DNA from: Terriglobales bacterium
GTDB lineage: Bacteria; Acidobacteriota; Terriglobia; Terriglobales; Acidobacteriaceae
DNA: 64,000 nt
NCBI GenBank assembly: GCA_035487355.1
Contig: DATHMF010000025.1
Span: 1-64,000 of the forward strand
Reading direction: 5' to 3'
The translations under genes were made by a program, and so were the position numbers. The first letter of the stretch is position 1; each line of letters begins with the position of its first letter. This document shows, piece by piece, positions 1 to 64,000 of this stretch. The notes under the pieces were generated by a model. The model was not told where the DNA came from. It saw only the letters and a program-made list of their open reading frames with translations, and did no database searches.

Positions 1-613
1 AGGCGGGTCCATGCGAACCCGCGTCCTTGTTCGCGCTAATGATGTGTGCACCGGGAAGTGGTGGAAAGCGCCGGCGGTCGTGGTGGATTTGACCCTGACG
101 ATCAACCCGGCCCAACAGCCGCTCGCCCGCATCGAGGATCGGCCCAATCGGATATACCGGCACTGACTTGCGTGATGGCGTCGAGTGCTGGTCTTTGGGA
201 AACTGAGGCCCGGGAAACGTGAACATAGGCTGCAGAGTCCCGCCGGCGATACCCGGCGCTTTCGCAAGGTGATAGCCCCAGATTGCGCCATTGATCCCGG
301 AGAATGACGTCGCGGTCAGTCCATTGGTCTGTCCGAGGTAAGCCCCATCTACCTCACATCGGTCGTAGGAATAGATTTCGGAATAGATCTGTTCCATATC
401 TGCATGCAGCAGTGAAGCATCCATCTTTGCGACGGAGAGCTTCATCACATTGATGTAGCCGTGGCCACTTGCTCCTGGATTCATATAGCCCATGCAGTGT
501 CTTGGCAACGGGCCCACAGCGCCGTTCACCACTGATTCCAGCGAAAACTCGCGGTTGCCATTCGTCGCCAACCTCTGGTTCAGAACCGGGTTTCTTGTCT
601 TTACTGATTTCAT
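1..613 (-). CDS. hdcA: Histidine decarboxylase, pyruvoyl-dependent type (C-terminus cut by window edge)
   Basis: 204 N-terminal codons are present; the rest lies outside the window. Pyruvoyl histidine decarboxylase converts histidine to histamine and matures by self-cleavage, which turns an internal serine into the pyruvoyl cofactor. Segments line up with the Lactobacillus enzyme: GYMNPG (42-47), SYDRCE..AYLGQTN (82-97), the cleavage region TATSFSG (100-106), GYHL (113-116), and PLPGAHIISANK (185-196) for the family's HYPAPGSFIVCANKG. The predicted cleavage falls between Thr102 and Ser103, where the classical enzyme has Ser-Ser. Start ATG at 613 overlaps the stop of the upstream hydrolase (ATGA), so translation is probably coupled. 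Recognition rests on recalled family motifs; the C-terminal part of the active site cannot be checked. Confidence 0.78.
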   Translation of the reverse strand, partial: MKSVKTRNPVLNQRLATNGNREFSLESVVNGAVGPLPRHCMGYMNPGASGHGYINVMKLSVAKMDASLLHADMEQIYSEIYSYDRCEVDGAYLGQTNGLTATSFSGINGAIWGYHLAKAPGIAGGTLQPMFTFPGPQFPKDQHSTPSRKSVPVYPIGPILDAGERLLGRVDRQGQIHHDRRRFPPLPGAHIISANKDAGSHGPA

Positions 614-1521
614 GAACACCCCTGAGCAACAGTGTGTCTCCCAACTGGCATTACGTGGCGTTTGAGCCAGTCCAGCACAATTGAGCAAAGCTCAATCCGG
701 CAACTGGAAAAAGAGTGGTCGGCCTCCAGCACAACATCATCAACGGAGGACGATCCAGCTTCCAGCAAAGCGGCAGCGAGCGGATGCTGGTGTTCTTCTA
801 CCGGCAACTCCCAATCGTGCGTGGCGCCCACCATCAAAACAGGACGATCACGAAGCGCGTCGATTTGAGCAAGCAGGTCAAATTGGTCCGCGTGCTCCAG
901 CAACTCCTCCAAAAGAAACTCCGCGCTCTTGGCGCGAATCGGCCGGCCCTCCCCAACAGTGGCTTGCAGGTACTTGAGCCAGGCAACGCGCTCCTGTGTG
1001 TCGGTCTTGTAGAGTTTGGCGTCCGCGCCCATGTTCTCAAGGCCCATCGCCACCGCAGCGCACACCCCCGGCTCACTCGCTGCCACGTAAATCGAAAGCC
1101 AGGCGCCAAGGCTGTGGCCAGCAAGCACGATGCGTTCAGGGTCCACGCGGTAGCCCGCTCTTGCTGAAGACGACCTCAAAAATCGGATTGCCGCCAGCAC
1201 ATCTTCAACCGAATTCTTCCAGGAGAACAAACCGCCACTGCCCCATGCGCCCCGATAGTGAAAGAAGAGAACGTTCATTCCATCGCGCCGCAGAAACTGA
1301 GCGAGATCGAGGCCACGCTCGTTGCCCGGATAACCATGGAGGAGTATTACGGTCGGATGAGGCCCCTCGCCGGCGGCAAGATAAATGTGGCCATTCATCT
1401 GCGTACCTGCGACCGGGATAGCCAGCTCCACCATGGCGGCTGGATGTTGACTGTCCGTATCCGGCAAGTTTGCGATTGCCGGACCATCCGCGTTGACTGG
1501 TTCGTGGCGAATGCTTTGCAT
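610..1521 (-). CDS. Alpha/beta hydrolase
   Basis: 303 aa serine hydrolase of the alpha/beta fold. Visible elements are the oxyanion strand and loop VILLHGYPG (58-66), the nucleophile elbow GHSLG with Ser137, a likely acid Asp236 in THDWE, and His269 in EADHS, which together form a complete triad. There is no signal peptide, so it is probably cytoplasmic. The substrate cannot be told from sequence; esterase, amidase or peptidase activity are all possible. Its stop overlaps the start of the histidine decarboxylase gene by four bases, and a deoxyhypusine-synthase-like gene lies 75 bp upstream on the same strand. It therefore probably belongs to an amine-related operon, for instance acting on an amide or ester of the amine product (inference). 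Confidence 0.8.
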   Translation of the reverse strand: MQSIRHEPVNADGPAIANLPDTDSQHPAAMVELAIPVAGTQMNGHIYLAAGEGPHPTVILLHGYPGNERGLDLAQFLRRDGMNVLFFHYRGAWGSGGLFSWKNSVEDVLAAIRFLRSSSARAGYRVDPERIVLAGHSLGAWLSIYVAASEPGVCAAVAMGLENMGADAKLYKTDTQERVAWLKYLQATVGEGRPIRAKSAEFLLEELLEHADQFDLLAQIDALRDRPVLMVGATHDWELPVEEHQHPLAAALLEAGSSSVDDVVLEADHSFSSCRIELCSIVLDWLKRHVMPVGRHTVAQGCS

Positions 1522-1596
1522 CTGTTCTTGTCTCTTGCTTCTGGTCTGTACACCTCTTGGCGCGGTATCGATATACGGCGATCAAGGGCGCACTTG

Positions 1597-2589
1597 TCAG
1601 AGATCTCCTGGTCGAGCATGACTTCCATTTCCATTCACGTTTCCACTCTCATCCGAAGGGACCGCAAAAACCGCGGCGACCAGCAACGGAAATGCGATGC
1701 TCGCTTCACAGTTCACCTTGACGTGTTCGGCATCTGGTTTGATCTTCGCCCAGGAGATGGCCTCTTCCGGATTTCCGCCGCTATCCGAGGCGTCGTATTC
1801 CACGGCGGTTGAGATATAGACTGCGTAATGCAGGCCATCCCTGAAAATATTGGCATTCATCACGAAGTGCTTCGCCGGACCGCCGCCCAGGATGATTGCG
1901 CCCGTCTTCTGCTGGGCGATGACGAATTTAAAAATGCGATGGCTGTCCCCCACGATATCCAGATAAAAGTCCGGATGTCGCATTCTGGCGAACATCAGCA
2001 GGTCGCCGATGGCTCCATCCGTAATGGCTGGACAGAAGACTGGAATATCGTTCTTGCTTGCCCAGTAGAGCATTGAACTGGGATGGTTTGCCTCTTTGCC
2101 CAACTCACAAATAAATTCCGATACGGAAAAGGGCGTTCCCCGGGCTTTTGATTCCTGGTAGATGCGTTCCAGGAATGGCTGCATGAAGCCTTCAAAATCC
2201 ATGTAGCGGTCATAGGGTGCAAAGATGTTTCCAATTCGGCCAAAACCTTCTTCGCGCAAGGTCTTACCTAATGCGGCAAAATCACCCAGTACGAAAGGTT
2301 GCAGCGTCTTAATGACGTCTTCTTCCACCGCGCCTGCTGACATGCACAACGCATGAACATGCTTGTGCTGCACCAGATATCGAATGATGTCCCGCACCCC
2401 GGAACTGCCCATATTCGAAGTGCACGTCAGGAATATGGTGGCCTTGTCTGCCACCATATGTTTCACGATCTCAATAGCTTTGGCCAGTTTGCTGGCCTGA
2501 ATGCCGGTGCTTCCCAGGCTGGCGAAGAATTCCTTGAGATCAAATCTACGGTTAAAATCGTAGCCCCTGACTTCCGGAAGGATCTTCAC
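1597..2589 (-). CDS. Deoxyhypusine synthase family protein
   Basis: 330 aa from a GTG start. The family uses NAD and spermidine to move an aminobutyl group to a lysine of eIF5A in eukaryotes and archaea; bacterial members lack that substrate and some make homospermidine. The match is strong: GYDFN near the N-terminus (9-13), TSNMGSSG (58-64), SAGAVEED (84-91), ILGGGPAKHF (233-242), YDASDSGGNPEEAISWAKI (265-283). Lys282 in SWAKI corresponds to the lysine that carries the aminobutyl intermediate in the human enzyme. The open frame continues upstream to 2703 without ATG, GTG or TTG. An unusually strong GGGAGG lies five bases before an in-frame ATT at 2652-2650, while GTG 2589 has only a weak ribosome site, so the true N-terminus may be longer. 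Bacterial substrate unknown. Confidence 0.8.
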   Translation of the reverse strand: MKILPEVRGYDFNRRFDLKEFFASLGSTGIQASKLAKAIEIVKHMVADKATIFLTCTSNMGSSGVRDIIRYLVQHKHVHALCMSAGAVEEDVIKTLQPFVLGDFAALGKTLREEGFGRIGNIFAPYDRYMDFEGFMQPFLERIYQESKARGTPFSVSEFICELGKEANHPSSMLYWASKNDIPVFCPAITDGAIGDLLMFARMRHPDFYLDIVGDSHRIFKFVIAQQKTGAIILGGGPAKHFVMNANIFRDGLHYAVYISTAVEYDASDSGGNPEEAISWAKIKPDAEHVKVNCEASIAFPLLVAAVFAVPSDESGNVNGNGSHARPGDL

Positions 2590-2652
2590 CTCTCGCTCGC
2601 GTTCTGTGACCTTTTTGTCAAACTTCGCGTAATCTGAGTTCTGTAGCTGAAT

Positions 2653-3056
2653 GGGAACCTCCCTGAAACGGCAGCAATCAATCTCTTCGCCTGTTTTGGT
2701 TCATTGAGAATTCGCCGATGATCGAACGACGGCAGGCTCATCTCTCCGTGTACTAAACGCTAATTCCAATGAAATTCCTTCGTCGATGAAATGAAATTGA
2801 TTGAAGCAGACCCTAGGTAGTGGGTCAGTCTGGAAGCCCAGTCCGGGATCACTTCCGGATGGCCGACGATCTGGGAGTCGATCCGTCAATGACCACAAGC
2901 CCGTTTGTGGATAGCTTCCGGCTTGCCGATAAACCGGGTGTTACCGCGTAGTGGCTTGAAATCGAATTATGATGGCGGCCACTTCTGCGGAGGGGCTTAT
3001 TCGCTCGATTTTGAGAGACCTGGCGTGGGCTGGGGCCGTCGCTATTAGTGCAGCGC
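2653..3056. other. Intergenic stretch, no gene recognised
   Basis: About 400 bases between the deoxyhypusine-synthase-like gene and the TetR gene. A short open frame at 2701-2898 on the minus strand has no family signal and no convincing ribosome site. The promoter of the amine operon should lie here, but no clear sigma70-type pair was identified. Confidence 0.4.
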
Positions 3057-3713
3057 TCAGGAGCCCTTCCGCTCGATGCCTAAGTAGCCCAGAAATGAGC
3101 GCAGGAGCTCGCTCTTAAGCCGCTGGTCGTCTCTTGGAATCACAGCCTGCCAGTTCCGCATATCATGATCCACGAAAATCAGTTCTATCAAAGCGCTAAT
3201 CAGCATCATAAGGGCAAAAGACGTTGCCATTTGCGGGTCGGGATGTTTGATCTCCTTGCGATGCAACAAAAACAAGTCGACCAGGTATTGGTGTGTGCGC
3301 ATCTCCAGCCTAGTCACTTTCCTGTAAAACGAGGTGTGATCGCGGCCCTGCGCGAACTGGCGGAGGGCACGCATCAGTCCGGCGTTGGCGCGGTAGCTGA
3401 CCAGCATGTTATTGATGAGCTGCTCGGCAAACACGGCCAGCGGAATCTGGCGCGCCATGGCGGGAGTGAGCATCATGCGCAGCCTCTCGTCATTACGCTC
3501 CATGATGCCGACGATCACCGTTTCGAGCAGCGCGTCCTTGTCAGGGAAACGGCGATAGATGGCCCCGGGCGTCAATCCCGCGTGCTGGGCAATACGCGGA
3601 ATAGTGGCGCCCTCTAGTCCGTGCTGTCCCAGGACTTCCGCCGCTGCCTTCAACAGCTTACGCACTGATTCCCGGCTGCGGGTTTGTTGGGGAGCGAGTG
3701 TCTTGTTGGCCAT
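3057..3713 (-). CDS. TetR/AcrR family transcriptional regulator
   Basis: 218 aa with the classic N-terminal helix-turn-helix: GATIPRIAQHAGLTPGAIYR followed by FPDKDALL at about residues 35-63. The C-terminal ligand and dimer domain is all-helical and divergent, as usual for the family. The gene is divergent from a CPBP protease gene (150 bp apart). The gap holds a perfect 12-bp-arm palindrome that covers the downstream part of the promoter for the protease gene. The likely role is autorepression plus repression of the neighbour, relieved by a small molecule (inference). The ligand is unknown. Confidence 0.88.
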   Translation of the reverse strand: MANKTLAPQQTRSRESVRKLLKAAAEVLGQHGLEGATIPRIAQHAGLTPGAIYRRFPDKDALLETVIVGIMERNDERLRMMLTPAMARQIPLAVFAEQLINNMLVSYRANAGLMRALRQFAQGRDHTSFYRKVTRLEMRTHQYLVDLFLLHRKEIKHPDPQMATSFALMMLISALIELIFVDHDMRNWQAVIPRDDQRLKSELLRSFLGYLGIERKGS

Positions 3714-3753
3714 GGCCGTCCTTTATATCTATATCAGCTCGGCTAAATAATAC

Positions 3754-3781
3754 TTGACACGAATGTAAATGTAAATATACA
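3754..3781 (+). promoter_or_regulatory. Sigma70-type promoter for the CPBP protease gene
   Basis: A consensus -35 TTGACA (3754-3759) is followed after 16 bp by TATACA (3776-3781). It points toward the gene starting at 3864 and leaves a leader of about 75 bases. Confidence 0.55.
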
Positions 3782-3789
3782 TTTACATT
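3762..3789. promoter_or_regulatory. Perfect palindrome, probable TetR operator
   Basis: Arms AATGTAAATGTA (3762-3773) and TACATTTACATT (3778-3789) are exact reverse complements around a 4-bp centre. The site starts just after the -35 box and covers the -10 box of the rightward promoter, and lies 49 bp before the TetR start. Assignment to this TetR is inference from position. Confidence 0.7.
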
Positions 3790-3863
3790 ACGCGAAGCAA
3801 ACACGTACCGCGCGCACTTTTTCGGGGCCTTGTCCCACCGGTAAACGCATTGAGGAGATTTTT

Positions 3864-4583
3864 ATGATGCAGCACCCGCTTTTCTTGTTTCTCCTGGTCG
3901 TTGCTCCTATTTGGGATTTGTACGCCATCCCGAAGTTGAAGCGTAATCCCAGTTCCGAACATAAAATTCGCTACTATAAGATGCTTTGCGCCTGGATGTG
4001 GATTGCCACTGCGCTTGCCGTTGTTGCCATTGGCTTCCGCCCGTTGTTCACCATCAGCCCTTCGCCCGGTGAAATCTCCTGGCTATTACTGCACCCTTGG
4101 GTTCGCTACCTGGTAGAAGCGCTTATCGCGATCGCTGTTATTATTATCGTGGTGCTTCCGGTCGGCGTTGTGATCTGGAAAAAGCTCACGAAGCGGCCAC
4201 TGAAGTATTCCGCTGCTGCCGCCTTAAAATCGTTCAGCTACTTCTTGCCCGCAACCTGGACCGAGCGCCACTGGTGGGTGTTCGTTAGCATCACAGCGGG
4301 AGTCTGCGAAGAAACTCTCTTCCGCGGCTTCATACTGCACTACTTACACGTTTTCCCCTGGGCGCTGAATCTTACGCCGGCGCTGCTGATTTCCTCAGTC
4401 ATCTTCGGAGTTCACCACCTCTATCAGGGTGCTGGCGGAGTCGCAGGGACTGCGATCGTCGGCATTCTTTTTGGCCTATTGTTTCTGCTGACCGGAAATC
4501 TTCTGCTTCCGATTATGTTCCATGGCATGATGGATCTGCGCATGCTGGCCATATTGCGGCCTCCGGCTGATACACCATCCTAA
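3864..4583 (+). CDS. CPBP family intramembrane metalloprotease (CAAX-protease-like)
   Basis: 239 aa polytopic membrane protein. The family's three motifs are present: EETLFRG (149-155, Glu-Glu plus Arg), a second motif FGVHHLYQG with histidines 184 and 185, and a third, MFHGMMD, with His220. The N-terminal half carries hydrophobic segments at about 5-20, 41-60, 80-106 and more follow between the motifs. Start ATG 3864 has GAGGAG six bases upstream; ATG 3867 directly follows and cannot be excluded. Bacterial members are often linked to peptide maturation or self-immunity, but the substrate is unknown here. Divergent TetR gene and operator suggest inducible expression. Confidence 0.85.
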   Translation: MMQHPLFLFLLVVAPIWDLYAIPKLKRNPSSEHKIRYYKMLCAWMWIATALAVVAIGFRPLFTISPSPGEISWLLLHPWVRYLVEALIAIAVIIIVVLPVGVVIWKKLTKRPLKYSAAAALKSFSYFLPATWTERHWWVFVSITAGVCEETLFRGFILHYLHVFPWALNLTPALLISSVIFGVHHLYQGAGGVAGTAIVGILFGLLFLLTGNLLLPIMFHGMMDLRMLAILRPPADTPS

Positions 4584-4788
4584 GAATCGACGGGCAACAC
4601 CGAAACAAATCCATTCACACTCATGCGACTATGCTTTTCCAAAATGACCCCACTACCAGACCCTGCCCCAGGTAGTAATTCTCAGGAGATTGTGGTATCC
4701 AACGGAGTACCGAAGGAGTTTCACCGCATCTGCATGTATGCTCCTTCAGTGCACGCAGATGTTGTGCTTGCCTGAGTTCAGTTGCCTG

Positions 4789-5451
4789 ATGCTGCAAGCT
4801 TTGCCTGATCTCATCTTTGATTCTCCCTCTGCCGACACGTTGGCAGATGACGCTGCCTTCTGGCAGCTCTACGGTTCTTCGTTTCCTTCCTCGGAACGCG
4901 AACCTCGCAACGTAATTTTGGAAAGCCTTCGCAACGGCGTCGGACTTGCGGTTCGCGCCCGCGATGGCGCCAGCACGGTTGGTTTTGCTACCAGCCATTT
5001 ACTGCGGAAACCTCCCGTTCTTTTCCTTGTTTATCTCGCGGTTGCTCCAGAGCTGCGCTCCCGTCACATGGGTAGAGACTTATTCGAAAGAATCTGGTCT
5101 ACGGGCACACAGCGGTACCTGGAAAGGGGATTAAGGCCCGCAGGCATGGTCTGGGAAGTTGCAATCCCTGACCCTGCCTCAGGCCGGCAGGAGCTCGAAC
5201 AACATCATCGCCGCGTTGCTTTCTTCACACGCCTTGGCGCGCATGTTCTATTGGGAACCTACGTTCAGCCCCCGGTGGATGGTGTTGCTTCGGTGCCTAT
5301 GCACCTGATGTTTCGGTGCTCCCCCGGCGGATCGGTACCTGACGACTCAGCCCTTACCTCCCTTGTGCGAGCCATCTACTTTGAGAAATATCACGAGGCA
5401 AACAGGATTCCACGGCCGCTACTTGAAGAACTGCTTCTACTGAATCACTAA
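4789..5451 (+). CDS. GNAT-type acetyltransferase
   Basis: 220 aa from ATG 4789. The open frame continues upstream to 4690, but that extension is Cys-rich and lacks family character. The segment VYLAVAPELRSRHMGRDLFERIW looks like GNAT strand beta4 plus the acetyl-CoA pyrophosphate loop, with R-x-x-x-M-G-R in place of the usual Q/R-x-x-G-x-G/A. An earlier GFATSHLL and the late RVAFFTRLGAHVL, resembling the motif-B 'a.fYeklGF' pattern, fit a single GNAT domain. No membrane segment or signal is seen. Substrate unknown. It lies between the CPBP protease gene and the first sigma/CHAT locus with its own spacing, so operon membership is unlikely. Confidence 0.65.
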   Translation: MLQALPDLIFDSPSADTLADDAAFWQLYGSSFPSSEREPRNVILESLRNGVGLAVRARDGASTVGFATSHLLRKPPVLFLVYLAVAPELRSRHMGRDLFERIWSTGTQRYLERGLRPAGMVWEVAIPDPASGRQELEQHHRRVAFFTRLGAHVLLGTYVQPPVDGVASVPMHLMFRCSPGGSVPDDSALTSLVRAIYFEKYHEANRIPRPLLEELLLLNH

Positions 5452-5715
5452 CAGAAACATTGGCGGACTTCGCCATCGCCAAAGGTTCACGCCTTCAAAA
5501 CTGGGGTAAGTCGTGTATTTTTTAGTGGTTGCCATTTCGAAACTAGTTCCATTTTGGGACGGATATTTATTAGAACCCCGCTGGATTTTTGACTTCACAC
5601 TTGACCGCACGAAAAAGACGCGAAGCAATCCGATCAAAAGCCTCAACCGGCACAGCATGGCTAATCTTAGTTTTGGCGAACACAGTATTTTCGTTGTAAA
5701 ATCGGCAACCGCCAC

Positions 5716-6330
5716 TTGACCAACTACGGCAAACTTAATTCCAGTGACCTGATCGCGGAGTGCATTGCTACCAGGACCTCAGCAGCCTGGGAGGAGTTTG
5801 TGCGTCGGTTCCAGCCTCTGATTGCAGGGGTAGTAGCGCGCACCGCGAGTCGGTGGCAGCTCGTTTCCCCCGCCCTGGTTGACGACTTGGTTCAGGAAAC
5901 CTACCTGAAACTCTGTACTCAGGAATTCCGGCGACTGCGCGAGTTCGAAAGCCGTCACAACGACGCCATTTATGGGTTCCTGAAGGCAGTTGCCTACAAT
6001 GTTACCCTCGACTACTTTAAGGGCCACAACGCAGCCAAACGAGGCTCGAAGCTTCTGAATAATACGGATTTCGATGTTTCACTAAGAGTGGAGGGACAGG
6101 AGAGCCCCACAGAGGATACGGTGTTGCTGCGGGAGATCGAAGATCTGATTGGCGAAGTCGCTGAAAAAGAAAGGGATAAGGTCGTATTCCTACTTTACTA
6201 TCGGCAAGGCTTCACGGCCAAGACAATTGCAGAAATCCCAAGCATCGAGCTCACCGAGAAGGGCGTCGAAAGCTGCCTGCACAGGTTAACCGAGCGCTTA
6301 AGAAAGCGTGTAGTCGGACGGATTTCGTAA
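5716..6330 (+). CDS. Sigma-70 family (ECF-like) RNA polymerase sigma factor
   Basis: 204 aa from a TTG start; no ATG or GTG is in a suitable position. Region 2 is seen in EEFVRRFQPLIAG and LVDDLVQETYLKL (about 25-70) and region 4 in VVFLLYYRQGFTAKTIAEI and VESCLHRLTERLRKRV (about 155-202). A 20-codon reading frame (ATG 5657) ends in a TGA that overlaps this TTG as TTGA, so coupling to a leader peptide is possible. A near-consensus TTGGCG - 18 bp - TAAAAT at 5673-5702 would alternatively give an almost leaderless transcript. The next gene begins 82 bp downstream and starts with two anti-sigma-type zinc motifs, a classic sigma / anti-sigma order. Confidence 0.82.
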   Translation: MTNYGKLNSSDLIAECIATRTSAAWEEFVRRFQPLIAGVVARTASRWQLVSPALVDDLVQETYLKLCTQEFRRLREFESRHNDAIYGFLKAVAYNVTLDYFKGHNAAKRGSKLLNNTDFDVSLRVEGQESPTEDTVLLREIEDLIGEVAEKERDKVVFLLYYRQGFTAKTIAEIPSIELTEKGVESCLHRLTERLRKRVVGRIS

Positions 6331-6412
6331 GCGGCTTGTTTTAAAGGTAAAGATATCAAAGATATATGAAAGGGATAATGCCAGAATTGTCGTCAATAGT
6401 AGGAGGTTGGAA

Positions 6413-9400
6413 TTGAGAGAGGCCAATGAGCATCCGGCGCCAGAAGAGATTTGGCGCGTTCTGCTCTCCAGTGCCGGTGCAGAGAAACCCGGCCTTGAGA
6501 AGGAGTTGCAGGAACACATTGACCATTGTCCCCAGTGTGCCCAGATTAAAGAAGATTACATAACAATCAGGTCCAGACTTTATGAACTTGGCAGAGCGCC
6601 CGGCCATGAAGCTCAAAATGAATGCTCGGCTTCTGCTACCTGGGTCGAGCTTGCCACTGGATTATTGCCCCGTGATGAGACTCTCGAACGTCTCAAGCAT
6701 GCATCATCATGTCCAGCGTGCGCTGAAGAATTGATGTACGCGCTGCAAGCTACCGCATCCAGTGAGCCGGCGCCCCCGGATATTCTGCAACATCTTGAAT
6801 CTGGAACCGAGGGGTGGCAGCATGCCCTTGCAGCGCAAATGGCTTCGCGGGCCGTTTTTCCCCCGGCCGATATGACCCCCAAGGTTAGTTCCAGCCGCAA
6901 AAAAATCTGGCTGTTCGCCCCGCGCCAATGGGCCTATGCCGGGCTGGCTGCCGCGCTTGCACTAGCCGTAGGTATAGGACTCTTCTCGTATCTGCGCCCC
7001 AGCTCTCCGCAAAAGCTGATTGCCATCGCTTACTCGCAGCAAAGAACAGTTGACCTACGCATTCCCGGCGCTGGCTATGGCCCCATTAAGGTGGAACGGG
7101 CCAACGGGCAATCGCAACTCAACAGCCCGCAAGCACTGCTGGAAGCTGAAGCCCTTATTAAACAAGGGTTGGAGAAAACTCCAGATGATCCCAACCTTCT
7201 TCGCGAGAAAGCGGAGGCGGACCTGCTCAACCGGGACTACCAGCCGGCCATTGAAACCCTGAATCATGCCTTGCGTCTCCAGCCAAATTCGTTTTACTTG
7301 CTGGTCGACCTGGCGACCGCTCAGTTTGAACGAGCGGAAGCCACTTCCAGCCCGGCTGACTATGAAGCCGGCCTGCAGTACCTCGGCGACGCGATCCGCA
7401 TGGAACCGAACAATCCTGTCGGCCTTTTTAATCGCGCCATCATTTACGAGCGTCTTTATCTTTACGATCGCGCCATTGCCGATTGGGAGCAGTTTCTGAA
7501 AGTCGAAACCGATCCCGGTTGGAAGAAAGAAGGCGAGCAACGTCTGCAACAGCTTCGTCAACGGGAGCAGAAGCGCAGTTCAAGGCACGTACCCGAGCGC
7601 TTGACACTTGCCCAGTTCAAGGAAGATCTGAAGACCAGGCAGGCCACAGGGATCGAAGAATACCTGGAAGTTGCCGAGCGCCAGATACTGCCCAAGATTT
7701 CCGCAGCCACGGATCGCGACGAGAATTACCAGACGGCGCTGGCGCTGGCGAATGAACTGAAGTTCAGGCATTCGGATCAATTTCTCACAGATATGCTGCT
7801 CCAGGCCGGCCAGCCAGATTCTCAACGCGCCATGAAACTTTTAGGCCAGAGTTCTTCCGCCAACCATAGCGGCCATCACGACGAAGCCTATACGGCGGCC
7901 GCACAGGCGGCAGCGATCTTCCAGAAGTCAGGCAACGTGGCCGGCGCGCTGGCATCACGATTTGAGCAAACTTACGCGCTGCAGTTCGAGTCCAAGGCCG
8001 ATTTATGCCAGGCGCTCGCGGGTGAGAACCTTGGGGCCGCCCAGCAACACAGCTATGCTGTGCTCGAAGTGCAGTTGCTTCTGGAACAGGCCATTTGTTC
8101 CAACATGAATCGCCAGGTTGGGCCGGCGAAAGAACTCACGCAGCGTGTGCTGAGAACAGCCAAGAGCCACGATTACCAAAGTTTGTATCTGCGGGGAATG
8201 ATGTTGCTGGCAACCTTGGAATCCGACGCTGGGAACGAATCCAGCGCCTGGTCCGCAATTCACGAAGGTCTTGGCCTCTATTGGAATTCAAACTTGCCGG
8301 CCGTGCGCGCCTACTCTTTCTATGTAGCGCTGGATTTCATGGCGGAACGGCTGGGCCATCCCAACGTTCGCTTTGCTGCTGCCTTTGAGGCGCTGGGGTT
8401 CCGCTCTGAAAGTTCGAACCGTCTGGTTGAAGCCTCGGAGCGTATGCGTCTTGCCGATGCCGCTCTGCGACTCGGCGAGGTGCAGGTGGCGGAGTCGCAG
8501 TTCCGCGAAGCCCAGCAGATTTTTGCAAATGCGCCGCAAGCTGAATCGGTGCGCTGGCACGAATTGGAGGCGCGCATCAGCCTTGCCCAGGTAGAAGCAT
8601 TGCGCGGCGCCAACACGGCTGAAATTACAGCAAACCTGTTGGCTTCATTGCCTGAGGTTGAGCAATTATCGAATCGCTACGTGGAATTTCAGTACTACGA
8701 CACTCTGGCCGACCTGGAAATTCGCTCGGGGGACGCGCAATCGGGCCAACAGTTCCTTGGTCAGGCTATCCGCATTGCCGAAGGTGGTCTTCGTTCGTTG
8801 CCAACCTGGCGAGAACGCCTGGCTTGGATCGAACAGCACCGGCAGCCCTATATCATGTTGACCCAGCTTCAGCTCCGCGCGGGAAACCAGCAGTCAGCGC
8901 TGAATACCTGGGAGCATTTTCGCACCACAACCACAGGTGCCTTGCTTGATCATGCTTCCGTACCTCCGAAACTCGTTACCGCCTCCGAGGTCCAGCTAGC
9001 TTCGCAAAAACAGATATTCTCTGAAACCAGGACCCTCACCTACGCTTTCACCCCTGATGGCCTCATGATCTGGGTTCGCCGTCCCAGCGAAATCCATTCT
9101 GTTTATCTGTCCGTATCACCGAAGGATTTGCGCCGCACTGCCGAAAATTTTATCGGCGAATGCGCGCGACCCGATTCAGACATGTCCAACCTCCGGGCAG
9201 ACGCTCAATACCTGTACACCTGGCTGATTCAACCGGTCAGGCAGTGGCTCCCGGCATCCGGCCATATGATCATCGAACCGGATGGGATCCTGGGAGTTGT
9301 GCCGATGGAAGCCCTCATCGATCCGGCAGGAGCTTATTTTGGAACAAGCTATACAGTCACAGTGGCCTCCTCCGTACAAGCCAGCGATTCGGCGAGCGAC

Positions 9401-10000
9401 ACCCCCAACATTCGCGCTTCCGACCACGCGCTCATCGCCTCCGCTCCCACTAGTACGGATGGCTCTCTTGACCCACCGCCGGGTGCAATGGAAGAGGCCG
9501 ACCGAGTGGCCGAAAAATTCATCAAGCCCACCGTACTGGCTGGCGGCGAGGCAAAGATTTCCCGCGTAGGTGGAGAGCTGGGCCGTAGCGTGATTTTTCA
9601 CTTTGCAGGTCATTCTGGCTTGAGCCACGATGGCGCAGCCATGCTCATGGCGGATGGCCCTCTTGGCCCCAACCAGGCCCGTGTATTTGACGCGCACCAA
9701 TTGAGCACGCTGAAGTTAGCGGTGTTTTCGGCGTGCGGAACTGCCAAACCGAGTGAGACGTCAGAATCCGATAGCCTGGTCAGTGAGTTTCTGCAGGCTG
9801 GCGCCCATAACGTTCTCGCCAGCCGCTGGAACGTGGATTCCATGGCCACCGCGGACTTTGTGGAGCTTTTTTACAGTTCTCTCTTGTCCGGTGGCAGCGT
9901 TGCTGACGCCGTGCAGACTGCTGCCGACTCCTTCCGAAGGAAGCCGGAGAGAGCGCATCCATATTATTGGGCGGCATTCTCGGCTTTTGGCAGAGCCTGA
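6413..10000 (+). CDS. Anti-sigma-type zinc motifs + membrane helix + TPR + CHAT protease fusion
   Basis: 1195 aa. The start is TTG 6413 because AGGAGG (6401-6406) sits six bases before it; TTG 6407 abuts the ribosome site. In order: H-x3-C-x2-C at 35-42 (EHIDHCPQC), a second at 96-103 (HASSCPAC), one transmembrane helix at about 171-195 after a basic stretch, TPR-like helical repeats (for example LLREKAEADLLNRDYQPAIE, and LFNRAIIYERLYLYDRAIAD), a long helical middle, and a C-terminal CHAT caspase-like domain with His1067 (FHFAGHSG) and Cys1108 (FSACGTA). CHAT is a caspase/separase-type cysteine protease fold. The zinc motifs face the cytoplasm in the usual ZAS topology, which would place CHAT outside; this topology is inference. 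Probably controls the sigma factor encoded upstream. Confidence 0.85.
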   Translation: MREANEHPAPEEIWRVLLSSAGAEKPGLEKELQEHIDHCPQCAQIKEDYITIRSRLYELGRAPGHEAQNECSASATWVELATGLLPRDETLERLKHASSCPACAEELMYALQATASSEPAPPDILQHLESGTEGWQHALAAQMASRAVFPPADMTPKVSSSRKKIWLFAPRQWAYAGLAAALALAVGIGLFSYLRPSSPQKLIAIAYSQQRTVDLRIPGAGYGPIKVERANGQSQLNSPQALLEAEALIKQGLEKTPDDPNLLREKAEADLLNRDYQPAIETLNHALRLQPNSFYLLVDLATAQFERAEATSSPADYEAGLQYLGDAIRMEPNNPVGLFNRAIIYERLYLYDRAIADWEQFLKVETDPGWKKEGEQRLQQLRQREQKRSSRHVPERLTLAQFKEDLKTRQATGIEEYLEVAERQILPKISAATDRDENYQTALALANELKFRHSDQFLTDMLLQAGQPDSQRAMKLLGQSSSANHSGHHDEAYTAAAQAAAIFQKSGNVAGALASRFEQTYALQFESKADLCQALAGENLGAAQQHSYAVLEVQLLLEQAICSNMNRQVGPAKELTQRVLRTAKSHDYQSLYLRGMMLLATLESDAGNESSAWSAIHEGLGLYWNSNLPAVRAYSFYVALDFMAERLGHPNVRFAAAFEALGFRSESSNRLVEASERMRLADAALRLGEVQVAESQFREAQQIFANAPQAESVRWHELEARISLAQVEALRGANTAEITANLLASLPEVEQLSNRYVEFQYYDTLADLEIRSGDAQSGQQFLGQAIRIAEGGLRSLPTWRERLAWIEQHRQPYIMLTQLQLRAGNQQSALNTWEHFRTTTTGALLDHASVPPKLVTASEVQLASQKQIFSETRTLTYAFTPDGLMIWVRRPSEIHSVYLSVSPKDLRRTAENFIGECARPDSDMSNLRADAQYLYTWLIQPVRQWLPASGHMIIEPDGILGVVPMEALIDPAGAYFGTSYTVTVASSVQASDSASDTPNIRASDHALIASAPTSTDGSLDPPPGAMEEADRVAEKFIKPTVLAGGEAKISRVGGELGRSVIFHFAGHSGLSHDGAAMLMADGPLGPNQARVFDAHQLSTLKLAVFSACGTAKPSETSESDSLVSEFLQAGAHNVLASRWNVDSMATADFVELFYSSLLSGGSVADAVQTAADSFRRKPERAHPYYWAAFSAFGRA

Positions 10001-10073
10001 TTCAGTTGAAGGGATCTCAAGAAAGGCTTCGTTTTTTAATCTGTTTCCAAAAAACAATCGAGGGAGAACATCA

Positions 10074-10982
10074 ATGAAACGACGTGACCTTCTCAAAGCA
10101 ACAGGAGCCCTGATGCTAGGAGCCCCAGCTCTTCGCGCCTCTGCCCTGAGCTGCCCCACTCAACCACCCCTGGACCTGGTCGTCACATTTGACGGGCCGT
10201 TTTGCTTCTGGCAGGAAACCCAGGATATCAAGGTAATGGTCCCGCCCGTGGGACCTGACTGTCACGGTGCAGAGCACCAACCCTGGTTTGGCACAACCAC
10301 TAATCAGATCGCCGTCAATGTTGATCCTGGAACGAACCTTACGCTGGCGATCAATGGATACGTACCTCCAACCGATGGCCCCTGTCGCTCAGGCACATCG
10401 TCATTCGACTACGAGCAGGGTGCAGGCAAGGGATCTGATCCTCTGTTTAATCTGTTCGTGCCTATTCCCGACATTATCATCGGGGTTCGCCCCACGGCGG
10501 CAAAGATGATCTGCGCCCCTGGCGTCACCGACCCTTACTGCACGCAGTTCGCTATTTATTGCAGCGGTTGGTCATTTGTCTACCAGAATGTGAACCTGAA
10601 TGGCGTAGCCATCACTGGTCCTGACCCGAGCAAGCCCCCTTTCTTCACGCCCTGTTTCACGAATGACGCCAGCCTGAAAGAAGCCACACTTGGAGTCCAT
10701 CTCACTCCCCTGGACCGTCATCCTGATCCAGAGCACAAGCATGCAAAAAAAGTTTGGAGCCAGATGCTCTCCATGTATCCGTGGATGCAGACTGAAATCA
10801 ATGGCATTGACTTTTGTGCCAACTTTGATCCGGGTTCTTGTAATTTTGATCCCGCAAAATGCATTTCGACCCCAAAACCCGGTCACAAACATCCCTTGAT
10901 GGTGGGGCCGGGAAGCGATTGTGAAGCTCCAATCATGGGTCTGAATCCGCCTGGATCAAACCCCAGGCGCAGAAAACGCTAG
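10074..10982 (+). CDS. Tat-exported Cys-rich protein, unknown function
   Basis: 302 aa starting at ATG 10074 with GGGAG upstream; the same frame is open further 5' but overlaps the CHAT gene. The N-terminus MKRRDLLKATGALMLGAPALRASA is a twin-arginine signal (RRDLLK) with an Ala-x-Ala site near residue 24. The mature part carries about a dozen cysteines and several Pro-rich and His/Asp-rich stretches (HPDPEHKHAKK), ending in a basic tail RRRKR. No known domain is recognised. It lies 73 bp after the CHAT gene on the same strand and is probably co-transcribed. A role as substrate or partner of the CHAT protein is conceivable but unsupported by sequence alone. Confidence 0.7.
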   Translation: MKRRDLLKATGALMLGAPALRASALSCPTQPPLDLVVTFDGPFCFWQETQDIKVMVPPVGPDCHGAEHQPWFGTTTNQIAVNVDPGTNLTLAINGYVPPTDGPCRSGTSSFDYEQGAGKGSDPLFNLFVPIPDIIIGVRPTAAKMICAPGVTDPYCTQFAIYCSGWSFVYQNVNLNGVAITGPDPSKPPFFTPCFTNDASLKEATLGVHLTPLDRHPDPEHKHAKKVWSQMLSMYPWMQTEINGIDFCANFDPGSCNFDPAKCISTPKPGHKHPLMVGPGSDCEAPIMGLNPPGSNPRRRKR

Positions 10983-11016
10983 GGCAAAGCGATCTACTTA
11001 AGACGAGGTGTCGGGA

Positions 11017-11703
11017 TCAGAAAACAACTGTAGCGCTAGTTCCGGTTGCGGCAAAGACGTTTGCCACCTCGAGGCTGGCAATCGAAATGAAGCATTTCAC
11101 GACCACGGGATCAAACTGGGTTCCGCTGTCGCAATCCAGCCGCCGCATAGCTTCTTCGTGCCCTAAGCCCTTACGGTAGCAGCGGTTGGAGATCATGGCA
11201 TCGAAGGCGTCAATCACCGAGACGATGCGCGAGCCGATAGGGATCTCTTCGCCTTTCAAGCCCCCGGGGTAGCCGCTGCCATCGTAGTTTTCGTGGTGAT
11301 GCAGGGCGAACAAGCTGGCCTCTTCCAAGTCAGGGAACATCCGTAAGATGGACCAGCTATATTCGGGATGCTTATCCATCAGTGCCTTCTCTTCCGGGGT
11401 GAGGCGCCCGGGCTTTTTCAAGATGGCGTCGGGCACACCAATCTTCCCAACGTCGTGCAGGAGCGCGGCGACCTCGAATTGATAGAGATCTTTTTCCGGA
11501 ATATTCAACTCCCGTGCAACGCGAACCGCCCACTCCGCCAGTCGGGTGCTGTGAACTCCGGTGTTGAGGTCCTTAAGATCAAGCAGTTGGTTGAATGCGC
11601 AAATCACCGAGTTGCGCAGAGCAATATTCCGCTCTTCAAGCTCCTTCACCCGCAGCAAAACCGGGGTGAATTGGTGGAATTGATTGGCGCAATCCGAGAT
11701 CAT
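11017..11703 (-). CDS. HD-GYP domain protein (probable c-di-GMP phosphodiesterase)
   Basis: 228 aa. The HD-GYP signature is complete: LLHDVGKIGVPD with His83-Asp84, and HHENYDGSGYPGG at 136-148, followed by SVIDAFDAM. The family hydrolyses cyclic di-GMP with a metal centre. An N-terminal helical segment of about 40 residues precedes the domain; no receiver, sensor or membrane segment is seen, so it may act constitutively or through a partner. It starts eight bases after the subtilisin gene stop with AAGG before ATG, making it the last gene of the long minus-strand operon. It ends 34 bp from the convergent exported-protein gene, with no terminator hairpin visible in the gap. Confidence 0.88.
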   Translation of the reverse strand: MISDCANQFHQFTPVLLRVKELEERNIALRNSVICAFNQLLDLKDLNTGVHSTRLAEWAVRVARELNIPEKDLYQFEVAALLHDVGKIGVPDAILKKPGRLTPEEKALMDKHPEYSWSILRMFPDLEEASLFALHHHENYDGSGYPGGLKGEEIPIGSRIVSVIDAFDAMISNRCYRKGLGHEEAMRRLDCDSGTQFDPVVVKCFISIASLEVANVFAATGTSATVVF

Positions 11704-11711
11704 GATGGACC

Positions 11712-13097
11712 TTAATGCAACGATAACGATAACGATAAGGTGTTCGATCTATAGTTAACGCTATTGACAGGGCACAAGAGGCTGCATTGGGCTACGGCCA
11801 ACCACCAATTCTGTACTGCCTGGTAGGTATCCAACCGTCCATAGTGCAGTCCGGGATCATTCACGCTTTTGGCATGTGAGATCGCGGACTGAGCTATGGA
11901 CGCATTGACGATCGGTGAAACACCTACCAACAGAGACGAAGTGCCACTAACAAAAGGTGTACTGAAGGATGTTCCCCACGCGGCCGCATAATGTCCGAAG
12001 GGATACACAGTCACGACCCCTTCGCCGGGCGCAGCGACCCACACCAGCGAGGATCCATAATTGGAGAAGCTGGAACGGACATCGTAGTTGTCGGTCGAAG
12101 CGATCCCCATGACATTCTTGAGACCGGCAGGATAGACCGTGGTTTGCAGGCCATCATTGCCTGCTGCGGCAACGCTAACCAATCCCCGGTTGGTTGCATA
12201 GTCAATTGCGTTCTTCAACTCAGGTGATGGCTGTGCAAAGCTGAAGCTCATGTTGATGACTTTGGCATTATGGCTGGCAGCATAGTAGATGGCGCGCAGG
12301 ACGTCAGAGGCGTAACCCGTACCGTCGGCTCGGAACGCTTTGAGCGGCATGATTTGCGCCTGGGGAGCTACCAGATGGACCACGCCGGAAATCATCGTGC
12401 CATGGCCAAAAGCAGCGTACGCGGGATTGCCATCGAGCACGGCTTCGGTGGATTGATCGAGAACCGCTTCCGTGGATTGATTCACTCGGCACGGCTGGCC
12501 ACTATCGCTGTCCAAAACCGCTTCCGTTGACTGATCTATGTCACCCTTTTCGTCCGCGTTGTTGGTGTTGTGAACGAAATCGTAGCCGGGGACCACTACC
12601 GGTTGCAGCACCGGGTGGGTTGTGTCTACGCCGGTATCAATCACCGCCACAATCCCGGCCCCTGCGGTCCCAAATTGGCTTTGCGTCTCCAGGGTTCGGA
12701 TGATCTGATTGGCCGGCTGATACACGTACCCATGCCTGACTGTGGTGCCGTAGTAGTCCATGGGAGCGTTGTCGTAAAGCGCAGGGGGCGGAGCAGTCGC
12801 AGTGGCTCCACCTTGAACATTCACAACCTGGTCAATTTCAACAGCGGTGATTCCCGGCAGGGTCAGAAGCTGTGCGATGGAGAGGGCTGGATCCAATGGG
12901 TCTGGGAAGGTAACCAGGAATAGCTGTCCGCCGGGATCGCCAAGTCCTCGTTGCACATTGCAGCCCAGCAGGCTGCAAGCAATATTCATTGCCACTGAGC
13001 CCAAAGTATCGCGCACAATAACCCGGGTATCAGCCGCCGCTGGTTTTGCTGCTGCCGTGACGAAAATTAGAATGAACAACCACAAAAAGCGCTTCAT
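11712..13097 (-). CDS. Secreted subtilisin-like (S8) serine protease with QSTEAVLD repeats
   Basis: 461 aa. Signal peptide at 1-22 (MKRFLWLFILIFVTAAAKPA, then AAD). An inhibitor-like propeptide region spans about 25-95. The S8 catalytic triad is complete: Asp154 (VIDTG), His232 (FGHGT) and Ser377 (GTSFSTP). Between Asp and His lies an insert with three copies of (D/N)QSTEAVLD at 188-196, 206-214 and 214-222, the last two sharing a residue. The C-terminus ends in a low-complexity SLSLSLH tail encoded by a short cgataa tandem repeat. The gene begins 20 bp after the zinc-finger protein gene and is preceded by an intrinsic terminator buried in that gene. Probable extracellular peptide generation, which fits the peptide importer in the same operon (inference). 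Confidence 0.85.
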   Translation of the reverse strand: MKRFLWLFILIFVTAAAKPAAADTRVIVRDTLGSVAMNIACSLLGCNVQRGLGDPGGQLFLVTFPDPLDPALSIAQLLTLPGITAVEIDQVVNVQGGATATAPPPALYDNAPMDYYGTTVRHGYVYQPANQIIRTLETQSQFGTAGAGIVAVIDTGVDTTHPVLQPVVVPGYDFVHNTNNADEKGDIDQSTEAVLDSDSGQPCRVNQSTEAVLDQSTEAVLDGNPAYAAFGHGTMISGVVHLVAPQAQIMPLKAFRADGTGYASDVLRAIYYAASHNAKVINMSFSFAQPSPELKNAIDYATNRGLVSVAAAGNDGLQTTVYPAGLKNVMGIASTDNYDVRSSFSNYGSSLVWVAAPGEGVVTVYPFGHYAAAWGTSFSTPFVSGTSSLLVGVSPIVNASIAQSAISHAKSVNDPGLHYGRLDTYQAVQNWWLAVAQCSLLCPVNSVNYRSNTLSLSLSLH

Positions 13098-13117
13098 AGC
13101 TCTACCTTATCGTCTCG

Positions 13118-13768
13118 TCAAACCTTTCTTTTGTCATCTAAAAAAACCGTCACTCGGGGAAGCCCGAGTGACGGCCCCTGGGAAAGGGGGATGGAAATCA
13201 TCAAATCACGCTCTTCGCTCATCACAAACAAAAGTTCCAGGTTTTCTAATTGTTCAACTTCGAACTGAAATTCCCCTAAATGACTGGTTGTGGTCTGCTG
13301 CTTATAAGCCAAGAGGCGAACAGGAATGTCGCCAAGTGCGCTATTGGCTCGGCCGGAATCGAGCACCTGTCCAACGATGGCCAGGCGATCGGCCTGGGGC
13401 GCTATGCGCATGTCAATACTATAGCGTCCCTTTTGGAACACCAGTTGCCGGGCGCGGCTTAAGCTACTGCGGATGCCTGGGGCCACCGGCTGCGCGAAGC
13501 TATCGAATATCAACTCCGCATAGGAAATTTCCCGCACCTCTTTGGGATGGCTCATGGCAAACCGCGCCTTGGCTGTATGAACATAAGCGTCGAGCGGCTG
13601 GTAAGACCTTTCCCTGTCTGCACACTCGATTACGCGCTTCCAGGTCTCAAGGGGCTTACGGCAATCTGAGCACCCGTCATCCAGGTGCTTTTGCATTGCC
13701 AGGCTTTGCTCCTCCGACACCACTCCACGAACGAAATCAACCCATTCTTGCATAGCAAAGTGCTTCAT
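13118..13768 (-). CDS. Zinc-finger (ZAS-like) protein, candidate anti-sigma factor, with beta-rich C-terminus
   Basis: 216 aa from ATG 13768, chosen because GAGGAG precedes it; an upstream in-frame extension to 13870 lacks a ribosome site. H28-x4-C33-x2-C36 (KHLDDGCSDC) is a variant of the zinc-binding anti-sigma motif. There is no membrane segment. The C-terminal half (about 100-215) looks like a carboxypeptidase-regulatory-type beta sandwich (IVGQVLDSG ... LGEFQFEVE). Within the operon it follows sigma factor and TPR-CHAT genes, so it is the natural candidate for holding the sigma factor and being cut by the CHAT protease (inference). Its last codons encode a perfect terminator hairpin. Confidence 0.72.
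   Translation of the reverse strand: MKHFAMQEWVDFVRGVVSEEQSLAMQKHLDDGCSDCRKPLETWKRVIECADRERSYQPLDAYVHTAKARFAMSHPKEVREISYAELIFDSFAQPVAPGIRSSLSRARQLVFQKGRYSIDMRIAPQADRLAIVGQVLDSGRANSALGDIPVRLLAYKQQTTTSHLGEFQFEVEQLENLELLFVMSEERDLMISIPLSQGPSLGLPRVTVFLDDKRKV
13140..13174 (-). terminator. Intrinsic terminator inside the 3' end of the zinc-finger gene
   Basis: On the minus strand, CCGTCACTCGGG pairs perfectly over 12 bp with CCCGAGTGACGG (loop CTTC), followed directly by seven T residues. It lies in the coding sequence, about 20 bases before the stop, ahead of the protease gene. Translating ribosomes could mask it. Confidence 0.8.
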
Positions 13769-13910
13769 CTTTCTCCTCGGCCAAAGGGAATATGCTGATA
13801 ACTCCCAGACGGGTGGCGCCCGGAACACCTCTAGTTCCGGTATATGAATAAAGGGCAAGCAGGCAGCCAAAAAATATAGGGGAGTGAATATTTTTTTTGG
13901 GTACCCGAAG

Positions 13911-16808
13911 CTAGTTGGCAGATACCCTGCCGACCAAGGTAAATGGCGCCCAATGAAAGGGATGCGGGTACTGCTCCCGCAATTCCAGCATCGCGCCTTG
14001 CAACGCCGTCCCTTTGTTGGGGTGGGCGAGCAATCGCCGGTAGAAGAATTTCATAAACTCGGCGCTGCTTCGGTCATGTACGTCCCACAGCGTCAACAGC
14101 ACAGACTGTGCTCCAGCATAGATCAATCCCCGCACCAGTCCGAGCAATTCATCCCCGCCGGCAACCACATTAAGTCCGGTCGCACACCCGCTCAGGGTCA
14201 CCAATTCAGCGGGCCAGCTGAGTTGATACAAATCATAAAGACTTAAACGCGAGTCACCCAGCCTGATGCCCGAAAACATGGGATTATCCTGGCGAAAGAA
14301 ACCATGGGCTGCGATGTGGATGAATCGGCTGTTCTGTCCCTTTTGCCGAAGAACTTCGGAGGTTGCTTGCGTCCCGAGAAAAACCTGTGCATCAGGAAGA
14401 ATTGCAGCCACCGAACGGATCTCATCCGTGATGCAGGGTGTCGCTTCGTCAGGGATCCCCAGCAACAGGGAAGCCCCATCGGTAGAGGCGACACGGTCAT
14501 GACAGAGCTTATAAATGCTGGCGCTCGGAGCATAGGAGATGGAAAACGAATCAATGAGGTATCGCTCTCCATCAAACAAGGCGCCGAAGGGCAGATGGTG
14601 CAACAAGTCATGGGGAACAAAGATCAGATGACGTCCCTGTAGCCGCTGGCGGAAAGGCGCAATCAGCTCGTTGTAGAGCGCGCGCAAATGCTCCTGGGTA
14701 GCACGGAGGAGGGCCTTTTCAAAAGTCCGGGTATACTCCGGACCCAGGCGCAGCTTCGATAGCTGAAACTGCACCAATCGCAGAAGATTGCTCACCCGAG
14801 GAACCACGGTTACCGGAAGGATTTCCAGGCTGCTGCGGGTCAGCAGCGCGACCATGATGCGGTCCCGGACGCAAAAGTATTCCAGTATGGTTTCATCCAT
14901 ACCCAATGTTCTACGGATTTCCTGCAAGCTCACCGCCGCCGGAGCGCGCAAGCCCGCAGGGTGGCTCTCTGCGGAGGAGACCTCACGCAGTGCCCGCAGC
15001 AATTCGTCTTCCCGCTCCCGCGCCTTCGAGAGCAATTCTGAAACCCGCTCGGAAGACCGCTCTTCGTGCCGGAGTTGCTCGATCTCGATGCGGTGGTAGT
15101 ACCAGTTCAGCTCCTCGCGCAGCTCGGCGATATTTCTCACAAGCTGGCTTTGTCCGCTCACCGTGGTAGAAGTAGACCCCGGCCTGAACATTGAATCCAA
15201 CAGACTGCGCGACTTGGCCTGCTCCATGTAAAGGAAGGCCTCTTCGGCGCCGCTCTCGCCGCGCGTCAGGCACAGCTCAACCAGCTCTTCATAAACCTGG
15301 AGCTTGTTCTTCATAAAGCCGATTTTCAGCTCTTCTCCGTGCAGTGCGCTGCGCAGATTTTCCAGGGCTGCGCGGGCCCGCTGGTAGGATGCATAGGCTT
15401 CAGTCGTTTTCCCGTCGGCCAGTTGCAGCTTTCCCATGAGGAACTGCGCCTGGTAGTTCAGTACCGGCATCTCCATGCTCGCCAGTATTTCAAGCGAAGT
15501 CCTGCATTCATCAATTGCTGGCGCAAAGTCACCTAGCTGCGCATGCAGCCGCGCCATCAAAAGACGGCAAAGAATTGCTTTGCCCGGAAGGATTGAGTTG
15601 CTAAAAAACTCCAGGGCGGTGGCGCACAGGCGGCGCGCTTCGAAGTAACGGCCTTCATTGAACAGAAGCAATGCTTTGTAGAGATCAATGAGCGACGGCC
15701 ACACCCGGTTCTGTTCGCGGAGAAAGATGTCACGGGCCTTGGCGAAGATCTCGATCGCCCGAAACGCCTGCCCATGCTGTCCATAAGCGATGGCCAGATT
15801 TGCAAAGCACTTTGCTGTCTCATAGCCGTGACCAAGCTGTTCGAAGAGTTTAGCGCCCGCCTCCGCCATTTCCGCTGCCTCGGCCGCCAGGTTCAGTTCA
15901 AGGTAGATTTCAGAGAGATCCATGTGGCACAGCGCGAAGTGATAATGGTCTTCATTGCTTCGGCAGGTTTCCCGGGTGGCACGCAGCATATCAATCGCCT
16001 TGCCGTATTCTCCGCGCAGGTAATGAAGCCAGGCAATGTTGTAGTCAGCGTGACCCACAACCGTCGGCATGTTGTGTTGTACGGAGAAGACCCGGGCTTC
16101 CTCGTAGGTCGCCAGTGCGCGCGGGAAGTCATTCACGCTGATGAGGCAAGTCGCTTTGTTGTGCAAAGCGACGGCAACCGCCTCCGGATCTTTCTCCTTG
16201 AGCGGCAGAAAATATTGGTAGGCGCGCTCGTAACAACCCAACGCTTCGTCGAAGCGGTCCTGACGATAAAATATGTTTCCCGCGTTGAGTTCAACCCGGG
16301 CCAGCCTCCATTCGTTGCCTTCGGCCCGAAAGATTTGCCGGGCTTCCTCGGCCGCAGCCGTCGCTTGTTCGTATTCTCCCAGCAGGATATGCGATTGGAT
16401 CGAAGCATTCAGGGCGCGAGCCACATCTGTGTTCTTAGCCAGGCTCCTGAAGATCTCGCGCGATTGTGCGCTGTATTCCAGCGCCTCCCGGTTTCGGCCG
16501 ACGACATAGAGGCCATTGCTCTTGGCCAATAAGCTATTCGCCAGGGCCTCGCGATTGTTAAGCTTTTGCGCGACTGTGACCGAGAACTCTGCTATCGCCA
16601 GCGCCTGGCGCGGATCTACGCGGGCATATCGCCGCACAAGCTCAGTAAGTTCATGGACGGCGCTTTCACTCACCAGTTCGGGGTGTTTTCCCAGGAAGTC
16701 GTGCCGGGCTGCATCATCGGCAAGCTTAGCTAGCTCCGGCACGAGTTCTTCAGCGAAGGGCTTGCTCCCGTCGTTGGCCGGAGTTACCAAGCACCCTTTT
16801 TGGTTCAC
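13911..16808 (-). CDS. TPR-CHAT protease
   Basis: 965 aa, soluble, without signal or membrane helix. Residues about 30-490 form an array of TPR-like helical pairs (ALAIAEFSVTVAQKL, ANSLLAKSNGLYVVGRNREA, ALHNKATCLISVNDFPRALA and others), then a coiled region at about 520-620 rich in Glu/Arg, then the CHAT domain. The catalytic pair is His835 (HIAAHGFF) and Cys875 (LSGCATG), with the typical GLVRGLIYAGAQSVLLTLW after it. Start ATG 16808 overlaps the sigma gene stop as ATGA. TPR-CHAT proteases include Csx29 of type III-E CRISPR, which cuts an inhibitor to release a sigma factor. Here sigma factor and candidate anti-sigma flank the gene but no CRISPR genes are present. Confidence 0.9.
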   Translation of the reverse strand: MNQKGCLVTPANDGSKPFAEELVPELAKLADDAARHDFLGKHPELVSESAVHELTELVRRYARVDPRQALAIAEFSVTVAQKLNNREALANSLLAKSNGLYVVGRNREALEYSAQSREIFRSLAKNTDVARALNASIQSHILLGEYEQATAAAEEARQIFRAEGNEWRLARVELNAGNIFYRQDRFDEALGCYERAYQYFLPLKEKDPEAVAVALHNKATCLISVNDFPRALATYEEARVFSVQHNMPTVVGHADYNIAWLHYLRGEYGKAIDMLRATRETCRSNEDHYHFALCHMDLSEIYLELNLAAEAAEMAEAGAKLFEQLGHGYETAKCFANLAIAYGQHGQAFRAIEIFAKARDIFLREQNRVWPSLIDLYKALLLFNEGRYFEARRLCATALEFFSNSILPGKAILCRLLMARLHAQLGDFAPAIDECRTSLEILASMEMPVLNYQAQFLMGKLQLADGKTTEAYASYQRARAALENLRSALHGEELKIGFMKNKLQVYEELVELCLTRGESGAEEAFLYMEQAKSRSLLDSMFRPGSTSTTVSGQSQLVRNIAELREELNWYYHRIEIEQLRHEERSSERVSELLSKAREREDELLRALREVSSAESHPAGLRAPAAVSLQEIRRTLGMDETILEYFCVRDRIMVALLTRSSLEILPVTVVPRVSNLLRLVQFQLSKLRLGPEYTRTFEKALLRATQEHLRALYNELIAPFRQRLQGRHLIFVPHDLLHHLPFGALFDGERYLIDSFSISYAPSASIYKLCHDRVASTDGASLLLGIPDEATPCITDEIRSVAAILPDAQVFLGTQATSEVLRQKGQNSRFIHIAAHGFFRQDNPMFSGIRLGDSRLSLYDLYQLSWPAELVTLSGCATGLNVVAGGDELLGLVRGLIYAGAQSVLLTLWDVHDRSSAEFMKFFYRRLLAHPNKGTALQGAMLELREQYPHPFHWAPFTLVGRVSAN

Positions 16809-17398
16809 TCGAAACCCATCTTCTGCAGGCGTTGCCGCAGTTTTTCCAGGCAGCGTCCACGGATAAAGCCAATGGAGCCGGTGGCAATCCCCAACTGCTC
16901 CGCAATTTGCTGATATGGACGAGGCGGGTATTCGAAGAAAAGCATCTGGACCAACTCGCGGCAGCGCGGTGGAAGTTCCTGGATAGCTTCGCGCAGAATC
17001 TGTTCGTCTTGCACCTGCGAAAGCACATTGTCAGGAATTTCGTGCGGGGCAGCGGCGGGTTCTGAAAGTTCCGGGTCCTGGCTGGCGTAGCGCTCCGCCT
17101 GGCGCTTACGCTGAATGCATTTGTGAGAGGTGACCTGAATGAGCCATCCCGCCAGTGCTTTGGGCTTCCGTAAGTTGGGCAGCTCTGAAATCAGATCGGC
17201 ACAGACCGCCTGAAAAATATCGGCGGCATCTTCTTGCGAAAAATGGTACTTGATGGGAATAGAAAAAATCAGGTTTTTGTATTTGTTGATCAAGGCGGAC
17301 CATGCCTCTTCATCTCCCCGCAAACACGCCTTCACCAACTGGGTATCCGAGAGGGGCCGCTTACGATCCTCGACAGATTGGGCAATAGTCGCCTGCAT
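16805..17398 (-). CDS. Sigma-70 family (ECF-like) sigma factor
   Basis: 197 aa from ATG 17398. That ATG overlaps the stop of the substrate-binding protein gene (TAATG), and the gene's own stop overlaps the TPR-CHAT start (ATGA), so three genes are translationally chained. Region 2: EEAWSALINKYKNLIFSIPIKYHFSQEDAADIFQAV, with the aromatic-rich helix KALAGWLIQVTSHKCIQRKR. Region 4: LPPRCRELVQMLFFEYPPRPYQQIAEQLGIATGSIGFIRGRCLEKL. An upstream start at 17443 would overlap the previous gene by 45 bases without better signals. Its target promoters are unknown. Confidence 0.87.
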   Translation of the reverse strand: MQATIAQSVEDRKRPLSDTQLVKACLRGDEEAWSALINKYKNLIFSIPIKYHFSQEDAADIFQAVCADLISELPNLRKPKALAGWLIQVTSHKCIQRKRQAERYASQDPELSEPAAAPHEIPDNVLSQVQDEQILREAIQELPPRCRELVQMLFFEYPPRPYQQIAEQLGIATGSIGFIRGRCLEKLRQRLQKMGFE

Positions 17399-19161
17399 TA
17401 GTGTTTCACCGGAGAATGCACGAAGAGCTGGTCCACATTCCACAACGTGTAATGGTCCAGGATCGCCGGCTGGAAGTTGCCCACCGTGGTTTTTGCCCCC
17501 ACCAGAATGTTCGGACTCGCAATGCAGATCAAAGGAAGATTTTCGTACACCAGTTGCTGCACGCGTCCGTAAAGACGGTTGCGGTCCGTGAATTTCAACG
17601 TGGAAATTTGTTGCTTCATCAGGCGGTCAATCTCCGCCTCCCACGGCGTGGCTGGCTGGCTCTCGCCCAGGTCCCACATATGACTGGCGCCCGACGAGAC
17701 CAGAACATTCATCTTGGTGTTGGGGTCTACATCGCCCCCGCCCAATGCCAGCACCGAAGCTTCAAAATCATGGGTTTGAAAGACGCGGTCCAGGACGGCG
17801 CGAAATTCCAGGGGCACAACCTGGACTCGCATCCCTAGTTGCTTTAAATCATCTTGAATGATGGTGGCCATTTGGGTGCGTTGTGCATTTGAGGCGCTGG
17901 TTACGATGGAAAACTCAACTGGATCGCCGCTGCCATCCACCAGCGTGCCATCACTCTTCCAGGAGAACCCTGCAGCCTTCAGCAGCTCCCGTGATTTTTC
18001 CAGCGAGCGCGCCGGATGGGGAATCGCGGGATTCACCCACAGTTTGTACGCCGGAGTTACATCTGTCCACAGAGGCGCACCGTGTCCTCGATAAACCAGG
18101 CGAACAATGCCCTCGCGATCAATGGCGTTCGAGACCGCCTGCCGAAAGCGTACATCTTTGAACCAGCCTTGCTTGCGGGCGATGGTGGAATCCTTGGGTA
18201 AATTGGTGTTCAGGTTGAAGAACAAAAAATTGTATTCCAGGCCTGGGCCCAGGTCATAGAGCCGAAAACCTCGGTTCTGCTGTTGCTGCTCGAGAACGGA
18301 ATAGTTTTCTGCACTTATCCGGCTCAAAACGTCTGTGTCGCCGGCCTGGAAGCGGATGACCTGCGCATCATCACTCGGGACAAACAGGAAGACCAGTTCA
18401 TCCAGATAGGGGAGGCGCTGACCCTTGTGGTCCGCTTTCCAGTAGTAGGGATTGCGCTCCAAAACCATGCGTTGTCCCGGCACATACTCCTTCAGCCGGA
18501 ATGGCCCCAGCCCAACAATCTCCGCCGCCGGACTGCTAATCCCCCAAACCTGCGCGAGGCGCCCCTCTTGATACGGTTTTTCCAGAATGTGTTTTGGCAG
18601 AATGGCAAAACCATCAAAGAGCCGTTCAGCAGCGGCATAAGGTTGGCTTAGTTCAAAAACCACAGTCAGCGGATCTATTTTGCGTATCGTAATAGGCTTG
18701 CCGCCCACAATCAGCAGATCACGCTGCGTCGAGTGGGCCTTCTCGTCCAGATAAACCTGGAAACTGAAGACTACATCGTCGGCATCGCAGGGAAGTCCAT
18801 CTGAAAAGCGCAGTCCTTTCCGTAGTCGCAACGTGTAGCGCAGACCATCGGACGACACCTTCCATGACTTGGCCACCGCAGGTTCAGTCTGCTGTGAGGC
18901 ACGGTTGATATGAATCAGATCAGCCGTGATGCGGCCGATCACCTCCCGTGAAGGACCGTCCGTTGCTATGGCCGGATTCAGTGTCTTCGGCTCGGAGCGT
19001 AAGGCGGTAACAATCTTGCCTCCGTACTGCCCGATCTCGTTGTCAGTAACGAGAAGCTCTTCATTGGGCTGGCGCGATTGCGGAGAGATGCTCGCAGCTG
19101 CTCCCCAAGAACATACGGCCGTGAGCAGGATTATGAGGAACCGTGAAAGACACGCTTGCAT
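17398..19161 (-). CDS. oppA: Peptide ABC transporter substrate-binding protein (OppA/DppA-like)
   Basis: 587 aa exported solute-binding protein of the SBP_bac_5 type. Signal peptide MQACLSRFLIILLTAVCSWG then AAAS; no lipobox cysteine at a suitable spot. Family landmarks: the ALRSEPKTLNPAIATDG start of the mature lobe, SWKVSSDGLRYTLRLRKGLRFSDG (the family's W..s.Dg..ytF.LR.gvkFhdG), VFSFQVYLD, and RFRQAVSNAIDRE. These bind oligopeptides or related ligands and hand them to the permeases encoded directly upstream. The stop codon overlaps the sigma factor start, tying expression of the importer to the signalling genes. Confidence 0.9.
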   Translation of the reverse strand: MQACLSRFLIILLTAVCSWGAAASISPQSRQPNEELLVTDNEIGQYGGKIVTALRSEPKTLNPAIATDGPSREVIGRITADLIHINRASQQTEPAVAKSWKVSSDGLRYTLRLRKGLRFSDGLPCDADDVVFSFQVYLDEKAHSTQRDLLIVGGKPITIRKIDPLTVVFELSQPYAAAERLFDGFAILPKHILEKPYQEGRLAQVWGISSPAAEIVGLGPFRLKEYVPGQRMVLERNPYYWKADHKGQRLPYLDELVFLFVPSDDAQVIRFQAGDTDVLSRISAENYSVLEQQQQNRGFRLYDLGPGLEYNFLFFNLNTNLPKDSTIARKQGWFKDVRFRQAVSNAIDREGIVRLVYRGHGAPLWTDVTPAYKLWVNPAIPHPARSLEKSRELLKAAGFSWKSDGTLVDGSGDPVEFSIVTSASNAQRTQMATIIQDDLKQLGMRVQVVPLEFRAVLDRVFQTHDFEASVLALGGGDVDPNTKMNVLVSSGASHMWDLGESQPATPWEAEIDRLMKQQISTLKFTDRNRLYGRVQQLVYENLPLICIASPNILVGAKTTVGNFQPAILDHYTLWNVDQLFVHSPVKH

Positions 19162-19198
19162 GCTTTCTCCTTCAGGGCTGTTCTTTTGGGGGGTGCAA

Positions 19199-20230
19199 CT
19201 AGACTAAACCTAATTTTATCCGTTTTTGTAAGGCATTGGCGAGAAGAAAGTAACTCAGAAATACGGGAATTAACGCCACACCCGGAATAAACATCCACCA
19301 ATAGGAAACCAGAACATGATATTGCTGCAGGCTGGCCAGCATATTGCCCCAACTGGGCTCCGGCTCCCCAACCCCAAGTCCTAGGAACGACAGGGTGACC
19401 TCGGCCAGGATGTACTGTGGTATCAAGAGTGCCGCCTGGGTCAGTACAACGCCTGCCGTTTGTGGCAGTATGTGGCGCCGCAATAGATAAAGGTCAGAAG
19501 CTCCGAAGTTGCGGCCAGCCAGCACATAATTGCGTTCTTTCGCGCTGAGTACGATCCCCCGCACCAGCCGTGCCGGCCGCGCCCACCCTACTAATCCGAT
19601 GACCATGACAAGCAACAGGAATGCTGCCGTGGGCGTGATATGTAAAGGCAGAAAGGCCCGCACCGCAAAAAGCAGATAAAGCCAGGGCAGCGCCAGAAAA
19701 AGTTCTGCCAGGCGCATGATCACCTCATCAACCCATTTGCCATAAAAACCGGCAACGACTCCGAATCCCGAGCCGACTACGAGGCAAAGTGAGGCTGCCA
19801 GGAGTCCGGAAAAAAGCGAAATCCGGCCGCCAAAGAGCAGCCGGGAAAACTGGTCCCGGCCGTAACCATCAGCTCCTATCAGGAATATTCGGCCCGGCTC
19901 CGAAACTCCCAATAGGTGCAGATGTGAAGTCACGCTTCCGATCAGTTTGTATTCGTCTCCGTGCACAAAGAAGCGGAGGGGATAAACGTGGTCTAGGTCT
20001 TCACTGTAAGAGCCAAAATTGCCCGGCTGGTCAACTAATCCATAAACAAAAGGCCGAAAATGCCATTCTCCATGAGTGTCAACAAAATGGATCCTGGTGG
20101 GCGGGGCAAACGGCAGCATGCGATTTTGTGAGGCGTAATCGTAAGGAGCGAGGAATCCCGCGCTCAGGACCATGAGGTGAATGAATCCCAATAGCAGCAG
20201 AGGCAACGAGATTGTGCGCGTCTTGATCAT
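19199..20230 (-). CDS. oppC: Peptide ABC transporter permease (OppC/DppC-like)
   Basis: 343 aa. One N-terminal membrane helix (about 8-28) is followed by a periplasmic insertion of roughly 90 residues, then five further helices. The permease signature appears as RNFGASDLYLLRRHILPQTAG (the EAA loop that docks on the ATPase), and the C-terminal SFLGLGVGEPEPSWGNML is highly typical of OppC/DppC proteins. It lies 15 bp after the OppB-like gene and 37 bp before the binding-protein gene, inside a complete opp-like operon. Confidence 0.92.
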   Translation of the reverse strand: MIKTRTISLPLLLLGFIHLMVLSAGFLAPYDYASQNRMLPFAPPTRIHFVDTHGEWHFRPFVYGLVDQPGNFGSYSEDLDHVYPLRFFVHGDEYKLIGSVTSHLHLLGVSEPGRIFLIGADGYGRDQFSRLLFGGRISLFSGLLAASLCLVVGSGFGVVAGFYGKWVDEVIMRLAELFLALPWLYLLFAVRAFLPLHITPTAAFLLLVMVIGLVGWARPARLVRGIVLSAKERNYVLAGRNFGASDLYLLRRHILPQTAGVVLTQAALLIPQYILAEVTLSFLGLGVGEPEPSWGNMLASLQQYHVLVSYWWMFIPGVALIPVFLSYFLLANALQKRIKLGLV

Positions 20231-20245
20231 GTCATGGTGTTCTGA

Positions 20246-21208
20246 TTATGGTGTTCTGATCCTGGGATCAGCCGCCAGCAACAGCAGATCTGAGATCAAC
20301 GTGCCTCCCACCAGAAACATCGTCGAGAACAGAATCGCGCCGATGACCACGTAAAGGTCGCGCCCCAGAATGGCCTCAAACAGCAGCGGTCCCAGACCTG
20401 GCCAACTGACGACTATTTCCACCAGCAGCGATGCACTCAACAAGCCTGCAATAGAGAATCCGAACAGAGAAATCAGGGGATTCAGGGCCGCGGGTAGTGC
20501 GTGCCTGAACAGCAACCGCCGGCGCGAGATCCCATGAGCGCGTGCGGCGTTGATGAATGGCGACTGCAGCACCTCAAGCATTGTGGCTCGCACATGGCGA
20601 ACCAGAATTGGCAGGCTGCCCAGCGTCAACACCGTGACGGGAATGGCCAGATGCGCGGTTACATCTTTGAATTTCCCCCACCAGCTCAATCCAGAAAAGC
20701 CAGTCGAGCTCATTCCTCCGGTAGGCAGGTAACCGGTGCGCAATGCAATCAGCAGGAAGCCCAGCGCAAGCAAGAGCTCTGGAGTTGCCAATAGGGCGGT
20801 AACACCAGCGCTCGCAATCTTGTCGTCCCATTTGCCCTGCCTTGCGGCACTTCGGACACCAATAGGTACGGCAATCAGCCAGGCAAATAGAGCGGCCGGT
20901 ACGGTTAGCAGCAGAGTGTTGCCGGCGCGCGACCAAAGCAGCGGCGCCACCGGGGTGTTGTAAGCGAAAGAAAAACCAAACTCGCCTCGTGCAACCGACT
21001 GTACCCAGTGTAGGTACCGCACCGGCAGCGGCTGATCCAAACCGTACTGCTGCCGTAAGCCGGCGAGTGTCTCGGCGGAAAGCTGCGGATTCAGGCGCAT
21101 CTCTGCGAAGAAGTCTCCAGGCGCCAGTTCCATTAAGACAAATGAAAGAATTGAAACTCCAACCAGGAGAAAAGCCCCGTGAACGATGCGGCGAAGAAAG
21201 TAGCGCAT
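20246..21208 (-). CDS. oppB: Peptide ABC transporter permease (OppB/DppB-like)
   Basis: 320 aa, six predicted helices. The N-terminal pattern (FLRRIVHGAFLLVGVSILSF, then LMELAPGDFF), the QYGLDQPLPVRYLHWV segment and the EAA-type loop RAHGISRRRLLFRHALPAALNP are classic OppB. It partners with OppC to form the transmembrane channel. Five bp separate it from the upstream ATPase gene, indicating the same transcript. Confidence 0.92.
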   Translation of the reverse strand: MRYFLRRIVHGAFLLVGVSILSFVLMELAPGDFFAEMRLNPQLSAETLAGLRQQYGLDQPLPVRYLHWVQSVARGEFGFSFAYNTPVAPLLWSRAGNTLLLTVPAALFAWLIAVPIGVRSAARQGKWDDKIASAGVTALLATPELLLALGFLLIALRTGYLPTGGMSSTGFSGLSWWGKFKDVTAHLAIPVTVLTLGSLPILVRHVRATMLEVLQSPFINAARAHGISRRRLLFRHALPAALNPLISLFGFSIAGLLSASLLVEIVVSWPGLGPLLFEAILGRDLYVVIGAILFSTMFLVGGTLISDLLLLAADPRIRTP

Positions 21209-21213
21209 AACTT

Positions 21214-22032
21214 TCAGGCGTCCCCCGCCGTAGTGCAGTTTTCAAGCACAGGCATTGCGGCCAGGAGTGCCTGCGTGTGCGCGTGCTGAGGCTTGGAAAA
21301 TAAATCCAAGGGAGCTTGTTCTTCGACAATTTTTCCCTGATGCATCACCGCCACCTGATCGGCGATTTGCGCCATCAGGCCAAGATCGTGGGAGATAAAC
21401 AGATACGTCAGTGAAGCTCGTGCTTGCAGTTCCAGCAGCAGACGCACAATCTGCCTTTGAATGGAAAGGTCCAGCCCGGAAAGCGCCTCATCCAGGACTA
21501 AGCACCGCGGTTCGAGGACCAATGCGCGAGCGATCGCCAGCCGCTGCCGCTGCCCGCCGCTAAATTCCGATGCTGAACGGCCGGCGGCATCCACCGGCAA
21601 CCCCGTTTGCTCCATCAATTCCAGGGCACGTTTCCTTCGTTCTTCATCGGATCCGCGTCTTTGGATGACCAGCGGTTCGGCGATAATCTCCGCCGCGGAA
21701 AACCGCGGATTAAAAGCGGTAGCGGCATCTTGAAAAATGAGCTGCAGTTGCGGCCGTATCCGTCTCCGTTCGTGCTGCTTCATGACAACAAGATTACTGC
21801 CTTCGAAATTGATCTCGCCGCTATCCGGCTCTTCCAGCATGGTGAGGCATTTCGCGAGCGTGGATTTTCCTGAACCTGACTCGCCTACCAGTGCAAAGGT
21901 ACGTCCCGGCGGAATAGTCAGACTAACGTTGTTCAACGCCTTGACCTGGAACCGCTTCCCGGAAAACCACCGGCGCTGCACGTAAGTTTTGTTCAGATTC
22001 CGCACTTCCAGGAGTGACTGGGATGGCTTCAT
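21214..22032 (-). CDS. oppF: Peptide ABC transporter ATP-binding protein (OppF-like)
   Basis: 272 aa ABC ATPase. Walker A GESGSGKST (50-58), Q-loop in QLIFQDAATAFNPR, signature SGGQRQRLAIARAL, Walker B CLVLDEALSGLD, and H-loop YLFISHDLGL. The fragment RWFSGKRFQVKALNNVSL near the N-terminus is typical of the second (F) ATPase of Opp/Dpp systems. It pairs with the OppD-like ATPase encoded 240 bp upstream; that gap holds a hairpin repeat. The protein is slightly short at the C-terminus compared with OppF proteins of around 330 aa, lacking the oligopeptide C-terminal extension. Confidence 0.9.
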   Translation of the reverse strand: MKPSQSLLEVRNLNKTYVQRRWFSGKRFQVKALNNVSLTIPPGRTFALVGESGSGKSTLAKCLTMLEEPDSGEINFEGSNLVVMKQHERRRIRPQLQLIFQDAATAFNPRFSAAEIIAEPLVIQRRGSDEERRKRALELMEQTGLPVDAAGRSASEFSGGQRQRLAIARALVLEPRCLVLDEALSGLDLSIQRQIVRLLLELQARASLTYLFISHDLGLMAQIADQVAVMHQGKIVEEQAPLDLFSKPQHAHTQALLAAMPVLENCTTAGDA

Positions 22033-22154
22033 TCAATTCTCGTGGTCAACCCTCGTGTTTGAAACGATGTACATGCAATAAAGATTTGAAATTGCGCTCG
22101 TTCGATTCCAGCATAGTACATAAGGTTCTCTTCCCCGAGCAACGAGATTCGCAA

Positions 22155-22182
22155 GTGTCAGGGCACGGCTTCAGCCGTGCCG
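22155..22182. repeat. Dispersed palindromic repeat, copy A
   Basis: The head GTGTCAGGGCACGGC is followed by TTCA and GCCGTGCC, forming a perfect 8-bp stem (22162-22169 with 22174-22181). Related copies are at 25284, 25434 and (inverted) 36235. It sits in the 240-bp gap between the two ATPase genes. Confidence 0.65.
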
Positions 22183-22272
22183 CCAAGTCGCTAAAAATAA
22201 CAATTCCAATCTGCCGAAGGCAAGCGCGTAACGAAGTGGAGCGCTCAGAAAAACGTTTTTCCCGCAACCTGT

Positions 22273-23106
22273 TTAGTCGCACCGAAAATGCGTCCCACTC
22301 AGCGGCTGCGTCACGCACTCCAGCAGGTGCCGCGTGTAGGGATGCTGCGGCCGGTGCAAGACCTGAGATGCAGCTCCCTCCTCAACGATTTCACCCGCAT
22401 GCACCACAAGAATGCGTTGCGCCATTTTTTGAAGGATCGCCGGGTTGTGGCTGATCAACAGAAATGCGAGCGAGAGCCGTTGCTGCAAGTCTTTGAGCAA
22501 AGCCAGAATATCGGCCTGGATGGTTGTATCCAGCGACGCCGTAGGCTCATCGGCAATCACAAGTCCAGGTTTACAAGCCAGCGCCTGGGCAATGGCTACT
22601 CGTTGGCGCTGGCCTCCGCTCAATTCGTGAGGATACGCGGAGTAAATGCGCGCGACATCGGAGAGCCGCACCTGCTCCAGCATGGACTCTGCCTCTTCGC
22701 GGCAACGCTTGCTGCTCCATGAATTATGCGCGCGTAATACCTCAACGATCTGCTGGCCGACGCGTAGGACTGGGTTGAGCGCAATCCCTGGCTCTTGAAA
22801 GATAAGTGAGATTTCCTTTCCACGGATCTTCTGTAACTCGTGCTCCTCCAATCCTACGAGCTCGCGTCCGCGCAGCCGAATCGAGCCACTCTCGATTTGT
22901 GCATTCGAAGGAAGAAGGCCAAGGACCGCGAGGGCCATACTCGTCTTTCCCGATCCGGACTCTCCTAATACCCCAACCACCTCGCCCGGAGTGATCGAGA
23001 AACGAATTGAGTTCACGACCCTGGTTTGGCGGCCGCTGGATGTGAAGCAAACCGACAAATCCTGCACGGCAAGTAGGGATTCGGTCTCTTTCTGGATCAA
23101 AGCCAA
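22273..23106 (-). CDS. oppD: Peptide ABC transporter ATP-binding protein (OppD-like)
   Basis: 277 aa ABC ATPase. Walker A GESGSGKTS (48-56), Q-loop ISLIFQEPGIALNP, signature LSGGQRQRVAIAQAL, Walker B LVIADEPTASLD, H-loop FLLISHNPAI. The end HRPQHPYTRHLLECV is the typical Opp/Dpp C-terminal motif. It is the first gene of the minus-strand operon that runs through the permeases and binding protein to the sigma/CHAT genes. The promoter should lie between 23107 and 23244, shared with a divergent methyltransferase gene; no strong consensus was seen. Confidence 0.9.
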   Translation of the reverse strand: MALIQKETESLLAVQDLSVCFTSSGRQTRVVNSIRFSITPGEVVGVLGESGSGKTSMALAVLGLLPSNAQIESGSIRLRGRELVGLEEHELQKIRGKEISLIFQEPGIALNPVLRVGQQIVEVLRAHNSWSSKRCREEAESMLEQVRLSDVARIYSAYPHELSGGQRQRVAIAQALACKPGLVIADEPTASLDTTIQADILALLKDLQQRLSLAFLLISHNPAILQKMAQRILVVHAGEIVEEGAASQVLHRPQHPYTRHLLECVTQPLSGTHFRCD

Positions 23107-23244
23107 CCTCTGCGCTGCGCGTCGCCAAAATGCAAAGCTCGAACTTGCATGGGCTACGAAATTTACAAGAACACCTTAATATATATGAAGGGAGTTAACT
23201 CAACAGTGTAGGCAATTATTGACTTCGGGAGTTTACCCAGCACG

Positions 23245-24402
23245 ATGCAGCCGCTCTCCGATCACGACAAATCTAGAATCGACATTCGAGTCATAGATGA
23301 ACCGACGCACGGCTCTGCGGGCGTAAACCTGACGGCCAAAGTGGCAGTCACAAATGGTTCGGCGGTCTCCCTCGCTACTACGGCCCCCGATCCTTTTCAT
23401 TTGTCATACTTCTGGGTTAGCCAGGATGGCAAATCGATAGAGGGCGTGCGAACCGCGTTGCCCAGGACTGTTGCTCCCAACAACACTGATCAGATTGTTA
23501 TGTCGATTCAGTCCCCGGCCACGCCTGGATGCTACACGCTCCGTGTGACAGCCGTGCAAGAGCATGTCTGTTGGTTCTTTGAACCACCACTAAGCGCGTT
23601 TCGAGACATACAAATCTCGATCGGAGAACGACGGCGGGAGTCATTGCGCGTCGCCCCGGCCAAACTTTTCCGAGAGCTAATCAGACGAAAGACGACCGAG
23701 CGATGGCGGCGATGGAACCGCAGGTACAAGACTCCCAGTAGAGTTCACTGTCCTATTTGCCTTTATTCAGGAGACGTTTTCAAAGTACATAGAGCTGAGG
23801 ACGCTTTCGGAGGTGGTTGCTTGCTCCGCTTTGAATGCTCTGAATGTGGAGGGATTTTTGGAACCGAGAAGATGATTTCACTTTCAAAACGGCAACTGGC
23901 TCGTGAATACCGCGAACTTTACTGGACCTATGATGAGGGCGATACAACAGAAACTGAACTGCAAACATTTCATAAGCTGAATCCAACAAAATCAGGAATC
24001 TATCTTAATTATGGGTGCGGTAAATGGTCAAAAGCAATTCAGATTCTCCGAGAGAAGGGATTCAACATCGTCGGGTACGATCCGACGGCGGGAAGGGCAA
24101 AGGCTACATTCGTTATATCAAGCGAAACGCAACTTCGGAACATGAAGTTCGATGGCCTCATGTCTCACAATCTTTTGGAACATTTGCAAGATCCCGTTAC
24201 GACCCTCCAATTCATGAAATCTCTTCTTAATGATGGTGGACTCATGGTTCACGCTACACCCTGCTATCGTTACGAGTACGAGTACAGTCGGTTTCATCTC
24301 TTTTTCTTCACCGGGAATTCAGTCAATGTAATGGCATATCGAGCCGGTCTCATCGTTCGCGACACTGAATATCCAAATATTAAGATCTTCACTTCTGCGT
24401 AG
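23245..24402 (+). CDS. SAM-dependent methyltransferase with N-terminal Ig-like domain and zinc ribbon
   Basis: 385 aa. Residues about 8-125 form a beta-sandwich of the type found beside glycan-acting methyltransferases and Wzt-like proteins (AVTNGSAVSL, RTALPRTVAPNN, PATPGCYTLRVTAVQEHVCWF). Then come a basic linker, a zinc-ribbon-like pair CPIC ... CSECGG (about 170-210), and a class I methyltransferase core: YLNYGCGKWSKAIQILREKGFNIVGYDP as the SAM loop and DGLMSHNLLEHLQDP as motif IV. Likely acts on a polysaccharide or small glycan (inference). It stands alone, divergent from the opp operon, with 40 bp to the hydrolase gene downstream. Confidence 0.8.
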   Translation: MQPLSDHDKSRIDIRVIDEPTHGSAGVNLTAKVAVTNGSAVSLATTAPDPFHLSYFWVSQDGKSIEGVRTALPRTVAPNNTDQIVMSIQSPATPGCYTLRVTAVQEHVCWFFEPPLSAFRDIQISIGERRRESLRVAPAKLFRELIRRKTTERWRRWNRRYKTPSRVHCPICLYSGDVFKVHRAEDAFGGGCLLRFECSECGGIFGTEKMISLSKRQLAREYRELYWTYDEGDTTETELQTFHKLNPTKSGIYLNYGCGKWSKAIQILREKGFNIVGYDPTAGRAKATFVISSETQLRNMKFDGLMSHNLLEHLQDPVTTLQFMKSLLNDGGLMVHATPCYRYEYEYSRFHLFFFTGNSVNVMAYRAGLIVRDTEYPNIKIFTSA

Positions 24403-24441
24403 TAGTAGGTTAATTTTGTCGGATGGCCAGAACAAGGGCAT

Positions 24442-25218
24442 ATGCCTGAAAAAATTTTATCGCTTCCTCCACCACCTGCCGACCTTCGAATCCCATACGG
24501 CGCAGAAAAAAGCCAGTTCATCGACTTCCGATTTCCCATCTCCCGCGCCGCAGTCGCCCTGGTTGTCATGATTCATGGAGGTTTCTGGCGCCAGAGATAC
24601 GATCTCACGCATGCGGCACATCTCTGTGCTGCGGTAACTGCATCCGGATTGACCACCGCCAACATAGAATATCGCCGTATTGGAGAGCCAGGCGGCGGCT
24701 GGCCGGGCACATTCGACGATATCCAAGCGGCCCTGCAGCGCGCTCAAAGCTACCACGGAAACAACAAGCCAACTCTCGTCGTCGGCCACTCGGCGGGAGG
24801 ACATCTCGGACTTTGGCTGGCGACCAGAGACCAGGATCTAGCCGCGGTCATCGCCCTGGCGCCGGTCTCGTGTCTTCGAACGGCTTGGCGCCGGAGGCTC
24901 GGAGATGGAGCGGTGGCAGATTTCTTAGGAGGCTCTCCAGACGATGTACCAGATCGTTATCTTTTTGCGTGCCCGTCACAACAAAGTACACGTGTGCCGC
25001 GCGTCCTGATCCATGGTACAGAGGATGACATTGTGCCTATGAATTTGAGCAGAGAATATCTGACGGCGCGCACGGTAGAGTCAGACACTGTTGAGTCAGA
25101 CATAGTTCGGCTCATCGAATTACCGGCAGCAGATCACTACGACTTAATCGATCCGCGCTCGGCATCATGGAAAACTGTCCTGACAGAGATCAAGAATGCG
25201 GCGAATGCAAGTTTGTAA
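24442..25218 (+). CDS. Alpha/beta hydrolase, kynurenine formamidase-like
   Basis: 258 aa. HGGFW (45-49) and GHSAGG with Ser117 match the oxyanion and nucleophile motifs of the Bna7/AFMID kynurenine formamidase group within the esterase/lipase hydrolases. The likely triad partners are Asp in HGTEDDIVP and His in AADHYD. Formamidase would convert N-formylkynurenine to kynurenine, the step before kynureninase, which is encoded next door on the opposite strand. A short tandem duplication reads TVESDTVESD (about 212-221). Function is supported by context; a generic esterase remains possible. Confidence 0.68.
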   Translation: MPEKILSLPPPPADLRIPYGAEKSQFIDFRFPISRAAVALVVMIHGGFWRQRYDLTHAAHLCAAVTASGLTTANIEYRRIGEPGGGWPGTFDDIQAALQRAQSYHGNNKPTLVVGHSAGGHLGLWLATRDQDLAAVIALAPVSCLRTAWRRRLGDGAVADFLGGSPDDVPDRYLFACPSQQSTRVPRVLIHGTEDDIVPMNLSREYLTARTVESDTVESDIVRLIELPAADHYDLIDPRSASWKTVLTEIKNAANASL

Positions 25219-25456
25219 CATCCTCGCCGCGCCAGGGACTTCACGCTTTCAGGGCTTGCGGAAAAACTCTTGGGCGTGAAGACGTGTCAGGGCACGACTT
25301 TAGAGCCTGCGGAGAAACAAGCTTCTTGTCATTCCGACGCGTAGCGGAGGAATCCCTTTTGTGCCGAAACTCTCTGTTTCCGTGCTTGTCAGAGGCAGGC
25401 TTTATCAGTGCCACGATGATGTTTTGAACTATCGTGTCAGGGCACGGCTTTCAGCA
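25219..25456. repeat. Convergent intergenic gap holding dispersed repeats (copies B and C)
   Basis: Copies of the GTGTCAGGGCACG element start at 25284 and 25434. Between them (about 25328-25356) lies an ATTCC ... GGAAT type inverted element. Two similar Gly-Cys-Gly-like stretches (gcttgcggaaaaact and gcctgcggagaaac) suggest a decayed tandem unit. No gene is seen. Confidence 0.5.
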
Positions 25457-26629
25457 CTACCTGGAGGGCGCCATCCCCATGCTCGCAAGAATTTCATCCA
25501 CGGCAGCAATGGCCAAGTCAATCTCTTCATCCCGGTTATAGAAATGCGGGGACAGACGCACGCCCGCATTCGGCCGCCAGTCGACCAGAATGCCGCGCTT
25601 GAGCAGCGCTTCGCAGACTTCTTTCGAGCTTGGCATCTCAATGGCCACGGTGCCCCCGCGCCGCTCAGGATCGCGCGGTGCGCTTACCTTCCACCCGCGC
25701 CGATCGGCAAGCGAAACTAGGCGCTCCGTCTGCCGTTTGGATTTTTCGCGGATGTTCTTCATACCCACCTGACCCACAATTTTTAATCCTGGGATAGCCG
25801 CATACATCCCGGCAACATTGGGCGTTCCATTGACGAAGCGGTATGGACCTTGCGTGTAGCGGGTCGGGCCAATTTCAAAGCCGAATGGATTTTCGTGTGC
25901 TAACCAACCCGTGAATTTCGGTTCCAATTTCTCAGCGAGGTCAGGACGAACATAAAGATACGCGGTGCCGGGTCCGCCGCAGAGCCATTTCAGAACACCA
26001 CCGCAGGCAAAGTCAACGTTCAGCTCCTGTACGTCCACGGTCACGCCGGAACCTAGAGACTGGAACGTATCCAAAATCACATGTGCGCCAACCCGGTGTG
26101 CCCTCTCGCAAATCGCCTTGGCGTCATTAATATAGGAACTTCGGAAGATCACGTGCGACACGGGTACGAGCAGGGTTTCTTCATCAATGGCTTCCAGCAG
26201 GCGTTCGGTGGGCACGTGAATTCCGTCATCGGTTGGGACCATATGGATTCGGGCGCCCCGCGATCGTTGCGCCTCCCAAAAATACATGACCGAAGGAAAG
26301 TTGAGGTCGCTGTACACGACCTTATTGCGTTTGCTGTTGAACTCGAAACACGAAGCCACCACCGCCTGGCACTGGGTTACATTGCCGTGCAGTGAAACGC
26401 TATTTGCGGGTGCGTTCATCAGCTCGCCAATCTGGTTGCCCACTTCGAGGCCCATCATCCACCAGCGCTCTTTCCAGGCACGTACACCGCGCGTGGCCCA
26501 GATCTCCGCATAGTTGCGCAGCGATTCAAATACGCCGCGGGGCATCGCACCCAGGGAATTGCTGATGAGATAGGTGGTTTCTTCCAGGATAGGAAACTCA
26601 GCGCGATATTGAAGCAGTGGGTCGGTCAT
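25457..26629 (-). CDS. kynU: Kynureninase-family PLP enzyme (class V aminotransferase fold)
   Basis: 390 aa. The fold-type I PLP site is clear: Asp187 in VILDTFQSLG and Lys214 in ACGGVLKWLCGGPG as the Schiff-base lysine. Kynureninase-like features are FTGWLAHENPFGFE and the NGTPNVAGMYAA segment. The enzyme would split kynurenine to anthranilate and alanine. The start overlaps the stop of an amino-acid permease gene (ATGA), and a formamidase-like hydrolase gene converges on it. No tryptophan 2,3-dioxygenase is in the window, so the first step would be supplied elsewhere. A different beta-lyase on an aromatic amino acid is the main alternative. Confidence 0.75.
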   Translation of the reverse strand: MTDPLLQYRAEFPILEETTYLISNSLGAMPRGVFESLRNYAEIWATRGVRAWKERWWMMGLEVGNQIGELMNAPANSVSLHGNVTQCQAVVASCFEFNSKRNKVVYSDLNFPSVMYFWEAQRSRGARIHMVPTDDGIHVPTERLLEAIDEETLLVPVSHVIFRSSYINDAKAICERAHRVGAHVILDTFQSLGSGVTVDVQELNVDFACGGVLKWLCGGPGTAYLYVRPDLAEKLEPKFTGWLAHENPFGFEIGPTRYTQGPYRFVNGTPNVAGMYAAIPGLKIVGQVGMKNIREKSKRQTERLVSLADRRGWKVSAPRDPERRGGTVAIEMPSSKEVCEALLKRGILVDWRPNAGVRLSPHFYNRDEEIDLAIAAVDEILASMGMAPSR

Positions 26630-27978
26630 GCTGCCATTTTGTTCCTCGCCTTATTTTTCTTCATCAAAAAGTAAAACACGGTCAGAAGCAGCAAATACGG
26701 GCCTGCGCTCATGATGGTGATGCGCGACTGTGGCACCCACCAGGTTGAGATTACGACGGCTGCAATGGCAACCAGTGCGATCACGGATGCAACCGCGCCG
26801 CCGGGAGCGCGCATGGGCAGCGCTGCAATCTCCTGGGCGGAGAGCCGCTTTCGCATGGCGATGTGCGAGGCCAGTGCGATGCCCCAGGCCAGCAGTCCGC
26901 CAAACAATGAAGCGCCGATAATATAAAGGTATGCATTCTGGGGCGTCACACGCTGTACCAGCAATGCGATGAGAATCCCCGATGCGGAAACCAGCACCGC
27001 CCACCGCGGCGATCCCTTTGCTGTGAGTTCGGTGAGCTTGGCGGGTGCGAAGCCGTCTTCCGCGAGCGAGTACAGCATACGGGCAGTGACATACAGGCTG
27101 GCATTGGACCCTGAAAGTGCCGCGGTGAGAACCACGAAGTTCATGATGTGCGAGATGGCAGGTATGTGCGCGACTTCAAAAACCGTGACAAACGGACTTT
27201 GCGTTACACCCACCCGGTTCCACGGAACAACTCCAACCAGAACGGTGGAGGCAAACAGGTACACAAATGTCAGGACTGCAAAACTGATATAGGTCGCGCG
27301 CGCAATCGCGGCCACTGAACGTGCCTCCCCGGAGGAGATTGCTACCATCTCGGTGCCAAGGTAATTGAACAAGACGAAGGAGAGCGCAAACAAGGGTCCG
27401 GCACCACCGTGCGGCAGAAAACCTCCGTCCGAAGTGTAATGTGGCTGCGCCTTTCCGCCCAGAAGCAGGGCAGCGCCGATCATGATGAACGCTGCGATGA
27501 CCACGACCTTAATCATGGCGAACCAGTACTCGAAGCTGCCAAAATCGCCGACCGTACGCAAATTGATGAACAACAGCATTGCAGCGTAGATGGTAATCCA
27601 GACCAGCGACGGAATCTGGGGAAACCAGAAGCGCGCATAAGTAGCCGACGCGACCAGTTCGGCGCTGATGGAGATCACAACTGCGAACCAATATCCGTAA
27701 CGGGAGACAAAGCCCGCCCAGGGATTCAGATATCTGTCGGCATAAACGCCAAAAGAGCCTGCCGCCGGATGCAGGCTCGACATCTCGCCCAACGCCATCG
27801 TGACTACAAAAGCAATCAACGCGCCCAGAATGTAGGAAATAATGACTGACGGTCCCGCGATCTGTATGGCGGCTCCGGACCCTAATAGAAGTCCCGTGCC
27901 TATCGAGCCTCCGACGGCAACCATGGCCATCTGTCCTGCGCTGAGCTCACGGCGAAGCTGGTTGGGTCGTTGTGTCAT
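26626..27978 (-). CDS. APC superfamily amino acid permease
   Basis: 450 aa with 12 predicted membrane helices. It opens with the AAT-family pattern RRELSAGQMAMVAVGGSIGTGLLLGSG, and has FNYLGTEMVAISSGEA in helix 6 and a basic C-terminus KKNKARNKMAA. Amino acid/H+ symport is expected. Coupled translation with the kynureninase gene downstream suggests an aromatic substrate such as tryptophan or kynurenine (inference). The 75-bp gap to the deaminase gene upstream leaves room for its own promoter, though none was clear. Confidence 0.87.
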   Translation of the reverse strand: MTQRPNQLRRELSAGQMAMVAVGGSIGTGLLLGSGAAIQIAGPSVIISYILGALIAFVVTMALGEMSSLHPAAGSFGVYADRYLNPWAGFVSRYGYWFAVVISISAELVASATYARFWFPQIPSLVWITIYAAMLLFINLRTVGDFGSFEYWFAMIKVVVIAAFIMIGAALLLGGKAQPHYTSDGGFLPHGGAGPLFALSFVLFNYLGTEMVAISSGEARSVAAIARATYISFAVLTFVYLFASTVLVGVVPWNRVGVTQSPFVTVFEVAHIPAISHIMNFVVLTAALSGSNASLYVTARMLYSLAEDGFAPAKLTELTAKGSPRWAVLVSASGILIALLVQRVTPQNAYLYIIGASLFGGLLAWGIALASHIAMRKRLSAQEIAALPMRAPGGAVASVIALVAIAAVVISTWWVPQSRITIMSAGPYLLLLTVFYFLMKKNKARNKMAA

Positions 27979-28053
27979 TCGTTCTATGATTTAGCACTGC
28001 ACTGCCATTGCGCCAACTGGGTCTACATACGTGGTCACCGACGCAGGTTGATT

Positions 28054-28533
28054 TTACCCGCCGGAGATCGTCAGGGGCTTTGAACTGGGAATGCCAATGT
28101 CTTCATTCCAAATATCGGGATGCGCCTGGATAAACTCCCGCATCATCGTAATGCATTCAGAATTACCCAGAACAATACATTGAACGCCGTTCGCGAGGAA
28201 GAGCTCTTCTGCGCCTATGAATGTCTTGTTTTCGCCAATGATTATTTTGGGAATCTTATAGAGCAGACTCGCTCCGGTGCACATGATGCAAGGACTAAGC
28301 GTGCTTACGAGAATGAGTTTCTGCCAGTCGGTGCGCCGTCCGGCATTTCTGATACAAACCACCTCCGCATGCGCAGTCGGATCTCCCGTTTGAACTCGCA
28401 GATTGTGCCCTCTTGAAACAATGTTCCCGCCTGGATCAACCAGCACAGCCCCAATCGGAATGCCTCCTTCGGATAGACCAGCTTTAGCTTCGGCAATAGC
28501 TTCGCGAAGCAAATCGTTGTTTGTCAGTTCCAT
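28054..28533 (-). CDS. Cytosine deaminase of the yeast Fcy1 type
   Basis: 159 aa zinc deaminase. Zinc ligands are His55 with catalytic Glu57 (AHAEVV) and Cys82/Cys85 (LSPCIMCTGA). Several segments resemble yeast Fcy1 more than bacterial CodA, which is a different fold: EGGIPIGAVLV, RGHNLRVQ, CGR-like NAGRR, IIGENKTF, and the tail MMREFIQAHPDIWNEDIG. The likely reaction is cytosine to uracil; guanine or other nucleobase deaminases of the same superfamily are alternatives. Single gene, minus strand. Confidence 0.78.
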   Translation of the reverse strand: MELTNNDLLREAIAEAKAGLSEGGIPIGAVLVDPGGNIVSRGHNLRVQTGDPTAHAEVVCIRNAGRRTDWQKLILVSTLSPCIMCTGASLLYKIPKIIIGENKTFIGAEELFLANGVQCIVLGNSECITMMREFIQAHPDIWNEDIGIPSSKPLTISGG

Positions 28534-28945
28534 ATTATTGATTGCTTAATGTGAGTTTTGAATCCGCTTCGTATGGATTCTAACGGCAGTATAAGCCCTC
28601 GAATAGATTTCTGAATATCCGGGAAGGCTGGCGTTTATATCGTATATACGTATATATAAGGATTCGGAAGACCACTTGGACGGCAACAGGCACTCTCAGA
28701 ATCCCATGTTTGGACAAGAGACGGACAAGATAAATCTCTCATCCGTCTGTGGTAAATCAGGCGCACTCAGACTCCGAAACTGGCTCAAGTTGGGAAAAGT
28801 GAAGCGGTTCCACTAACCCATGGAGATTGTTGCGCTTACGTGTTCCCGACGAAGTTTTTGCGGCTCCACACCCGTTTTGAGTCTGATCGGATGACACAAG
28901 TTACACTATAATTGGGGCATTTGAGTCCGGGCTTTGCCCAAGCCC
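28534..28945. other. Intergenic region with AT palindrome and candidate promoter
   Basis: A perfect 14-bp palindrome TATATACGTATATA lies at 28643-28656 within a TA-rich tract. A perfect -10 box TATAAT is at 28907-28912 facing the histidine kinase gene, without a convincing -35. Nothing else is recognised in these 400 bases. Confidence 0.45.
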
Positions 28946-31465
28946 ATGCAACATCCGCAACAACCCGAAGGTGCCTCAAAGGGCATTTCAGACGCTCGCT
29001 TGGCAATTGACCGGGCGGTGTTCTCAGGTTTGGCCCGGGACGTTCCTCTCGAGAGTGCTCTGGCTATACTGTGTCAGACCGTGGAACAGCAGTGCCCTGG
29101 CTTATTCTGCTCGGTCCTCGTTCTCGGCCAGGCTGGCACTCGTCTGTTCCAAGCTGCGGCACCGAGTCTTCCCGCAAGTTTTTCGCAAGCTATCAATGGA
29201 GTTGCCGTCGGTCCGAATGAAGGATTGTTTGGGGCAGCCGCATATCGAAAAGAAGATGTGATTGTATCTGACATTGCGAGCGATCCGCGCGTCGCCAGTT
29301 GGCGAGACCTGGCGCTAAAGCACGGGTTGCGGGCCTGCATGCTGGCCCCTGTCATTTTGAGTGAAGGCAGCGTTCTAGGTACGTTCGCGGTCTACTGCCG
29401 GGAAGCCAGGCCCCCTAACAACCAGGAGCAGGAGCTTATTCAGTGGACGACTCCCTTGATTGCCATCCTGATGGAGCGAAAACGAGCTGATGATTCCTTA
29501 GGTCGAGAGCGTGAGCCGCTTCACGCCGAGGCAGCCAGCCAGATGGCGTCCGAGCGCCTCGGCATGGCTATGTGGGCGGCCGGGCTTTCCATGTGGGACT
29601 GCGACGTGCCTACTGGCAAGGTGTATCTGAGCGAAGGCTGGTCCGTCATGCTGGGAGGCGAACCGCAAGACACGCACACTACGGTCCAAGAGCTGCTCCA
29701 GATCACGCATCCGGAGGACCAGGAGAGAGTGTGGAGGCTTTCAGGAAAGAACGTGAAGGGCGAGATTCCCCGCTATCGCGAGGAGCACCGCGTCCGCAAC
29801 CTCGCGGGAAAATGGATTTGGGTCGAAAGCACGGGCAAGGTCGTCTCGCGCGACCACAACGGCCGCGCGCTGCGCATGATGGGAACGAATGTTGACATCA
29901 GCGAGCGCAAGCACCGCGAAGAAGCCTTGCGGCATTCCGAGGCGAATCACCGCTCGATGATGGCTGCGGCGCCCTACGGAATCTACTGCGTCGATCTGCA
30001 CGGAAAATTCCTTTTTGTGAACCCTGCGCTGGTCGAAATGCTTGGCTATGATTCGCCTGAAGAACTCATGTCCCTCAACATAAACAAAAGCGTTTATCTC
30101 AGCTCCGACGAGCCCGCCCGCCTGATTCGTGAAAACCCCGGCGGCATGAGCGGCGTCGAAGCTGAGTGGAAGCGCAAGGATGGCGCGCTCCTCACGGTAC
30201 GTCTGGGAAGCCGGGCGGTACGCGACGCCGGCGGCACGATCACTCACTATGAAGTGATTGGGGAAGACGTGACCGAGAAACGCGAACTGGAACGGCAACT
30301 GCTGCAGGCACAGAAAATGGATGCCGTGGGACGGTTGGCTGGCGGGATTGCCCATGACTTTAATAATTTGCTTACCATCATCGGGGGGCATCTCGCGCTG
30401 CTCCAAGAGACGTCCACTGGCCCCAACCCGCACCTCGAAGGGATTGAGCAGGCGCAAAAGGCCGCGGACCGCGCGGTGGTCCTGACTCGACAGTTACTGA
30501 CCTTCAGCCGAATGCAGTTTCTGCAACCTAAGATCATCAACTTGAATGCGGTAGTGACGGAGATCGCCAAGCTGCTGCCGCCGCTCCTGGGAGCCAATAT
30601 TGAACTGGTGATCGTGCCTGGCCCAAACCTCGGATGTGTGAAAGCCGACCCGGGACAGATAGAGCAAGTCATCCTGAATCTCGCAGCCAACGCGCGCGAC
30701 GCTATGCCCGCAGGCGGAAAACTGGTGCTTGAGACCGCTAATGTGGCGTTGAATGCAGAGCATGCGCGCCTCCATCCACCACTCGCCGCCGGCCAATACG
30801 TGATGCTTGCGGTGAGCGATCCAGGTGTGGGGATTGATCCGGAAACACAGGCCCGCATCTTCGAGCCATTTTTTACTACCAAAGAAAAAGGCAAAGGGAC
30901 CGGATTGGGGCTCTCCACGGTGTACGGCATCGTCAAGCAAAGCAATGGTCATATCTTGGTTGACAGCACGCCCGGAAGAGGGACGAAATTCAGGATCTAT
31001 TTGCCGTTAGTGAAGGAACCTGCTGACGCGATCAAGCCTGTCTCCGTAGCCCCGAGAGCTCTGGGAGGTAACGAGACCGTCCTTCTTGTCGAGGACGAAA
31101 AAGGCGTCCGCCAGGTGGCTTGGCACTACTTAAACCGCAGTGGATACACCGTCCTGGAAGCCCAAAATGGCAGAGAAGCCCTCGAGATCGCCAGGCAATA
31201 TCCTCACCGTATTCATGTCCTGATCACAGATATGGTGATGCCTGGAATCGGCGGCTCGGAATTAGCCAAACAGATGGCATTGCTTCAGCCGGAAACAAGA
31301 GTCGTCTACATGTCCGGCTACAGCGAAACCGCGTTGTTCGAGCATAACGGTGTTGCTCCCGATCTGGTCTTGCTTCCCAAACCTTTCACTCAGGAATCTC
31401 TCACCAGCGCTGTGCGAGATGCCATCGATCGTGGGGCGAAGCCGAAGGACCTGACGAATCCCTGA
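28946..31465 (+). CDS. Hybrid sensor histidine kinase (GAF-PAS-PAS-HisKA-HATPase-REC)
   Basis: 839 aa from ATG 28946 (an in-frame TTG at 28934 is less likely). Domains in order: GAF at about 20-175 (RAVFSGLARDVPLESALAIL ... VLGTFAVYCREA), PAS at about 205-320, a second PAS at about 330-440 (YCVDLHGKFLFVNPAL), HisKA with the phosphorylated His470 in GGIAHDFNNLL, HATPase with GTGLGLSTVYGIVKQ around 651, and a C-terminal receiver with Asp762 in LITDMVMPG and a conserved Lys in LLPKPF. No membrane helix, so a soluble sensor, perhaps of light, redox or a small ligand through GAF/PAS. An attached receiver implies a phosphorelay; no partner regulator is encoded beside it. Confidence 0.9.
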   Translation: MQHPQQPEGASKGISDARLAIDRAVFSGLARDVPLESALAILCQTVEQQCPGLFCSVLVLGQAGTRLFQAAAPSLPASFSQAINGVAVGPNEGLFGAAAYRKEDVIVSDIASDPRVASWRDLALKHGLRACMLAPVILSEGSVLGTFAVYCREARPPNNQEQELIQWTTPLIAILMERKRADDSLGREREPLHAEAASQMASERLGMAMWAAGLSMWDCDVPTGKVYLSEGWSVMLGGEPQDTHTTVQELLQITHPEDQERVWRLSGKNVKGEIPRYREEHRVRNLAGKWIWVESTGKVVSRDHNGRALRMMGTNVDISERKHREEALRHSEANHRSMMAAAPYGIYCVDLHGKFLFVNPALVEMLGYDSPEELMSLNINKSVYLSSDEPARLIRENPGGMSGVEAEWKRKDGALLTVRLGSRAVRDAGGTITHYEVIGEDVTEKRELERQLLQAQKMDAVGRLAGGIAHDFNNLLTIIGGHLALLQETSTGPNPHLEGIEQAQKAADRAVVLTRQLLTFSRMQFLQPKIINLNAVVTEIAKLLPPLLGANIELVIVPGPNLGCVKADPGQIEQVILNLAANARDAMPAGGKLVLETANVALNAEHARLHPPLAAGQYVMLAVSDPGVGIDPETQARIFEPFFTTKEKGKGTGLGLSTVYGIVKQSNGHILVDSTPGRGTKFRIYLPLVKEPADAIKPVSVAPRALGGNETVLLVEDEKGVRQVAWHYLNRSGYTVLEAQNGREALEIARQYPHRIHVLITDMVMPGIGGSELAKQMALLQPETRVVYMSGYSETALFEHNGVAPDLVLLPKPFTQESLTSAVRDAIDRGAKPKDLTNP

Positions 31466-31495
31466 ACTCAAGCGAAGATTCCACAGGCGAAACAA

Positions 31496-31561
31496 TGGCG
31501 GAGGGAGAGGGATTCGAACCCCCGATACCCTTCGGGTACAGCGGTTTTCACACATCCCTCC
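31496..31561 (-). pseudogene. tRNA-Ser(TGA) remnant lacking D arm and 5' anticodon stem
   Basis: Reading the minus strand, the 3' half is intact: anticodon TGA, stem ACCGC, long variable arm (TACCC GAA GGGTA), T arm with GGTTCGAATC, acceptor TCCCTCC, G and CCA. Directly before the anticodon region comes GGAGGGA-TG, which is exactly the matching 5' acceptor strand. The D arm and 5' anticodon stem, about 25 bases, are missing. It cannot fold as a normal tRNA. An intact tRNA-Ser was not found in the window. Confidence 0.75.
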
Positions 31562-31780
31562 GCGTGAGTGTTTTTCAACGGTTTAACAGCACTTGAAATC
31601 ACTGCTCACGGCGTCTGGGATTGAACCGTTCCCACGTTGAGGGGGGTACTTGCTGCTAGTGTCTGGAGCCTTAAAAACAGTGCTGATCGCCGCATATTTG
31701 CTGGGGAAAATTAATTTCAGGGTAGGGACTTGCTGGGGGCAGTCCTCAGTTGTCAGTCCTCAGTCCTTAGGGGCTTTTGT

Positions 31781-31915
31781 TCTGAGGGCTCCGCAGCCAA
31801 AACAAGGCTGCTTCGCCGTCCTCACCCCATCAAGCCAAAACCCGGTTTGCCGGGGACCCCGACTCGCAAAAAGTTCGTGCGATCCGGCGCTCACTTCTCG
31901 CTCACCCGTCCTAGG
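31781..31915. repeat. Direct repeat unit, copy 1
   Basis: Begins CTGAGGGCTCCGC and includes CTTCGCCGTCCTCACCCC and GGCGCTCACTTCTCGCTCA. It is nearly identical to the second copy 190 bases further on, differing by a short insertion near the start and a few substitutions. Confidence 0.75.
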
Positions 31916-31970
31916 GGCTCGGCAATCCCGACCGGCAACGAATTTTCAAAGACCTTCAAGGGCTTTATTC

Positions 31971-32090
31971 TAAGGGCTCCGCGGTAAACCGCTTCGCCGT
32001 CCTCACCCCATCAAGCCAAAACCCGGTTTGCTGGGGACCCCGACTCGCAAAAAGTTCGCGCGATCCGGCGCTCACTTTTCGCTCACCCTA
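31971..32090. repeat. Direct repeat unit, copy 2
   Basis: Begins CTAAGGGCTCCGC and matches copy 1 over about 120 bases in the same orientation. No open frame is conserved between the copies. Confidence 0.75.
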
Positions 32091-32257
32091 TTCAAATTAA
32101 GCCCCACATTCTCAAATGCTGTTAAAACACACTTCTAGCACAATGATGACCTGCAGTTTCCAAGAAATCAATGATTTGATGCCAGAGTGATATCACGATT
32201 AAACAAACCTGGGGGCCATTCGCCAATCGCTTCGGTGGTTGGAGGATGTTGTTCTGC

Positions 32258-35200
32258 CTAGCGCGGCTTGGGCCGGGGCGAGGTGTTCACCGTCAGTCCC
32301 GAGGAGCTGCCATTGAAGTTGTCGTTGCCGATGTAAATCGCCTGGATCTGGTGCACGCCAGGGCGAAGCGGCGTGCTGTAGCTTGCCGCTCCGCCACCAT
32401 CCAAGGTGAGCACGGGCCCAAGTTGCGTATTCCCATCCAGCAGAATCACGCTGCCTGAGGGGGTACCGCCACCCGAATTTACGGCGACTGTGAATGTCGC
32501 GCTCTGGCGGAAAAAAGTCTGGGCGGGCGCCGTGAGGGAGGCGGACGTGGAGTTCGCCCCTCCCGTCGCCGTAACCACCTGGGGCAACGGCGCAGAGGTG
32601 CTGGAAACGAAGTCAGGGTTGCCGAAATAGACCGCTGTAATGCTATGTGCGCCTACGGAGAGCCCGGCAGCGGGCAATGAGGCAACGCCACTGCTCAGTG
32701 GCACTGGCGAACCCAAATCGACGCCTCCATCCTGAAACTGCACGCTTCCTGTGAGCATGCCACCAAAGTAGGAACTCACGGCAGCGCTAAGAGTCAGAGG
32801 TGCCCCGGAGGCAGAGGGGTTGCTGCTCGAAGCGAGCGTCGTTACGCTGGCTTCCGGGCTCACCGTCTGCATGAGTTGCGAAGGGCTGGCGTCGAAGTTC
32901 ACATCTCCGCTGTAGACGGCGTTGATGGCATGTTGGCCCAACGATAAGGATGAAGTCGTGAATGTGGCCGTGCCGTCAGGACTCAACGTTACGGCTGAAC
33001 CCAAATTGGTGATGCCATCGCTGAATTGCACTGTGCCGGTGGGTGTGCCGCCCGATGGCGTTGTAACCACTGCGGCGAACGCCAGAGGCTGGCCGAAGGC
33101 AGACGGATTGCTTCCCGCGGCCAGAGAGAGCGCCAGGGTGGTGCCCCTGTCATTTTGGATTCCGTTTGTGGAATGGAGATCAATCGAAACTGGACCCGTC
33201 TGGGTACCACTCACCGCGGTATTGGTGATGGATACATTCTGGGCCTGGCTCACAACGACCGATCCCGAGGTACTGCCGGTTCCCAGGTAATAAGAAGGTC
33301 CGCTATTGGCGTTGATGATTTGATTTCCGTCCATGCTCACGTCACTGGCGGAGCCAATGAAAAACGCAGGGCCTGGCACATTCTGCACCGTGTTCCCGGA
33401 CAAGACGATGTGCTGATTGATGCGCACATCCGTGCTTTCGCTTTCGTCATTAAAGTTGAATCCGTTGATCAACCAGCTCACGATCATGATGGCGCCGGGA
33501 CTGGTTCCACCCCTCAGAATCCACGGGACTGTAGAAAAGGGCCCAGAATCAGAGATCCAATTGTTCAAAACCTGCATGTCCTGGACGCCCGGGCCGACCG
33601 CAGGCGGCACGTCGTTTAAGATCCCGGCCAAGATGGCAGCGTGGGTCTGTCCTATCATTACGTTGTTCTTTAACAGGCCATATGGCCCCTGGGGAAGGAT
33701 GGCGCGCGCGTGATTGTTCAGAAACTGGTTGTTGCGCACAATCCAGCGGGCACCCATGTAATTGAGGCGTCCCAACCAACTGTCTGAGGCTACATGAGGG
33801 ACCTCCTGGCTCAACTGCACATTAAATCCACCCCCTGCGTTCGGAGAGACCGCCTGGATCGAGGAGAACCCCAGCACACCGAATGCGGAATTGAAAATAA
33901 TGACGGGGTCTCCCGGCTGCGGAGTGGAGTCCGACTCAGCTAACGTGAGTTGGTCTCCGCTGACTGCTTCCACGGGAAAGAAACTCGCGGCCCCGATATT
34001 GATGCCATCGTCACCGTGATAGGCAAACACACTGTTCTCCACCAGGACGTCGCCGCTACTCTGGTTCACTTGCAGGGCACCCCTGGAAGCGGAGATCAGC
34101 TTCCCACTCGACCGGTTCACTGTGCAGTTCGAGACCCGTATCCCTCGGCCGCGATCAAAGAAGAACGCAGTGTTCGGCGCCGAATGTACCGTCACGTTTT
34201 CAAGTGCGAAATCCTGCACACCTTCGACCCACATGGCAACCCCCTCGGTTGCATAATAGCGGACCAGGAGAGCGATACCAGCCGGGTAATCAACGAACGC
34301 GGGCGAAGAGTAGAGCCCATTGCCTTCATAAACCGGCGGGGGGGAACCGGAACCGTCGGTGGAGAAAAACTCCTCCGTTTCGGTTTGCCTTCCCCAAGTG
34401 TTGCCGGTCACATCCCAAGGCGTAGTAACCTCAATGGACTTGGAGCCATCGTCGGGATAGGCGGGGTCGATCTGAAGCTGGTTCGGGCCATTGTGGGGAC
34501 CCGCAATGATCCTGCCCAGTGCAGCAATCCTTAGGTGCGGCCAATCGAGCACAAAGTTCTTGAACACCACTCTGGTAGCGTTATTCATGAGGATGCCGAA
34601 CCCCGGGTTGCTGAAATTCAGCGTGGAGCCCTGGCCGTCGATGGTCATGTCGGTCAAACCGTCAATGAACCAATGGACGTTCGGGTCTGTACCCTGAAAG
34701 TTGTAAACGCCCTTGGGAATCATGAGCGTTCCTGCTCCGGCCGTCTGCGCACTGGCGACGGCCAGCGGGAAGTAGTCGTCCGGGAGTTCCCCTGGGTTGA
34801 TTGGACGCATTGTGTAAATCGTATCTGATGCTGGCGCCGGGGCCAGGATAGTGACGGTGATGTCTTGCCCGGTGACCGAAGTGAACGTCTCCACACGATC
34901 AGCCGGCGTGGTCGTCAAGCCGGCGGATGTGGGAATAAAAGACAAGTAGGATTGATCGATCGCAAAGAGCCCGCTGCGGCCCTCACTGCGGCCAATTCGG
35001 ACATAGTGTTCCAGGGCATCAGAGTAACCGGTAGCGCCAAACGCCTGTGCCAGGTCCGGATACAACGCCAGGTACTCAGCCGCGGAAAAAACATTCGATC
35101 CCTTATCGCCGCGCGACAACCCGGTCTGGAGCCAGAATGAAGTTGCTTCATCGGTGGATTGGAAATTCAGCTCAGGATGCTGCTTCATGTAATAAGCCGG

Positions 35201-36148
35201 ATCAAAGACCAGGGGCATCAACGCGTCCAGGCCGATGCGGCCGTCGCTAGAGTACGTAAACACGTGATCATTGGCGCCCTTCAGCGCGTAGTCATTGATG
35301 CTATCGACGCCGCCAGCAGTGCCGTAAAGCAGCGCCTTGTCGTAATTCAAGAACAAGTAGTCCAAAGCATAAAACCGCGGATGGCCGTGCCGGTTTTCCG
35401 AGATGCCATGCTCAATCCAATGGGTTTCCGCATCCGTGTCGGACAGGGACGCCAAGTCGGGATTCGCCTGCTTGTAATACGTCACGTCGAAAACTGTCGA
35501 CGCGAGCGCCAGCACTCCGCTGCGGCCTTCGGTGTGTCCGGTGGAAACGTAGTGCTCTAAAGCTGCAGCATAGTTCTGCGCGCCGAATGCCGCCTGCAGA
35601 TCAGGATAGTAAGCCAGGTACTGCTGGGTCCAAAAGAGCGGATGCGCTCGCCGGCCCTCATCCACACCCTGGTTGATCCAGTGGGCCTGCGCGTCGGCGT
35701 CCGACAAGCCAGCCAAGTCGGGATTCACCTGCTTGTAGTAAGAAACATCGAAAACCAAAGGACTTACTGCCGCTGTGGGGTCGACTGCCGCCGCTTTAGG
35801 GGCTACTGGCGGGGCGAGCGAACCCCGGTTTGCGGCTGAAGCCGGACTGGATCTGCCCGTGAGCAAAAGCCCCCTCCCTGCCTTATCGGCGAGCTGGCCG
35901 AAGCGCGGCATCGAGTAGCTCCTGGATCGATTGATCCGCGAAACGAGGTCCTTCAGCTTGGCCGCGGTCGTGAACACCGGGGGATGCTCGGCCAGACTGT
36001 GATAGGAGCCGGGGATGCCGTCCATATTGCCTGAGACACGAGCCGGGCTACGCGACGACGGATTGAGATCCTGGGCCGATAGAATTGAAGATAAACAGAA
36101 CAAACTTCCTATGAGAGCTGCGATCAACTGAGGCCATCTTGCTAGCAT
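32258..36148 (-). CDS. Large secreted protein: NPDL/YPDL repeats, beta-helix and Ig-like (Big_3) domains
   Basis: 1296 aa with signal peptide (to about residue 25, LSAQ). Three modules at about 129-215, 216-305 and 310-395 share a pattern of a VFD-x-x-YY-x-x-x-(N/H)P(D/E)L opening, an HW/FW-x-x-x-G segment, a YL-x-x-YPDL or similar middle and EHYV-x-x-G-x-x-EGRSG. They resemble the FDxxYYLxxNPDV repeats of some secreted bacterial proteins. The middle (about 430-980) is a right-handed parallel beta-helix of the pectate-lyase type (TIDGQGSTLNFSNP, LENVTVHSAPNTAFFFDRG, SGNTVQNVPGPAFFIG). The C-terminus has three Ig-like domains with the Big_3 pattern GTPTGTVQFSDG. Probable extracellular polysaccharide binding or cleavage; catalytic residues could not be identified. 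Confidence 0.82.
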   Translation of the reverse strand: MLARWPQLIAALIGSLFCLSSILSAQDLNPSSRSPARVSGNMDGIPGSYHSLAEHPPVFTTAAKLKDLVSRINRSRSYSMPRFGQLADKAGRGLLLTGRSSPASAANRGSLAPPVAPKAAAVDPTAAVSPLVFDVSYYKQVNPDLAGLSDADAQAHWINQGVDEGRRAHPLFWTQQYLAYYPDLQAAFGAQNYAAALEHYVSTGHTEGRSGVLALASTVFDVTYYKQANPDLASLSDTDAETHWIEHGISENRHGHPRFYALDYLFLNYDKALLYGTAGGVDSINDYALKGANDHVFTYSSDGRIGLDALMPLVFDPAYYMKQHPELNFQSTDEATSFWLQTGLSRGDKGSNVFSAAEYLALYPDLAQAFGATGYSDALEHYVRIGRSEGRSGLFAIDQSYLSFIPTSAGLTTTPADRVETFTSVTGQDITVTILAPAPASDTIYTMRPINPGELPDDYFPLAVASAQTAGAGTLMIPKGVYNFQGTDPNVHWFIDGLTDMTIDGQGSTLNFSNPGFGILMNNATRVVFKNFVLDWPHLRIAALGRIIAGPHNGPNQLQIDPAYPDDGSKSIEVTTPWDVTGNTWGRQTETEEFFSTDGSGSPPPVYEGNGLYSSPAFVDYPAGIALLVRYYATEGVAMWVEGVQDFALENVTVHSAPNTAFFFDRGRGIRVSNCTVNRSSGKLISASRGALQVNQSSGDVLVENSVFAYHGDDGINIGAASFFPVEAVSGDQLTLAESDSTPQPGDPVIIFNSAFGVLGFSSIQAVSPNAGGGFNVQLSQEVPHVASDSWLGRLNYMGARWIVRNNQFLNNHARAILPQGPYGLLKNNVMIGQTHAAILAGILNDVPPAVGPGVQDMQVLNNWISDSGPFSTVPWILRGGTSPGAIMIVSWLINGFNFNDESESTDVRINQHIVLSGNTVQNVPGPAFFIGSASDVSMDGNQIINANSGPSYYLGTGSTSGSVVVSQAQNVSITNTAVSGTQTGPVSIDLHSTNGIQNDRGTTLALSLAAGSNPSAFGQPLAFAAVVTTPSGGTPTGTVQFSDGITNLGSAVTLSPDGTATFTTSSLSLGQHAINAVYSGDVNFDASPSQLMQTVSPEASVTTLASSSNPSASGAPLTLSAAVSSYFGGMLTGSVQFQDGGVDLGSPVPLSSGVASLPAAGLSVGAHSITAVYFGNPDFVSSTSAPLPQVVTATGGANSTSASLTAPAQTFFRQSATFTVAVNSGGGTPSGSVILLDGNTQLGPVLTLDGGGAASYSTPLRPGVHQIQAIYIGNDNFNGSSSGLTVNTSPRPKPR

Positions 36149-36234
36149 GCGTCCATTTTCACTTTCCTGGTAAATTAGCTACTCTGCAAATTAACCCCAT
36201 TTGAGGCTGGGAGTTTCAGGACAGGCTCATAAAT

Positions 36235-36249
36235 CCGTGCCCTGACACA
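36235..36249 (-). repeat. Dispersed repeat head, copy D (inverted)
   Basis: TGTCAGGGCACG on the minus strand, the head of the element seen at 22155, 25284 and 25434, without its second stem arm. Confidence 0.5.
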
Positions 36250-36270
36250 AACCTATTTATGAAACATGCT

Positions 36271-36462
36271 CTAATTTTCGGCCGAAACGGTAAAGCCGAA
36301 GCGGCCTGGGCACATGTTGTCAGCAACTGTCTCGCAGTGGGTCTGAACCTTGATGCCGGCGAATGGTTTTGCGCTCGCCGAGCCTGGAGCCTGAGCTCGG
36401 CAGGCGGTTACCGCGATGCCTAAAAGCAAGAACGTCATAAACTTACAATTGATTGTTCTCAT
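36271..36462 (-). CDS. Small secreted protein, possible lipoprotein
   Basis: 63 aa from ATG 36462, which is preceded by AGAGGA; the frame is open upstream but without start signals. It begins MRTINCKFMTFLLLGIAVTACRAQA: a short signal with a possible lipobox VTAC (Cys21) or alternatively a standard signal peptidase site after AQA. The mature part has two cysteines (THCETVADNMCPG) and ends in FTVSAEN. No family recognised. Confidence 0.6.
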   Translation of the reverse strand: MRTINCKFMTFLLLGIAVTACRAQAPGSASAKPFAGIKVQTHCETVADNMCPGRFGFTVSAEN

Positions 36463-36776
36463 ACTGTCCTCTTTCTGAATACAAACACTAACTGAAGATC
36501 TAAGTCTCGGGCCCAACCTGCAATGGTTTGACCAGAACGCTGTGTTGTCTTCAGAACGGAACTTCTGGAGGTTCTTGCCTACGCTTTACAAAAATGTACA
36601 AAGGCTGTGCTTAGCGTTATGTGTTCTTGTCCGCTGCTAAGGCATGGACACCTTTTTGGGAAAAACGGGAATGCTTTCTGAGCTGAACAGAGCTGGGGAC
36701 GGAGCACCGTCAAGAGTAATCATGAAACAACTGTCTGGGCCGGGCCATCCGCCCAACTGTCTCTTTATGAGGTTCG
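36463..36776. other. Intergenic stretch, no gene recognised
   Basis: About 310 bases between two minus-strand genes. No promoter pair, hairpin with T-run or credible small gene stands out. Confidence 0.35.
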
Positions 36777-37391
36777 TTACAGCGAAACGTCGGGTCTGTT
36801 TTCGTAGGCTGACCCGATATGGCAGAGCTGGTCCAAGGTTTCAGCGAACAATTCATAAAGCAACTTCAGCCGTTCGAGATCTTCGATGTCATCCATCACC
36901 TCGAAATAAAGCTCGTCCACGCCCTTGGGGAACGGAGCCTCGAACCAGCCTTCGTCGTCCTTGACAGTGAATAAAATGTCTGGCTGGGCGGCGATCAGAT
37001 AGCGGATTCTGGCGTTGGCGAACAGCAGCCGCAACTTTGCTTCATCATTACCTTTGATCACGAAGTCATGGTCAAAGGGTTCGTAGCCTACCTTAACATC
37101 CTGCATTCCGAACCATTGGGCGATCTCGCTGAAAACGCTTCGTCGGTACACCATGAAGCGAAAGCCGTCGGGATTCACATAGGGTGCCCGCATCCGGGTA
37201 AGACTATTATTTGTCCTTCTGCCCACCGTAATCACAGGAACGTCCAAAGTAATGGTCCATTGGCCGTGCGTAGCTTCGACCTTGTCGCCTGTCCAAAAAC
37301 CTCCTGCGACATAACGTCCGTTGATCTCAGCACTGAGTTGCTGCCAGATCTCTTCTTTGCTCGGACCGAATAACTCGCGCAATATGCCCAT
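36777..37391 (-). CDS. Hypothetical protein, DUF3137-like
   Basis: 204 aa from ATG 37391, chosen because GGGAG precedes it; an in-frame start 13 codons upstream lacks a ribosome site. Mixed alpha/beta with no signal or membrane segment. Landmarks: GGFWTGDKVEATHGQWTITLD, TRMRAPYVNPDGFRFMVYR, FGMQDVKVGYEPFDHDFVIKGND, ending in a long acidic helix EVMDDIEDLERLKLLYELF. The YEPFDHDFVIKGND stretch resembles uncharacterised cytoplasmic proteins that follow trafficking-like membrane genes, but I cannot name a function. It stands 90 bp upstream of the rhomboid gene's end region and is probably a separate unit. Confidence 0.7.
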   Translation of the reverse strand: MGILRELFGPSKEEIWQQLSAEINGRYVAGGFWTGDKVEATHGQWTITLDVPVITVGRRTNNSLTRMRAPYVNPDGFRFMVYRRSVFSEIAQWFGMQDVKVGYEPFDHDFVIKGNDEAKLRLLFANARIRYLIAAQPDILFTVKDDEGWFEAPFPKGVDELYFEVMDDIEDLERLKLLYELFAETLDQLCHIGSAYENRPDVSL

Positions 37392-37484
37392 GCTATCTCC
37401 CTTAGGGAGGGTGGCCTCCCAACGTTTCACAGAACGATAGGGCTGACACCGGATAAAAGCTAAGAATTAAGAAGCTTGAGAGCT

Positions 37485-38762
37485 TCATCTCTTCTTTGCC
37501 AGTGGTTTTTTGTTCTTCAAGGCAAGCTGATACTTCTCGAGCTGCTTCTGGAAGGGGTTTTTCTTCTCCGGAGATGCCAATGCAATCGCTTGCTCTTCGG
37601 TTTTCACGGCATCTTCGTACTGCTCATTCACATAGAAAGCTTCAGCCAGCGTGTCCAGATGGTTTGGGTCAGGATGGTCTTTACCCATGCTCACTGCTTT
37701 GCGAGCGTATTCCAGCGCAGTCGCGGGGTTGCGAATTGCCGGATCAGAACTCGTCGCGTAGGTCCAGGCAGCAGTATTCAGCCCCTCGGCGGAACCTTGT
37801 TCGGCAAGTTTACGATACCAGTAGAGCGCCTGGTTATCGTCTTTGGGGACGCCTTTGCTTCCGTTTTCATACATCGAGGCGAGGTGGTACAGCCCAAACA
37901 CCTCACCCAGATCGGCAGCTTTATGGTAGGCGGCGATGGCTTCGGGTCCGTTGCCCAGGCGCTCGTATGCGATTCCTAAATCGGACCAGCCAGCGGCCAA
38001 CTTTGGCTGATACGTCACGACATCACGAAACCAGCGCACGGCCTCCTGGTCGCGGTGGGCCTTGAGGGCATCGTAGCCCCAACGGCCTTCCTCGTATCCA
38101 GCTTTTCCCGACAGGTTGACCTTGGGCCGTCCAACAGTAGCAGCCCAGAGTCCAATCAGGAGTATTGCACCGATGCCGGCGGCAATCGGCGCGCGATTTT
38201 CCGGCAGTGTGATGGCGAATCCGACGAAGATGCCGAGAATTGCGCCAGCACCGTGAGCGATGTTGCCCACCGGCGCGATGTGGGTCACGGATAAAAGAAT
38301 GCACAGAAAGAACCATCCTACAAACAGCTGGATGGTCCTGCCATCAATGGCCTCACGGAAGCGTTCATCCCGTTTGGAGAGTACCCAGAGCAGCCCAAAG
38401 AGGCCATACCCGACGCCGGAAAGGCCGACTCCACCCAGGGCGAAGGCAAACTCCAGCGCGTTGGGCCCGAACGCAAACAGAAGGATCAAAGCCGCAGTTT
38501 TAGCATGACCGTAGACTTCTTCCACCAGCGTCCCAAAAACCCAAATCCAGTAAACATTGAACACCAGGTGCACAATGTTGACGTGAGGCAAGATACTGGT
38601 GACCAGCCGCCAGAGCTCGCCGCGCCGGATCATTGCGGTTTCAAAGAGCACCGAGACATCCACCTTGCCCCACCAGACAATGGTTACCCCGATCGCCAGC
38701 AGAATAGTTCCTGTAATCACCGGGTAGCGCAGAAATTCTGTCAACTTTGGAGGCTGACGCAT
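37485..38762 (-). CDS. Rhomboid family intramembrane serine protease fused to TPR/Sel1-like repeats
   Basis: 425 aa from ATG 38762. Residues 1-205 are a rhomboid core: HLVFN (65-69), catalytic Ser115 in GVGLSGVGYG, and catalytic His170 in GNIAHGAG. Residues about 225-405 are soluble TPR and Sel1-like repeats (GRWGYDALKAHRDQEAVRWF, AYERLGNGPEAIAAYHKAAD, LYHLASMYENGSKGVPKDDN, ALYWYRKLAEQGSAEGLN), followed by a Lys-rich tail KNKKPLAKKR. Rhomboids cut membrane-anchored substrates inside the bilayer; the repeat domain could recruit them on the cytoplasmic side (inference). Confidence 0.87.
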   Translation of the reverse strand: MRQPPKLTEFLRYPVITGTILLAIGVTIVWWGKVDVSVLFETAMIRRGELWRLVTSILPHVNIVHLVFNVYWIWVFGTLVEEVYGHAKTAALILLFAFGPNALEFAFALGGVGLSGVGYGLFGLLWVLSKRDERFREAIDGRTIQLFVGWFFLCILLSVTHIAPVGNIAHGAGAILGIFVGFAITLPENRAPIAAGIGAILLIGLWAATVGRPKVNLSGKAGYEEGRWGYDALKAHRDQEAVRWFRDVVTYQPKLAAGWSDLGIAYERLGNGPEAIAAYHKAADLGEVFGLYHLASMYENGSKGVPKDDNQALYWYRKLAEQGSAEGLNTAAWTYATSSDPAIRNPATALEYARKAVSMGKDHPDPNHLDTLAEAFYVNEQYEDAVKTEEQAIALASPEKKNPFQKQLEKYQLALKNKKPLAKKR

Positions 38763-38877
38763 GGTTCTCACGCTACACAAAATTACCCTGGGCGTCCAGC
38801 GCGGTTTGCGCAGCTCCTTACAGGAAACAAATCACGGTGGGCCACACGCCCAATTGCCATGTAGCAGGACCACTTTT

Positions 38878-39084
38878 TTACCAATTACGGTTCGGCTTAT
38901 CTACTTTCGTGTATAACACCTCACTCTTCCCAAATCCGCCCCCACTGCCTTGTCCCGATTCGGCAGGACGATGTTGGGAGCAGTAGCTGCTGCCTTCGGC
39001 AGCATCAAACGTACAAGGAGTTCCGTTCTGGGAACGGTGCAAGCATTTCTTCGATGAACTAGACTTCTGTGCTTCAATGGTCAT
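38878..39084 (-). CDS. Small Cys/His protein, possible zinc-binding
   Basis: 68 aa from ATG 39084 with GGAG upstream. KCLHRSQNGTPCTF and SSYCSQHRP supply a C-x-H-x6-C-x11-C-x2-H-like set that could bind one zinc. The N-terminus is Ser/Lys-rich and the C-terminus Gly-rich. Nine bases separate it from the membrane protein gene upstream, so they are probably co-expressed. No family named. Confidence 0.6.
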   Translation of the reverse strand: MTIEAQKSSSSKKCLHRSQNGTPCTFDAAEGSSYCSQHRPAESGQGSGGGFGKSEVLYTKVDKPNRNW

Positions 39085-39093
39085 TTGATACTC

Positions 39094-39651
39094 CTATAAG
39101 TGTGACGAAACTATTGGTTCAATTAGAAAGAGAAGCAGGATGGCCACGACGAACATGGCTGACGCCAAAGCTATTTGAGCAATCAATAACCACCTTGCTT
39201 TGGAAGTGATCACCGGCGATTGCGCGGTGACTACCTGCTGCCAAAGCATTGCGCGATCACCCCAATATCCTTGTTCGTAAGCCTCGAGTGCTGTGGATTC
39301 AATTGTCCAAAGGTCAGTTTTGAGTTTGTTTAGTGATGAAAACAGTGGGAGTCCTGGAAGCCTGCGCACCCACATTACGGCGAGACAAAAACCTACACAG
39401 CATACGAGCAAAACGATCGCTAAAGACAACGGTATCAAGATCCGCAAGCGATTGAAGGGCCAGACAGAAAGCGTATCTACTTTCATGAAGGCGAGGGCTG
39501 CAGCGAGAAAGACACCTGCTAACCCGGCGGTTTTCTGAGCTTTGTCTTCGAGAAGGCTGTTGATTCTGACATTCTCTTTGTAGCTATCGACCCCTACTTC
39601 TACAAGTGACTTTAGCATTTCAAGTTGAAATTGGCGGGCGTCGAAAGACAT
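39094..39651 (-). CDS. Three-helix membrane protein, SLATT-like architecture
   Basis: 185 aa from ATG 39651; GGAGG sits six bases before it, and the ATG five codons further upstream is therefore unlikely. A soluble helix (about 1-40), then hydrophobic segments at about 42-56 (AGLAGVFLAAALAF), 68-95 (LIPLSLAIVLLVCCVGFCLAVMW) and 155-180, with a cytoplasmic helical loop between the second and third. The layout resembles small membrane effector proteins such as SLATT members, but no specific family or partner gene is recognised. Followed closely by the small Cys/His protein. Confidence 0.6.
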   Translation of the reverse strand: MSFDARQFQLEMLKSLVEVGVDSYKENVRINSLLEDKAQKTAGLAGVFLAAALAFMKVDTLSVWPFNRLRILIPLSLAIVLLVCCVGFCLAVMWVRRLPGLPLFSSLNKLKTDLWTIESTALEAYEQGYWGDRAMLWQQVVTAQSPVITSKARWLLIAQIALASAMFVVAILLLFLIEPIVSSHL

Positions 39652-39998
39652 TGATCCTCCAAACAACGATAAGAAGCCGAATATAATGAGTTATGCTCGA
39701 ACTTATATACCGCATAAGGATGTTTGTCCACACATCTTCGCAAAACTCTGTTTTTCCTTTTCCCAAAATGAACCTAAGTTCCTATTCGGGACCAAGCGGG
39801 TCGACGGTGACAAGTGAAGTTAATTGAAATGCAGGTCACCTGTTTGTTTGAAAACGCTTCAGTCCCCTAGGCATGGTCAGAACTTTATGTGAATGCGCCG
39901 TAGATTTTCCACTGCGAAGACGAAAATCCCCACCCTTCGCAAAAAACGCGAAAGGGTGGGCCACCCGGCTCTCGGGAATACTGGTCCACGGTTTTGAT
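39652..39998. other. Intergenic region with hairpin repeat
   Basis: No gene. At 39929-39960 CCCACCCTTCGC pairs with GCGAAAGGGTGGG around a short A-rich loop (one bulge). The neighbouring GGGTGGGCCACCC is itself palindromic. This looks like a dispersed intergenic hairpin element. Confidence 0.5.
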
Positions 39999-40385
39999 TT
40001 ACCTGCTGGGAAATCCTTGGATACATCTAACCTTCAGTTCCGTGTCTGAGATTATTTTCATTTGGAGTGATTCGTCCACCCCTAAATCTCTAGTCAATGT
40101 TACATCTAGAGCATCTGGCCTCGGCATCACTTTCCCTAGTGCCTGTACCTGAAAATAGTCGGCAGTGGCAACACTCTTTGCTGGCCCAGTGAGAATCACC
40201 AAGATTTTCTGGCCCATGACGAATTTGGACTTTAGGGGAGGCTTTATTCTCACCCATCGCACAAAATCCTTCGGGGTCTCCAAAGAAGTGCATGGTGTCA
40301 TCTGTGAACTGAAGCGGGTGCAGGCAGATTCTAGCAAGCTGAAGGGGAGGGTGTTGTGGATAGTCAGGCGGGGTTTGCGCTCCAA
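39999..40385 (-). CDS. Hypothetical protein coupled to membrane protein gene
   Basis: 128 aa from a TTG one base after the upstream stop (ATG TAG A TTG). Predicted mostly beta (KFVMGQKILVILTGPAKSVAT, DVTLTRDLGVDESLQMKI). No signal or membrane helix. The close junction could instead reflect a frameshift splitting one longer gene with the membrane protein encoded before it; the upstream protein ends in a linker-like PLVSPDELVM. Function unknown. Confidence 0.5.
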   Translation of the reverse strand: MERKPRLTIHNTLPFSLLESACTRFSSQMTPCTSLETPKDFVRWVRIKPPLKSKFVMGQKILVILTGPAKSVATADYFQVQALGKVMPRPDALDVTLTRDLGVDESLQMKIISDTELKVRCIQGFPSR

Positions 40386-40386
40386 T

Positions 40387-41127
40387 CTACATAACTAATT
40401 CGTCTGGACTGACCAGCGGATCAACAACAAAATTAGGCGTCGTCTTGATATGAATGAACTGCAATACGCTATCGAGCGAAGTAAAGGCGTCAGGACGTTG
40501 TTTCCCTCCCCAATATTGTTCGCTGATTGAAAGCTGAACGTTCAACGGTATCTGGTCTTCTGGCCCGGTCTCTGGGCCGATTACTTTCCATTGGTGTGCA
40601 AGAAACAACTCTTTGAATTGATTCGCGTAATCCCAAGTTTCATCACTTACAGATGATGCGACAATGTGCAGCGTATGGTTGGGATACTGTTCCAAGATTG
40701 CGGTTATCTCGGATTTTTGCCAGTCCTTGATAGTTCTCCAATCCGAAGGACGTGTATATGGAGATGATGAAATAATAGTTGATACTTGCGGCATTGGAAT
40801 AAATCGGTCAAGAGCAAGTGCCGCCACCACGATTACAAGCAGCGATCCGGCGAACCATGCATTTTTTGACTTGCGTAGGAGCCGCGTCCAAACGAAGGCA
40901 ATACCGGATACTCCTAAACAGGCAAGGGCGAGGAAAATTCTGGAGCCTACCACGCTGGTAAACCCCCGAGCCTGCAAGAACTGACTGAACCCCCATACAG
41001 CCAATCCTCCCCCAAATAGAGAAAAAGAAGAAATGACAACCACAGGCTTGTATTTTTGCCATGTTGATAACGGAAGGATTGGCCCCAATTCCTTACCAGG
41101 GGACAAGATTTCTGGTTCGCTGCCCAT
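40387..41127 (-). CDS. Membrane protein, unknown function
   Basis: 246 aa from ATG 41127. Three predicted membrane helices at about 27-52, 64-84 and 89-108, then a soluble domain (about 130-246) with PNHTLHIVASSVSDETWDYANQFKELF and a W-K-V-I-G-P segment that reads like a small alpha/beta fold. No clear ribosome site precedes the ATG; two palindromes at 41137-41164 lie just upstream. No family recognised. Confidence 0.65.
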   Translation of the reverse strand: MGSEPEILSPGKELGPILPLSTWQKYKPVVVISSFSLFGGGLAVWGFSQFLQARGFTSVVGSRIFLALACLGVSGIAFVWTRLLRKSKNAWFAGSLLVIVVAALALDRFIPMPQVSTIISSSPYTRPSDWRTIKDWQKSEITAILEQYPNHTLHIVASSVSDETWDYANQFKELFLAHQWKVIGPETGPEDQIPLNVQLSISEQYWGGKQRPDAFTSLDSVLQFIHIKTTPNFVVDPLVSPDELVM

Positions 41128-41136
41128 AGGGAGATT

Positions 41137-41164
41137 GTCGCAAAATTTGCGACGTGGGCCACGT
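41137..41164. promoter_or_regulatory. Two adjoining palindromes upstream of the membrane protein gene
   Basis: GTCGCAAAATTTGCGAC (41137-41153, 8-bp arms, 1-bp centre) and ACGTGGGCCACGT (41152-41164). They end 9 bp before the start codon, so they could act as operators or as a leader structure. A TATATA box lies immediately beyond on the minus strand. Confidence 0.5.
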
Positions 41165-41241
41165 ATATAATTGCCCTCTCATTGGTTCGATCCTATGACC
41201 CGTGAGCTTGCTTGCAAGAAGAACTGACAGATCAGCTGCCC

Positions 41242-41385
41242 TCATTCCACCATCCACAAATTCTCAGTGAATGGCCACTCTTCATCAATCCACTGCGCTT
41301 CACAAATGAAGTCGGCGCGCACTGCCATCTGCGACAGTTCGCTTGGCGTGAACTTGTGCGATGACCCGGGATGAAAGACGATTAC
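41242..41385 (-). pseudogene. C-terminal remnant of an EgtD-like methyltransferase
   Basis: Forty-seven codons end in TGA with an in-frame stop immediately before them. The sense is VIVFHPGSSHKFTPSEL ... AQWIDEEWPFTENLW, resembling the end of histidine N-alpha-methyltransferase (EgtD) proteins, which read S-x-K-(Y/F)-T-x-E-x-(F/I) ... W-x-D. No start or SAM-binding core exists upstream, so it is a leftover of a deleted gene. Confidence 0.45.
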
Positions 41386-41512
41386 CTATTTGCTCGCAGT
41401 TTACGAAAACGCTAGTCCGCGTTCCCCGGCCATCGCAAAAGAAAATTCCACCTCCCTATTGACGATCAATGGGTATACAATCCCAGAAAATTGAAATCTG
41501 GGTGAGCAATGT

Positions 41513-42496
41513 ATGCGGAAATTCCTTGGAGCGAGCTTCACGGTGGCAGTTCTGTATTTGCTGGTCGCGGTCGCGCACGGCGACCAGAAACGGGCGACGG
41601 GCAAGCCCTTCATCCAGAACGGCGATTTTGAAGATGTCAAAATTGCGGCGCCGTTCATGTCCAAGAACCCCGCAGACGTTCCCGGATGGACCCATAGTCA
41701 AGCAGACCCTGGCGACGGCCTCATTTGGCGGATTGGGTACGCCGATGCTGGTGGCACGATCACCAAGGCCGGACATGGTTCACAGTTCGTCACGCTGGGA
41801 GGCGGGTACTATGCGGCGGGTTCCCCAAGTTGGTCGACAACTATTTCGGGATTGACTCCGGGAAAGACCTACCAGTTGAGCTTTATGCTGGCCAACGAGA
41901 ACCTGGGCACTCCGCAGACGATAACGGTGGCCTTCATCTCCGGTTCGTCGACTCCCGCCCAGTCCTACACCGTCCAGCCAGGCCAGGGTTATTGGACCCT
42001 CTGGGAGAGCAAGACGCAGACCTTCACGGCCACGGCGGCCACCGCCCAGGTAAAATTTTCGGTCGCCAATATGCGTTATGACATCGGCCTGGACAACGTT
42101 AGCGTCAGCGTGGCGAGCCAGCAGTTCAGCGTGAAGGAAGAGGCCGGCAAGATCGGCATTACCTTGAACGATGCGGTACTTTTTGATTTCAATAAGTACG
42201 ACCTCAAGCCCGCGGCCGAGGCGGTCCTGGCGGAGATCAAGTCGACGATCATCGACAAGCATCCGAGCGGCAAGGTGGTGGTGGAGGGTTATACCGACGA
42301 TGTTGGTGGCGATGCCTACAACCTCGAACTCTCAGACCAGCGGGCGAAATCCGTAGCCGCCTGGCTGCAGCAACACGGCCTGGAAAGCTCACGCTTGAAG
42401 ACCCAGGGCTACGGCAAGGCGAGGCCGAAGTTTCCCAACAATAGCAGCCGCAATCGGGCCAAAAACCGGCGGGTGGAAATCAATGTCATCGAATGA
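41513..42496 (+). CDS. Secreted/outer-membrane protein: CBM-like domain + OmpA domain
   Basis: 327 aa with signal peptide (MRKFLGASFTVAVLYLLVAVAHG). Residues about 32-200 form a jelly-roll-like domain: FIQNGDFEDV, GLTPGKTYQLSFMLA and IGLDNVSVSV are typical of DUF642/CBM-type carbohydrate-binding folds. Residues about 215-327 are an OmpA C-terminal peptidoglycan-binding domain: LFDFNKYDLKPAAEAVL, VVVEGYTDDVGGDAYN, LSDQRAKSVAAWL, GYGKARP and NRRVEINV. It may link the cell wall to an external glycan. The next gene starts 134 bp downstream on the same strand. Confidence 0.82.
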   Translation: MRKFLGASFTVAVLYLLVAVAHGDQKRATGKPFIQNGDFEDVKIAAPFMSKNPADVPGWTHSQADPGDGLIWRIGYADAGGTITKAGHGSQFVTLGGGYYAAGSPSWSTTISGLTPGKTYQLSFMLANENLGTPQTITVAFISGSSTPAQSYTVQPGQGYWTLWESKTQTFTATAATAQVKFSVANMRYDIGLDNVSVSVASQQFSVKEEAGKIGITLNDAVLFDFNKYDLKPAAEAVLAEIKSTIIDKHPSGKVVVEGYTDDVGGDAYNLELSDQRAKSVAAWLQQHGLESSRLKTQGYGKARPKFPNNSSRNRAKNRRVEINVIE

Positions 42497-42630
42497 TCGG
42501 AGTTTTGACGCGCATTGGACGGGCGCTATGTTGCGATTCTCGTCTGTCATCTGAGCGCCACGGAAAATGTCCGAAGTGGTTTGCGTAAGCTGGCCGCACG
42601 GCCCAAGCGAACTGGTGAAAAGGAGCCCTC

Positions 42631-44919
42631 ATGCAAAAAGGTGTGAAAGCTGTCTCGATTGCCGCTCTGGCGGTACTGCTTCTCGTGATCGTAGCGTTTA
42701 CCGTTTACCATTTCCAAAGCGGAAAAGGGGCAGCGCAGAAGTCGGAGGCAAAGCCCGCGGCGCAGAAATCAGAGGCAACGCCCGCGGCCGCCGGCGTTCC
42801 ATCTGCCAGGGCATCCGACCCGGTCTGGCAAGTTATGGCGGATTTGGCGTACCTGGACCTGCACCCTCCCGACCTGTCCCCGCCCAACACCGCTGCTTAC
42901 GCGCGGGCATTCGATACTGACCCTGAGCGAACCGAGCAGGGGATTGAAAAGCGAATTGCTCTGGTGCCCTACGAAGGCTCTCTGTCCACTCCCGCCGACC
43001 TCCTGACGACCGGGTTGGCCAACAGCCTCGACCGTGCCCAACTCGTGCAGGCGGTCTTGAAGTCCTCGGGAATTGAAGCCCGCATCGTCTCTACCGGTCA
43101 GGACGGTAAGATCGTGTTCGCAAAATACCCGGCCACGATGCCGGTGAATCTTCCACCAGTCAAGCCTGATGTGCTCGAGGCCCTGCGGAAAGAGGTCAGC
43201 GAGGTCTCGCCGTTGGTCCTGGCAAAACTGAAGAAGCAAAAAGGCGGTAACTGGGCCGCCAGCCTCACCGGCGCAAAAATGGAGAAGCGGCTCTATTGGG
43301 TTCAGTACCAACGGTCGGGCAACTGGGTGGACTTGGTCCCGGAAGATACAACTGTTCCGGAAAGCAAACGCTCCAGTGCGCAGGTTCTCTCTCCCGACGA
43401 TCTTGCTGCCCTGCAATGGCAGGTGAAGCTGACTGTCACGAACTCCTTCTCCGCCGGCCCGCAGGAGCAGCAGGTGCTGACGTTTTCCGCTCCGGCATCC
43501 GATCTCAATGGGGCCGCTCTCACGTTTTTTAACCGGCCAGATGATTCGCAGCAGTTCACTCCTTATTTCTTCTATGGCGACAAAACACTCCCGGGGACGA
43601 AATTCCCAGTAAAGCAAGATGACCACGAGCTGGACCATCAGTTGCTCAAGATAGATGTTGCCGGACCCTCGGGGAGCCGTCACTTCGAGCGTGTCCTGGT
43701 CGGCCCCAAGGGAACGGAGAGCAATTCCGAGCGCATGCTGGAGATTGCCACACTGGCCCGCATTACCGTGGTCACGCGTTCCATTTCAGATGAAGAATTC
43801 AAACGAAGCATCAGCGGCAATCTGGCCCAGTGCGCCAGGTTGGTGTTTGGCAAGGCCGGAGAACTCCAGAGCGGACCCTCCGCCAATTTTGTTTCGCCCG
43901 CCGCCATCGGGGTGTTGGATACGTCGCACAGGGCCGCAGGCCTCGGCGCAGCCGGAGAGCAAGTGCTGGCTTTCCAGGGAAGACCGGCGCTGGCATTGGA
44001 GCATGACTTTTTGCAGGTCAACGGCGATGCGCTGGAACACCGGCATTCTTTTGACCTGATTGATCCCGGCCACTCCGAGTATGCGCCAAAGGCCGGAAAA
44101 GACACCATGGTCCAGGCAGCGATCGAGCAGTCGGTTGTGGATGCCTGGCTCGAGGACCGCGTGACTTCCGGCAAGACCGTGCTCACCTCGCGTGGCGCGG
44201 TGCATGAACTGCTGGCTTCTGCGGCGCCGCTGAACATCAGCAAGCCACCCGCCATGCTGGGGGCCGACAAGTACGGGACCATCCGGCCGGCTTACCTGCT
44301 GGGTGCAGCCACCCAGGGCAAAGCGGCCGGCTGGCGCTTCGATCCCGGACCTCAGTTGGTTCCCGTCCTGTGGAATTACAGCGGCGGCACGGAGAGTGCG
44401 GATACTCCCGTCGCCCGCGTGCAGAAACTGTGCGATGCGATCCCCAAGGGCTTGTGGTTTGTCCCGGCGGAAGTCTTCCCGCAAAAGTTTCTCGTCGGCG
44501 GGCTGGTGAAATACGATTGCGCGCTGCAGAAGGCTTACCTCGCTGCCGCCAGTCGTATAGAAGATATCGGGAGGCTGATCGGTGGCGAGGCGCCGGCCAG
44601 CCCGGGCGTGAGCGACGACGATCTGAAAAAGATGATCGATGAGCTGGGTCCCGATCTGGTCAAGAACATACTGCTGGGAGCACTGGGGCAAGCGGGCAGC
44701 GGGCTGGGCGTGCATGGTGTGCTCGGCGAAGAACCGGAGCATTCTTCTGCTACCGACCAAATCATCCGCTACCTCACGGGCGTGGGTGCGGATGCTCTCT
44801 CGGATAATGCCGCGGAAAAACTGAAAGAATACCTGGGCGAAATTCAAAAGTCATCACAGGAAGGAAAATCTCCGGACCAGATCGAGCGTGATATCGCCAA
44901 AGACTTCTCGCCGCGCTAA
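42631..44919 (+). CDS. Large exported protein with transglutaminase-like segment
   Basis: 762 aa. An N-terminal membrane anchor or uncleaved signal (about 5-30) is followed by a short duplicated linker AQKSEAKPA-AQKSEATPA. The segment STPADLLTTGLANSLDRAQLVQAVLKSSGIEARIVSTG recalls the D-x-A-x-L-x-x-L-L-x-x-x-G-I-x-A-R core of transglutaminase-like folds, although the catalytic Cys is not evident. The rest is mixed alpha/beta without recognised family. GGAGCC precedes ATG 42631. Probably periplasmic, acting with the upstream OmpA-type protein (inference). Confidence 0.62.
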   Translation: MQKGVKAVSIAALAVLLLVIVAFTVYHFQSGKGAAQKSEAKPAAQKSEATPAAAGVPSARASDPVWQVMADLAYLDLHPPDLSPPNTAAYARAFDTDPERTEQGIEKRIALVPYEGSLSTPADLLTTGLANSLDRAQLVQAVLKSSGIEARIVSTGQDGKIVFAKYPATMPVNLPPVKPDVLEALRKEVSEVSPLVLAKLKKQKGGNWAASLTGAKMEKRLYWVQYQRSGNWVDLVPEDTTVPESKRSSAQVLSPDDLAALQWQVKLTVTNSFSAGPQEQQVLTFSAPASDLNGAALTFFNRPDDSQQFTPYFFYGDKTLPGTKFPVKQDDHELDHQLLKIDVAGPSGSRHFERVLVGPKGTESNSERMLEIATLARITVVTRSISDEEFKRSISGNLAQCARLVFGKAGELQSGPSANFVSPAAIGVLDTSHRAAGLGAAGEQVLAFQGRPALALEHDFLQVNGDALEHRHSFDLIDPGHSEYAPKAGKDTMVQAAIEQSVVDAWLEDRVTSGKTVLTSRGAVHELLASAAPLNISKPPAMLGADKYGTIRPAYLLGAATQGKAAGWRFDPGPQLVPVLWNYSGGTESADTPVARVQKLCDAIPKGLWFVPAEVFPQKFLVGGLVKYDCALQKAYLAAASRIEDIGRLIGGEAPASPGVSDDDLKKMIDELGPDLVKNILLGALGQAGSGLGVHGVLGEEPEHSSATDQIIRYLTGVGADALSDNAAEKLKEYLGEIQKSSQEGKSPDQIERDIAKDFSPR

Positions 44920-45027
44920 GGAGGCTATGAAGGACACTTGTGGTGCGTAAGAACGCTGTCGGTACCAAAAGTCCATTCGGCCGGGGATGCACGGGCAGAA
45001 AACAGGAAGAGTTGTAAATCACGTCCC

Positions 45028-45086
45028 TTGAAAAGATTGGCCGGGGAGAGAGGATTTGAATCTCCGACCCCCTGGTCCCGAACCAG
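45028..45086 (-). repeat. tRNA-Pro 3'-end copy: candidate att site, left end of island
   Basis: Fifty-nine bases match 61473-61531, the 3' half of tRNA-Pro(CGG) plus 10 flanking bases, at 55 positions and in the same orientation. The copy runs from the anticodon stem through T arm, acceptor and CCA. The 5' half of the tRNA is absent and replaced by unrelated sequence. Such partial copies are the usual mark of integration into a tRNA 3' end. Confidence 0.75.
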
Positions 45087-45341
45087 ATTCCAGCCCTTAT
45101 TGAAAATCTGTTGAAATTTGCTGTTTCTAAGTAATTGTTATTGAAACGTTTGCCTGTCGGTGTTTGAAAGCTGTTGAAGTTTGTTGAATCTGGATGCTTT
45201 GACAGCCTCAAAATTGCCTACAGTCCACCTTTTCAACTGAAGTTCCGGTCGACTTTTTTTGACCAAACGGCCCAGACCAAGGTAAGGACACCGGAGCGAG
45301 TGGAGTGGTTTCTTCCGGTGTCCTCGCCGATTCGAAATCAG

Positions 45342-46859
45342 CTATTTCTTTGCGCCTGGTCTGTGGACCAAACCTTGCACGCAAGAGCTGGAGGCCGGAA
45401 TCTGATTCTCGACCGCCCACGGAGTCCCCAGCGTAATCACGTGGCTTACAGCAATCACGTTCTTGGGGAGCTTGTTGTATCCACAGGCCGGGTAGTTGTT
45501 GGCACCCGGATAGTGGCATGAGAAGCAGTTGTTGGTCGGCTTCGTACCTGGGTTGGCCGCGAGCTGCTGGAATGTCTCCGCCGTCGTATTGGCCAGATTC
45601 ACCGATCCTACGGAGTTGGTTACGGTGCTGTTACTGTTGTACGTGTTCGGCTGCATCCATACAGTCCCGACGAGGTGGTAATTGGGGAAGGGCGATGGCA
45701 GCGCGCCCTGAGCCTGCGCATTCACGTTTTGAATGTCAGCCGGTCCGTTGGGGAGCGTGTCTCCGCCGGTCGCGTTTTCCTGCACCGAGTAAGTGATCGG
45801 CGAGACCGCTTGGCTGTTCAGTGAAAGGCCTCCCGTGCAGCCCGAGCCTGCATTGCCGGGCACGGCGCAAATATTCACCTTCGAATACAGCGTGCCGGCT
45901 GGACAGAACGTGAAACCGGTGGAACAGGTGATGCTCGGGCTTGGCTGGAACATAAAATCCGGAGTCGCCGGTGTGTTGAGATTGTGCTCAAACGTTCCCC
46001 ACACGAATTCCTTATGGTTAATCGTATAACCAACCACGTGCAGACCCACCAGCGCTACTGTGACCGTGGAGTAGGTGCCATTGGGCATAATCGTGCCACT
46101 GTTAGGCGGCACCTGGGTAAGATTCGGCACTTGGGCTTGCGTCGTGTAGGCGCCAGCCGGCGGATTCCCTACGACCCGAATCCAAGTCGCTTTGAATACT
46201 GCGGCGCCGACCGAGAAATAGGGCGCACTGGGATATTGATACTGGCCTCCGCTGGAGGTGATCAAATTCGCCTTCGCAGAGGCAAAATACGACGGGTTCA
46301 TGTGCACAGAGGCGTAGACCGGATATCCTCCGGGTCCAACCATCATATTGCCATCCGCCTCGACGATGGCTCCAGGGCCTTGTGCGCCTCCGGCCGCTCC
46401 CGCTTTGCGCAAGGTTCGGGCGGCCAGCTTCAACGTACGGAGATGAAGCGTCTTGGCATCCGCAGACGTGCTGGTGAGATCGTCTTCGCTCGGCAAGGTC
46501 AAAAATCTCGGTGCTCCACTTGGGCCCACGGGCGCCATTGCCCAGGTGAAAGCTTCCCACGACCATTGCTGAAAATTGCAGTCCTTCGCGCTCAGGGGCG
46601 TATCCTGCGTCGGGAATTTGGCGCCAAGCTTCAGATAGTTGGACAGTCCCTCCGACCAGCCCTGCAGGGGACATGTCCCTCCTGTCTGACTGGCCTTGGA
46701 CTTGGCTGTTCGATTGGGTTTGCTCTTCTGCGCCGGTCCGGCCCAGGCGTTGCGAGCGTAAGGCAGCATCAGCCCGACCGTCGCCAAAACCAACACGAAA
46801 TAGTAGACTCGTTTCGAAAACTCGCGATTGTTCCTGACTTGCCGAGTAGTGTGATCCAT
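45342..46859 (-). CDS. Secreted protein with one c-type heme motif
   Basis: 505 aa from ATG 46859, preceded by AGGAGG; upstream in-frame starts lack ribosome sites. An N-terminal signal or anchor (YYFVLVLATVGLMLPYARNAWA, about 21-42) leads into a mature chain that opens with a Lys/Ser-rich linker. A single CFSCH at 445-449 can bind covalent heme. The body (ADGNMMVGPGGYPVYASVHMNPS, SAPYFSVGAAVFKATWIR) is predicted beta-rich and reads like uncharacterised cytochrome-family proteins of soil bacteria. Possible electron acceptor or donor at the cell surface. First gene inside the left island boundary, separated by 595 bp from the methyltransferase genes. Confidence 0.72.
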   Translation of the reverse strand: MDHTTRQVRNNREFSKRVYYFVLVLATVGLMLPYARNAWAGPAQKSKPNRTAKSKASQTGGTCPLQGWSEGLSNYLKLGAKFPTQDTPLSAKDCNFQQWSWEAFTWAMAPVGPSGAPRFLTLPSEDDLTSTSADAKTLHLRTLKLAARTLRKAGAAGGAQGPGAIVEADGNMMVGPGGYPVYASVHMNPSYFASAKANLITSSGGQYQYPSAPYFSVGAAVFKATWIRVVGNPPAGAYTTQAQVPNLTQVPPNSGTIMPNGTYSTVTVALVGLHVVGYTINHKEFVWGTFEHNLNTPATPDFMFQPSPSITCSTGFTFCPAGTLYSKVNICAVPGNAGSGCTGGLSLNSQAVSPITYSVQENATGGDTLPNGPADIQNVNAQAQGALPSPFPNYHLVGTVWMQPNTYNSNSTVTNSVGSVNLANTTAETFQQLAANPGTKPTNNCFSCHYPGANNYPACGYNKLPKNVIAVSHVITLGTPWAVENQIPASSSCVQGLVHRPGAKK

Positions 46860-47454
46860 AGAGATAGCCTCCTGTCGAACTTTTAAGTTTGGGTGCGATA
46901 ACCAAGTCCCACATTTGCCCAACCCACAGCAAAAACTTGCTTCTTTTGCCAGAACGATGGGCCCAAGCGAGCTTATGGTACTGACTGGAAACGACAAACC
47001 AGATAATCCCCCTTTTTATATCCTCGGTTTCAATTTGGGACTTGTTCGTCGAAAATTCAAACTGCACGGGTCTGGAGTTACCTCAACAGCATAGTGCTTC
47101 CCTTGCAGCACTGCCTCAGCGTTACCTCTCTTAAAAGCTTCGACTTTGCGGTTGCGCAGTCTAGCTAATACCCCATCTCGGCCCAATAAAAACATGACGT
47201 GGAGACGGAAAAAACTGTTTAGGAATTGCCCGGCACAATACTCCCATTCTCCAATCTAAAGCAAACAAATTCCAGATTATTTCTCCTCCTTCGTTTCAAA
47301 ATGAAACGGCAGTTCAATCTGGTACTGCTGCGATTTTCATACGTGAAGTGTCGACATCGTTGCCAAGAAGCCTGGAGAGGCAACGCGACCACGCACCACA
47401 GCTACTTTCTTTAGCTATTAAGTGTCACAACGAAAATTGTCGCAGGAGCGGGGG
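46860..47454. other. Long intergenic region with a 17-bp palindrome
   Basis: No gene found in about 600 bases. CGTTTCAAAATGAAACG at 47292-47308 is a perfect palindrome (7-bp arms, 3-bp centre) and could be an operator. The promoter for the CxxCH protein should lie near its 46.9 kb end. Confidence 0.45.
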
Positions 47455-48243
47455 TCATCCCGAGCGCCGCAATTCGATCAAGTAGTGATCCGCAAACGAC
47501 GGCAATGGAGGTACTGCTTCCAAGCGGCGCTCGCAACGGTCGAGGAAGTGAATCAGCTTGCGATGCCGCAACGCCCAGGCCTCGGCATAGCTGGGCGGAA
47601 CGAACACGCCGATGGCACTAACGCGGAGAATCGTGAAATGAGGCATTGACCATCGACGCATGGTCCGCAACGAAGGATACGACACATGGATTCCATGCCA
47701 TTCCACGGAGGATCGGAAACGGCGAAACGCGCGAGCAGGATCGCCGTGAAGCAGATACCAAATCCATTCCCAAGGACACCATGGACCCATCACACACAGC
47801 AGGACGTGAGTGCCCGGATGCAGGCACCGCGCAAGTGCGCCCAGGGCCACATCGACATGTTCCACGCAGTTCAGTCCGCCAAAATTCGAAAACGCGCCAT
47901 CGAACTCCGACGTCGGCAGATTGTCGAGGTTATCCCAGCCCATGCATTCATAGCGGATCATGTCTTCAAGCCCATGTTGCTTGGCCTTGGCTGCGGCGAT
48001 TTCGATCATGGCGCGAGAGACGTCGGTTGCAAACACTGAGACACCTTGACGCGCGAGATATACGGCGTCCTCGCCGGTGCCGCAGTTCAATTCAAGGATG
48101 CGCTGGCCAGGAGCGAAATGGAATGGAAATCGATTCCACACTGCCCGCCGCATTGTGGAGCCAATCAGAGAATTCGTGAATTCCCGGTCGTAACTAGCCG
48201 CCAGTTCTCCAAATGGATCGGCGGCGCCTTCGGACTGGCTCAT
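47455..48243 (-). CDS. SAM-dependent methyltransferase
   Basis: 262 aa from ATG 48243, whose ATGA overlaps the upstream stop; a longer frame to 48336 runs inside the previous gene. Class I core: ILELNCGTGEDAVYLARQGVSVFATDVS as motif I with the acidic end, then GAFSNFGGLNCVEHVD and LARCLHPGTHVLLCVMGP. The C-terminal part (about 170-262) has a PS-YPS and FLDRCERRL ending. The Cys-rich start of motif IV and a Trp-rich PWCPWEWIWYLL loop could shape a hydrophobic substrate site. Last gene of the coupled chain with the second methyltransferase and two radical SAM proteins. Confidence 0.85.
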   Translation of the reverse strand: MSQSEGAADPFGELAASYDREFTNSLIGSTMRRAVWNRFPFHFAPGQRILELNCGTGEDAVYLARQGVSVFATDVSRAMIEIAAAKAKQHGLEDMIRYECMGWDNLDNLPTSEFDGAFSNFGGLNCVEHVDVALGALARCLHPGTHVLLCVMGPWCPWEWIWYLLHGDPARAFRRFRSSVEWHGIHVSYPSLRTMRRWSMPHFTILRVSAIGVFVPPSYAEAWALRHRKLIHFLDRCERRLEAVPPLPSFADHYLIELRRSG

Positions 48244-49154
48244 TGACGCCCTATCAAGATTACGAAGCGGCTTGGTTCGCGCTTCCCCTTCCATCGTGCT
48301 ACCCAAGGACGCATGGCCCACTTCCAGCCGTACCACGGCTCGACCTTTTCCCAGTTAAGGCAAAGTTCGTGTTCAAGTTGTGTTAGACGATCTCGAGTCA
48401 TGTATTGCAGGCTCGGGATGGACTCGGATCGCGTGCCATACCGCTTCTCAAAAAACGCGTGACGTTCAGCGATCATCAGTTTACCGCTTTCTTCCTTTTG
48501 GTATACCGGTGTTTCGAGAACGACAATACTTCCACCGGGTCGCAACACTCGAAGAGCTTCACGCAAGGTTGCGCCGTAGTCGGTGCTGTAGTGCAGGCTA
48601 GCGTTGTAGATCACGGCGTCCGCAACACCGGAAGCGAGCGGCAGATGCTCAAATTCCGCCTGGAAACGAGGCCACGCGGGAGTGTAATGCCGCGCGGCTC
48701 CCAATCCATCCTGGTCGTCGACACTCACGTCGATGGCGCAAGGAGTGCAGCCGTGTTCCGCCAGACGCCGACTCAACCAAGCCACTCCGGCCCCGAGATC
48801 CAGGATCGAAGGGTTGCGGCCGAGCTTGGGAAGAACACGCCGGACAAAGCAGTCGAATGTATTCTTATGGATTGCCCATTGCCACGCAATCGGATGCCCA
48901 GGGTCGCATGATGGCAGCTTCAAATAGAAATCTGGTGATTTCGAGCCACGCCCTTCCGCCAACCGGATAGCCGTATAGTCACGCAGAAAAGGCTCCAGCA
49001 CGGCCAATCGATCGGGTGGCAGGAACCGCCATATGCCGTCAATACAGGAATAGTGGTTCCCGCAACGTTCGCACGCCGCGGCTTGCATCTGTGCTGAAAG
49101 GGTGCCGAGATCCGATTGGCATTTGGGACAGGCCAGTCGCCAGTCGAAGGTCAA
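48240..49154 (-). CDS. SAM-dependent methyltransferase with N-terminal zinc ribbon
   Basis: 304 aa. A Trm112-like zinc ribbon uses Cys9, Cys12, Cys28 and Cys31 (LACPKCQ, CERCGNHYSCIDGIW). The class I core has ILDLGAGVAWLSRRLAEHGCTPCAIDVSVDD and FEHLPLASGVADAVIYNASLHY, then LREALRVLRPGGSIVVLE. This layout, ribbon plus methyltransferase 11 domain, is common in natural-product and glycan clusters. Its start and stop both overlap neighbours by ATGA, so it is made together with the radical SAM protein upstream and the methyltransferase downstream. Confidence 0.88.
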   Translation of the reverse strand: MTFDWRLACPKCQSDLGTLSAQMQAAACERCGNHYSCIDGIWRFLPPDRLAVLEPFLRDYTAIRLAEGRGSKSPDFYLKLPSCDPGHPIAWQWAIHKNTFDCFVRRVLPKLGRNPSILDLGAGVAWLSRRLAEHGCTPCAIDVSVDDQDGLGAARHYTPAWPRFQAEFEHLPLASGVADAVIYNASLHYSTDYGATLREALRVLRPGGSIVVLETPVYQKEESGKLMIAERHAFFEKRYGTRSESIPSLQYMTRDRLTQLEHELCLNWEKVEPWYGWKWAMRPWVARWKGKREPSRFVILIGRQ

Positions 49155-50542
49155 GCCTCGACCTCATGGGCTACAGCCAACATAGCCTCCTTCGCCGCCC
49201 GGGCTTCGGCGTTGAGCGTGACGGCCGCGGCTTGGTCCGCCGAAAACGCGCGGTGTGCGGCGACTTCCTTGCGGAGCCAGCGATCGGCGTGCTGGTAATA
49301 AGTGCGCGAATGCCGGTTGCGAATGGCGTAGTCACGATCGGTGCTATCGTCCCAACTCTTGTTGAGAACCACACGGTCGGCGATCCTGCGAAAGTAACCA
49401 GTATTCATGATCGGGTAGGAAACCGTAGTCAGAAATTGTTCGGGATCGCACTTCTTCACCAAATCAATGGTTGCTTGCATATCCTCGATTGTTTCGTCCT
49501 CGTAGCCCCACATAAGGAACATACCCACTTCGATTCCGAATCGCTTGGCCATCTTGCTGGCCCATTCCACTTGCTCCACTTTGACTCCGCGCTCCATTGC
49601 GTCGAGAATTCGCTGGCTGCCGCTCTCCGAACCGATCCAGATACGGTAGCATCCCATCTCAACCAGCGTGCGGATTACGTTCTCGTTCATCATCCGGTCG
49701 GCGCGCGAGATTGTTTCAAACGGCAGAAAAAGCTTCCGGCGTTTCAGTTCGGCGGCATAATTGTGCAGCCAGCCATGATGGATAGTAAACACGTCGTCGG
49801 CGTACCACACCTGATCGGGATGGTAAGACGTCTGGATGTGTTCCAATTCATTGGCGCAATCTACATAGCTCCGGCGGCGGTGCGAAAAACCGAAGACCGC
49901 ATGCGAGCACCAATTGCACTTGTATGGACAACCACGCGCGGTGATCAGATTCACGCTGCCGCGACCGTGATGCGCCCGCCAAACGTCCACGTAGCGCGCC
50001 TGATCGATTTGTCCACGGTCGGGCCAGGGCAGGCTATCCAGATTTTCGATCTGCGGCCGGGCAGGATTCATGATCACTGCGCCGCTCTCGTTCTGAAACG
50101 CCGTCCCACGGACACCATACAGCCGGTGCGGACCCTTCTTGTCGATCTCGGGCAGGAGCTCGGCCAGCGTCTCTTCACCTTCGCCGATCACAACCACGTG
50201 AGCTCCACGCTGAATGTACTCTTGTGGATAGTTGGCGGCTTCTGGCCCGCCCAAGACCACAATCCAGCCATGGGCGTGAGCCCGCGCCGTTATCTCCAAG
50301 ATCGCGCCGCGTGTGGTGAGATTTGTGTAGATGCCGAGTACGCTCTTCGGTCCGTTCTGCAATCTCTCAAACAAAGCGTCGCGTGAAGAAAAGGTGCTAT
50401 CAAAGACTTCCACCGCGAATCCCGCCCGGCGGAGATACGCGGAGATGTACAGGAGTCCCAGCGTAGGATACGGCTTCATGATCCTTACTTCCTTTTCGTC
50501 CTCGAAGAGGAAGTAACCGTGAGTGAGAAGGATGTTAGTCAT
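49151..50542 (-). CDS. Radical SAM protein with N-terminal B12-binding-type domain (I)
   Basis: 463 aa from ATG 50542, which follows the previous stop by 14 bases. The N-terminal about 150 residues have the cobalamin-binding Rossmann layout (PYPTLGLLYISAYLRRAGFAVEVFD, VVLGGPEAANYPQEY, VVIGEGEETL) without a clear D-x-H-x-x-G, as in many members. The radical SAM cluster is Cys205, Cys209, Cys212 (TARGCPYKCNWC), followed by WYADDVFTIHHGWL and IGSESGSQRILDAMERGV. The C-terminus is helical and Ala-rich. Members methylate unactivated carbon or rearrange rings in peptides, lipids and antibiotics. Substrate unknown; adjacent methyltransferases support a modification pathway. Confidence 0.88.
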   Translation of the reverse strand: MTNILLTHGYFLFEDEKEVRIMKPYPTLGLLYISAYLRRAGFAVEVFDSTFSSRDALFERLQNGPKSVLGIYTNLTTRGAILEITARAHAHGWIVVLGGPEAANYPQEYIQRGAHVVVIGEGEETLAELLPEIDKKGPHRLYGVRGTAFQNESGAVIMNPARPQIENLDSLPWPDRGQIDQARYVDVWRAHHGRGSVNLITARGCPYKCNWCSHAVFGFSHRRRSYVDCANELEHIQTSYHPDQVWYADDVFTIHHGWLHNYAAELKRRKLFLPFETISRADRMMNENVIRTLVEMGCYRIWIGSESGSQRILDAMERGVKVEQVEWASKMAKRFGIEVGMFLMWGYEDETIEDMQATIDLVKKCDPEQFLTTVSYPIMNTGYFRRIADRVVLNKSWDDSTDRDYAIRNRHSRTYYQHADRWLRKEVAAHRAFSADQAAAVTLNAEARAAKEAMLAVAHEVEA

Positions 50543-50556
50543 GGTGGTTTCCGGCG

Positions 50557-52068
50557 TCAGTTCCACGATCCGCTGAGATTGGGCGGCAAGACCGGCAGGT
50601 AATGTTTATGAACGGACGTGGGATGTTCGGCCTGATAGTTTGCTTCTACCTTTTGAATCTCCTTCCACTCGGCATTTACGCTATCGAGTTCGGCGAGCGC
50701 CTCGGTCGTGTTCTTCGGGGCCGATTGCAGTTTCAGGCGGACGTCCAATTCGCGATGGACCACTTTGTACAGACGGCGGTAGAACTCCGTCCGATACGAT
50801 CCCTGGAACATCATGGCGAGATCGTCGCTATTGTCCCAATGGTCTTTGGTGCCCAACTCGTTTTTCACCATATCGTAGAAACGCGTTCCCGGTAAAGGGT
50901 TACTGACGCTAATCCCGATGCTTTCGGGCAAAGTCGTTCGCACCATTTCGGCGGTCGCAAGGATGTCTTCGAAAGTTTCCCCTGGATAACCGAATTGCAG
51001 GAAGAAACCTGTGGCGATGCCCGCGTCCTTAAGCCGCTGCCTCACGACGGGGATTTGCTCAACGCAAATTCCTTTGTCCATGGCGTCGAGAATCTTCTGG
51101 CTGCCGCTCTCCGCGCCGATCCAGACTTCCCGGCAACCCGCATGCGCCAGCGCCTCTACAGCGTCAGGCGTCATCAGGTCGACACGTGATTGAATCATGA
51201 AAGGAATCGAAGCATCTCGAGCCCGCACCTCCTCGGCGAATTGCACCGACCATTTCGGCTGAAGTCCGAAGATATCGTCGACGAACCAGATATGGTCGGG
51301 TCGGATGGTTTGTTTCAACAATGCCATCTCCTCGGCAACGTTTGCCGGAGAGCGCATGGCATAGCGCTGTCCCCAGATCGGTTTCGCGCACCAATTGCAG
51401 TGAAACGGACATCCTCGCGTACTCACCATGTTGACGCTAAAGAACCCGTGTGCCTGCATCCACGCGGCGCGATACGGCTCGGCTTCCAGCAAATCCCAGG
51501 CAGGCATGGGAAATACGTCGGGATGCCGCTCGGGAATGCGCGCCTCATTGCGCCGGACTCCTCGCGGTTGGCTGGAATCCGCGCGCGCCAGGCCGGGAAT
51601 CTCGTCCAATTTCGCATTGCACAAGGATCCCGTGGAACGCAGCGTCCCTAACAATTCACCCAGGCTGTGCTCAGCCTCCCCTAAGATTGCGTAATGGACG
51701 CCGTGCAAAAGATACGCCTCGGGATGGTCGGTTACGTCCGATCCACAAGCGATCACGGTTGCGCCGCGTCCGGCGGCGAAGCTTGCCATTGCCTGCGCCG
51801 CTTGCCGGCTGTGGTTAAGACACATTTTGTTCAGAAAATGAAACTCATCCTCAAAGAGCACCACCATTCGGCAATCCGAAGCGCGGAGCAGCGCCTCAAA
51901 TTCATGGACGCCGTCGGAGAGCAGGGCGTCGAAGAGACCAACGGTGTATCCAAGTGAACGCAGGTAACTGGCGGCGTAGAGGGTCCCCAGCGGCGGATAG
52001 GGACGCATCTTTTCTACCTGCTTGGCATCGTTCTTTAAAAAGAAGGAGTGTGCGAGGAGTACATCCAT
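50557..52068 (-). CDS. Radical SAM protein with N-terminal B12-binding-type domain (II)
   Basis: 503 aa from ATG 52068, with GGAG six bases ahead. Same architecture as the neighbour: RPYPPLGTLYAASYLRSLGYTVGLFD, VIACGSDVTDHPEAY, AILGEAEHSLGELL, then the cluster Cys220, Cys224, Cys227 (TRGCPFHCNWC), DHIWFVDDIFGLQPKW and IGAESGSQKILDAMDKG. The two proteins are clearly related over their length and probably arose by duplication, acting in successive or parallel steps. The C-terminal 100 residues are charged and helical. No D-x-H-x-x-G cobalamin motif is evident. Confidence 0.88.
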   Translation of the reverse strand: MDVLLAHSFFLKNDAKQVEKMRPYPPLGTLYAASYLRSLGYTVGLFDALLSDGVHEFEALLRASDCRMVVLFEDEFHFLNKMCLNHSRQAAQAMASFAAGRGATVIACGSDVTDHPEAYLLHGVHYAILGEAEHSLGELLGTLRSTGSLCNAKLDEIPGLARADSSQPRGVRRNEARIPERHPDVFPMPAWDLLEAEPYRAAWMQAHGFFSVNMVSTRGCPFHCNWCAKPIWGQRYAMRSPANVAEEMALLKQTIRPDHIWFVDDIFGLQPKWSVQFAEEVRARDASIPFMIQSRVDLMTPDAVEALAHAGCREVWIGAESGSQKILDAMDKGICVEQIPVVRQRLKDAGIATGFFLQFGYPGETFEDILATAEMVRTTLPESIGISVSNPLPGTRFYDMVKNELGTKDHWDNSDDLAMMFQGSYRTEFYRRLYKVVHRELDVRLKLQSAPKNTTEALAELDSVNAEWKEIQKVEANYQAEHPTSVHKHYLPVLPPNLSGSWN

Positions 52069-52099
52069 ATGGTTCTCCACTGGTAATCTTCGCCAGACC

Positions 52100-54400
52100 T
52101 TAGTGGTGCTGGAGATAACTTACCGCAGGAATGATTCTCACTAACTGCATCATGCCACGGTCCTCATGGCCCAGCAAGTGGCAGTGGAGCACGAAATCGC
52201 CAGTGAAATCGACGTAACGGCTACGGATCCGCACATGGCCAGGTTGGGTCGCCTTACCGTCGTTGCCGATGACAAGGTTCCCAGAACTGTCGGTTTTAGC
52301 AGGGGGAATCAGAATAACGTCATGCCAGATGCCGCCCTCTTCTGCCTTGTAATTGTTTGACGCATCGTTCGGATCGTACACCTCCACCAACTGGAAGGGA
52401 TTCACGTGGATGTGGTATGGGTGCCGGATGGAAGTAGTGTTGATGATCAACCACTCTTCCGGCTCGTCCAGGACCAATGTTTGGCCGTAGTTCTTTTCGC
52501 TAAATTGAACGCCGTCCAAGGTGAAGTAAGGGGCCCGGTTTACATTGATCACGAATTCGTTGTTGCCATCGACTTTGACGGTGATCGGCAACGCCGCTTT
52601 CTTGGTAATGTCTTTCGGATCGGCGTGGGTGGATCCCGAAGCGGCCGGTGCGCTAACCAACCGGTAGGGCTCCCATCCGAAGTCCAGGTTCCGTGATTTC
52701 CGGCAGGGGCCGATGTCGTGAAGAAAATCGGGGAAGACGGGATACTTTCCGGCATTCCTGCCTTCGTTCGGAAAATCCATGTCAACGGGATCGCCGCACA
52801 CGATGACATTGACGTAGTTGGCGAATGGAAATTGGCCTGGATCGATAAATGAGAACGTTCCTGAGGCAGGGGCCTTGACGAGAATGTCGGCTCTTCCGCC
52901 GGCCGCTACCCACAGGCGGGTCGCGTTCTTCGTTGTGTGGTCCTGCAGCGTGAGCGGCTGCTTCTGGTAGTTAGCCAACTTGAACTGAACACCGTCCTGA
53001 GCGATCTGCCGGAACATCGGGACGACGGCACCCGAGGAGTCCTTGAAGGACGCACGAATGCTGTTTTCGACCATTGCGTTGACGATTCGCCACAACTGAA
53101 TCTCGCCCGGGCGCATCTGGATGGTCACCGCCGGGTTTTTGAGATCGGCGCCCGCCAAGCCGCCGTTCACCATGACCGGAATCGTATTGTTGTTGGCAGC
53201 CCGCTCCAGATCGTTCATGTCGGTGAAGCGTTGAACCAGGAGGACCTTCTGCGTCTGGTCTAAATCCGGATAGATCGCTCGGAGATCCCTGTCATAGTCG
53301 CCCTCGATGATAAAAGCGCCGGCGAGTCCGTTGTACAAATGGATGGCCGTCGAGCCGTGCTTGTGGGCGTGATACCAATGCGTGCCTGGCGCCTGACCCA
53401 TCTCGTGTCCGGCTGCTTCGGTGATCTGGAAACAATTAGGATAGCCGCCGACAAAGAACTCCGGCCATTTCCCTTCGGCGCGCAATTGAGCGTTCTTGGT
53501 TGCCAGCCGGTTATTGAACGGTAGCGCTGGATTCCCCGGCGTTCCGCGCTTGCCCTGCCAGATTGCAGTCTCGTCGTAGTTTTTGATCCGGTTCGCTTGA
53601 TCGGTGCGCCACGCCTCAGGCGCCTTGTCCCACTCGATGTGATGGGCCGACTCGGCGTACGCGAATACCTGTTTGAAGAGCGGCGCGGCTACCTGTTCCG
53701 TGAAGGTTGTGTCGGGGCGCACTTGTACGAGTACGTTGTCGGCGAAATCGTCCGGCGACACGTGCGTCCCATGGAAATGGAGGTTAGCGGTGCTCGAAGC
53801 GTGGAAGCAGTTCGGGAATACATCGCCGCGAGTCTCGGGATACCACTTGTTATCCGGTGCAGGGGCGCCTGTGTTGGGATCCTTGAGCGCCGCATTTGTG
53901 TACATGTCGCAGCCCGTGCCCTTGCCTTGCTCCGCGTTATCGATTGACAAACCACTGTTGGAAAACGCGCCGGGGGTCACGTGGTTTAAGAAGGTAATTT
54001 CCACTTTTTCACCGACCTTGGCGCGCAGCGTGGGACCGGGCAAGCAAGCTTGTACTTGGTCTGTCGGCGGCCAAACCGTCCCATCGGTTTGATCGCGGCC
54101 TTCGAAATAACGCATAACTGGAAGCTGGCTGCCAGTATAGCCAGGAAGCCGTTTCTGGGTATTCTTGATCGTCAGGACCGCTTTCAGTTTTCCGCCCTTG
54201 CTGATGATTTCTCTGATCTTCGGAAATGTGTCTGCCGGACAACTGCCCTGCATCGCCATAGGGTCCGCAAACGACGACAGCAGAGGCATTAACGCTAAGC
54301 CCGATGTTGCGGCCAGCATCTGGTTGACGAATTCGCGCCGCGTAACGGCTTGGACATTCCTTTTCTTGCGATCTTTGCCCAGATTCTTTTTCTTCGTCAT
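52100..54400 (-). CDS. Tat-exported multicopper oxidase
   Basis: 766 aa from ATG 54400 (AAGGGAT upstream). A basic N-terminus with TRREFVNQM is a twin-arginine signal, followed by a hydrophobic stretch ending LSSFADP. All four copper motifs are present: HFHGTH (from residue 208), HWYHAHKHGS, HPYHIHVNPF, and HCHLLGHEDRGMMQ with the type 1 Cys-His-Met set near the C-terminus. At over 700 residues it is longer than CotA or CueO, with insertions between motifs. Substrate may be metal (Mn, Fe) or phenolic. A signal-less cupredoxin gene lies 24 bp upstream on the same strand. Confidence 0.92.
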   Translation of the reverse strand: MTKKKNLGKDRKKRNVQAVTRREFVNQMLAATSGLALMPLLSSFADPMAMQGSCPADTFPKIREIISKGGKLKAVLTIKNTQKRLPGYTGSQLPVMRYFEGRDQTDGTVWPPTDQVQACLPGPTLRAKVGEKVEITFLNHVTPGAFSNSGLSIDNAEQGKGTGCDMYTNAALKDPNTGAPAPDNKWYPETRGDVFPNCFHASSTANLHFHGTHVSPDDFADNVLVQVRPDTTFTEQVAAPLFKQVFAYAESAHHIEWDKAPEAWRTDQANRIKNYDETAIWQGKRGTPGNPALPFNNRLATKNAQLRAEGKWPEFFVGGYPNCFQITEAAGHEMGQAPGTHWYHAHKHGSTAIHLYNGLAGAFIIEGDYDRDLRAIYPDLDQTQKVLLVQRFTDMNDLERAANNNTIPVMVNGGLAGADLKNPAVTIQMRPGEIQLWRIVNAMVENSIRASFKDSSGAVVPMFRQIAQDGVQFKLANYQKQPLTLQDHTTKNATRLWVAAGGRADILVKAPASGTFSFIDPGQFPFANYVNVIVCGDPVDMDFPNEGRNAGKYPVFPDFLHDIGPCRKSRNLDFGWEPYRLVSAPAASGSTHADPKDITKKAALPITVKVDGNNEFVINVNRAPYFTLDGVQFSEKNYGQTLVLDEPEEWLIINTTSIRHPYHIHVNPFQLVEVYDPNDASNNYKAEEGGIWHDVILIPPAKTDSSGNLVIGNDGKATQPGHVRIRSRYVDFTGDFVLHCHLLGHEDRGMMQLVRIIPAVSYLQHH

Positions 54401-54424
54401 GCCGATCCCTTTCGCCTGCATTTG

Positions 54425-54742
54425 TCATCTAGCGTTGATAATAATCCGGCCCGTCTCGCTTGTGTGCCCCGCCACGGCACACACGTATTCAATTACCTGG
54501 TCTTGGCCTTTGATCGCATCCCCAAACGAAATGCCCGGAGACGTAAATGGATCTTGGCCTAGGACCGCAGGTCCAAGAACATTCGCCATCCACGCAGTGG
54601 TGGCCAGGCCTTTTTGAGTTATCTGGTGCGAAGCCTGCGTATCGTTGTTAACGAACACGACCACATCGGTGCGCCCGATTCGGATTGGATTTGGATTGAA
54701 AACGACGTTACCAGCTTGCCGCTCGATTGAGACCGTTGCCAT
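54425..54742 (-). CDS. Cupredoxin-like protein without the axial methionine
   Basis: 105 aa from ATG 54742 (GGGGAAATT upstream). A compact beta protein with cupredoxin features: VFVNNDTQASHQ with His39, and YVCAVAGHTSETGRI with Cys88 and His93 spaced like azurin. The residue four places after that histidine, normally methionine, is threonine, so a type 1 site would lack its axial ligand or use another residue. There is no signal peptide. Being encoded directly before the Tat-dependent multicopper oxidase, it may be co-exported bound to it, or stay cytoplasmic (inference). Confidence 0.7.
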   Translation of the reverse strand: MATVSIERQAGNVVFNPNPIRIGRTDVVVFVNNDTQASHQITQKGLATTAWMANVLGPAVLGQDPFTSPGISFGDAIKGQDQVIEYVCAVAGHTSETGRIIINAR

Positions 54743-54810
54743 AATTTCCCCGCTTCCGTTTTGAAAGATCTGCCTGCGAGCCAACAATCGGCATAGATTA
54801 CCATAGTGAC

Positions 54811-54839
54811 GTAATAAAAATTCACGAAATTCCAGACAA
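54811..54839 (-). promoter_or_regulatory. Candidate promoter for cupredoxin / multicopper oxidase genes
   Basis: On the minus strand TTGTCT (54839-54834) and TATTAC (54816-54811) are spaced 17 bp, pointing to the cupredoxin start about 70 bp downstream. Confidence 0.45.
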
Positions 54840-54841
54840 CG

Positions 54842-54877
54842 GTAGTTCCAATTTGAAATGTAGTTCCAATTTGAAAT
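54842..54877. repeat. Exact tandem duplication of an 18-bp unit
   Basis: GTAGTTCCAATTTGAAAT occurs twice back to back (54842-54859, 54860-54877). It lies just upstream of the candidate cupredoxin promoter, a position suited to an activator or repressor. GGTAGT and ACTACC flank the pair as an inverted repeat. Confidence 0.7.
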
Positions 54878-54893
54878 TAGGACACTACCCGGA

Positions 54894-55841
54894 TCATTGC
54901 GCGTGGTCTAAGTATCTGTCAAGCAAGTCAATCACTTGATCCAGATTGCAGCCAAGGCAAAGCCGGTACGCGCCCTCTCCAAGAACATTTTCTATACGTT
55001 CGCGATATGCCGGCGCCAGAGCTTCGCGGCCTGACTCTCCAGCCGGCCACAGCGCGAACGACTCCTCTGCCGCGAGTGTTTCTAACCGACTGTCGCCCTG
55101 GAGATTCTGCTCAAGGAAGAGAACAATTCCCGCCGGAGCATGGGTGACGCCGCTGCCGAGGCGAATTTGGTCCACAGAAATCTCCAGCTTAGCTTCGCCA
55201 TCGTCTTCCTCGGCGACAAAGGCCGCAGAGTCGAAGGCTAGTTTCGGAAATAACGAGGCAGCTGAACGCCGCAAGCGCAACCACCACGGGATTCCCCACC
55301 AGTCGCCGTTAGGACCGATCCACACGGTGCTATCGGCTAGGATGCGCCAGCCGCGTTCGACCGCCGCGCATGCTAAAACGCTTTTGCCGGAGCCGCGCAC
55401 CCCCCGAACCAGGACCGTCCGGCCGTTCCTCTCCAGCCCGGCTGCATGGATACCGACAAATCCGCGAGCTGTCAATAGCACAGCCAAGGCAAATTGCAAA
55501 TAATGGTGCCGCAGCACGGCTTCATCGCTGAGTAATTCTTGCGGAAAACATCCCTGGGCTGCACCCGTTGTCAGATTGGCTCGGATAACTTGCTCATTTC
55601 CAGCCCAGGCACACGCCCATTCGTCTTCAAACTGAAAGACTGGGTGGGCGGTAATGTCCCCCAATTGTGAAACTAGAAGATTGAAATGAAGGTCAGCGGC
55701 GCGTTGGGGATCTCCGGGACCAAAGCCGCCAAACAGATCTGCGCAGATCCTGAGAAGCGTCTCATTTTCGGTTTCGACGCGCAGGTTCAATCCCATTGGA
55801 CGAAACCAGCTAACTGTAACGCGCTTCACGGGGCGGTCCAA
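54894..55841 (-). CDS. HPr-kinase-like P-loop protein
   Basis: 315 aa. The P-loop GVRGSGKS (147-154) with the following ACAAVERGWRILADSTVWIG resembles the HprK C-terminal kinase fold. Before it, the HYLQFALAVLLTARGFVGIHAAGLERNGRTVLVRG segment matches the HprK-related kinases found in peptide-modification (RiPP) clusters. The canonical HPr system is not expected here. In RiPP clusters such proteins are thought to phosphorylate or otherwise handle the precursor. Its start overlaps the end of the gene upstream by 16 bases. It is the last gene of the upper half of the island cluster. Confidence 0.78.
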   Translation of the reverse strand: MDRPVKRVTVSWFRPMGLNLRVETENETLLRICADLFGGFGPGDPQRAADLHFNLLVSQLGDITAHPVFQFEDEWACAWAGNEQVIRANLTTGAAQGCFPQELLSDEAVLRHHYLQFALAVLLTARGFVGIHAAGLERNGRTVLVRGVRGSGKSVLACAAVERGWRILADSTVWIGPNGDWWGIPWWLRLRRSAASLFPKLAFDSAAFVAEEDDGEAKLEISVDQIRLGSGVTHAPAGIVLFLEQNLQGDSRLETLAAEESFALWPAGESGREALAPAYRERIENVLGEGAYRLCLGCNLDQVIDLLDRYLDHAQ

Positions 55842-56608
55842 CCGTTCCAGTGCGGTCCAATCCAGCCCCGTTCCGTGATCTCCCGCATACTTTCAGGATC
55901 GAGTCTGTTCAACTCGCGCCAATTCACTTTGCCTTGGCCGTAGACGTTGAGGTAGGGAACCGGTGCCTGGTCTTGGGGAGCGGAACCGAGGATCAACTTG
56001 CCGTCGTTCAGATGCTCGTGCATTCCGAGCCGTTCGAAATCCCATGGACTCCGGCCCGGCTTGAGCATCGTGTCCAGATATTCGCTGCGCCAGATCGCCG
56101 CCTGCAGGGAGGATCGGTACAGGGCATCTTGCGCGCTTACAACGATGTTGAATTGATCGCACTCCGCATAAGGCGAATGCGCAAAATATGCGCGGTCCAG
56201 CGTAAGATCGACCTTCATCACGTTGTCGGTGTGGATCTGCTGCTCGAGGACCCGGACCTGCTGGCGGTTTACCGGGCGATAGATGAAGTAGTCGATTTGA
56301 AGCAGAGCGAAGTACGAATCGGAGATGCGCGCCAGCCAGCGTTTCAGACTATCGCTCCAGCGTGGCGTGGGATACAACTCGCCGAAGTGCCTTCCGCGAC
56401 GTTGTTCCGACCACTCGGCGACTTCGTTGCCGAACTCGCTGGCTGCGCCCAGCGATTCAAAGGAGAAATTTGCCGGCATTTCTAAGCCAGGAGCAGTGTA
56501 GCCAAGGATGGTCACGGGCTGGTCAGGAGACCAAAACCTGTTGAAGAGATGCGCGAAGGCTGGAATCAACGGGTTGTACCAGTCGGATGTAGTGACGTAG
56601 ACGTTCAT
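55826..56608 (-). CDS. Glycosyltransferase-like protein of unknown specificity
   Basis: 260 aa. The N-terminus MNVYVTTSDWYNPLIPAFAHLFNRFWSPDQPVTILGY has the opening of small GT-A-like proteins, and the FALLQIDYFIYRPVNRQQV stretch fits the position of a metal-binding strand, though a clean D-x-D is missing. A later WRSEYLDTMLKPGRSPWDFE is typical of bacterial sugar-transferase-like open frames. No signal. Overlaps the HPr-kinase-like gene downstream and follows the radical SAM gene after 13 bp, so it is part of the same transcript. Confidence in the family is moderate. Confidence 0.55.
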   Translation of the reverse strand: MNVYVTTSDWYNPLIPAFAHLFNRFWSPDQPVTILGYTAPGLEMPANFSFESLGAASEFGNEVAEWSEQRRGRHFGELYPTPRWSDSLKRWLARISDSYFALLQIDYFIYRPVNRQQVRVLEQQIHTDNVMKVDLTLDRAYFAHSPYAECDQFNIVVSAQDALYRSSLQAAIWRSEYLDTMLKPGRSPWDFERLGMHEHLNDGKLILGSAPQDQAPVPYLNVYGQGKVNWRELNRLDPESMREITERGWIGPHWNGWTAP

Positions 56609-56621
56609 CGACGCCGGCCCA

Positions 56622-58160
56622 TCACAACGAATCCCGCTGGGGCTGCCGAAGGGGAATGAATCTGCGCGCCAACTCTAGTTCCCAGGCGTTGGCATAGCGT
56701 CCGCTCTGGTAGCGCCAACCTGCCAAGGTCTTCAATAGGGTCTTGCCCCACGCCGGAGTCGCATAGTCTTGCACAGTGGGAAACCGGCAGGCGAGCACGC
56801 GAGCGAAGTCCCGCACGCGGCGTCGCATCTTCGGCGAGAGCCAGGGCGCGTCCTGATGGCAGACGTAGTTTAGCCACTGCGGCTGCGTCCATTCCTCCGG
56901 AGTCGTAGGCAGTTCCGGACCACCCGGACCATAGGAATCCAGCAAAGGACGCGCGTCTTTCTTCGAACCCGAAGCACGCTGCGGAGTCGGGCTGTAAAAA
57001 TACAAGATGATTTCGCACTCCGGATTGATTCCCTTCAGCTTCTTGATGAATTGGAGCGTGTTCTCGATCTCATCTTCAGGATCCTCAGGACCGCCTAAGA
57101 CAAAGGAGAACTCGGGAATCACGCCATATTCACGGCAGAGGCGCGCGACCTCGATCGTGTGTTCAGCGCGCGATCCCTTTTTCATGCGACGAAGCACCGC
57201 GTTGCTGGCAGCTTCGGCGCCGATATAGGCCATTCTCAGGTGCGAGGTGCGCAGACGATCCCATGTGCGCGGTGAGAAGTTGGCCAGCGTATCTGCGCGC
57301 GCATAACACCACCAAGGCAGATTGAAGCGTGAAAGCACCTCCAGAGGCGCTTGACTGCTCTCCTCGTTGTCGAAAAAGTTGTGATCGTAGAATTGCATCG
57401 CGTTTGCGCTGTAGTTTCGGGAAAGAGTGGTAAGTGCCAGTTCCAGCCTTGCACTCGATCCCATACGCGTATAGCCATCGAACATCGAAACCACACCGCA
57501 AAAAGTGCAATGATAACGGCATCCAAGTGCCGCTTGATGCACGGCGGTTCGCGATCCCATGAAACTTGGACGCAGATAGCGCCCAACGTCGCCAACGCGC
57601 TCATAGGGCAGGGGCGGATGCTCGTCGGGCGGAACAAATCCGCGATTGGGATTGTGGACCACCTGTCCATCTTGTTTCCAAGTGACTCCCGCGATGCCAC
57701 GCAGCGCATCAGAATGATTGCTGCTCGAATTGCTGGCGGGATCCGGCGAACCGGCATCGGGAAGCTGTTCCAACAACTGGACAATCGTGCGCTCTCCTTC
57801 GCCGCGAACAACATAATCGACGTACGGCGCGTTGATAGCTGAGTCCGGATACAGAGTAGGGAAGTAACCGCCCCACGCGATTGGAACCGATGGATGCGCC
57901 GCCCGGATTGCTACAGAAATCTCGATCGCCGGGGCGACCTGGGGTCCGGGCATTACCGTGACGCCGACGAGGGCGCAATCCTCGCGCTGCGCAGCCGTCA
58001 CGGCACGATTCACGGCATTGGCATCGAGGTTTCCGTCGATGATCTCGTAATCGTAGCGGCCTTCGAGTATCGCGCCCACCGCCAGCACCGAAAGCGGCAG
58101 CCGCACGCTCTTCGGTCGGCACATTCGCGGATTGATCAACACCACGCTTCGCCGTGTCAT
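56622..58160 (-). CDS. Radical SAM protein with N-terminal B12-binding-type domain (III)
   Basis: 512 aa. A cobalamin-binding-type domain (INPRMCRPKSVRLPLSVLAVGAIL, VAWGGYFPTLYPD-like PIAWGGYFPTLYPD, VVRGEGERTIVQLL) is followed by a Ser/Asn-rich linker at about 138-150. The cluster cysteines are Cys214, Cys218 and Cys221 (ALGCRYHCTFC). Then come FYDHNFFDNEES and YIGAEAASNAVLRRMKKG. Sequence differs more from the two proteins at 49-52 kb than they do from each other. The start overlaps the stop of a methyltransferase gene (ATGA). Substrate unknown. Confidence 0.87.
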   Translation of the reverse strand: MTRRSVVLINPRMCRPKSVRLPLSVLAVGAILEGRYDYEIIDGNLDANAVNRAVTAAQREDCALVGVTVMPGPQVAPAIEISVAIRAAHPSVPIAWGGYFPTLYPDSAINAPYVDYVVRGEGERTIVQLLEQLPDAGSPDPASNSSSNHSDALRGIAGVTWKQDGQVVHNPNRGFVPPDEHPPLPYERVGDVGRYLRPSFMGSRTAVHQAALGCRYHCTFCGVVSMFDGYTRMGSSARLELALTTLSRNYSANAMQFYDHNFFDNEESSQAPLEVLSRFNLPWWCYARADTLANFSPRTWDRLRTSHLRMAYIGAEAASNAVLRRMKKGSRAEHTIEVARLCREYGVIPEFSFVLGGPEDPEDEIENTLQFIKKLKGINPECEIILYFYSPTPQRASGSKKDARPLLDSYGPGGPELPTTPEEWTQPQWLNYVCHQDAPWLSPKMRRRVRDFARVLACRFPTVQDYATPAWGKTLLKTLAGWRYQSGRYANAWELELARRFIPLRQPQRDSL

Positions 58161-58879
58161 GCTGGGCCTCCATGCGGCGGCTTCAATCGCGCCGCATAAA
58201 CGGTCATGATTTCGTTCCCGAAATTGCGCTGTCCGGCCACCACGAGCGAAAACCTGTTCGCCCGAAGTGCCGCCACGAGCGAGCCGCAGTCGCCGTCGGT
58301 CGAAAGCAATATCAAAGCTTGTCCTTGATCGGTCAGGATATCAGCAAGACTGGCAGCGAAGCGCTCCATGATGTCGCGGCTCCGCCAACTCATATCGAAA
58401 AGGCTCGTCGGTTCTCCCCGAAAGAAGGGAGGATTGAACATTACCAAATCGAACCGCTCGCCGAGCACTGTGTCAAACAGATCCCCTTGGTGCACGTCCA
58501 CCTGCGAATCCACAGAATTAAGGAGGCAATTGATTTTGGCGCAACGCACAGCCTCGGGATTGATATCCACGGCAATGACGCGATAGCCTTGCTTGGCGGC
58601 AAAAATTGCGCAGACCCCCGAGCCGGTACCCATGTCCAAGGCCAGGCCTTTCGCGTGCGGGAGACTAGCGATGATTTCCGCGAAGTATTCGCCGCTGCGG
58701 AAAACCACGGGATTCAGCACATCCGGCCACACGAGCAACGGCAAGCCTCGCACCGATTCCAGCACATGCTTGCGCACGCGCGGCAGCAGGAATGGTCTCT
58801 TGACGTAGAGCCAAAGCAATGCAGCGGCTCGCAGCCACGGATTTGTTCGCGGTTCCGCGATGGCCAATCTCGAAATCAC
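58157..58879 (-). CDS. SAM-dependent methyltransferase (HemK/NPPF type)
   Basis: 240 aa from GTG 58879 with AAGGA upstream; the frame is open further but overlaps the previous gene. Core: ALDMGTGSGVCAIFAAKQGYRVIAVDINPEAVRCAKIN and FDLVMFNPPFFRGEP. The NPPF motif is typical of N-methyltransferases acting on planar amide or amine nitrogens, such as HemK/PrmC. An N-terminal helical extension (LYVKRPFLLPRVRKHVLES) may bind the substrate. Coupled by ATGA to the radical SAM gene downstream. Confidence 0.85.
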   Translation of the reverse strand: MISRLAIAEPRTNPWLRAAALLWLYVKRPFLLPRVRKHVLESVRGLPLLVWPDVLNPVVFRSGEYFAEIIASLPHAKGLALDMGTGSGVCAIFAAKQGYRVIAVDINPEAVRCAKINCLLNSVDSQVDVHQGDLFDTVLGERFDLVMFNPPFFRGEPTSLFDMSWRSRDIMERFAASLADILTDQGQALILLSTDGDCGSLVAALRANRFSLVVAGQRNFGNEIMTVYAARLKPPHGGPA

Positions 58880-58904
58880 AACAATTCCTTGCTTCGCGTG
58901 ACCC

Positions 58905-59789
58905 TTAGTTTCGCACAAAGTGCTCCACTTTTCTCGCCGATCGCCAAAGCAGCCACAGGAAACAAAGCCGGTATCCCTGCCTCTTGGGCGACGCCCAAAT
59001 TGATTGCCCAAAGAGTGTGGAAGCACGAAAGGAGAAATCGTAAAGCCGGACATGCGGAAATAGATGGCTGTGCAATCGTCGTAACGCGAGATTACTGGTC
59101 CATCCGCGCCAGAAATAGCGGCCCCTTCCCGCCATTTCCGCCAGCTTGCGCTCCCCCACCGTGGCTGCGCCGCGGCGTGTGAGCGTCACACCAAAGAAAC
59201 GGACAATTTCTCCGGTGCGATCCATGTGATGGAAGTTGATCCTATAGCCGGCTTCAACAACCGCCAGCGACAACACATCGCCAGTGTCGTACCACTTCCA
59301 ATCGAAGACGGGAAGGCTTGTGTCTAGACTCTCAGCGCGGGGAAAGAAGCCATCCGGCAATTTCTTCATGACCTCGCGGTAGATCTCCGGCTTCAACACC
59401 ACCGAGTACGTCCCGTGACTCTTGCGGCGCGATCGCGAGACGCAGGAGACCGCCGCTACATTGGGATCATCGAGCTCCTTCTGCACGCGCGGCCAAACTC
59501 CGCGCGAGACCCAAAAGACGTCGCTGTCGATGATTGCCAGATATCGAGTCTGGCAACGCTGAACCGCTTCGTTGTAGGCGTCATGAAACTCGCGGCAGGT
59601 TGAGGTGCGATGCAAGATCGTTGCGCCCGGAAATTCCGCCGGATCGAGCTGCGGACCATCAGAGTCGTGAAAGATCTCGAAGCGCGCCAACCCGTCGGGG
59701 AAAGCGCGACTGACGCATTGAAACCAGATCCGCACCACGTCGGCAAAGACTGTAGACGTGAAGACCGTAAGCAAAGGCTCAGCGGGCAT
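58905..59789 (-). CDS. Glycosyltransferase-like protein (GT-A fold)
   Basis: 294 aa from ATG 59789; the frame extends to 59816 from a TTG inside the previous gene. LLTVFTSTVFADVVRIWFQCV opens the Rossmann-like domain and YLAIIDSDVFW supplies the D-x-D-like metal site. RRKSHGTYSVVLKPEIY and YDTGDVLSLAVVEAGY follow. The C-terminus is rich in aromatic and basic residues and may contact the membrane. It overlaps the previous glycosyltransferase gene by 11 bases. Donor and acceptor unknown. Confidence 0.75.
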   Translation of the reverse strand: MPAEPLLTVFTSTVFADVVRIWFQCVSRAFPDGLARFEIFHDSDGPQLDPAEFPGATILHRTSTCREFHDAYNEAVQRCQTRYLAIIDSDVFWVSRGVWPRVQKELDDPNVAAVSCVSRSRRKSHGTYSVVLKPEIYREVMKKLPDGFFPRAESLDTSLPVFDWKWYDTGDVLSLAVVEAGYRINFHHMDRTGEIVRFFGVTLTRRGAATVGERKLAEMAGRGRYFWRGWTSNLALRRLHSHLFPHVRLYDFSFRASTLFGQSIWASPKRQGYRLCFLWLLWRSARKVEHFVRN

Positions 59790-60741
59790 TGACTGCTCTC
59801 CAGCAATCGGGAACAAGGCCCGGCAGTGGCTCGCGGATGCCTAGATAGCGCGCCAAACGCTCCGCGCAGCGATCAGATCTCGCGAAATACTCCAACAAGG
59901 CCGCGCGCAACTCCGCGCGCTCGATTCGCGCCAGGATACGCCGAAGCGCCTCTGCCGTCAGGCTGCCACCAAGCTCGCGCCCATCGGCGCCCGCCGCGAA
60001 CGGGCCGTCAAAAACAGCCCGATACAACCAGCCGAGCAGGACGTTGTCGTACGCTCCCATAGCGAAATACCGTTTGTCGGCAATCAAGGCTTCAAATGCT
60101 TCTTCGCCGATCGCCGCAGCGAACGTTTCTCGAGATACTCGAATCACTGTCGTGCCGTGAAAATCGGCAATGCGTTGGGGGGCTTCGTCGCTAAGGTCCA
60201 CGATGTGCTTGCCGACCTTTTCCAGCATCAGCGCGGCGCACTCACCGGGGCCGCGATTGATAGAATGGGGCCATTTCTGCAAGTCCTCATACGATGCCAT
60301 CATGGCCCGCTCCGGCAATCCGCGATAGTCCTTGGCGTGGCACAACAGCGCATAGACGCCCGGCAGCTTGCCTCGCCGCAAGTAGGACAATGCCGCGATA
60401 CTGGGATCGTCGAAATGGCGGATGCAGCTCGCCGCCCACGGTGAGTCCAGGATAAATACGTCGGCATCCAGGAAAAACACAAAATCGAAATCGCTCTGCA
60501 GGGCAGCGCCGTAGAATTCGACGAAATCGCGCGCGCCCGGACCTGGGTCTTGAAACGATGTTTCCGGGAAATCACATTGAGAGAAGCGGTCTCGATTCGC
60601 GTCGCGGAAAATGACCACTGTCACCTTCCAACCGAGGCTACGGAAGGCTGGCGCCAGATCCTTGTGGACCATGCGATGCCACAGTCGCGCCAGGTCCGCG
60701 TAGCGATGCGGACCCGTGATCATCACTCGTGGAGCGTTCAT
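59779..60741 (-). CDS. Glycosyltransferase-like protein (GT-A fold)
   Basis: 320 aa from ATG 60741, the start that overlaps the small repeat-protein stop as ATGA. There is no ribosome site of its own, so it depends on coupling. NAPRVMITGPHRYADLARLWHRM opens the domain; FVFFLDADVFILDSPW is a clear D-x-D motif; SYLRRGKLPGVYALL and the helical C-terminus follow. Related in layout to the next gene. The upstream extension to 60930 is an overlap frame of the repeat protein and is not counted. Confidence 0.76.
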   Translation of the reverse strand: MNAPRVMITGPHRYADLARLWHRMVHKDLAPAFRSLGWKVTVVIFRDANRDRFSQCDFPETSFQDPGPGARDFVEFYGAALQSDFDFVFFLDADVFILDSPWAASCIRHFDDPSIAALSYLRRGKLPGVYALLCHAKDYRGLPERAMMASYEDLQKWPHSINRGPGECAALMLEKVGKHIVDLSDEAPQRIADFHGTTVIRVSRETFAAAIGEEAFEALIADKRYFAMGAYDNVLLGWLYRAVFDGPFAAGADGRELGGSLTAEALRRILARIERAELRAALLEYFARSDRCAERLARYLGIREPLPGLVPDCWRAVNAR

Positions 60742-61004
60742 GCGAAAGGAGGATGATCGGTGCGGGGATGATAGCGTCCCTTCCGATCGAAGCCGCACTC
60801 CCAAACTCCACCGAGCCACTCGCCTTCCCAGAAGACGCCGCCCCAGAAACTTCCATCGCGGAACTGGCCGCCGCGAAAAATGCCGCCCATCATGATCCCC
60901 GATTCGAAGACGCCGCCTTGCCACTCGCATTCCATAAGCACCGCGCCGCGGTTGACGGTCTCCGGACCGAACGATTCTTTCTGGAAAAACTCACCTGGAC
61001 TCAA
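60738..61004 (-). CDS. Small Gly/aromatic repeat protein
   Basis: 88 aa from TTG 61004 (ATG at codon 24 is an alternative). From about residue 25 to 72 a five-residue period places Phe or Trp and Gly regularly: ECEWQGGVFESG, GGIFRGGQFRDGSFWGG and VFWEGEWLGGVWECG. This suggests a beta-solenoid or a repetitive peptide. There is no signal peptide; two Cys flank the array (C26, C69). The stop overlaps the glycosyltransferase start (ATGA), which supports a real gene. Next to glycosyltransferases and radical SAM enzymes it is a candidate substrate or scaffold (inference). Confidence 0.6.
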   Translation of the reverse strand: MSPGEFFQKESFGPETVNRGAVLMECEWQGGVFESGIMMGGIFRGGQFRDGSFWGGVFWEGEWLGGVWECGFDRKGRYHPRTDHPPFA

Positions 61005-61482
61005 GACTCGCAGAGGTCGCTCCTTCTGTTCAGGCTGAGCCGAAAGGCTTCAAGCTATCATCGCCGCGCGCGGCCTGTCAATCGAACAGATTCAAAGGTT
61101 GTTCCTCGCCGAAACTCAGATCCACTGTGAACTCAACGGTTTAAGGCCGATGGCAGAATGGTCTTGCCGAGCGATGGGTCGGTAGTTGTCGCCGCGACCT
61201 GCTGGATCATGTGATTCCGGTCAACGAACGACCATCGTTACGATCTGGCTGCCTAAGATTTCATAAACAACAGGCCGATTTTTTTACTAGCGATGAAAAC
61301 TCGCCGGTGGCGCAGCCTCGCCGCTTCTCACGTGTCACGGCCAAAATCGGACCTTGATCGTCTCAACCGCGTAATCGTTTGCCGCCGGAAGGTGTGCCTG
61401 TCTATTTCAGTTCCAAAATAACGGCGTTTTTTTAGATTTTGGCAAGGGACAACAGTAGCAGCCCGTATCTTATTGAAAGAAT
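61005..61482. other. Island right-end gap with decayed transposase
   Basis: About 480 bases between the repeat-protein gene and tRNA-Pro. The only recognisable content is the degenerate integrase-type transposase fragment at 61148-61357; the remainder shows no gene or structured element. Confidence 0.5.
61148..61357 (+). pseudogene. Degenerate fragment of an integrase-core (rve-type) transposase
   Basis: Seventy codons read RWQNGLAERWVGSCRRD, LLDHVIPVNE and then a diverged tail (FHKQQADFF, ENSPVAQPRR). The first part matches the conserved N-x-x-A-E-R-(W/F)-(V/I)-x-(S/T)-x-(R/K)-x-E/D-x-L-D-H segment around the catalytic Glu of IS3/IS481-type transposases. No start, D-D part or terminal repeats remain. 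Confidence 0.6.
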
Positions 61483-61559
<77 letters not shown>

Positions 61560-61799
61560 ACAGCTTTTGCGAAAGGAACTTGCAAGCATGCCTGCTGACT
61601 CAATCTTGAAATCTAAGGATTAAGCGCAGAAAACCAAACAGGATAACAAAACTTACATGTAATTTCATTATAGCAAAGCTATTTTTCAACGCTCTGCAGG
61701 CGCGAAGGCCGTTTCTGCGACGCGATGGTAGAATAGCGCTTTCCCTGTAAGACCCTCTTTCGGGGACGCAAAGGCGATCTTCCGAAAGCCCAGTTCATC

Positions 61800-62855
61800 A
61801 TGTCTATAAGCTCATCGCAGCGTCCTGCCTCCATCACCTACGCCGATGCCGGCGTGGATATCGCCCAGGCCAACCGCACCAAGCAGCGCATCAAGTATCT
61901 GGCGCACAAGACCTTCACTAAGGGTGTGCTCAGTGAAATCGGCGGCTTTGGTGGGCTCTTTTCAGTGGATAGAAAGAAGTATCGCGATCCCGTGCTGGTT
62001 TCGAGCGTGGATGGCGTGGGCACCAAGCTCAAGATCGCCTTTGAAATGAACCTGCATCACACCGTGGGCGCTGATCTGGTGAACCACTGCGTGAACGATA
62101 TCGCCGTGCAGGGCGCTACGCCGCTGTTCTTTATGGATTACCTGGCCACGGGCAAGCTCGAGCTCGAAGTTGCGGAAAAAATCATTACCGGCATTACTGA
62201 TGCCTGCAAGCAGAACGGATGCGCACTCATTGGCGGCGAAACCGCGGAGATGCCTGGGTTTTATCCGCCGGGAGAGTACGATTTGGCGGGATTCATTGTG
62301 GGAGTCGTGGACCGCGAGCGCATCATCACCGGTAAGAATGTGCGTGAAGGCGACATCCTGCTGGGATTACCTTCCAATGGCCTGCACACCAACGGATACT
62401 CTCTCGCCCGCAGGCTGCTCTTTACCGTTGCCGGTTATACGCCGGAAACCTATGTGAATGAGATCAAGAACAAAGTGGGAAATGAGCTGATGCGCATTCA
62501 CAAAAGTTACTGGCCGGTTTTGCGCCGCCTGGCGCAGAACGATGTGATCGCCGCCATGGCCCACATCACCGGAGGTGGGATTACAGAGAACTTGCCGCGC
62601 GTGCTTCCCAAGGGCGCCGCTGCCTCGGTACAGATGGGGAGCTGGCCGGTACCGCCCATCTTTTGCCACATGCAGAAGGTCGGCAATGTCCCGCAGGACG
62701 ACATGATGCGTACCTTTAATATGGGTATCGGCATGGTGCTGGTCGTTCCGGCAAAAAAGTTCAAAAGAGCGCAGACCTTGCTGGAGCGGGCCGGAGAAAA
62801 ATTCTACACCATCGGCAGAATCGTTCGCGGAGAGAACAAGGTCGTATATTCCTAA
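61800..62855 (+). CDS. purM: Phosphoribosylformylglycinamidine cyclo-ligase
   Basis: 351 aa, full length for PurM (AIR synthetase), which closes the imidazole ring in step five of purine synthesis using ATP. Family landmarks: ITYADAGVDI at the N-terminus, VSSVDGVGTKLKIA, VNDIAVQGATPLFFMDYLATGKL, ALIGGETAEMPGFY, GLPSNGLHTNGYSLAR and AHITGGGITENLPRVLP. Start ATG 61800. Followed by purN after a 186-bp gap holding an inverted repeat, so the two need not share one transcript. Confidence 0.97.
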   Translation: MSISSSQRPASITYADAGVDIAQANRTKQRIKYLAHKTFTKGVLSEIGGFGGLFSVDRKKYRDPVLVSSVDGVGTKLKIAFEMNLHHTVGADLVNHCVNDIAVQGATPLFFMDYLATGKLELEVAEKIITGITDACKQNGCALIGGETAEMPGFYPPGEYDLAGFIVGVVDRERIITGKNVREGDILLGLPSNGLHTNGYSLARRLLFTVAGYTPETYVNEIKNKVGNELMRIHKSYWPVLRRLAQNDVIAAMAHITGGGITENLPRVLPKGAAASVQMGSWPVPPIFCHMQKVGNVPQDDMMRTFNMGIGMVLVVPAKKFKRAQTLLERAGEKFYTIGRIVRGENKVVYS

Positions 62856-62870
62856 TAAGACAGAAAAATA

Positions 62871-63006
62871 CCGCGGAGACGCGGAGGCGCGAAGAAATTG
62901 AATCATTAAATCATAGGATCATTGATTCATTCTCATAATCCCTTAATGATTCAATGATCCGATGACCCAATGGCTCAATTTTCTCCGCGTCTCCGCGCCT
63001 CCGCGG
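62871..63006. repeat. Inverted repeat element between purM and purN
   Basis: CCGCGGAGACGCGGAGGCGCG (from 62871) and its near complement ending CGCCTCCGCGG (63006) form arms of about 24 bp with three mismatches. Between them lies an AT-rich core built from degenerate AATGATTCA / TGAATCATT words. Likely a dispersed intergenic hairpin element or terminator-like structure; no T-run follows. Confidence 0.6.
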
Positions 63007-63041
63007 TTAAAATTCCGCCCGCCTGTGGTAAAAACTAATTG

Positions 63042-63683
63042 ATGGTTACCAAAAAGCTCGGCATATTGCTCAGTGGACGCGGCTCCAACTTTGAAGCCAT
63101 TGCCGAATCTATTTCTGCCGGGCGCATTGCGAATGCTGAGATCGCATTGGTGATTTCCAACCGTGCCGAAGCTGGCGGAATCGAATCGGCCCGCAGGCGC
63201 GGCTTGCCTGCGCTGGTGGTTCCTTCCAAGGGCAAGGCGCGCGAGGCGCACGATGCCGAAGTTGTGACCGCACTCAGAGAAAAAAAAGTAGATTTGATTT
63301 GTCTGGCAGGATACATGCGCCTGCTCTCGCCCTGGTTTGTGCAGCAGTTCCCACAAAGAATCCTGAATATACATCCTTCGCTGCTGCCTGCTTTTCCGGG
63401 ACTTGAGGCGCAGCGCCAGGCCCTGGAGTACGGCGTGAAGGTTTCGGGTTGTACCGTACACTTTGTGGATGAACACCTCGATCACGGCGCCATCATTGTG
63501 CAGCGAACTGTGCCTGTTCTGGATTCCGATGACGATCACGCGTTGGCCGCTCGCATCCTGCAGCAAGAGCACATTGCTTACACGGAGGCGATCAACATTG
63601 TGCTGGAAGGGAACTACGAAATCGTTGGCCGCCGGGTGCAGATGCCAGGGAACATAAAGCTGGCCGCAGAGCGGCACGCGTAA
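63042..63683 (+). CDS. purN: Phosphoribosylglycinamide formyltransferase
   Basis: 213 aa from ATG 63042 (a TTG directly before it is less likely). PurN formylates GAR with 10-formyl-THF in step three of purine synthesis. GILLSGRGSNFEAI forms the phosphate loop; the catalytic set is Asn109 and His111 (NIHPSLLPAFPG) with Asp147 (HFVDEHLDHGAI). Length is normal. Next to purM as in many bacteria, and followed by tyrS after 17 bases. Confidence 0.97.
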   Translation: MVTKKLGILLSGRGSNFEAIAESISAGRIANAEIALVISNRAEAGGIESARRRGLPALVVPSKGKAREAHDAEVVTALREKKVDLICLAGYMRLLSPWFVQQFPQRILNIHPSLLPAFPGLEAQRQALEYGVKVSGCTVHFVDEHLDHGAIIVQRTVPVLDSDDDHALAARILQQEHIAYTEAINIVLEGNYEIVGRRVQMPGNIKLAAERHA

Positions 63684-63691
63684 CTTTATAA

Positions 63692-64000
<309 letters not shown>

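Follow-up and report, generated by a model that had tools for sequence, protein, structure and literature searches.

Genes and borders of the island

The window, a 64,000-nucleotide stretch of DNA from a bacterium of the phylum Acidobacteriota, contains an island of about 16 kb at 45.0–61.5 kb. The genes and border features discussed below are the following.

61483–61559, minus strand: tRNA-Pro (CGG), found by ARAGORN; presumed integration target
61473–61531: right 59-bp direct repeat, the 3′ half of tRNA-Pro plus 10 bp (blastn, 93.2% identity over 59 bp with 45028–45086)
60738–61004, minus strand: pep, a pentapeptide-repeat mini-protein of 88 residues from a TTG start (homologues, dN/dS, pentad register, AF2)
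59779–60741, minus strand: GTa, glycosyltransferase of the GT-A fold (structure model; without Pfam match)
58905–59789, minus strand: GTb, family-2 glycosyltransferase (PF00535), its start overlapping the end of GTa
58157–59053, minus strand: MTc, class I SAM methyltransferase, MTS/PrmA-like (PF05175, 7e-16)
56622–58160, minus strand: rS1, B12-binding radical SAM protein with CxxxCxxC (PF02310, PF04055)
55826–56608, minus strand: GTx, 260 residues, possibly a glycosyltransferase (without Pfam or NCBIfam match)
54894–55841, minus strand: HprK-like P-loop protein (TIGR04352, 1.8e-11, below cut-off)
54425–54787, minus strand: cupredoxin-like protein (PF00127, 0.0019, weak and below cut-off)
52100–54421, minus strand: multicopper oxidase (PF07731, 9e-16)
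50557–52080, minus strand: rS2, B12-binding radical SAM protein, core of a recurring cassette (PF04055, 1.1e-17)
49151–50566, minus strand: rS3, B12-binding radical SAM protein, partner of rS2 (PF04055, PF02310)
48240–49154, minus strand: MT2, SAM methyltransferase with a Zn-ribbon-like N-terminus (PF08241)
47455–48336, minus strand: MT1, SAM methyltransferase, conserved cassette member (PF13649)
45028–45086: left 59-bp direct repeat, an att-like partial copy of tRNA-Pro and the sole other copy within the window (E ~1e-21)

The three B12 radical SAM proteins, three methyltransferases, HprK-like protein and copper-protein pair reported in a preliminary description of this DNA are all present on the minus strand, as coupled genes that overlap or abut in two blocks. 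Its glycosyltransferase labels fared unevenly: GTb is supported by Pfam and GTa by the GT-A fold model only, while the label of GTx is a guess because no family is matched, and no GTx homologue was found in 100 relatives. The description ended the cluster at 61004, which coincides with the first listed start (TTG) of pep, a conserved short gene that it did not describe. pep is the first gene of its block, and its stop codon overlaps the ATG of GTa (ATGA). A possible earlier start is the CTG at 61013, 6 nt after GGAG. The true start of MTc probably lies near 58905.

rS1–rS3 combine PF02310 with PF04055, the signature of B12 radical SAM enzymes, the B12 domain of rS2 being slightly below cut-off (E 4.7e-6). 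The radical SAM motifs of the three proteins are CPYKCNWC, CPFHCNWC and CRYHCTFC. The best NCBIfam match of rS2 is the lipid model rSAM_ladder_B12, far below its cut-off. The HprK-like protein has weak matches to Hpr_kinase_C, HprK_rel_A and ScmC, and its alignment with cassette-associated homologues shows that the Walker A motif GxxGxGKS is kept and that the DD motif is DS. In Foldseek, GTa matches best the mannosyltransferase PcManGT (1.2e-7), and its further matches include the glycocin S-glycosyltransferases SunS and ThuS as well as polysaccharide and polyprenyl-phosphate glycosyltransferases. The cupredoxin and the multicopper oxidase were not seen in the other cassettes compared, and the latter is probably a local insertion outside the pathway core. 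Likewise, no counterpart of the gene at 45342–46997 was noticed in other cassettes.

The two 59-bp repeats lie at the island borders in the same orientation, 16.4 kb apart. Because the island is flanked by tRNA-Pro(CGG) and a direct copy of the tRNA 3′ half, the segment at 45.0–61.5 kb looks like a laterally acquired element inserted at this tRNA, and the att-like repeats suggest that the region is mobile. In genome G004 (locus L128), tRNA-Pro adjoins purM and the island is absent. No integrase is found among the annotated genes between the repeats; a weak transposase-like trace (rve_3, E 0.085) lies near 61.1 kb.

The mini-protein pep and its association with the cassette

The protein encoded by pep consists of about ten pentapeptides of the GGxF/W type. 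Its pentad register scores 19/22, which none of 5000 shuffled sequences matched. The homologues in four other genomes are 62–69% identical to it, and dN/dS values of ~0.1–0.3 show purifying selection. Conservation extends along the whole length, unlike that of a usual leader–core precursor; Cys26 is invariant, and the last residues are not conserved, the C-terminus not being Ser. The best AF2 model is all-beta with a mean pLDDT of 94 (45 to 94 over the five models), which predicts a well-folded protein of beta-helix-like shape. The best PDB sequence match is MfpA, a weak one (E 0.33), and the VIA-align Z score against MfpA (6.6 over 86 residues) equals those for unrelated beta-helices. The repeat part of pep (60738–60933 tested) matches no Pfam or NCBIfam model, and a search of plasmids and viral contigs gave no match. 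Weak matches in G139, G011, G163, G470 and other genomes were discarded as low-complexity or repeat-rich frames rather than relatives.

We found pep in five genomes, all Acidobacteriota, and GTa is present in each. When pep and GTa were sought separately in a sample of 396 genomes of the phylum, both were found in the same four (pep E ≤ 1.3e-43, the next best match being 3e-6); a collection-wide scan added one locus, L060. Since G106 and G266 belong to one genus, the pep family represents about four lineages. GTb is present in every intact set, that is, in four of the five pep genomes (strong matches in G000, G106, G266 and G482), and is missing from four genomes that have the cassette without pep (G270, G337, G413 and G437). 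The fifth pep genome has a visible partial deletion: locus L061, syntenic with L060, keeps the last 31 residues of rS1, MT3, pep and GTa, whereas GTb is lost. The DxD motif of this GTa is altered (DPG instead of DAD). Relaxed selection on GTa of G151 found no support, as dN/dS is 0.32 against 0.29 in a flanking gene in spite of the altered DxD.

The cassette rS2–rS3–MT1–MT2–rS1 is commoner than pep and its glycosyltransferases, occurring in ~8% of the Acidobacteriota sampled. Tandem rS2–rS3 within 4 kb is present in 31 of the 396 genomes, usually with MT1, MT2 and rS1, and 41 of the 396 have matches at E ≤ 1e-60 to rS3 or its paralogue rS2. MT2 adjoins rS3 or MT1 homologues in most cassettes. 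The repeated association of pep with this cassette takes several forms. In L060, pep–GTa–GTb lies downstream of HprK–rS2–MT1–MT2–rS1–amidohydrolase; because all of these genes stand together there, the two blocks that the copper proteins split here belong to a single gene set. In L054, pep lies inside the cassette, between the rS3 and MT1 homologues. In G106, the set is complete on separate contigs (GTa with MTc; GTb; rS2–rS3–pep–MT1–MT2; rS1). MTc homologues also adjoin GTa, GTb and rS1 in L037 and GTa in L038, and rS1 homologues in pep genomes are 64–68% identical in G106 and G266 and 46% in G482. In the rS2 tree, pep occurs in two separate cassette lineages, and well-supported branches force at least two changes; therefore, pep and the cassette were joined twice or kept together through several losses.

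Across 22 cassette loci, pep is the only small ORF (≤150 aa) common to different genera, and the other precursor candidates proved to be overlapping-frame shadows and simple repeats. Most cassettes lack pep and GTa, and those among the 22 loci lack any other shared small peptide; thus, the B12 radical SAM enzymes of pep-less genomes probably act on a substrate other than pep. In-frame TAG codons in several rS3 homologues were considered as recoding, a reading rejected on the one example checked (L105 in G249), because the gene is spanned by an open frame of 469 residues and the TAG falls immediately upstream of its start. The HprK-like protein, which the preliminary description took as the main RiPP clue, is not constant: no match is found in G106 or G266 despite their mini-protein, glycosyltransferases and cassette. 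For this reason, and because its matches are divergent (mostly 24–31% identical), it was abandoned as a search anchor.

Comparison with known peptide systems

As a conserved short coding gene under purifying selection within the cluster, pep is a putative ribosomal precursor. In other systems, B12 radical SAM enzymes modify peptides as well as a carrier peptide (PMC5682303, PMC9303977). As in the proteusins (polytheonamide; PoyB/PoyC) and other B12 radical SAM RiPPs, a ribosomal peptide accompanies several such enzymes in the island (PMC5682303), and C-methylation is probably their chemistry. However, the island has no recognised leader or core, dehydratase or exporter, and pep is a folded pentapeptide repeat. 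rS1–rS3 also score far below the cut-offs of all RiPP B12 radical SAM models (ApyD, rSAM_ocin_1 and KedN5), the best being rS3 with ApyD at 117.8 bits against 750. The pearlins (TmoA with the B12 radical SAM enzyme TmoD) resemble the proposal below in that modification takes place on a ribosomal carrier peptide (PMC9303977); in contrast, the island has no PEARL (LanB-like ligase), and the last residues of pep vary.

In the glycocins (SunS, ThuS), a GT-A glycosyltransferase likewise adjoins a small peptide gene, but pep has no bacteriocin-type leader and, despite the invariant Cys26, no glycocin-like disulfide pattern; moreover, GTa is about equally close to sugar and lipid glycosyltransferases as to the glycocin enzymes. 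The lasso peptides paeninodin and pseudomycoidin share an HprK homologue associated with peptide tailoring, and in pseudomycoidin a nucleotidyltransferase accompanies the kinase (PMC8498205), which may be compared with the joint presence of HprK and NTP_transf_5 in L041. Unlike these peptides, pep does not end in Ser, the HprK-like gene is missing from two pep genomes, and neither a transglutaminase-like protease nor an asparagine-synthetase-like cyclase is found in 47.4–61.0 kb. Lastly, pep shares with the pentapeptide-repeat proteins MfpA and Rfr the register, with a small residue at i−2 and a large hydrophobic residue at i, and its fold is predicted to be beta-helix-like, where that family has a right-handed quadrilateral beta-helix; it differs in being glycine-rich, with Phe or Trp where A(D/N)Lxx is usual, and in having a repeat part that matches no Pfam or NCBIfam model. 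We found no literature description of, and no described class for, the combination of pep, glycosyltransferases and B12 radical SAM enzymes, nor an example of a folded repeat protein as precursor or carrier for radical C-methylation.

The proposed pathway and its alternatives

We propose, with a probability of roughly 0.45, that this laterally acquired island yields a folded pentapeptide-repeat peptide that is glycosylated by GTa and GTb and carries or receives B12 radical SAM methylations. The island in tRNA-Pro(CGG) would combine two gene modules, the second of which, pep–GTa–GTb, is centred on the folded mini-protein. pep may be either the ribosomal substrate or a carrier for assembly of the product, and it is probably what the sugar-transferases decorate, GTa and GTb being soluble GT-A enzymes that would glycosylate it. 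On the peptide or on the attached group, rS1–rS3 would then methylate unactivated carbons, and MT1, MT2 and MTc would supply further methyl groups. Both the glycosylation and the methylation of pep, and their order, are what we infer. A heavily methylated, glycosylated product, peptide or lipid, as first suggested, remains the right frame. The evidence shifts it towards a peptide, since the first gene of the block encodes a conserved ribosomal mini-protein, is joined to GTa by the ATGA overlap and accompanies both GTa and GTb across genomes. Counted against the peptide reading are the pep-less majority of cassettes, their polysaccharide neighbours, pep itself, which is conserved along its length and predicted to fold well, and Pfam and NCBIfam scans of the island that found no protease, transporter or exporter and no recognisable PqqD-like protein for RiPP recognition; divergent recognition elements are easily missed by such scans.

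The main competitor, only somewhat less probable, is a methylated surface polysaccharide or glycolipid, in which the cassette would methylate a sugar or lipid, GTa, GTb and GTx would assemble it and pep would be an accessory (scaffold, chaperone or regulator). In its favour, pep-less cassettes often sit among polysaccharide genes (WecG, GT87, O-antigen ligase-like, Wzz and GT4), and the sub-threshold rSAM_ladder_B12 match of rS2 and the polysaccharide and polyprenyl-phosphate enzymes among the GTa matches agree with it. However, the annotated island genes include neither a polymerase nor a flippase, and neither an export gene nor an initiating membrane transferase; moreover, pep, whose stop codon overlaps the GTa start (ATGA), is found together with GTa and GTb even where they are unlinked. 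No hopanoid or surface-glycan pathway was found to match the cluster gene for gene; the hopanoid models stay far below their cut-offs (HpnJ 88–106 bits against 577.6; HpnR ≤74 against 650). As brGDGT or membrane-spanning lipids are made by Acidobacteriota, their methylation was also considered; apart from the B12 enzymes, no feature of the island indicates it, and we keep it within the glycan and lipid alternative.

It is improbable that pep confers immunity on the producer, protecting it against a small molecule that the cassette makes, as the pentapeptide-repeat proteins MfpA and Qnr protect DNA gyrase. The register of pep and its best, although weak, PDB match to MfpA fit such a role, but pep has about half the residues of the solved MfpA and tracks GTa and GTb rather than the cassette, which is common without it. 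A defence system was rejected, as PADLOC gave only marginal matches to generic radical SAM proteins. A chance neighbourhood, with unrelated modules that share no pathway brought together by insertion at the tRNA, for which the possibly mobile region and the copper pair and 45342–46997 gene could speak, is disfavoured as very unlikely, since the same gene set recurs, in different orders in L060 and L054 and unlinked in G106.

Returning to the glycosylated and methylated peptide, it is possible, if somewhat doubtful, that it represents a new ribosomal product class in which a folded pentapeptide-repeat mini-protein, rather than a disordered leader–core peptide, is the substrate or carrier that undergoes glycosylation and multiple B12 radical SAM C-methylations, and in which a mobile pep–GTa–GTb module joins Acidobacteriota cassettes. 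Soils are rich in Acidobacteriota, most of whose B12 radical SAM gene sets have no assigned function. The comparison tells a common cassette apart from a rare peptide–glycosyltransferase module and gives a defined substrate candidate of 88 residues. Natural controls are at hand in G151, with its partial deletion, and in the numerous cassettes that lack pep.

Gene content and borders of the island

Each gene listed in the preliminary description was found where it had been placed. The features are given here in transcription order.

61483–61559: tRNA-Pro(CGG), right border side of the island
59779–60741, minus: GTa, glycosyltransferase with a GT-A fold model, first of the listed genes
58905–59789, minus: GTb, family-2 glycosyltransferase
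58157–59053, minus: MTc, SAM methyltransferase
56622–58160, minus: rS1, B12-binding and radical SAM domains, CxxxCxxC
55826–56608, minus: GTx, possible glycosyltransferase
54894–55841, minus: HprK-like protein
54425–54787, minus: cupredoxin
52100–54421, minus: multicopper oxidase
50557–52080, minus: rS2, B12-binding and radical SAM domains, CxxxCxxC
49151–50566, minus: rS3, B12-binding and radical SAM domains, CxxxCxxC
48240–49154, minus: MT2, SAM methyltransferase
47455–48336, minus: MT1, SAM methyltransferase, last

The 5.4 Mb genome has 31 radical SAM matches, three of them within one 9-kb stretch of the island. The gene set is real and conserved, and apparently undescribed in the literature searched; its anatomy is firm, the chemistry proposed.

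A 59-bp stretch that runs from the anticodon arm of the tRNA and takes in its 3′ end has a second copy at 45028–45086, in the same orientation and with 93.2% identity. The tRNA-Pro–purM neighbourhood is present without the island in another genome (G004), and in the rS2 tree the window's rS2 clusters with sequences from three other families (f18, f82 and f67), while homologues from the window's own family form a separate, well-supported clade. Thus, the island was very probably acquired laterally. No integrase occurs among the annotated genes inside it. Between the tRNA and pep, the mini-protein gene described below, lies a plus-strand frame (about 61100–61260; AERWVGSCRRDLLDHVI...) similar to the terminal part of IS transposases, with a Pfam rve_3 E value of only 0.085. 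Within the borders, 45342–46997 (minus) encodes a 551-residue hypothetical protein that has no Pfam match and carries, close to its end, a heme-c-like motif, CFSCH. The region to the left may also be variable. A 762-residue protein encoded there (42631–44919, plus), with a weak transglutaminase-core match, was not found in 60 relatives. Elsewhere in the window (11712–16808, minus), a subtilase gene (11712–13097) lies near a TPR-CHAT protein gene (13911–16808); both are peptidase-type, and they may work as a caspase-like/subtilase pair in conflict or signalling.

The pep mini-protein and its module

The cluster end given previously, 61004, is the first listed start (TTG) of an unlisted gene, pep, whose translation may instead begin at a CTG at 61013. 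This 88-codon minus-strand frame is preceded by an AAGGAG motif, its stop overlaps the ATG of GTa, and its product is MSPGEFFQKESFGPETVNRGAVLMECEWQGGVFESGIMMGGIFRGGQFRDGSFWGGVFWEGEWLGGVWECGFDRKGRYHPRTDHPPFA. Homologues in four other genomes show 62–69% identity with a gap-free repeat region, and dN/dS is about 0.1–0.3. The centre is a pentapeptide run with a small residue at i−2 and F/W/M/L at i, a register reached by 0/5000 shuffles of each peptide. The AlphaFold2 model is all-beta with a mean pLDDT of 94.2, the five models spanning 94 to 45; Foldseek returned no significant match for it, and VIA-align gave MfpA a Z of 6.6 (rmsd 4.1 across 86 residues), a score that unrelated beta-helices equalled. 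Therefore, the sequence pattern gives good support to the label 'pentapeptide-repeat-like', which for the fold is no more than plausible.

GTa and pep are rare, occurring in the same 4/396 phylum genomes, and a GTDB 220 contig scan added one pep locus, L060. GTb is present in G000, G106, G266 and G482 (which carries L060) and was not found in four pep-less cassette genomes. In G106 the module and cassette genes lie on separate contigs, yet all are present. The pep gene is followed by GTa in the window, in L039/L061 and in L060; in L054 it lies between rS3 and MT1. The distribution of pep on the rS2 tree needs two or more changes along well-supported branches, and therefore repeated joining or repeated loss; to us, either outcome suggests that pep and the cassette are useful to each other.

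Locus L061 (G151) is a natural partial deletion. It is syntenic with L060, with both flanks about 77–80% identical, and retains MT3, pep and GTa; HprK-rS2-MT1-MT2, the amidohydrolase and GTb are absent, and rS1 is reduced to its last 31 residues. Its GTa has an altered DxD motif (LLDPGVF, against LLDADVF, FLDADVF or LLDADLF in the others), with overall selection on that gene not visibly relaxed.

Possible chemistry and the wider cassette

With rS3 as the query (E ≤ 1e-60), matches were obtained in 41/396 phylum genomes, and in 31 of these, by our own count, two tandem paralogues, rS2 and rS3, fall within 4 kb. MT1, MT2 and rS1 recur around these pairs, often accompanied by HprK-like genes, extra B12 radical SAM genes, a third methyltransferase and an amidohydrolase. 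The island matched no known class: known B12 radical SAM RiPP models and hopanoid models did not fit it, nor did a search of it recover PEARL or lasso enzymes. Lasso precursors are phosphorylated by HprK homologues (PMC8498205), but the island's HprK-like gene is an optional member with an altered DD motif.

The co-occurrence of pep, GTa and GTb suggests that the two enzymes would glycosylate pep or assemble a glycan on it. The GTa model has a GT-A fold, and its structural matches include the peptide S-glycosyltransferases SunS and ThuS as well as polysaccharide and lipid glycosyltransferases; several cassette loci hold WecG, GT87, O-antigen ligase-like, Wzz, NTP_transf_5 or GT4 genes. A glycan or lipid product is almost as likely as pep modification. 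B12 radical SAM enzymes methylate peptides, for example PoyC (PMC5682303), and TmoD acts on a carrier peptide (PMC9303977); we infer that the B12 enzymes of the island methylate pep, or some group that pep carries. The chief difficulty for this reading is that most cassettes share no common peptide gene, so in pep-less genomes the B12 enzymes probably act on another substrate. The cassette could supply a methylated group, which the pep-GTa-GTb module would link to pep.

Four pep-less loci of the window's own family (L104, L105, L106 and L108) are extended cassettes with one or two more B12 radical SAM genes. L106 also has a fused methyltransferase-amidohydrolase, which L105 probably shares, and in L106 a SPASM radical SAM gene lies near the cassette. 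These extended pep-less cassettes constitute a common gene set that merits its own study.
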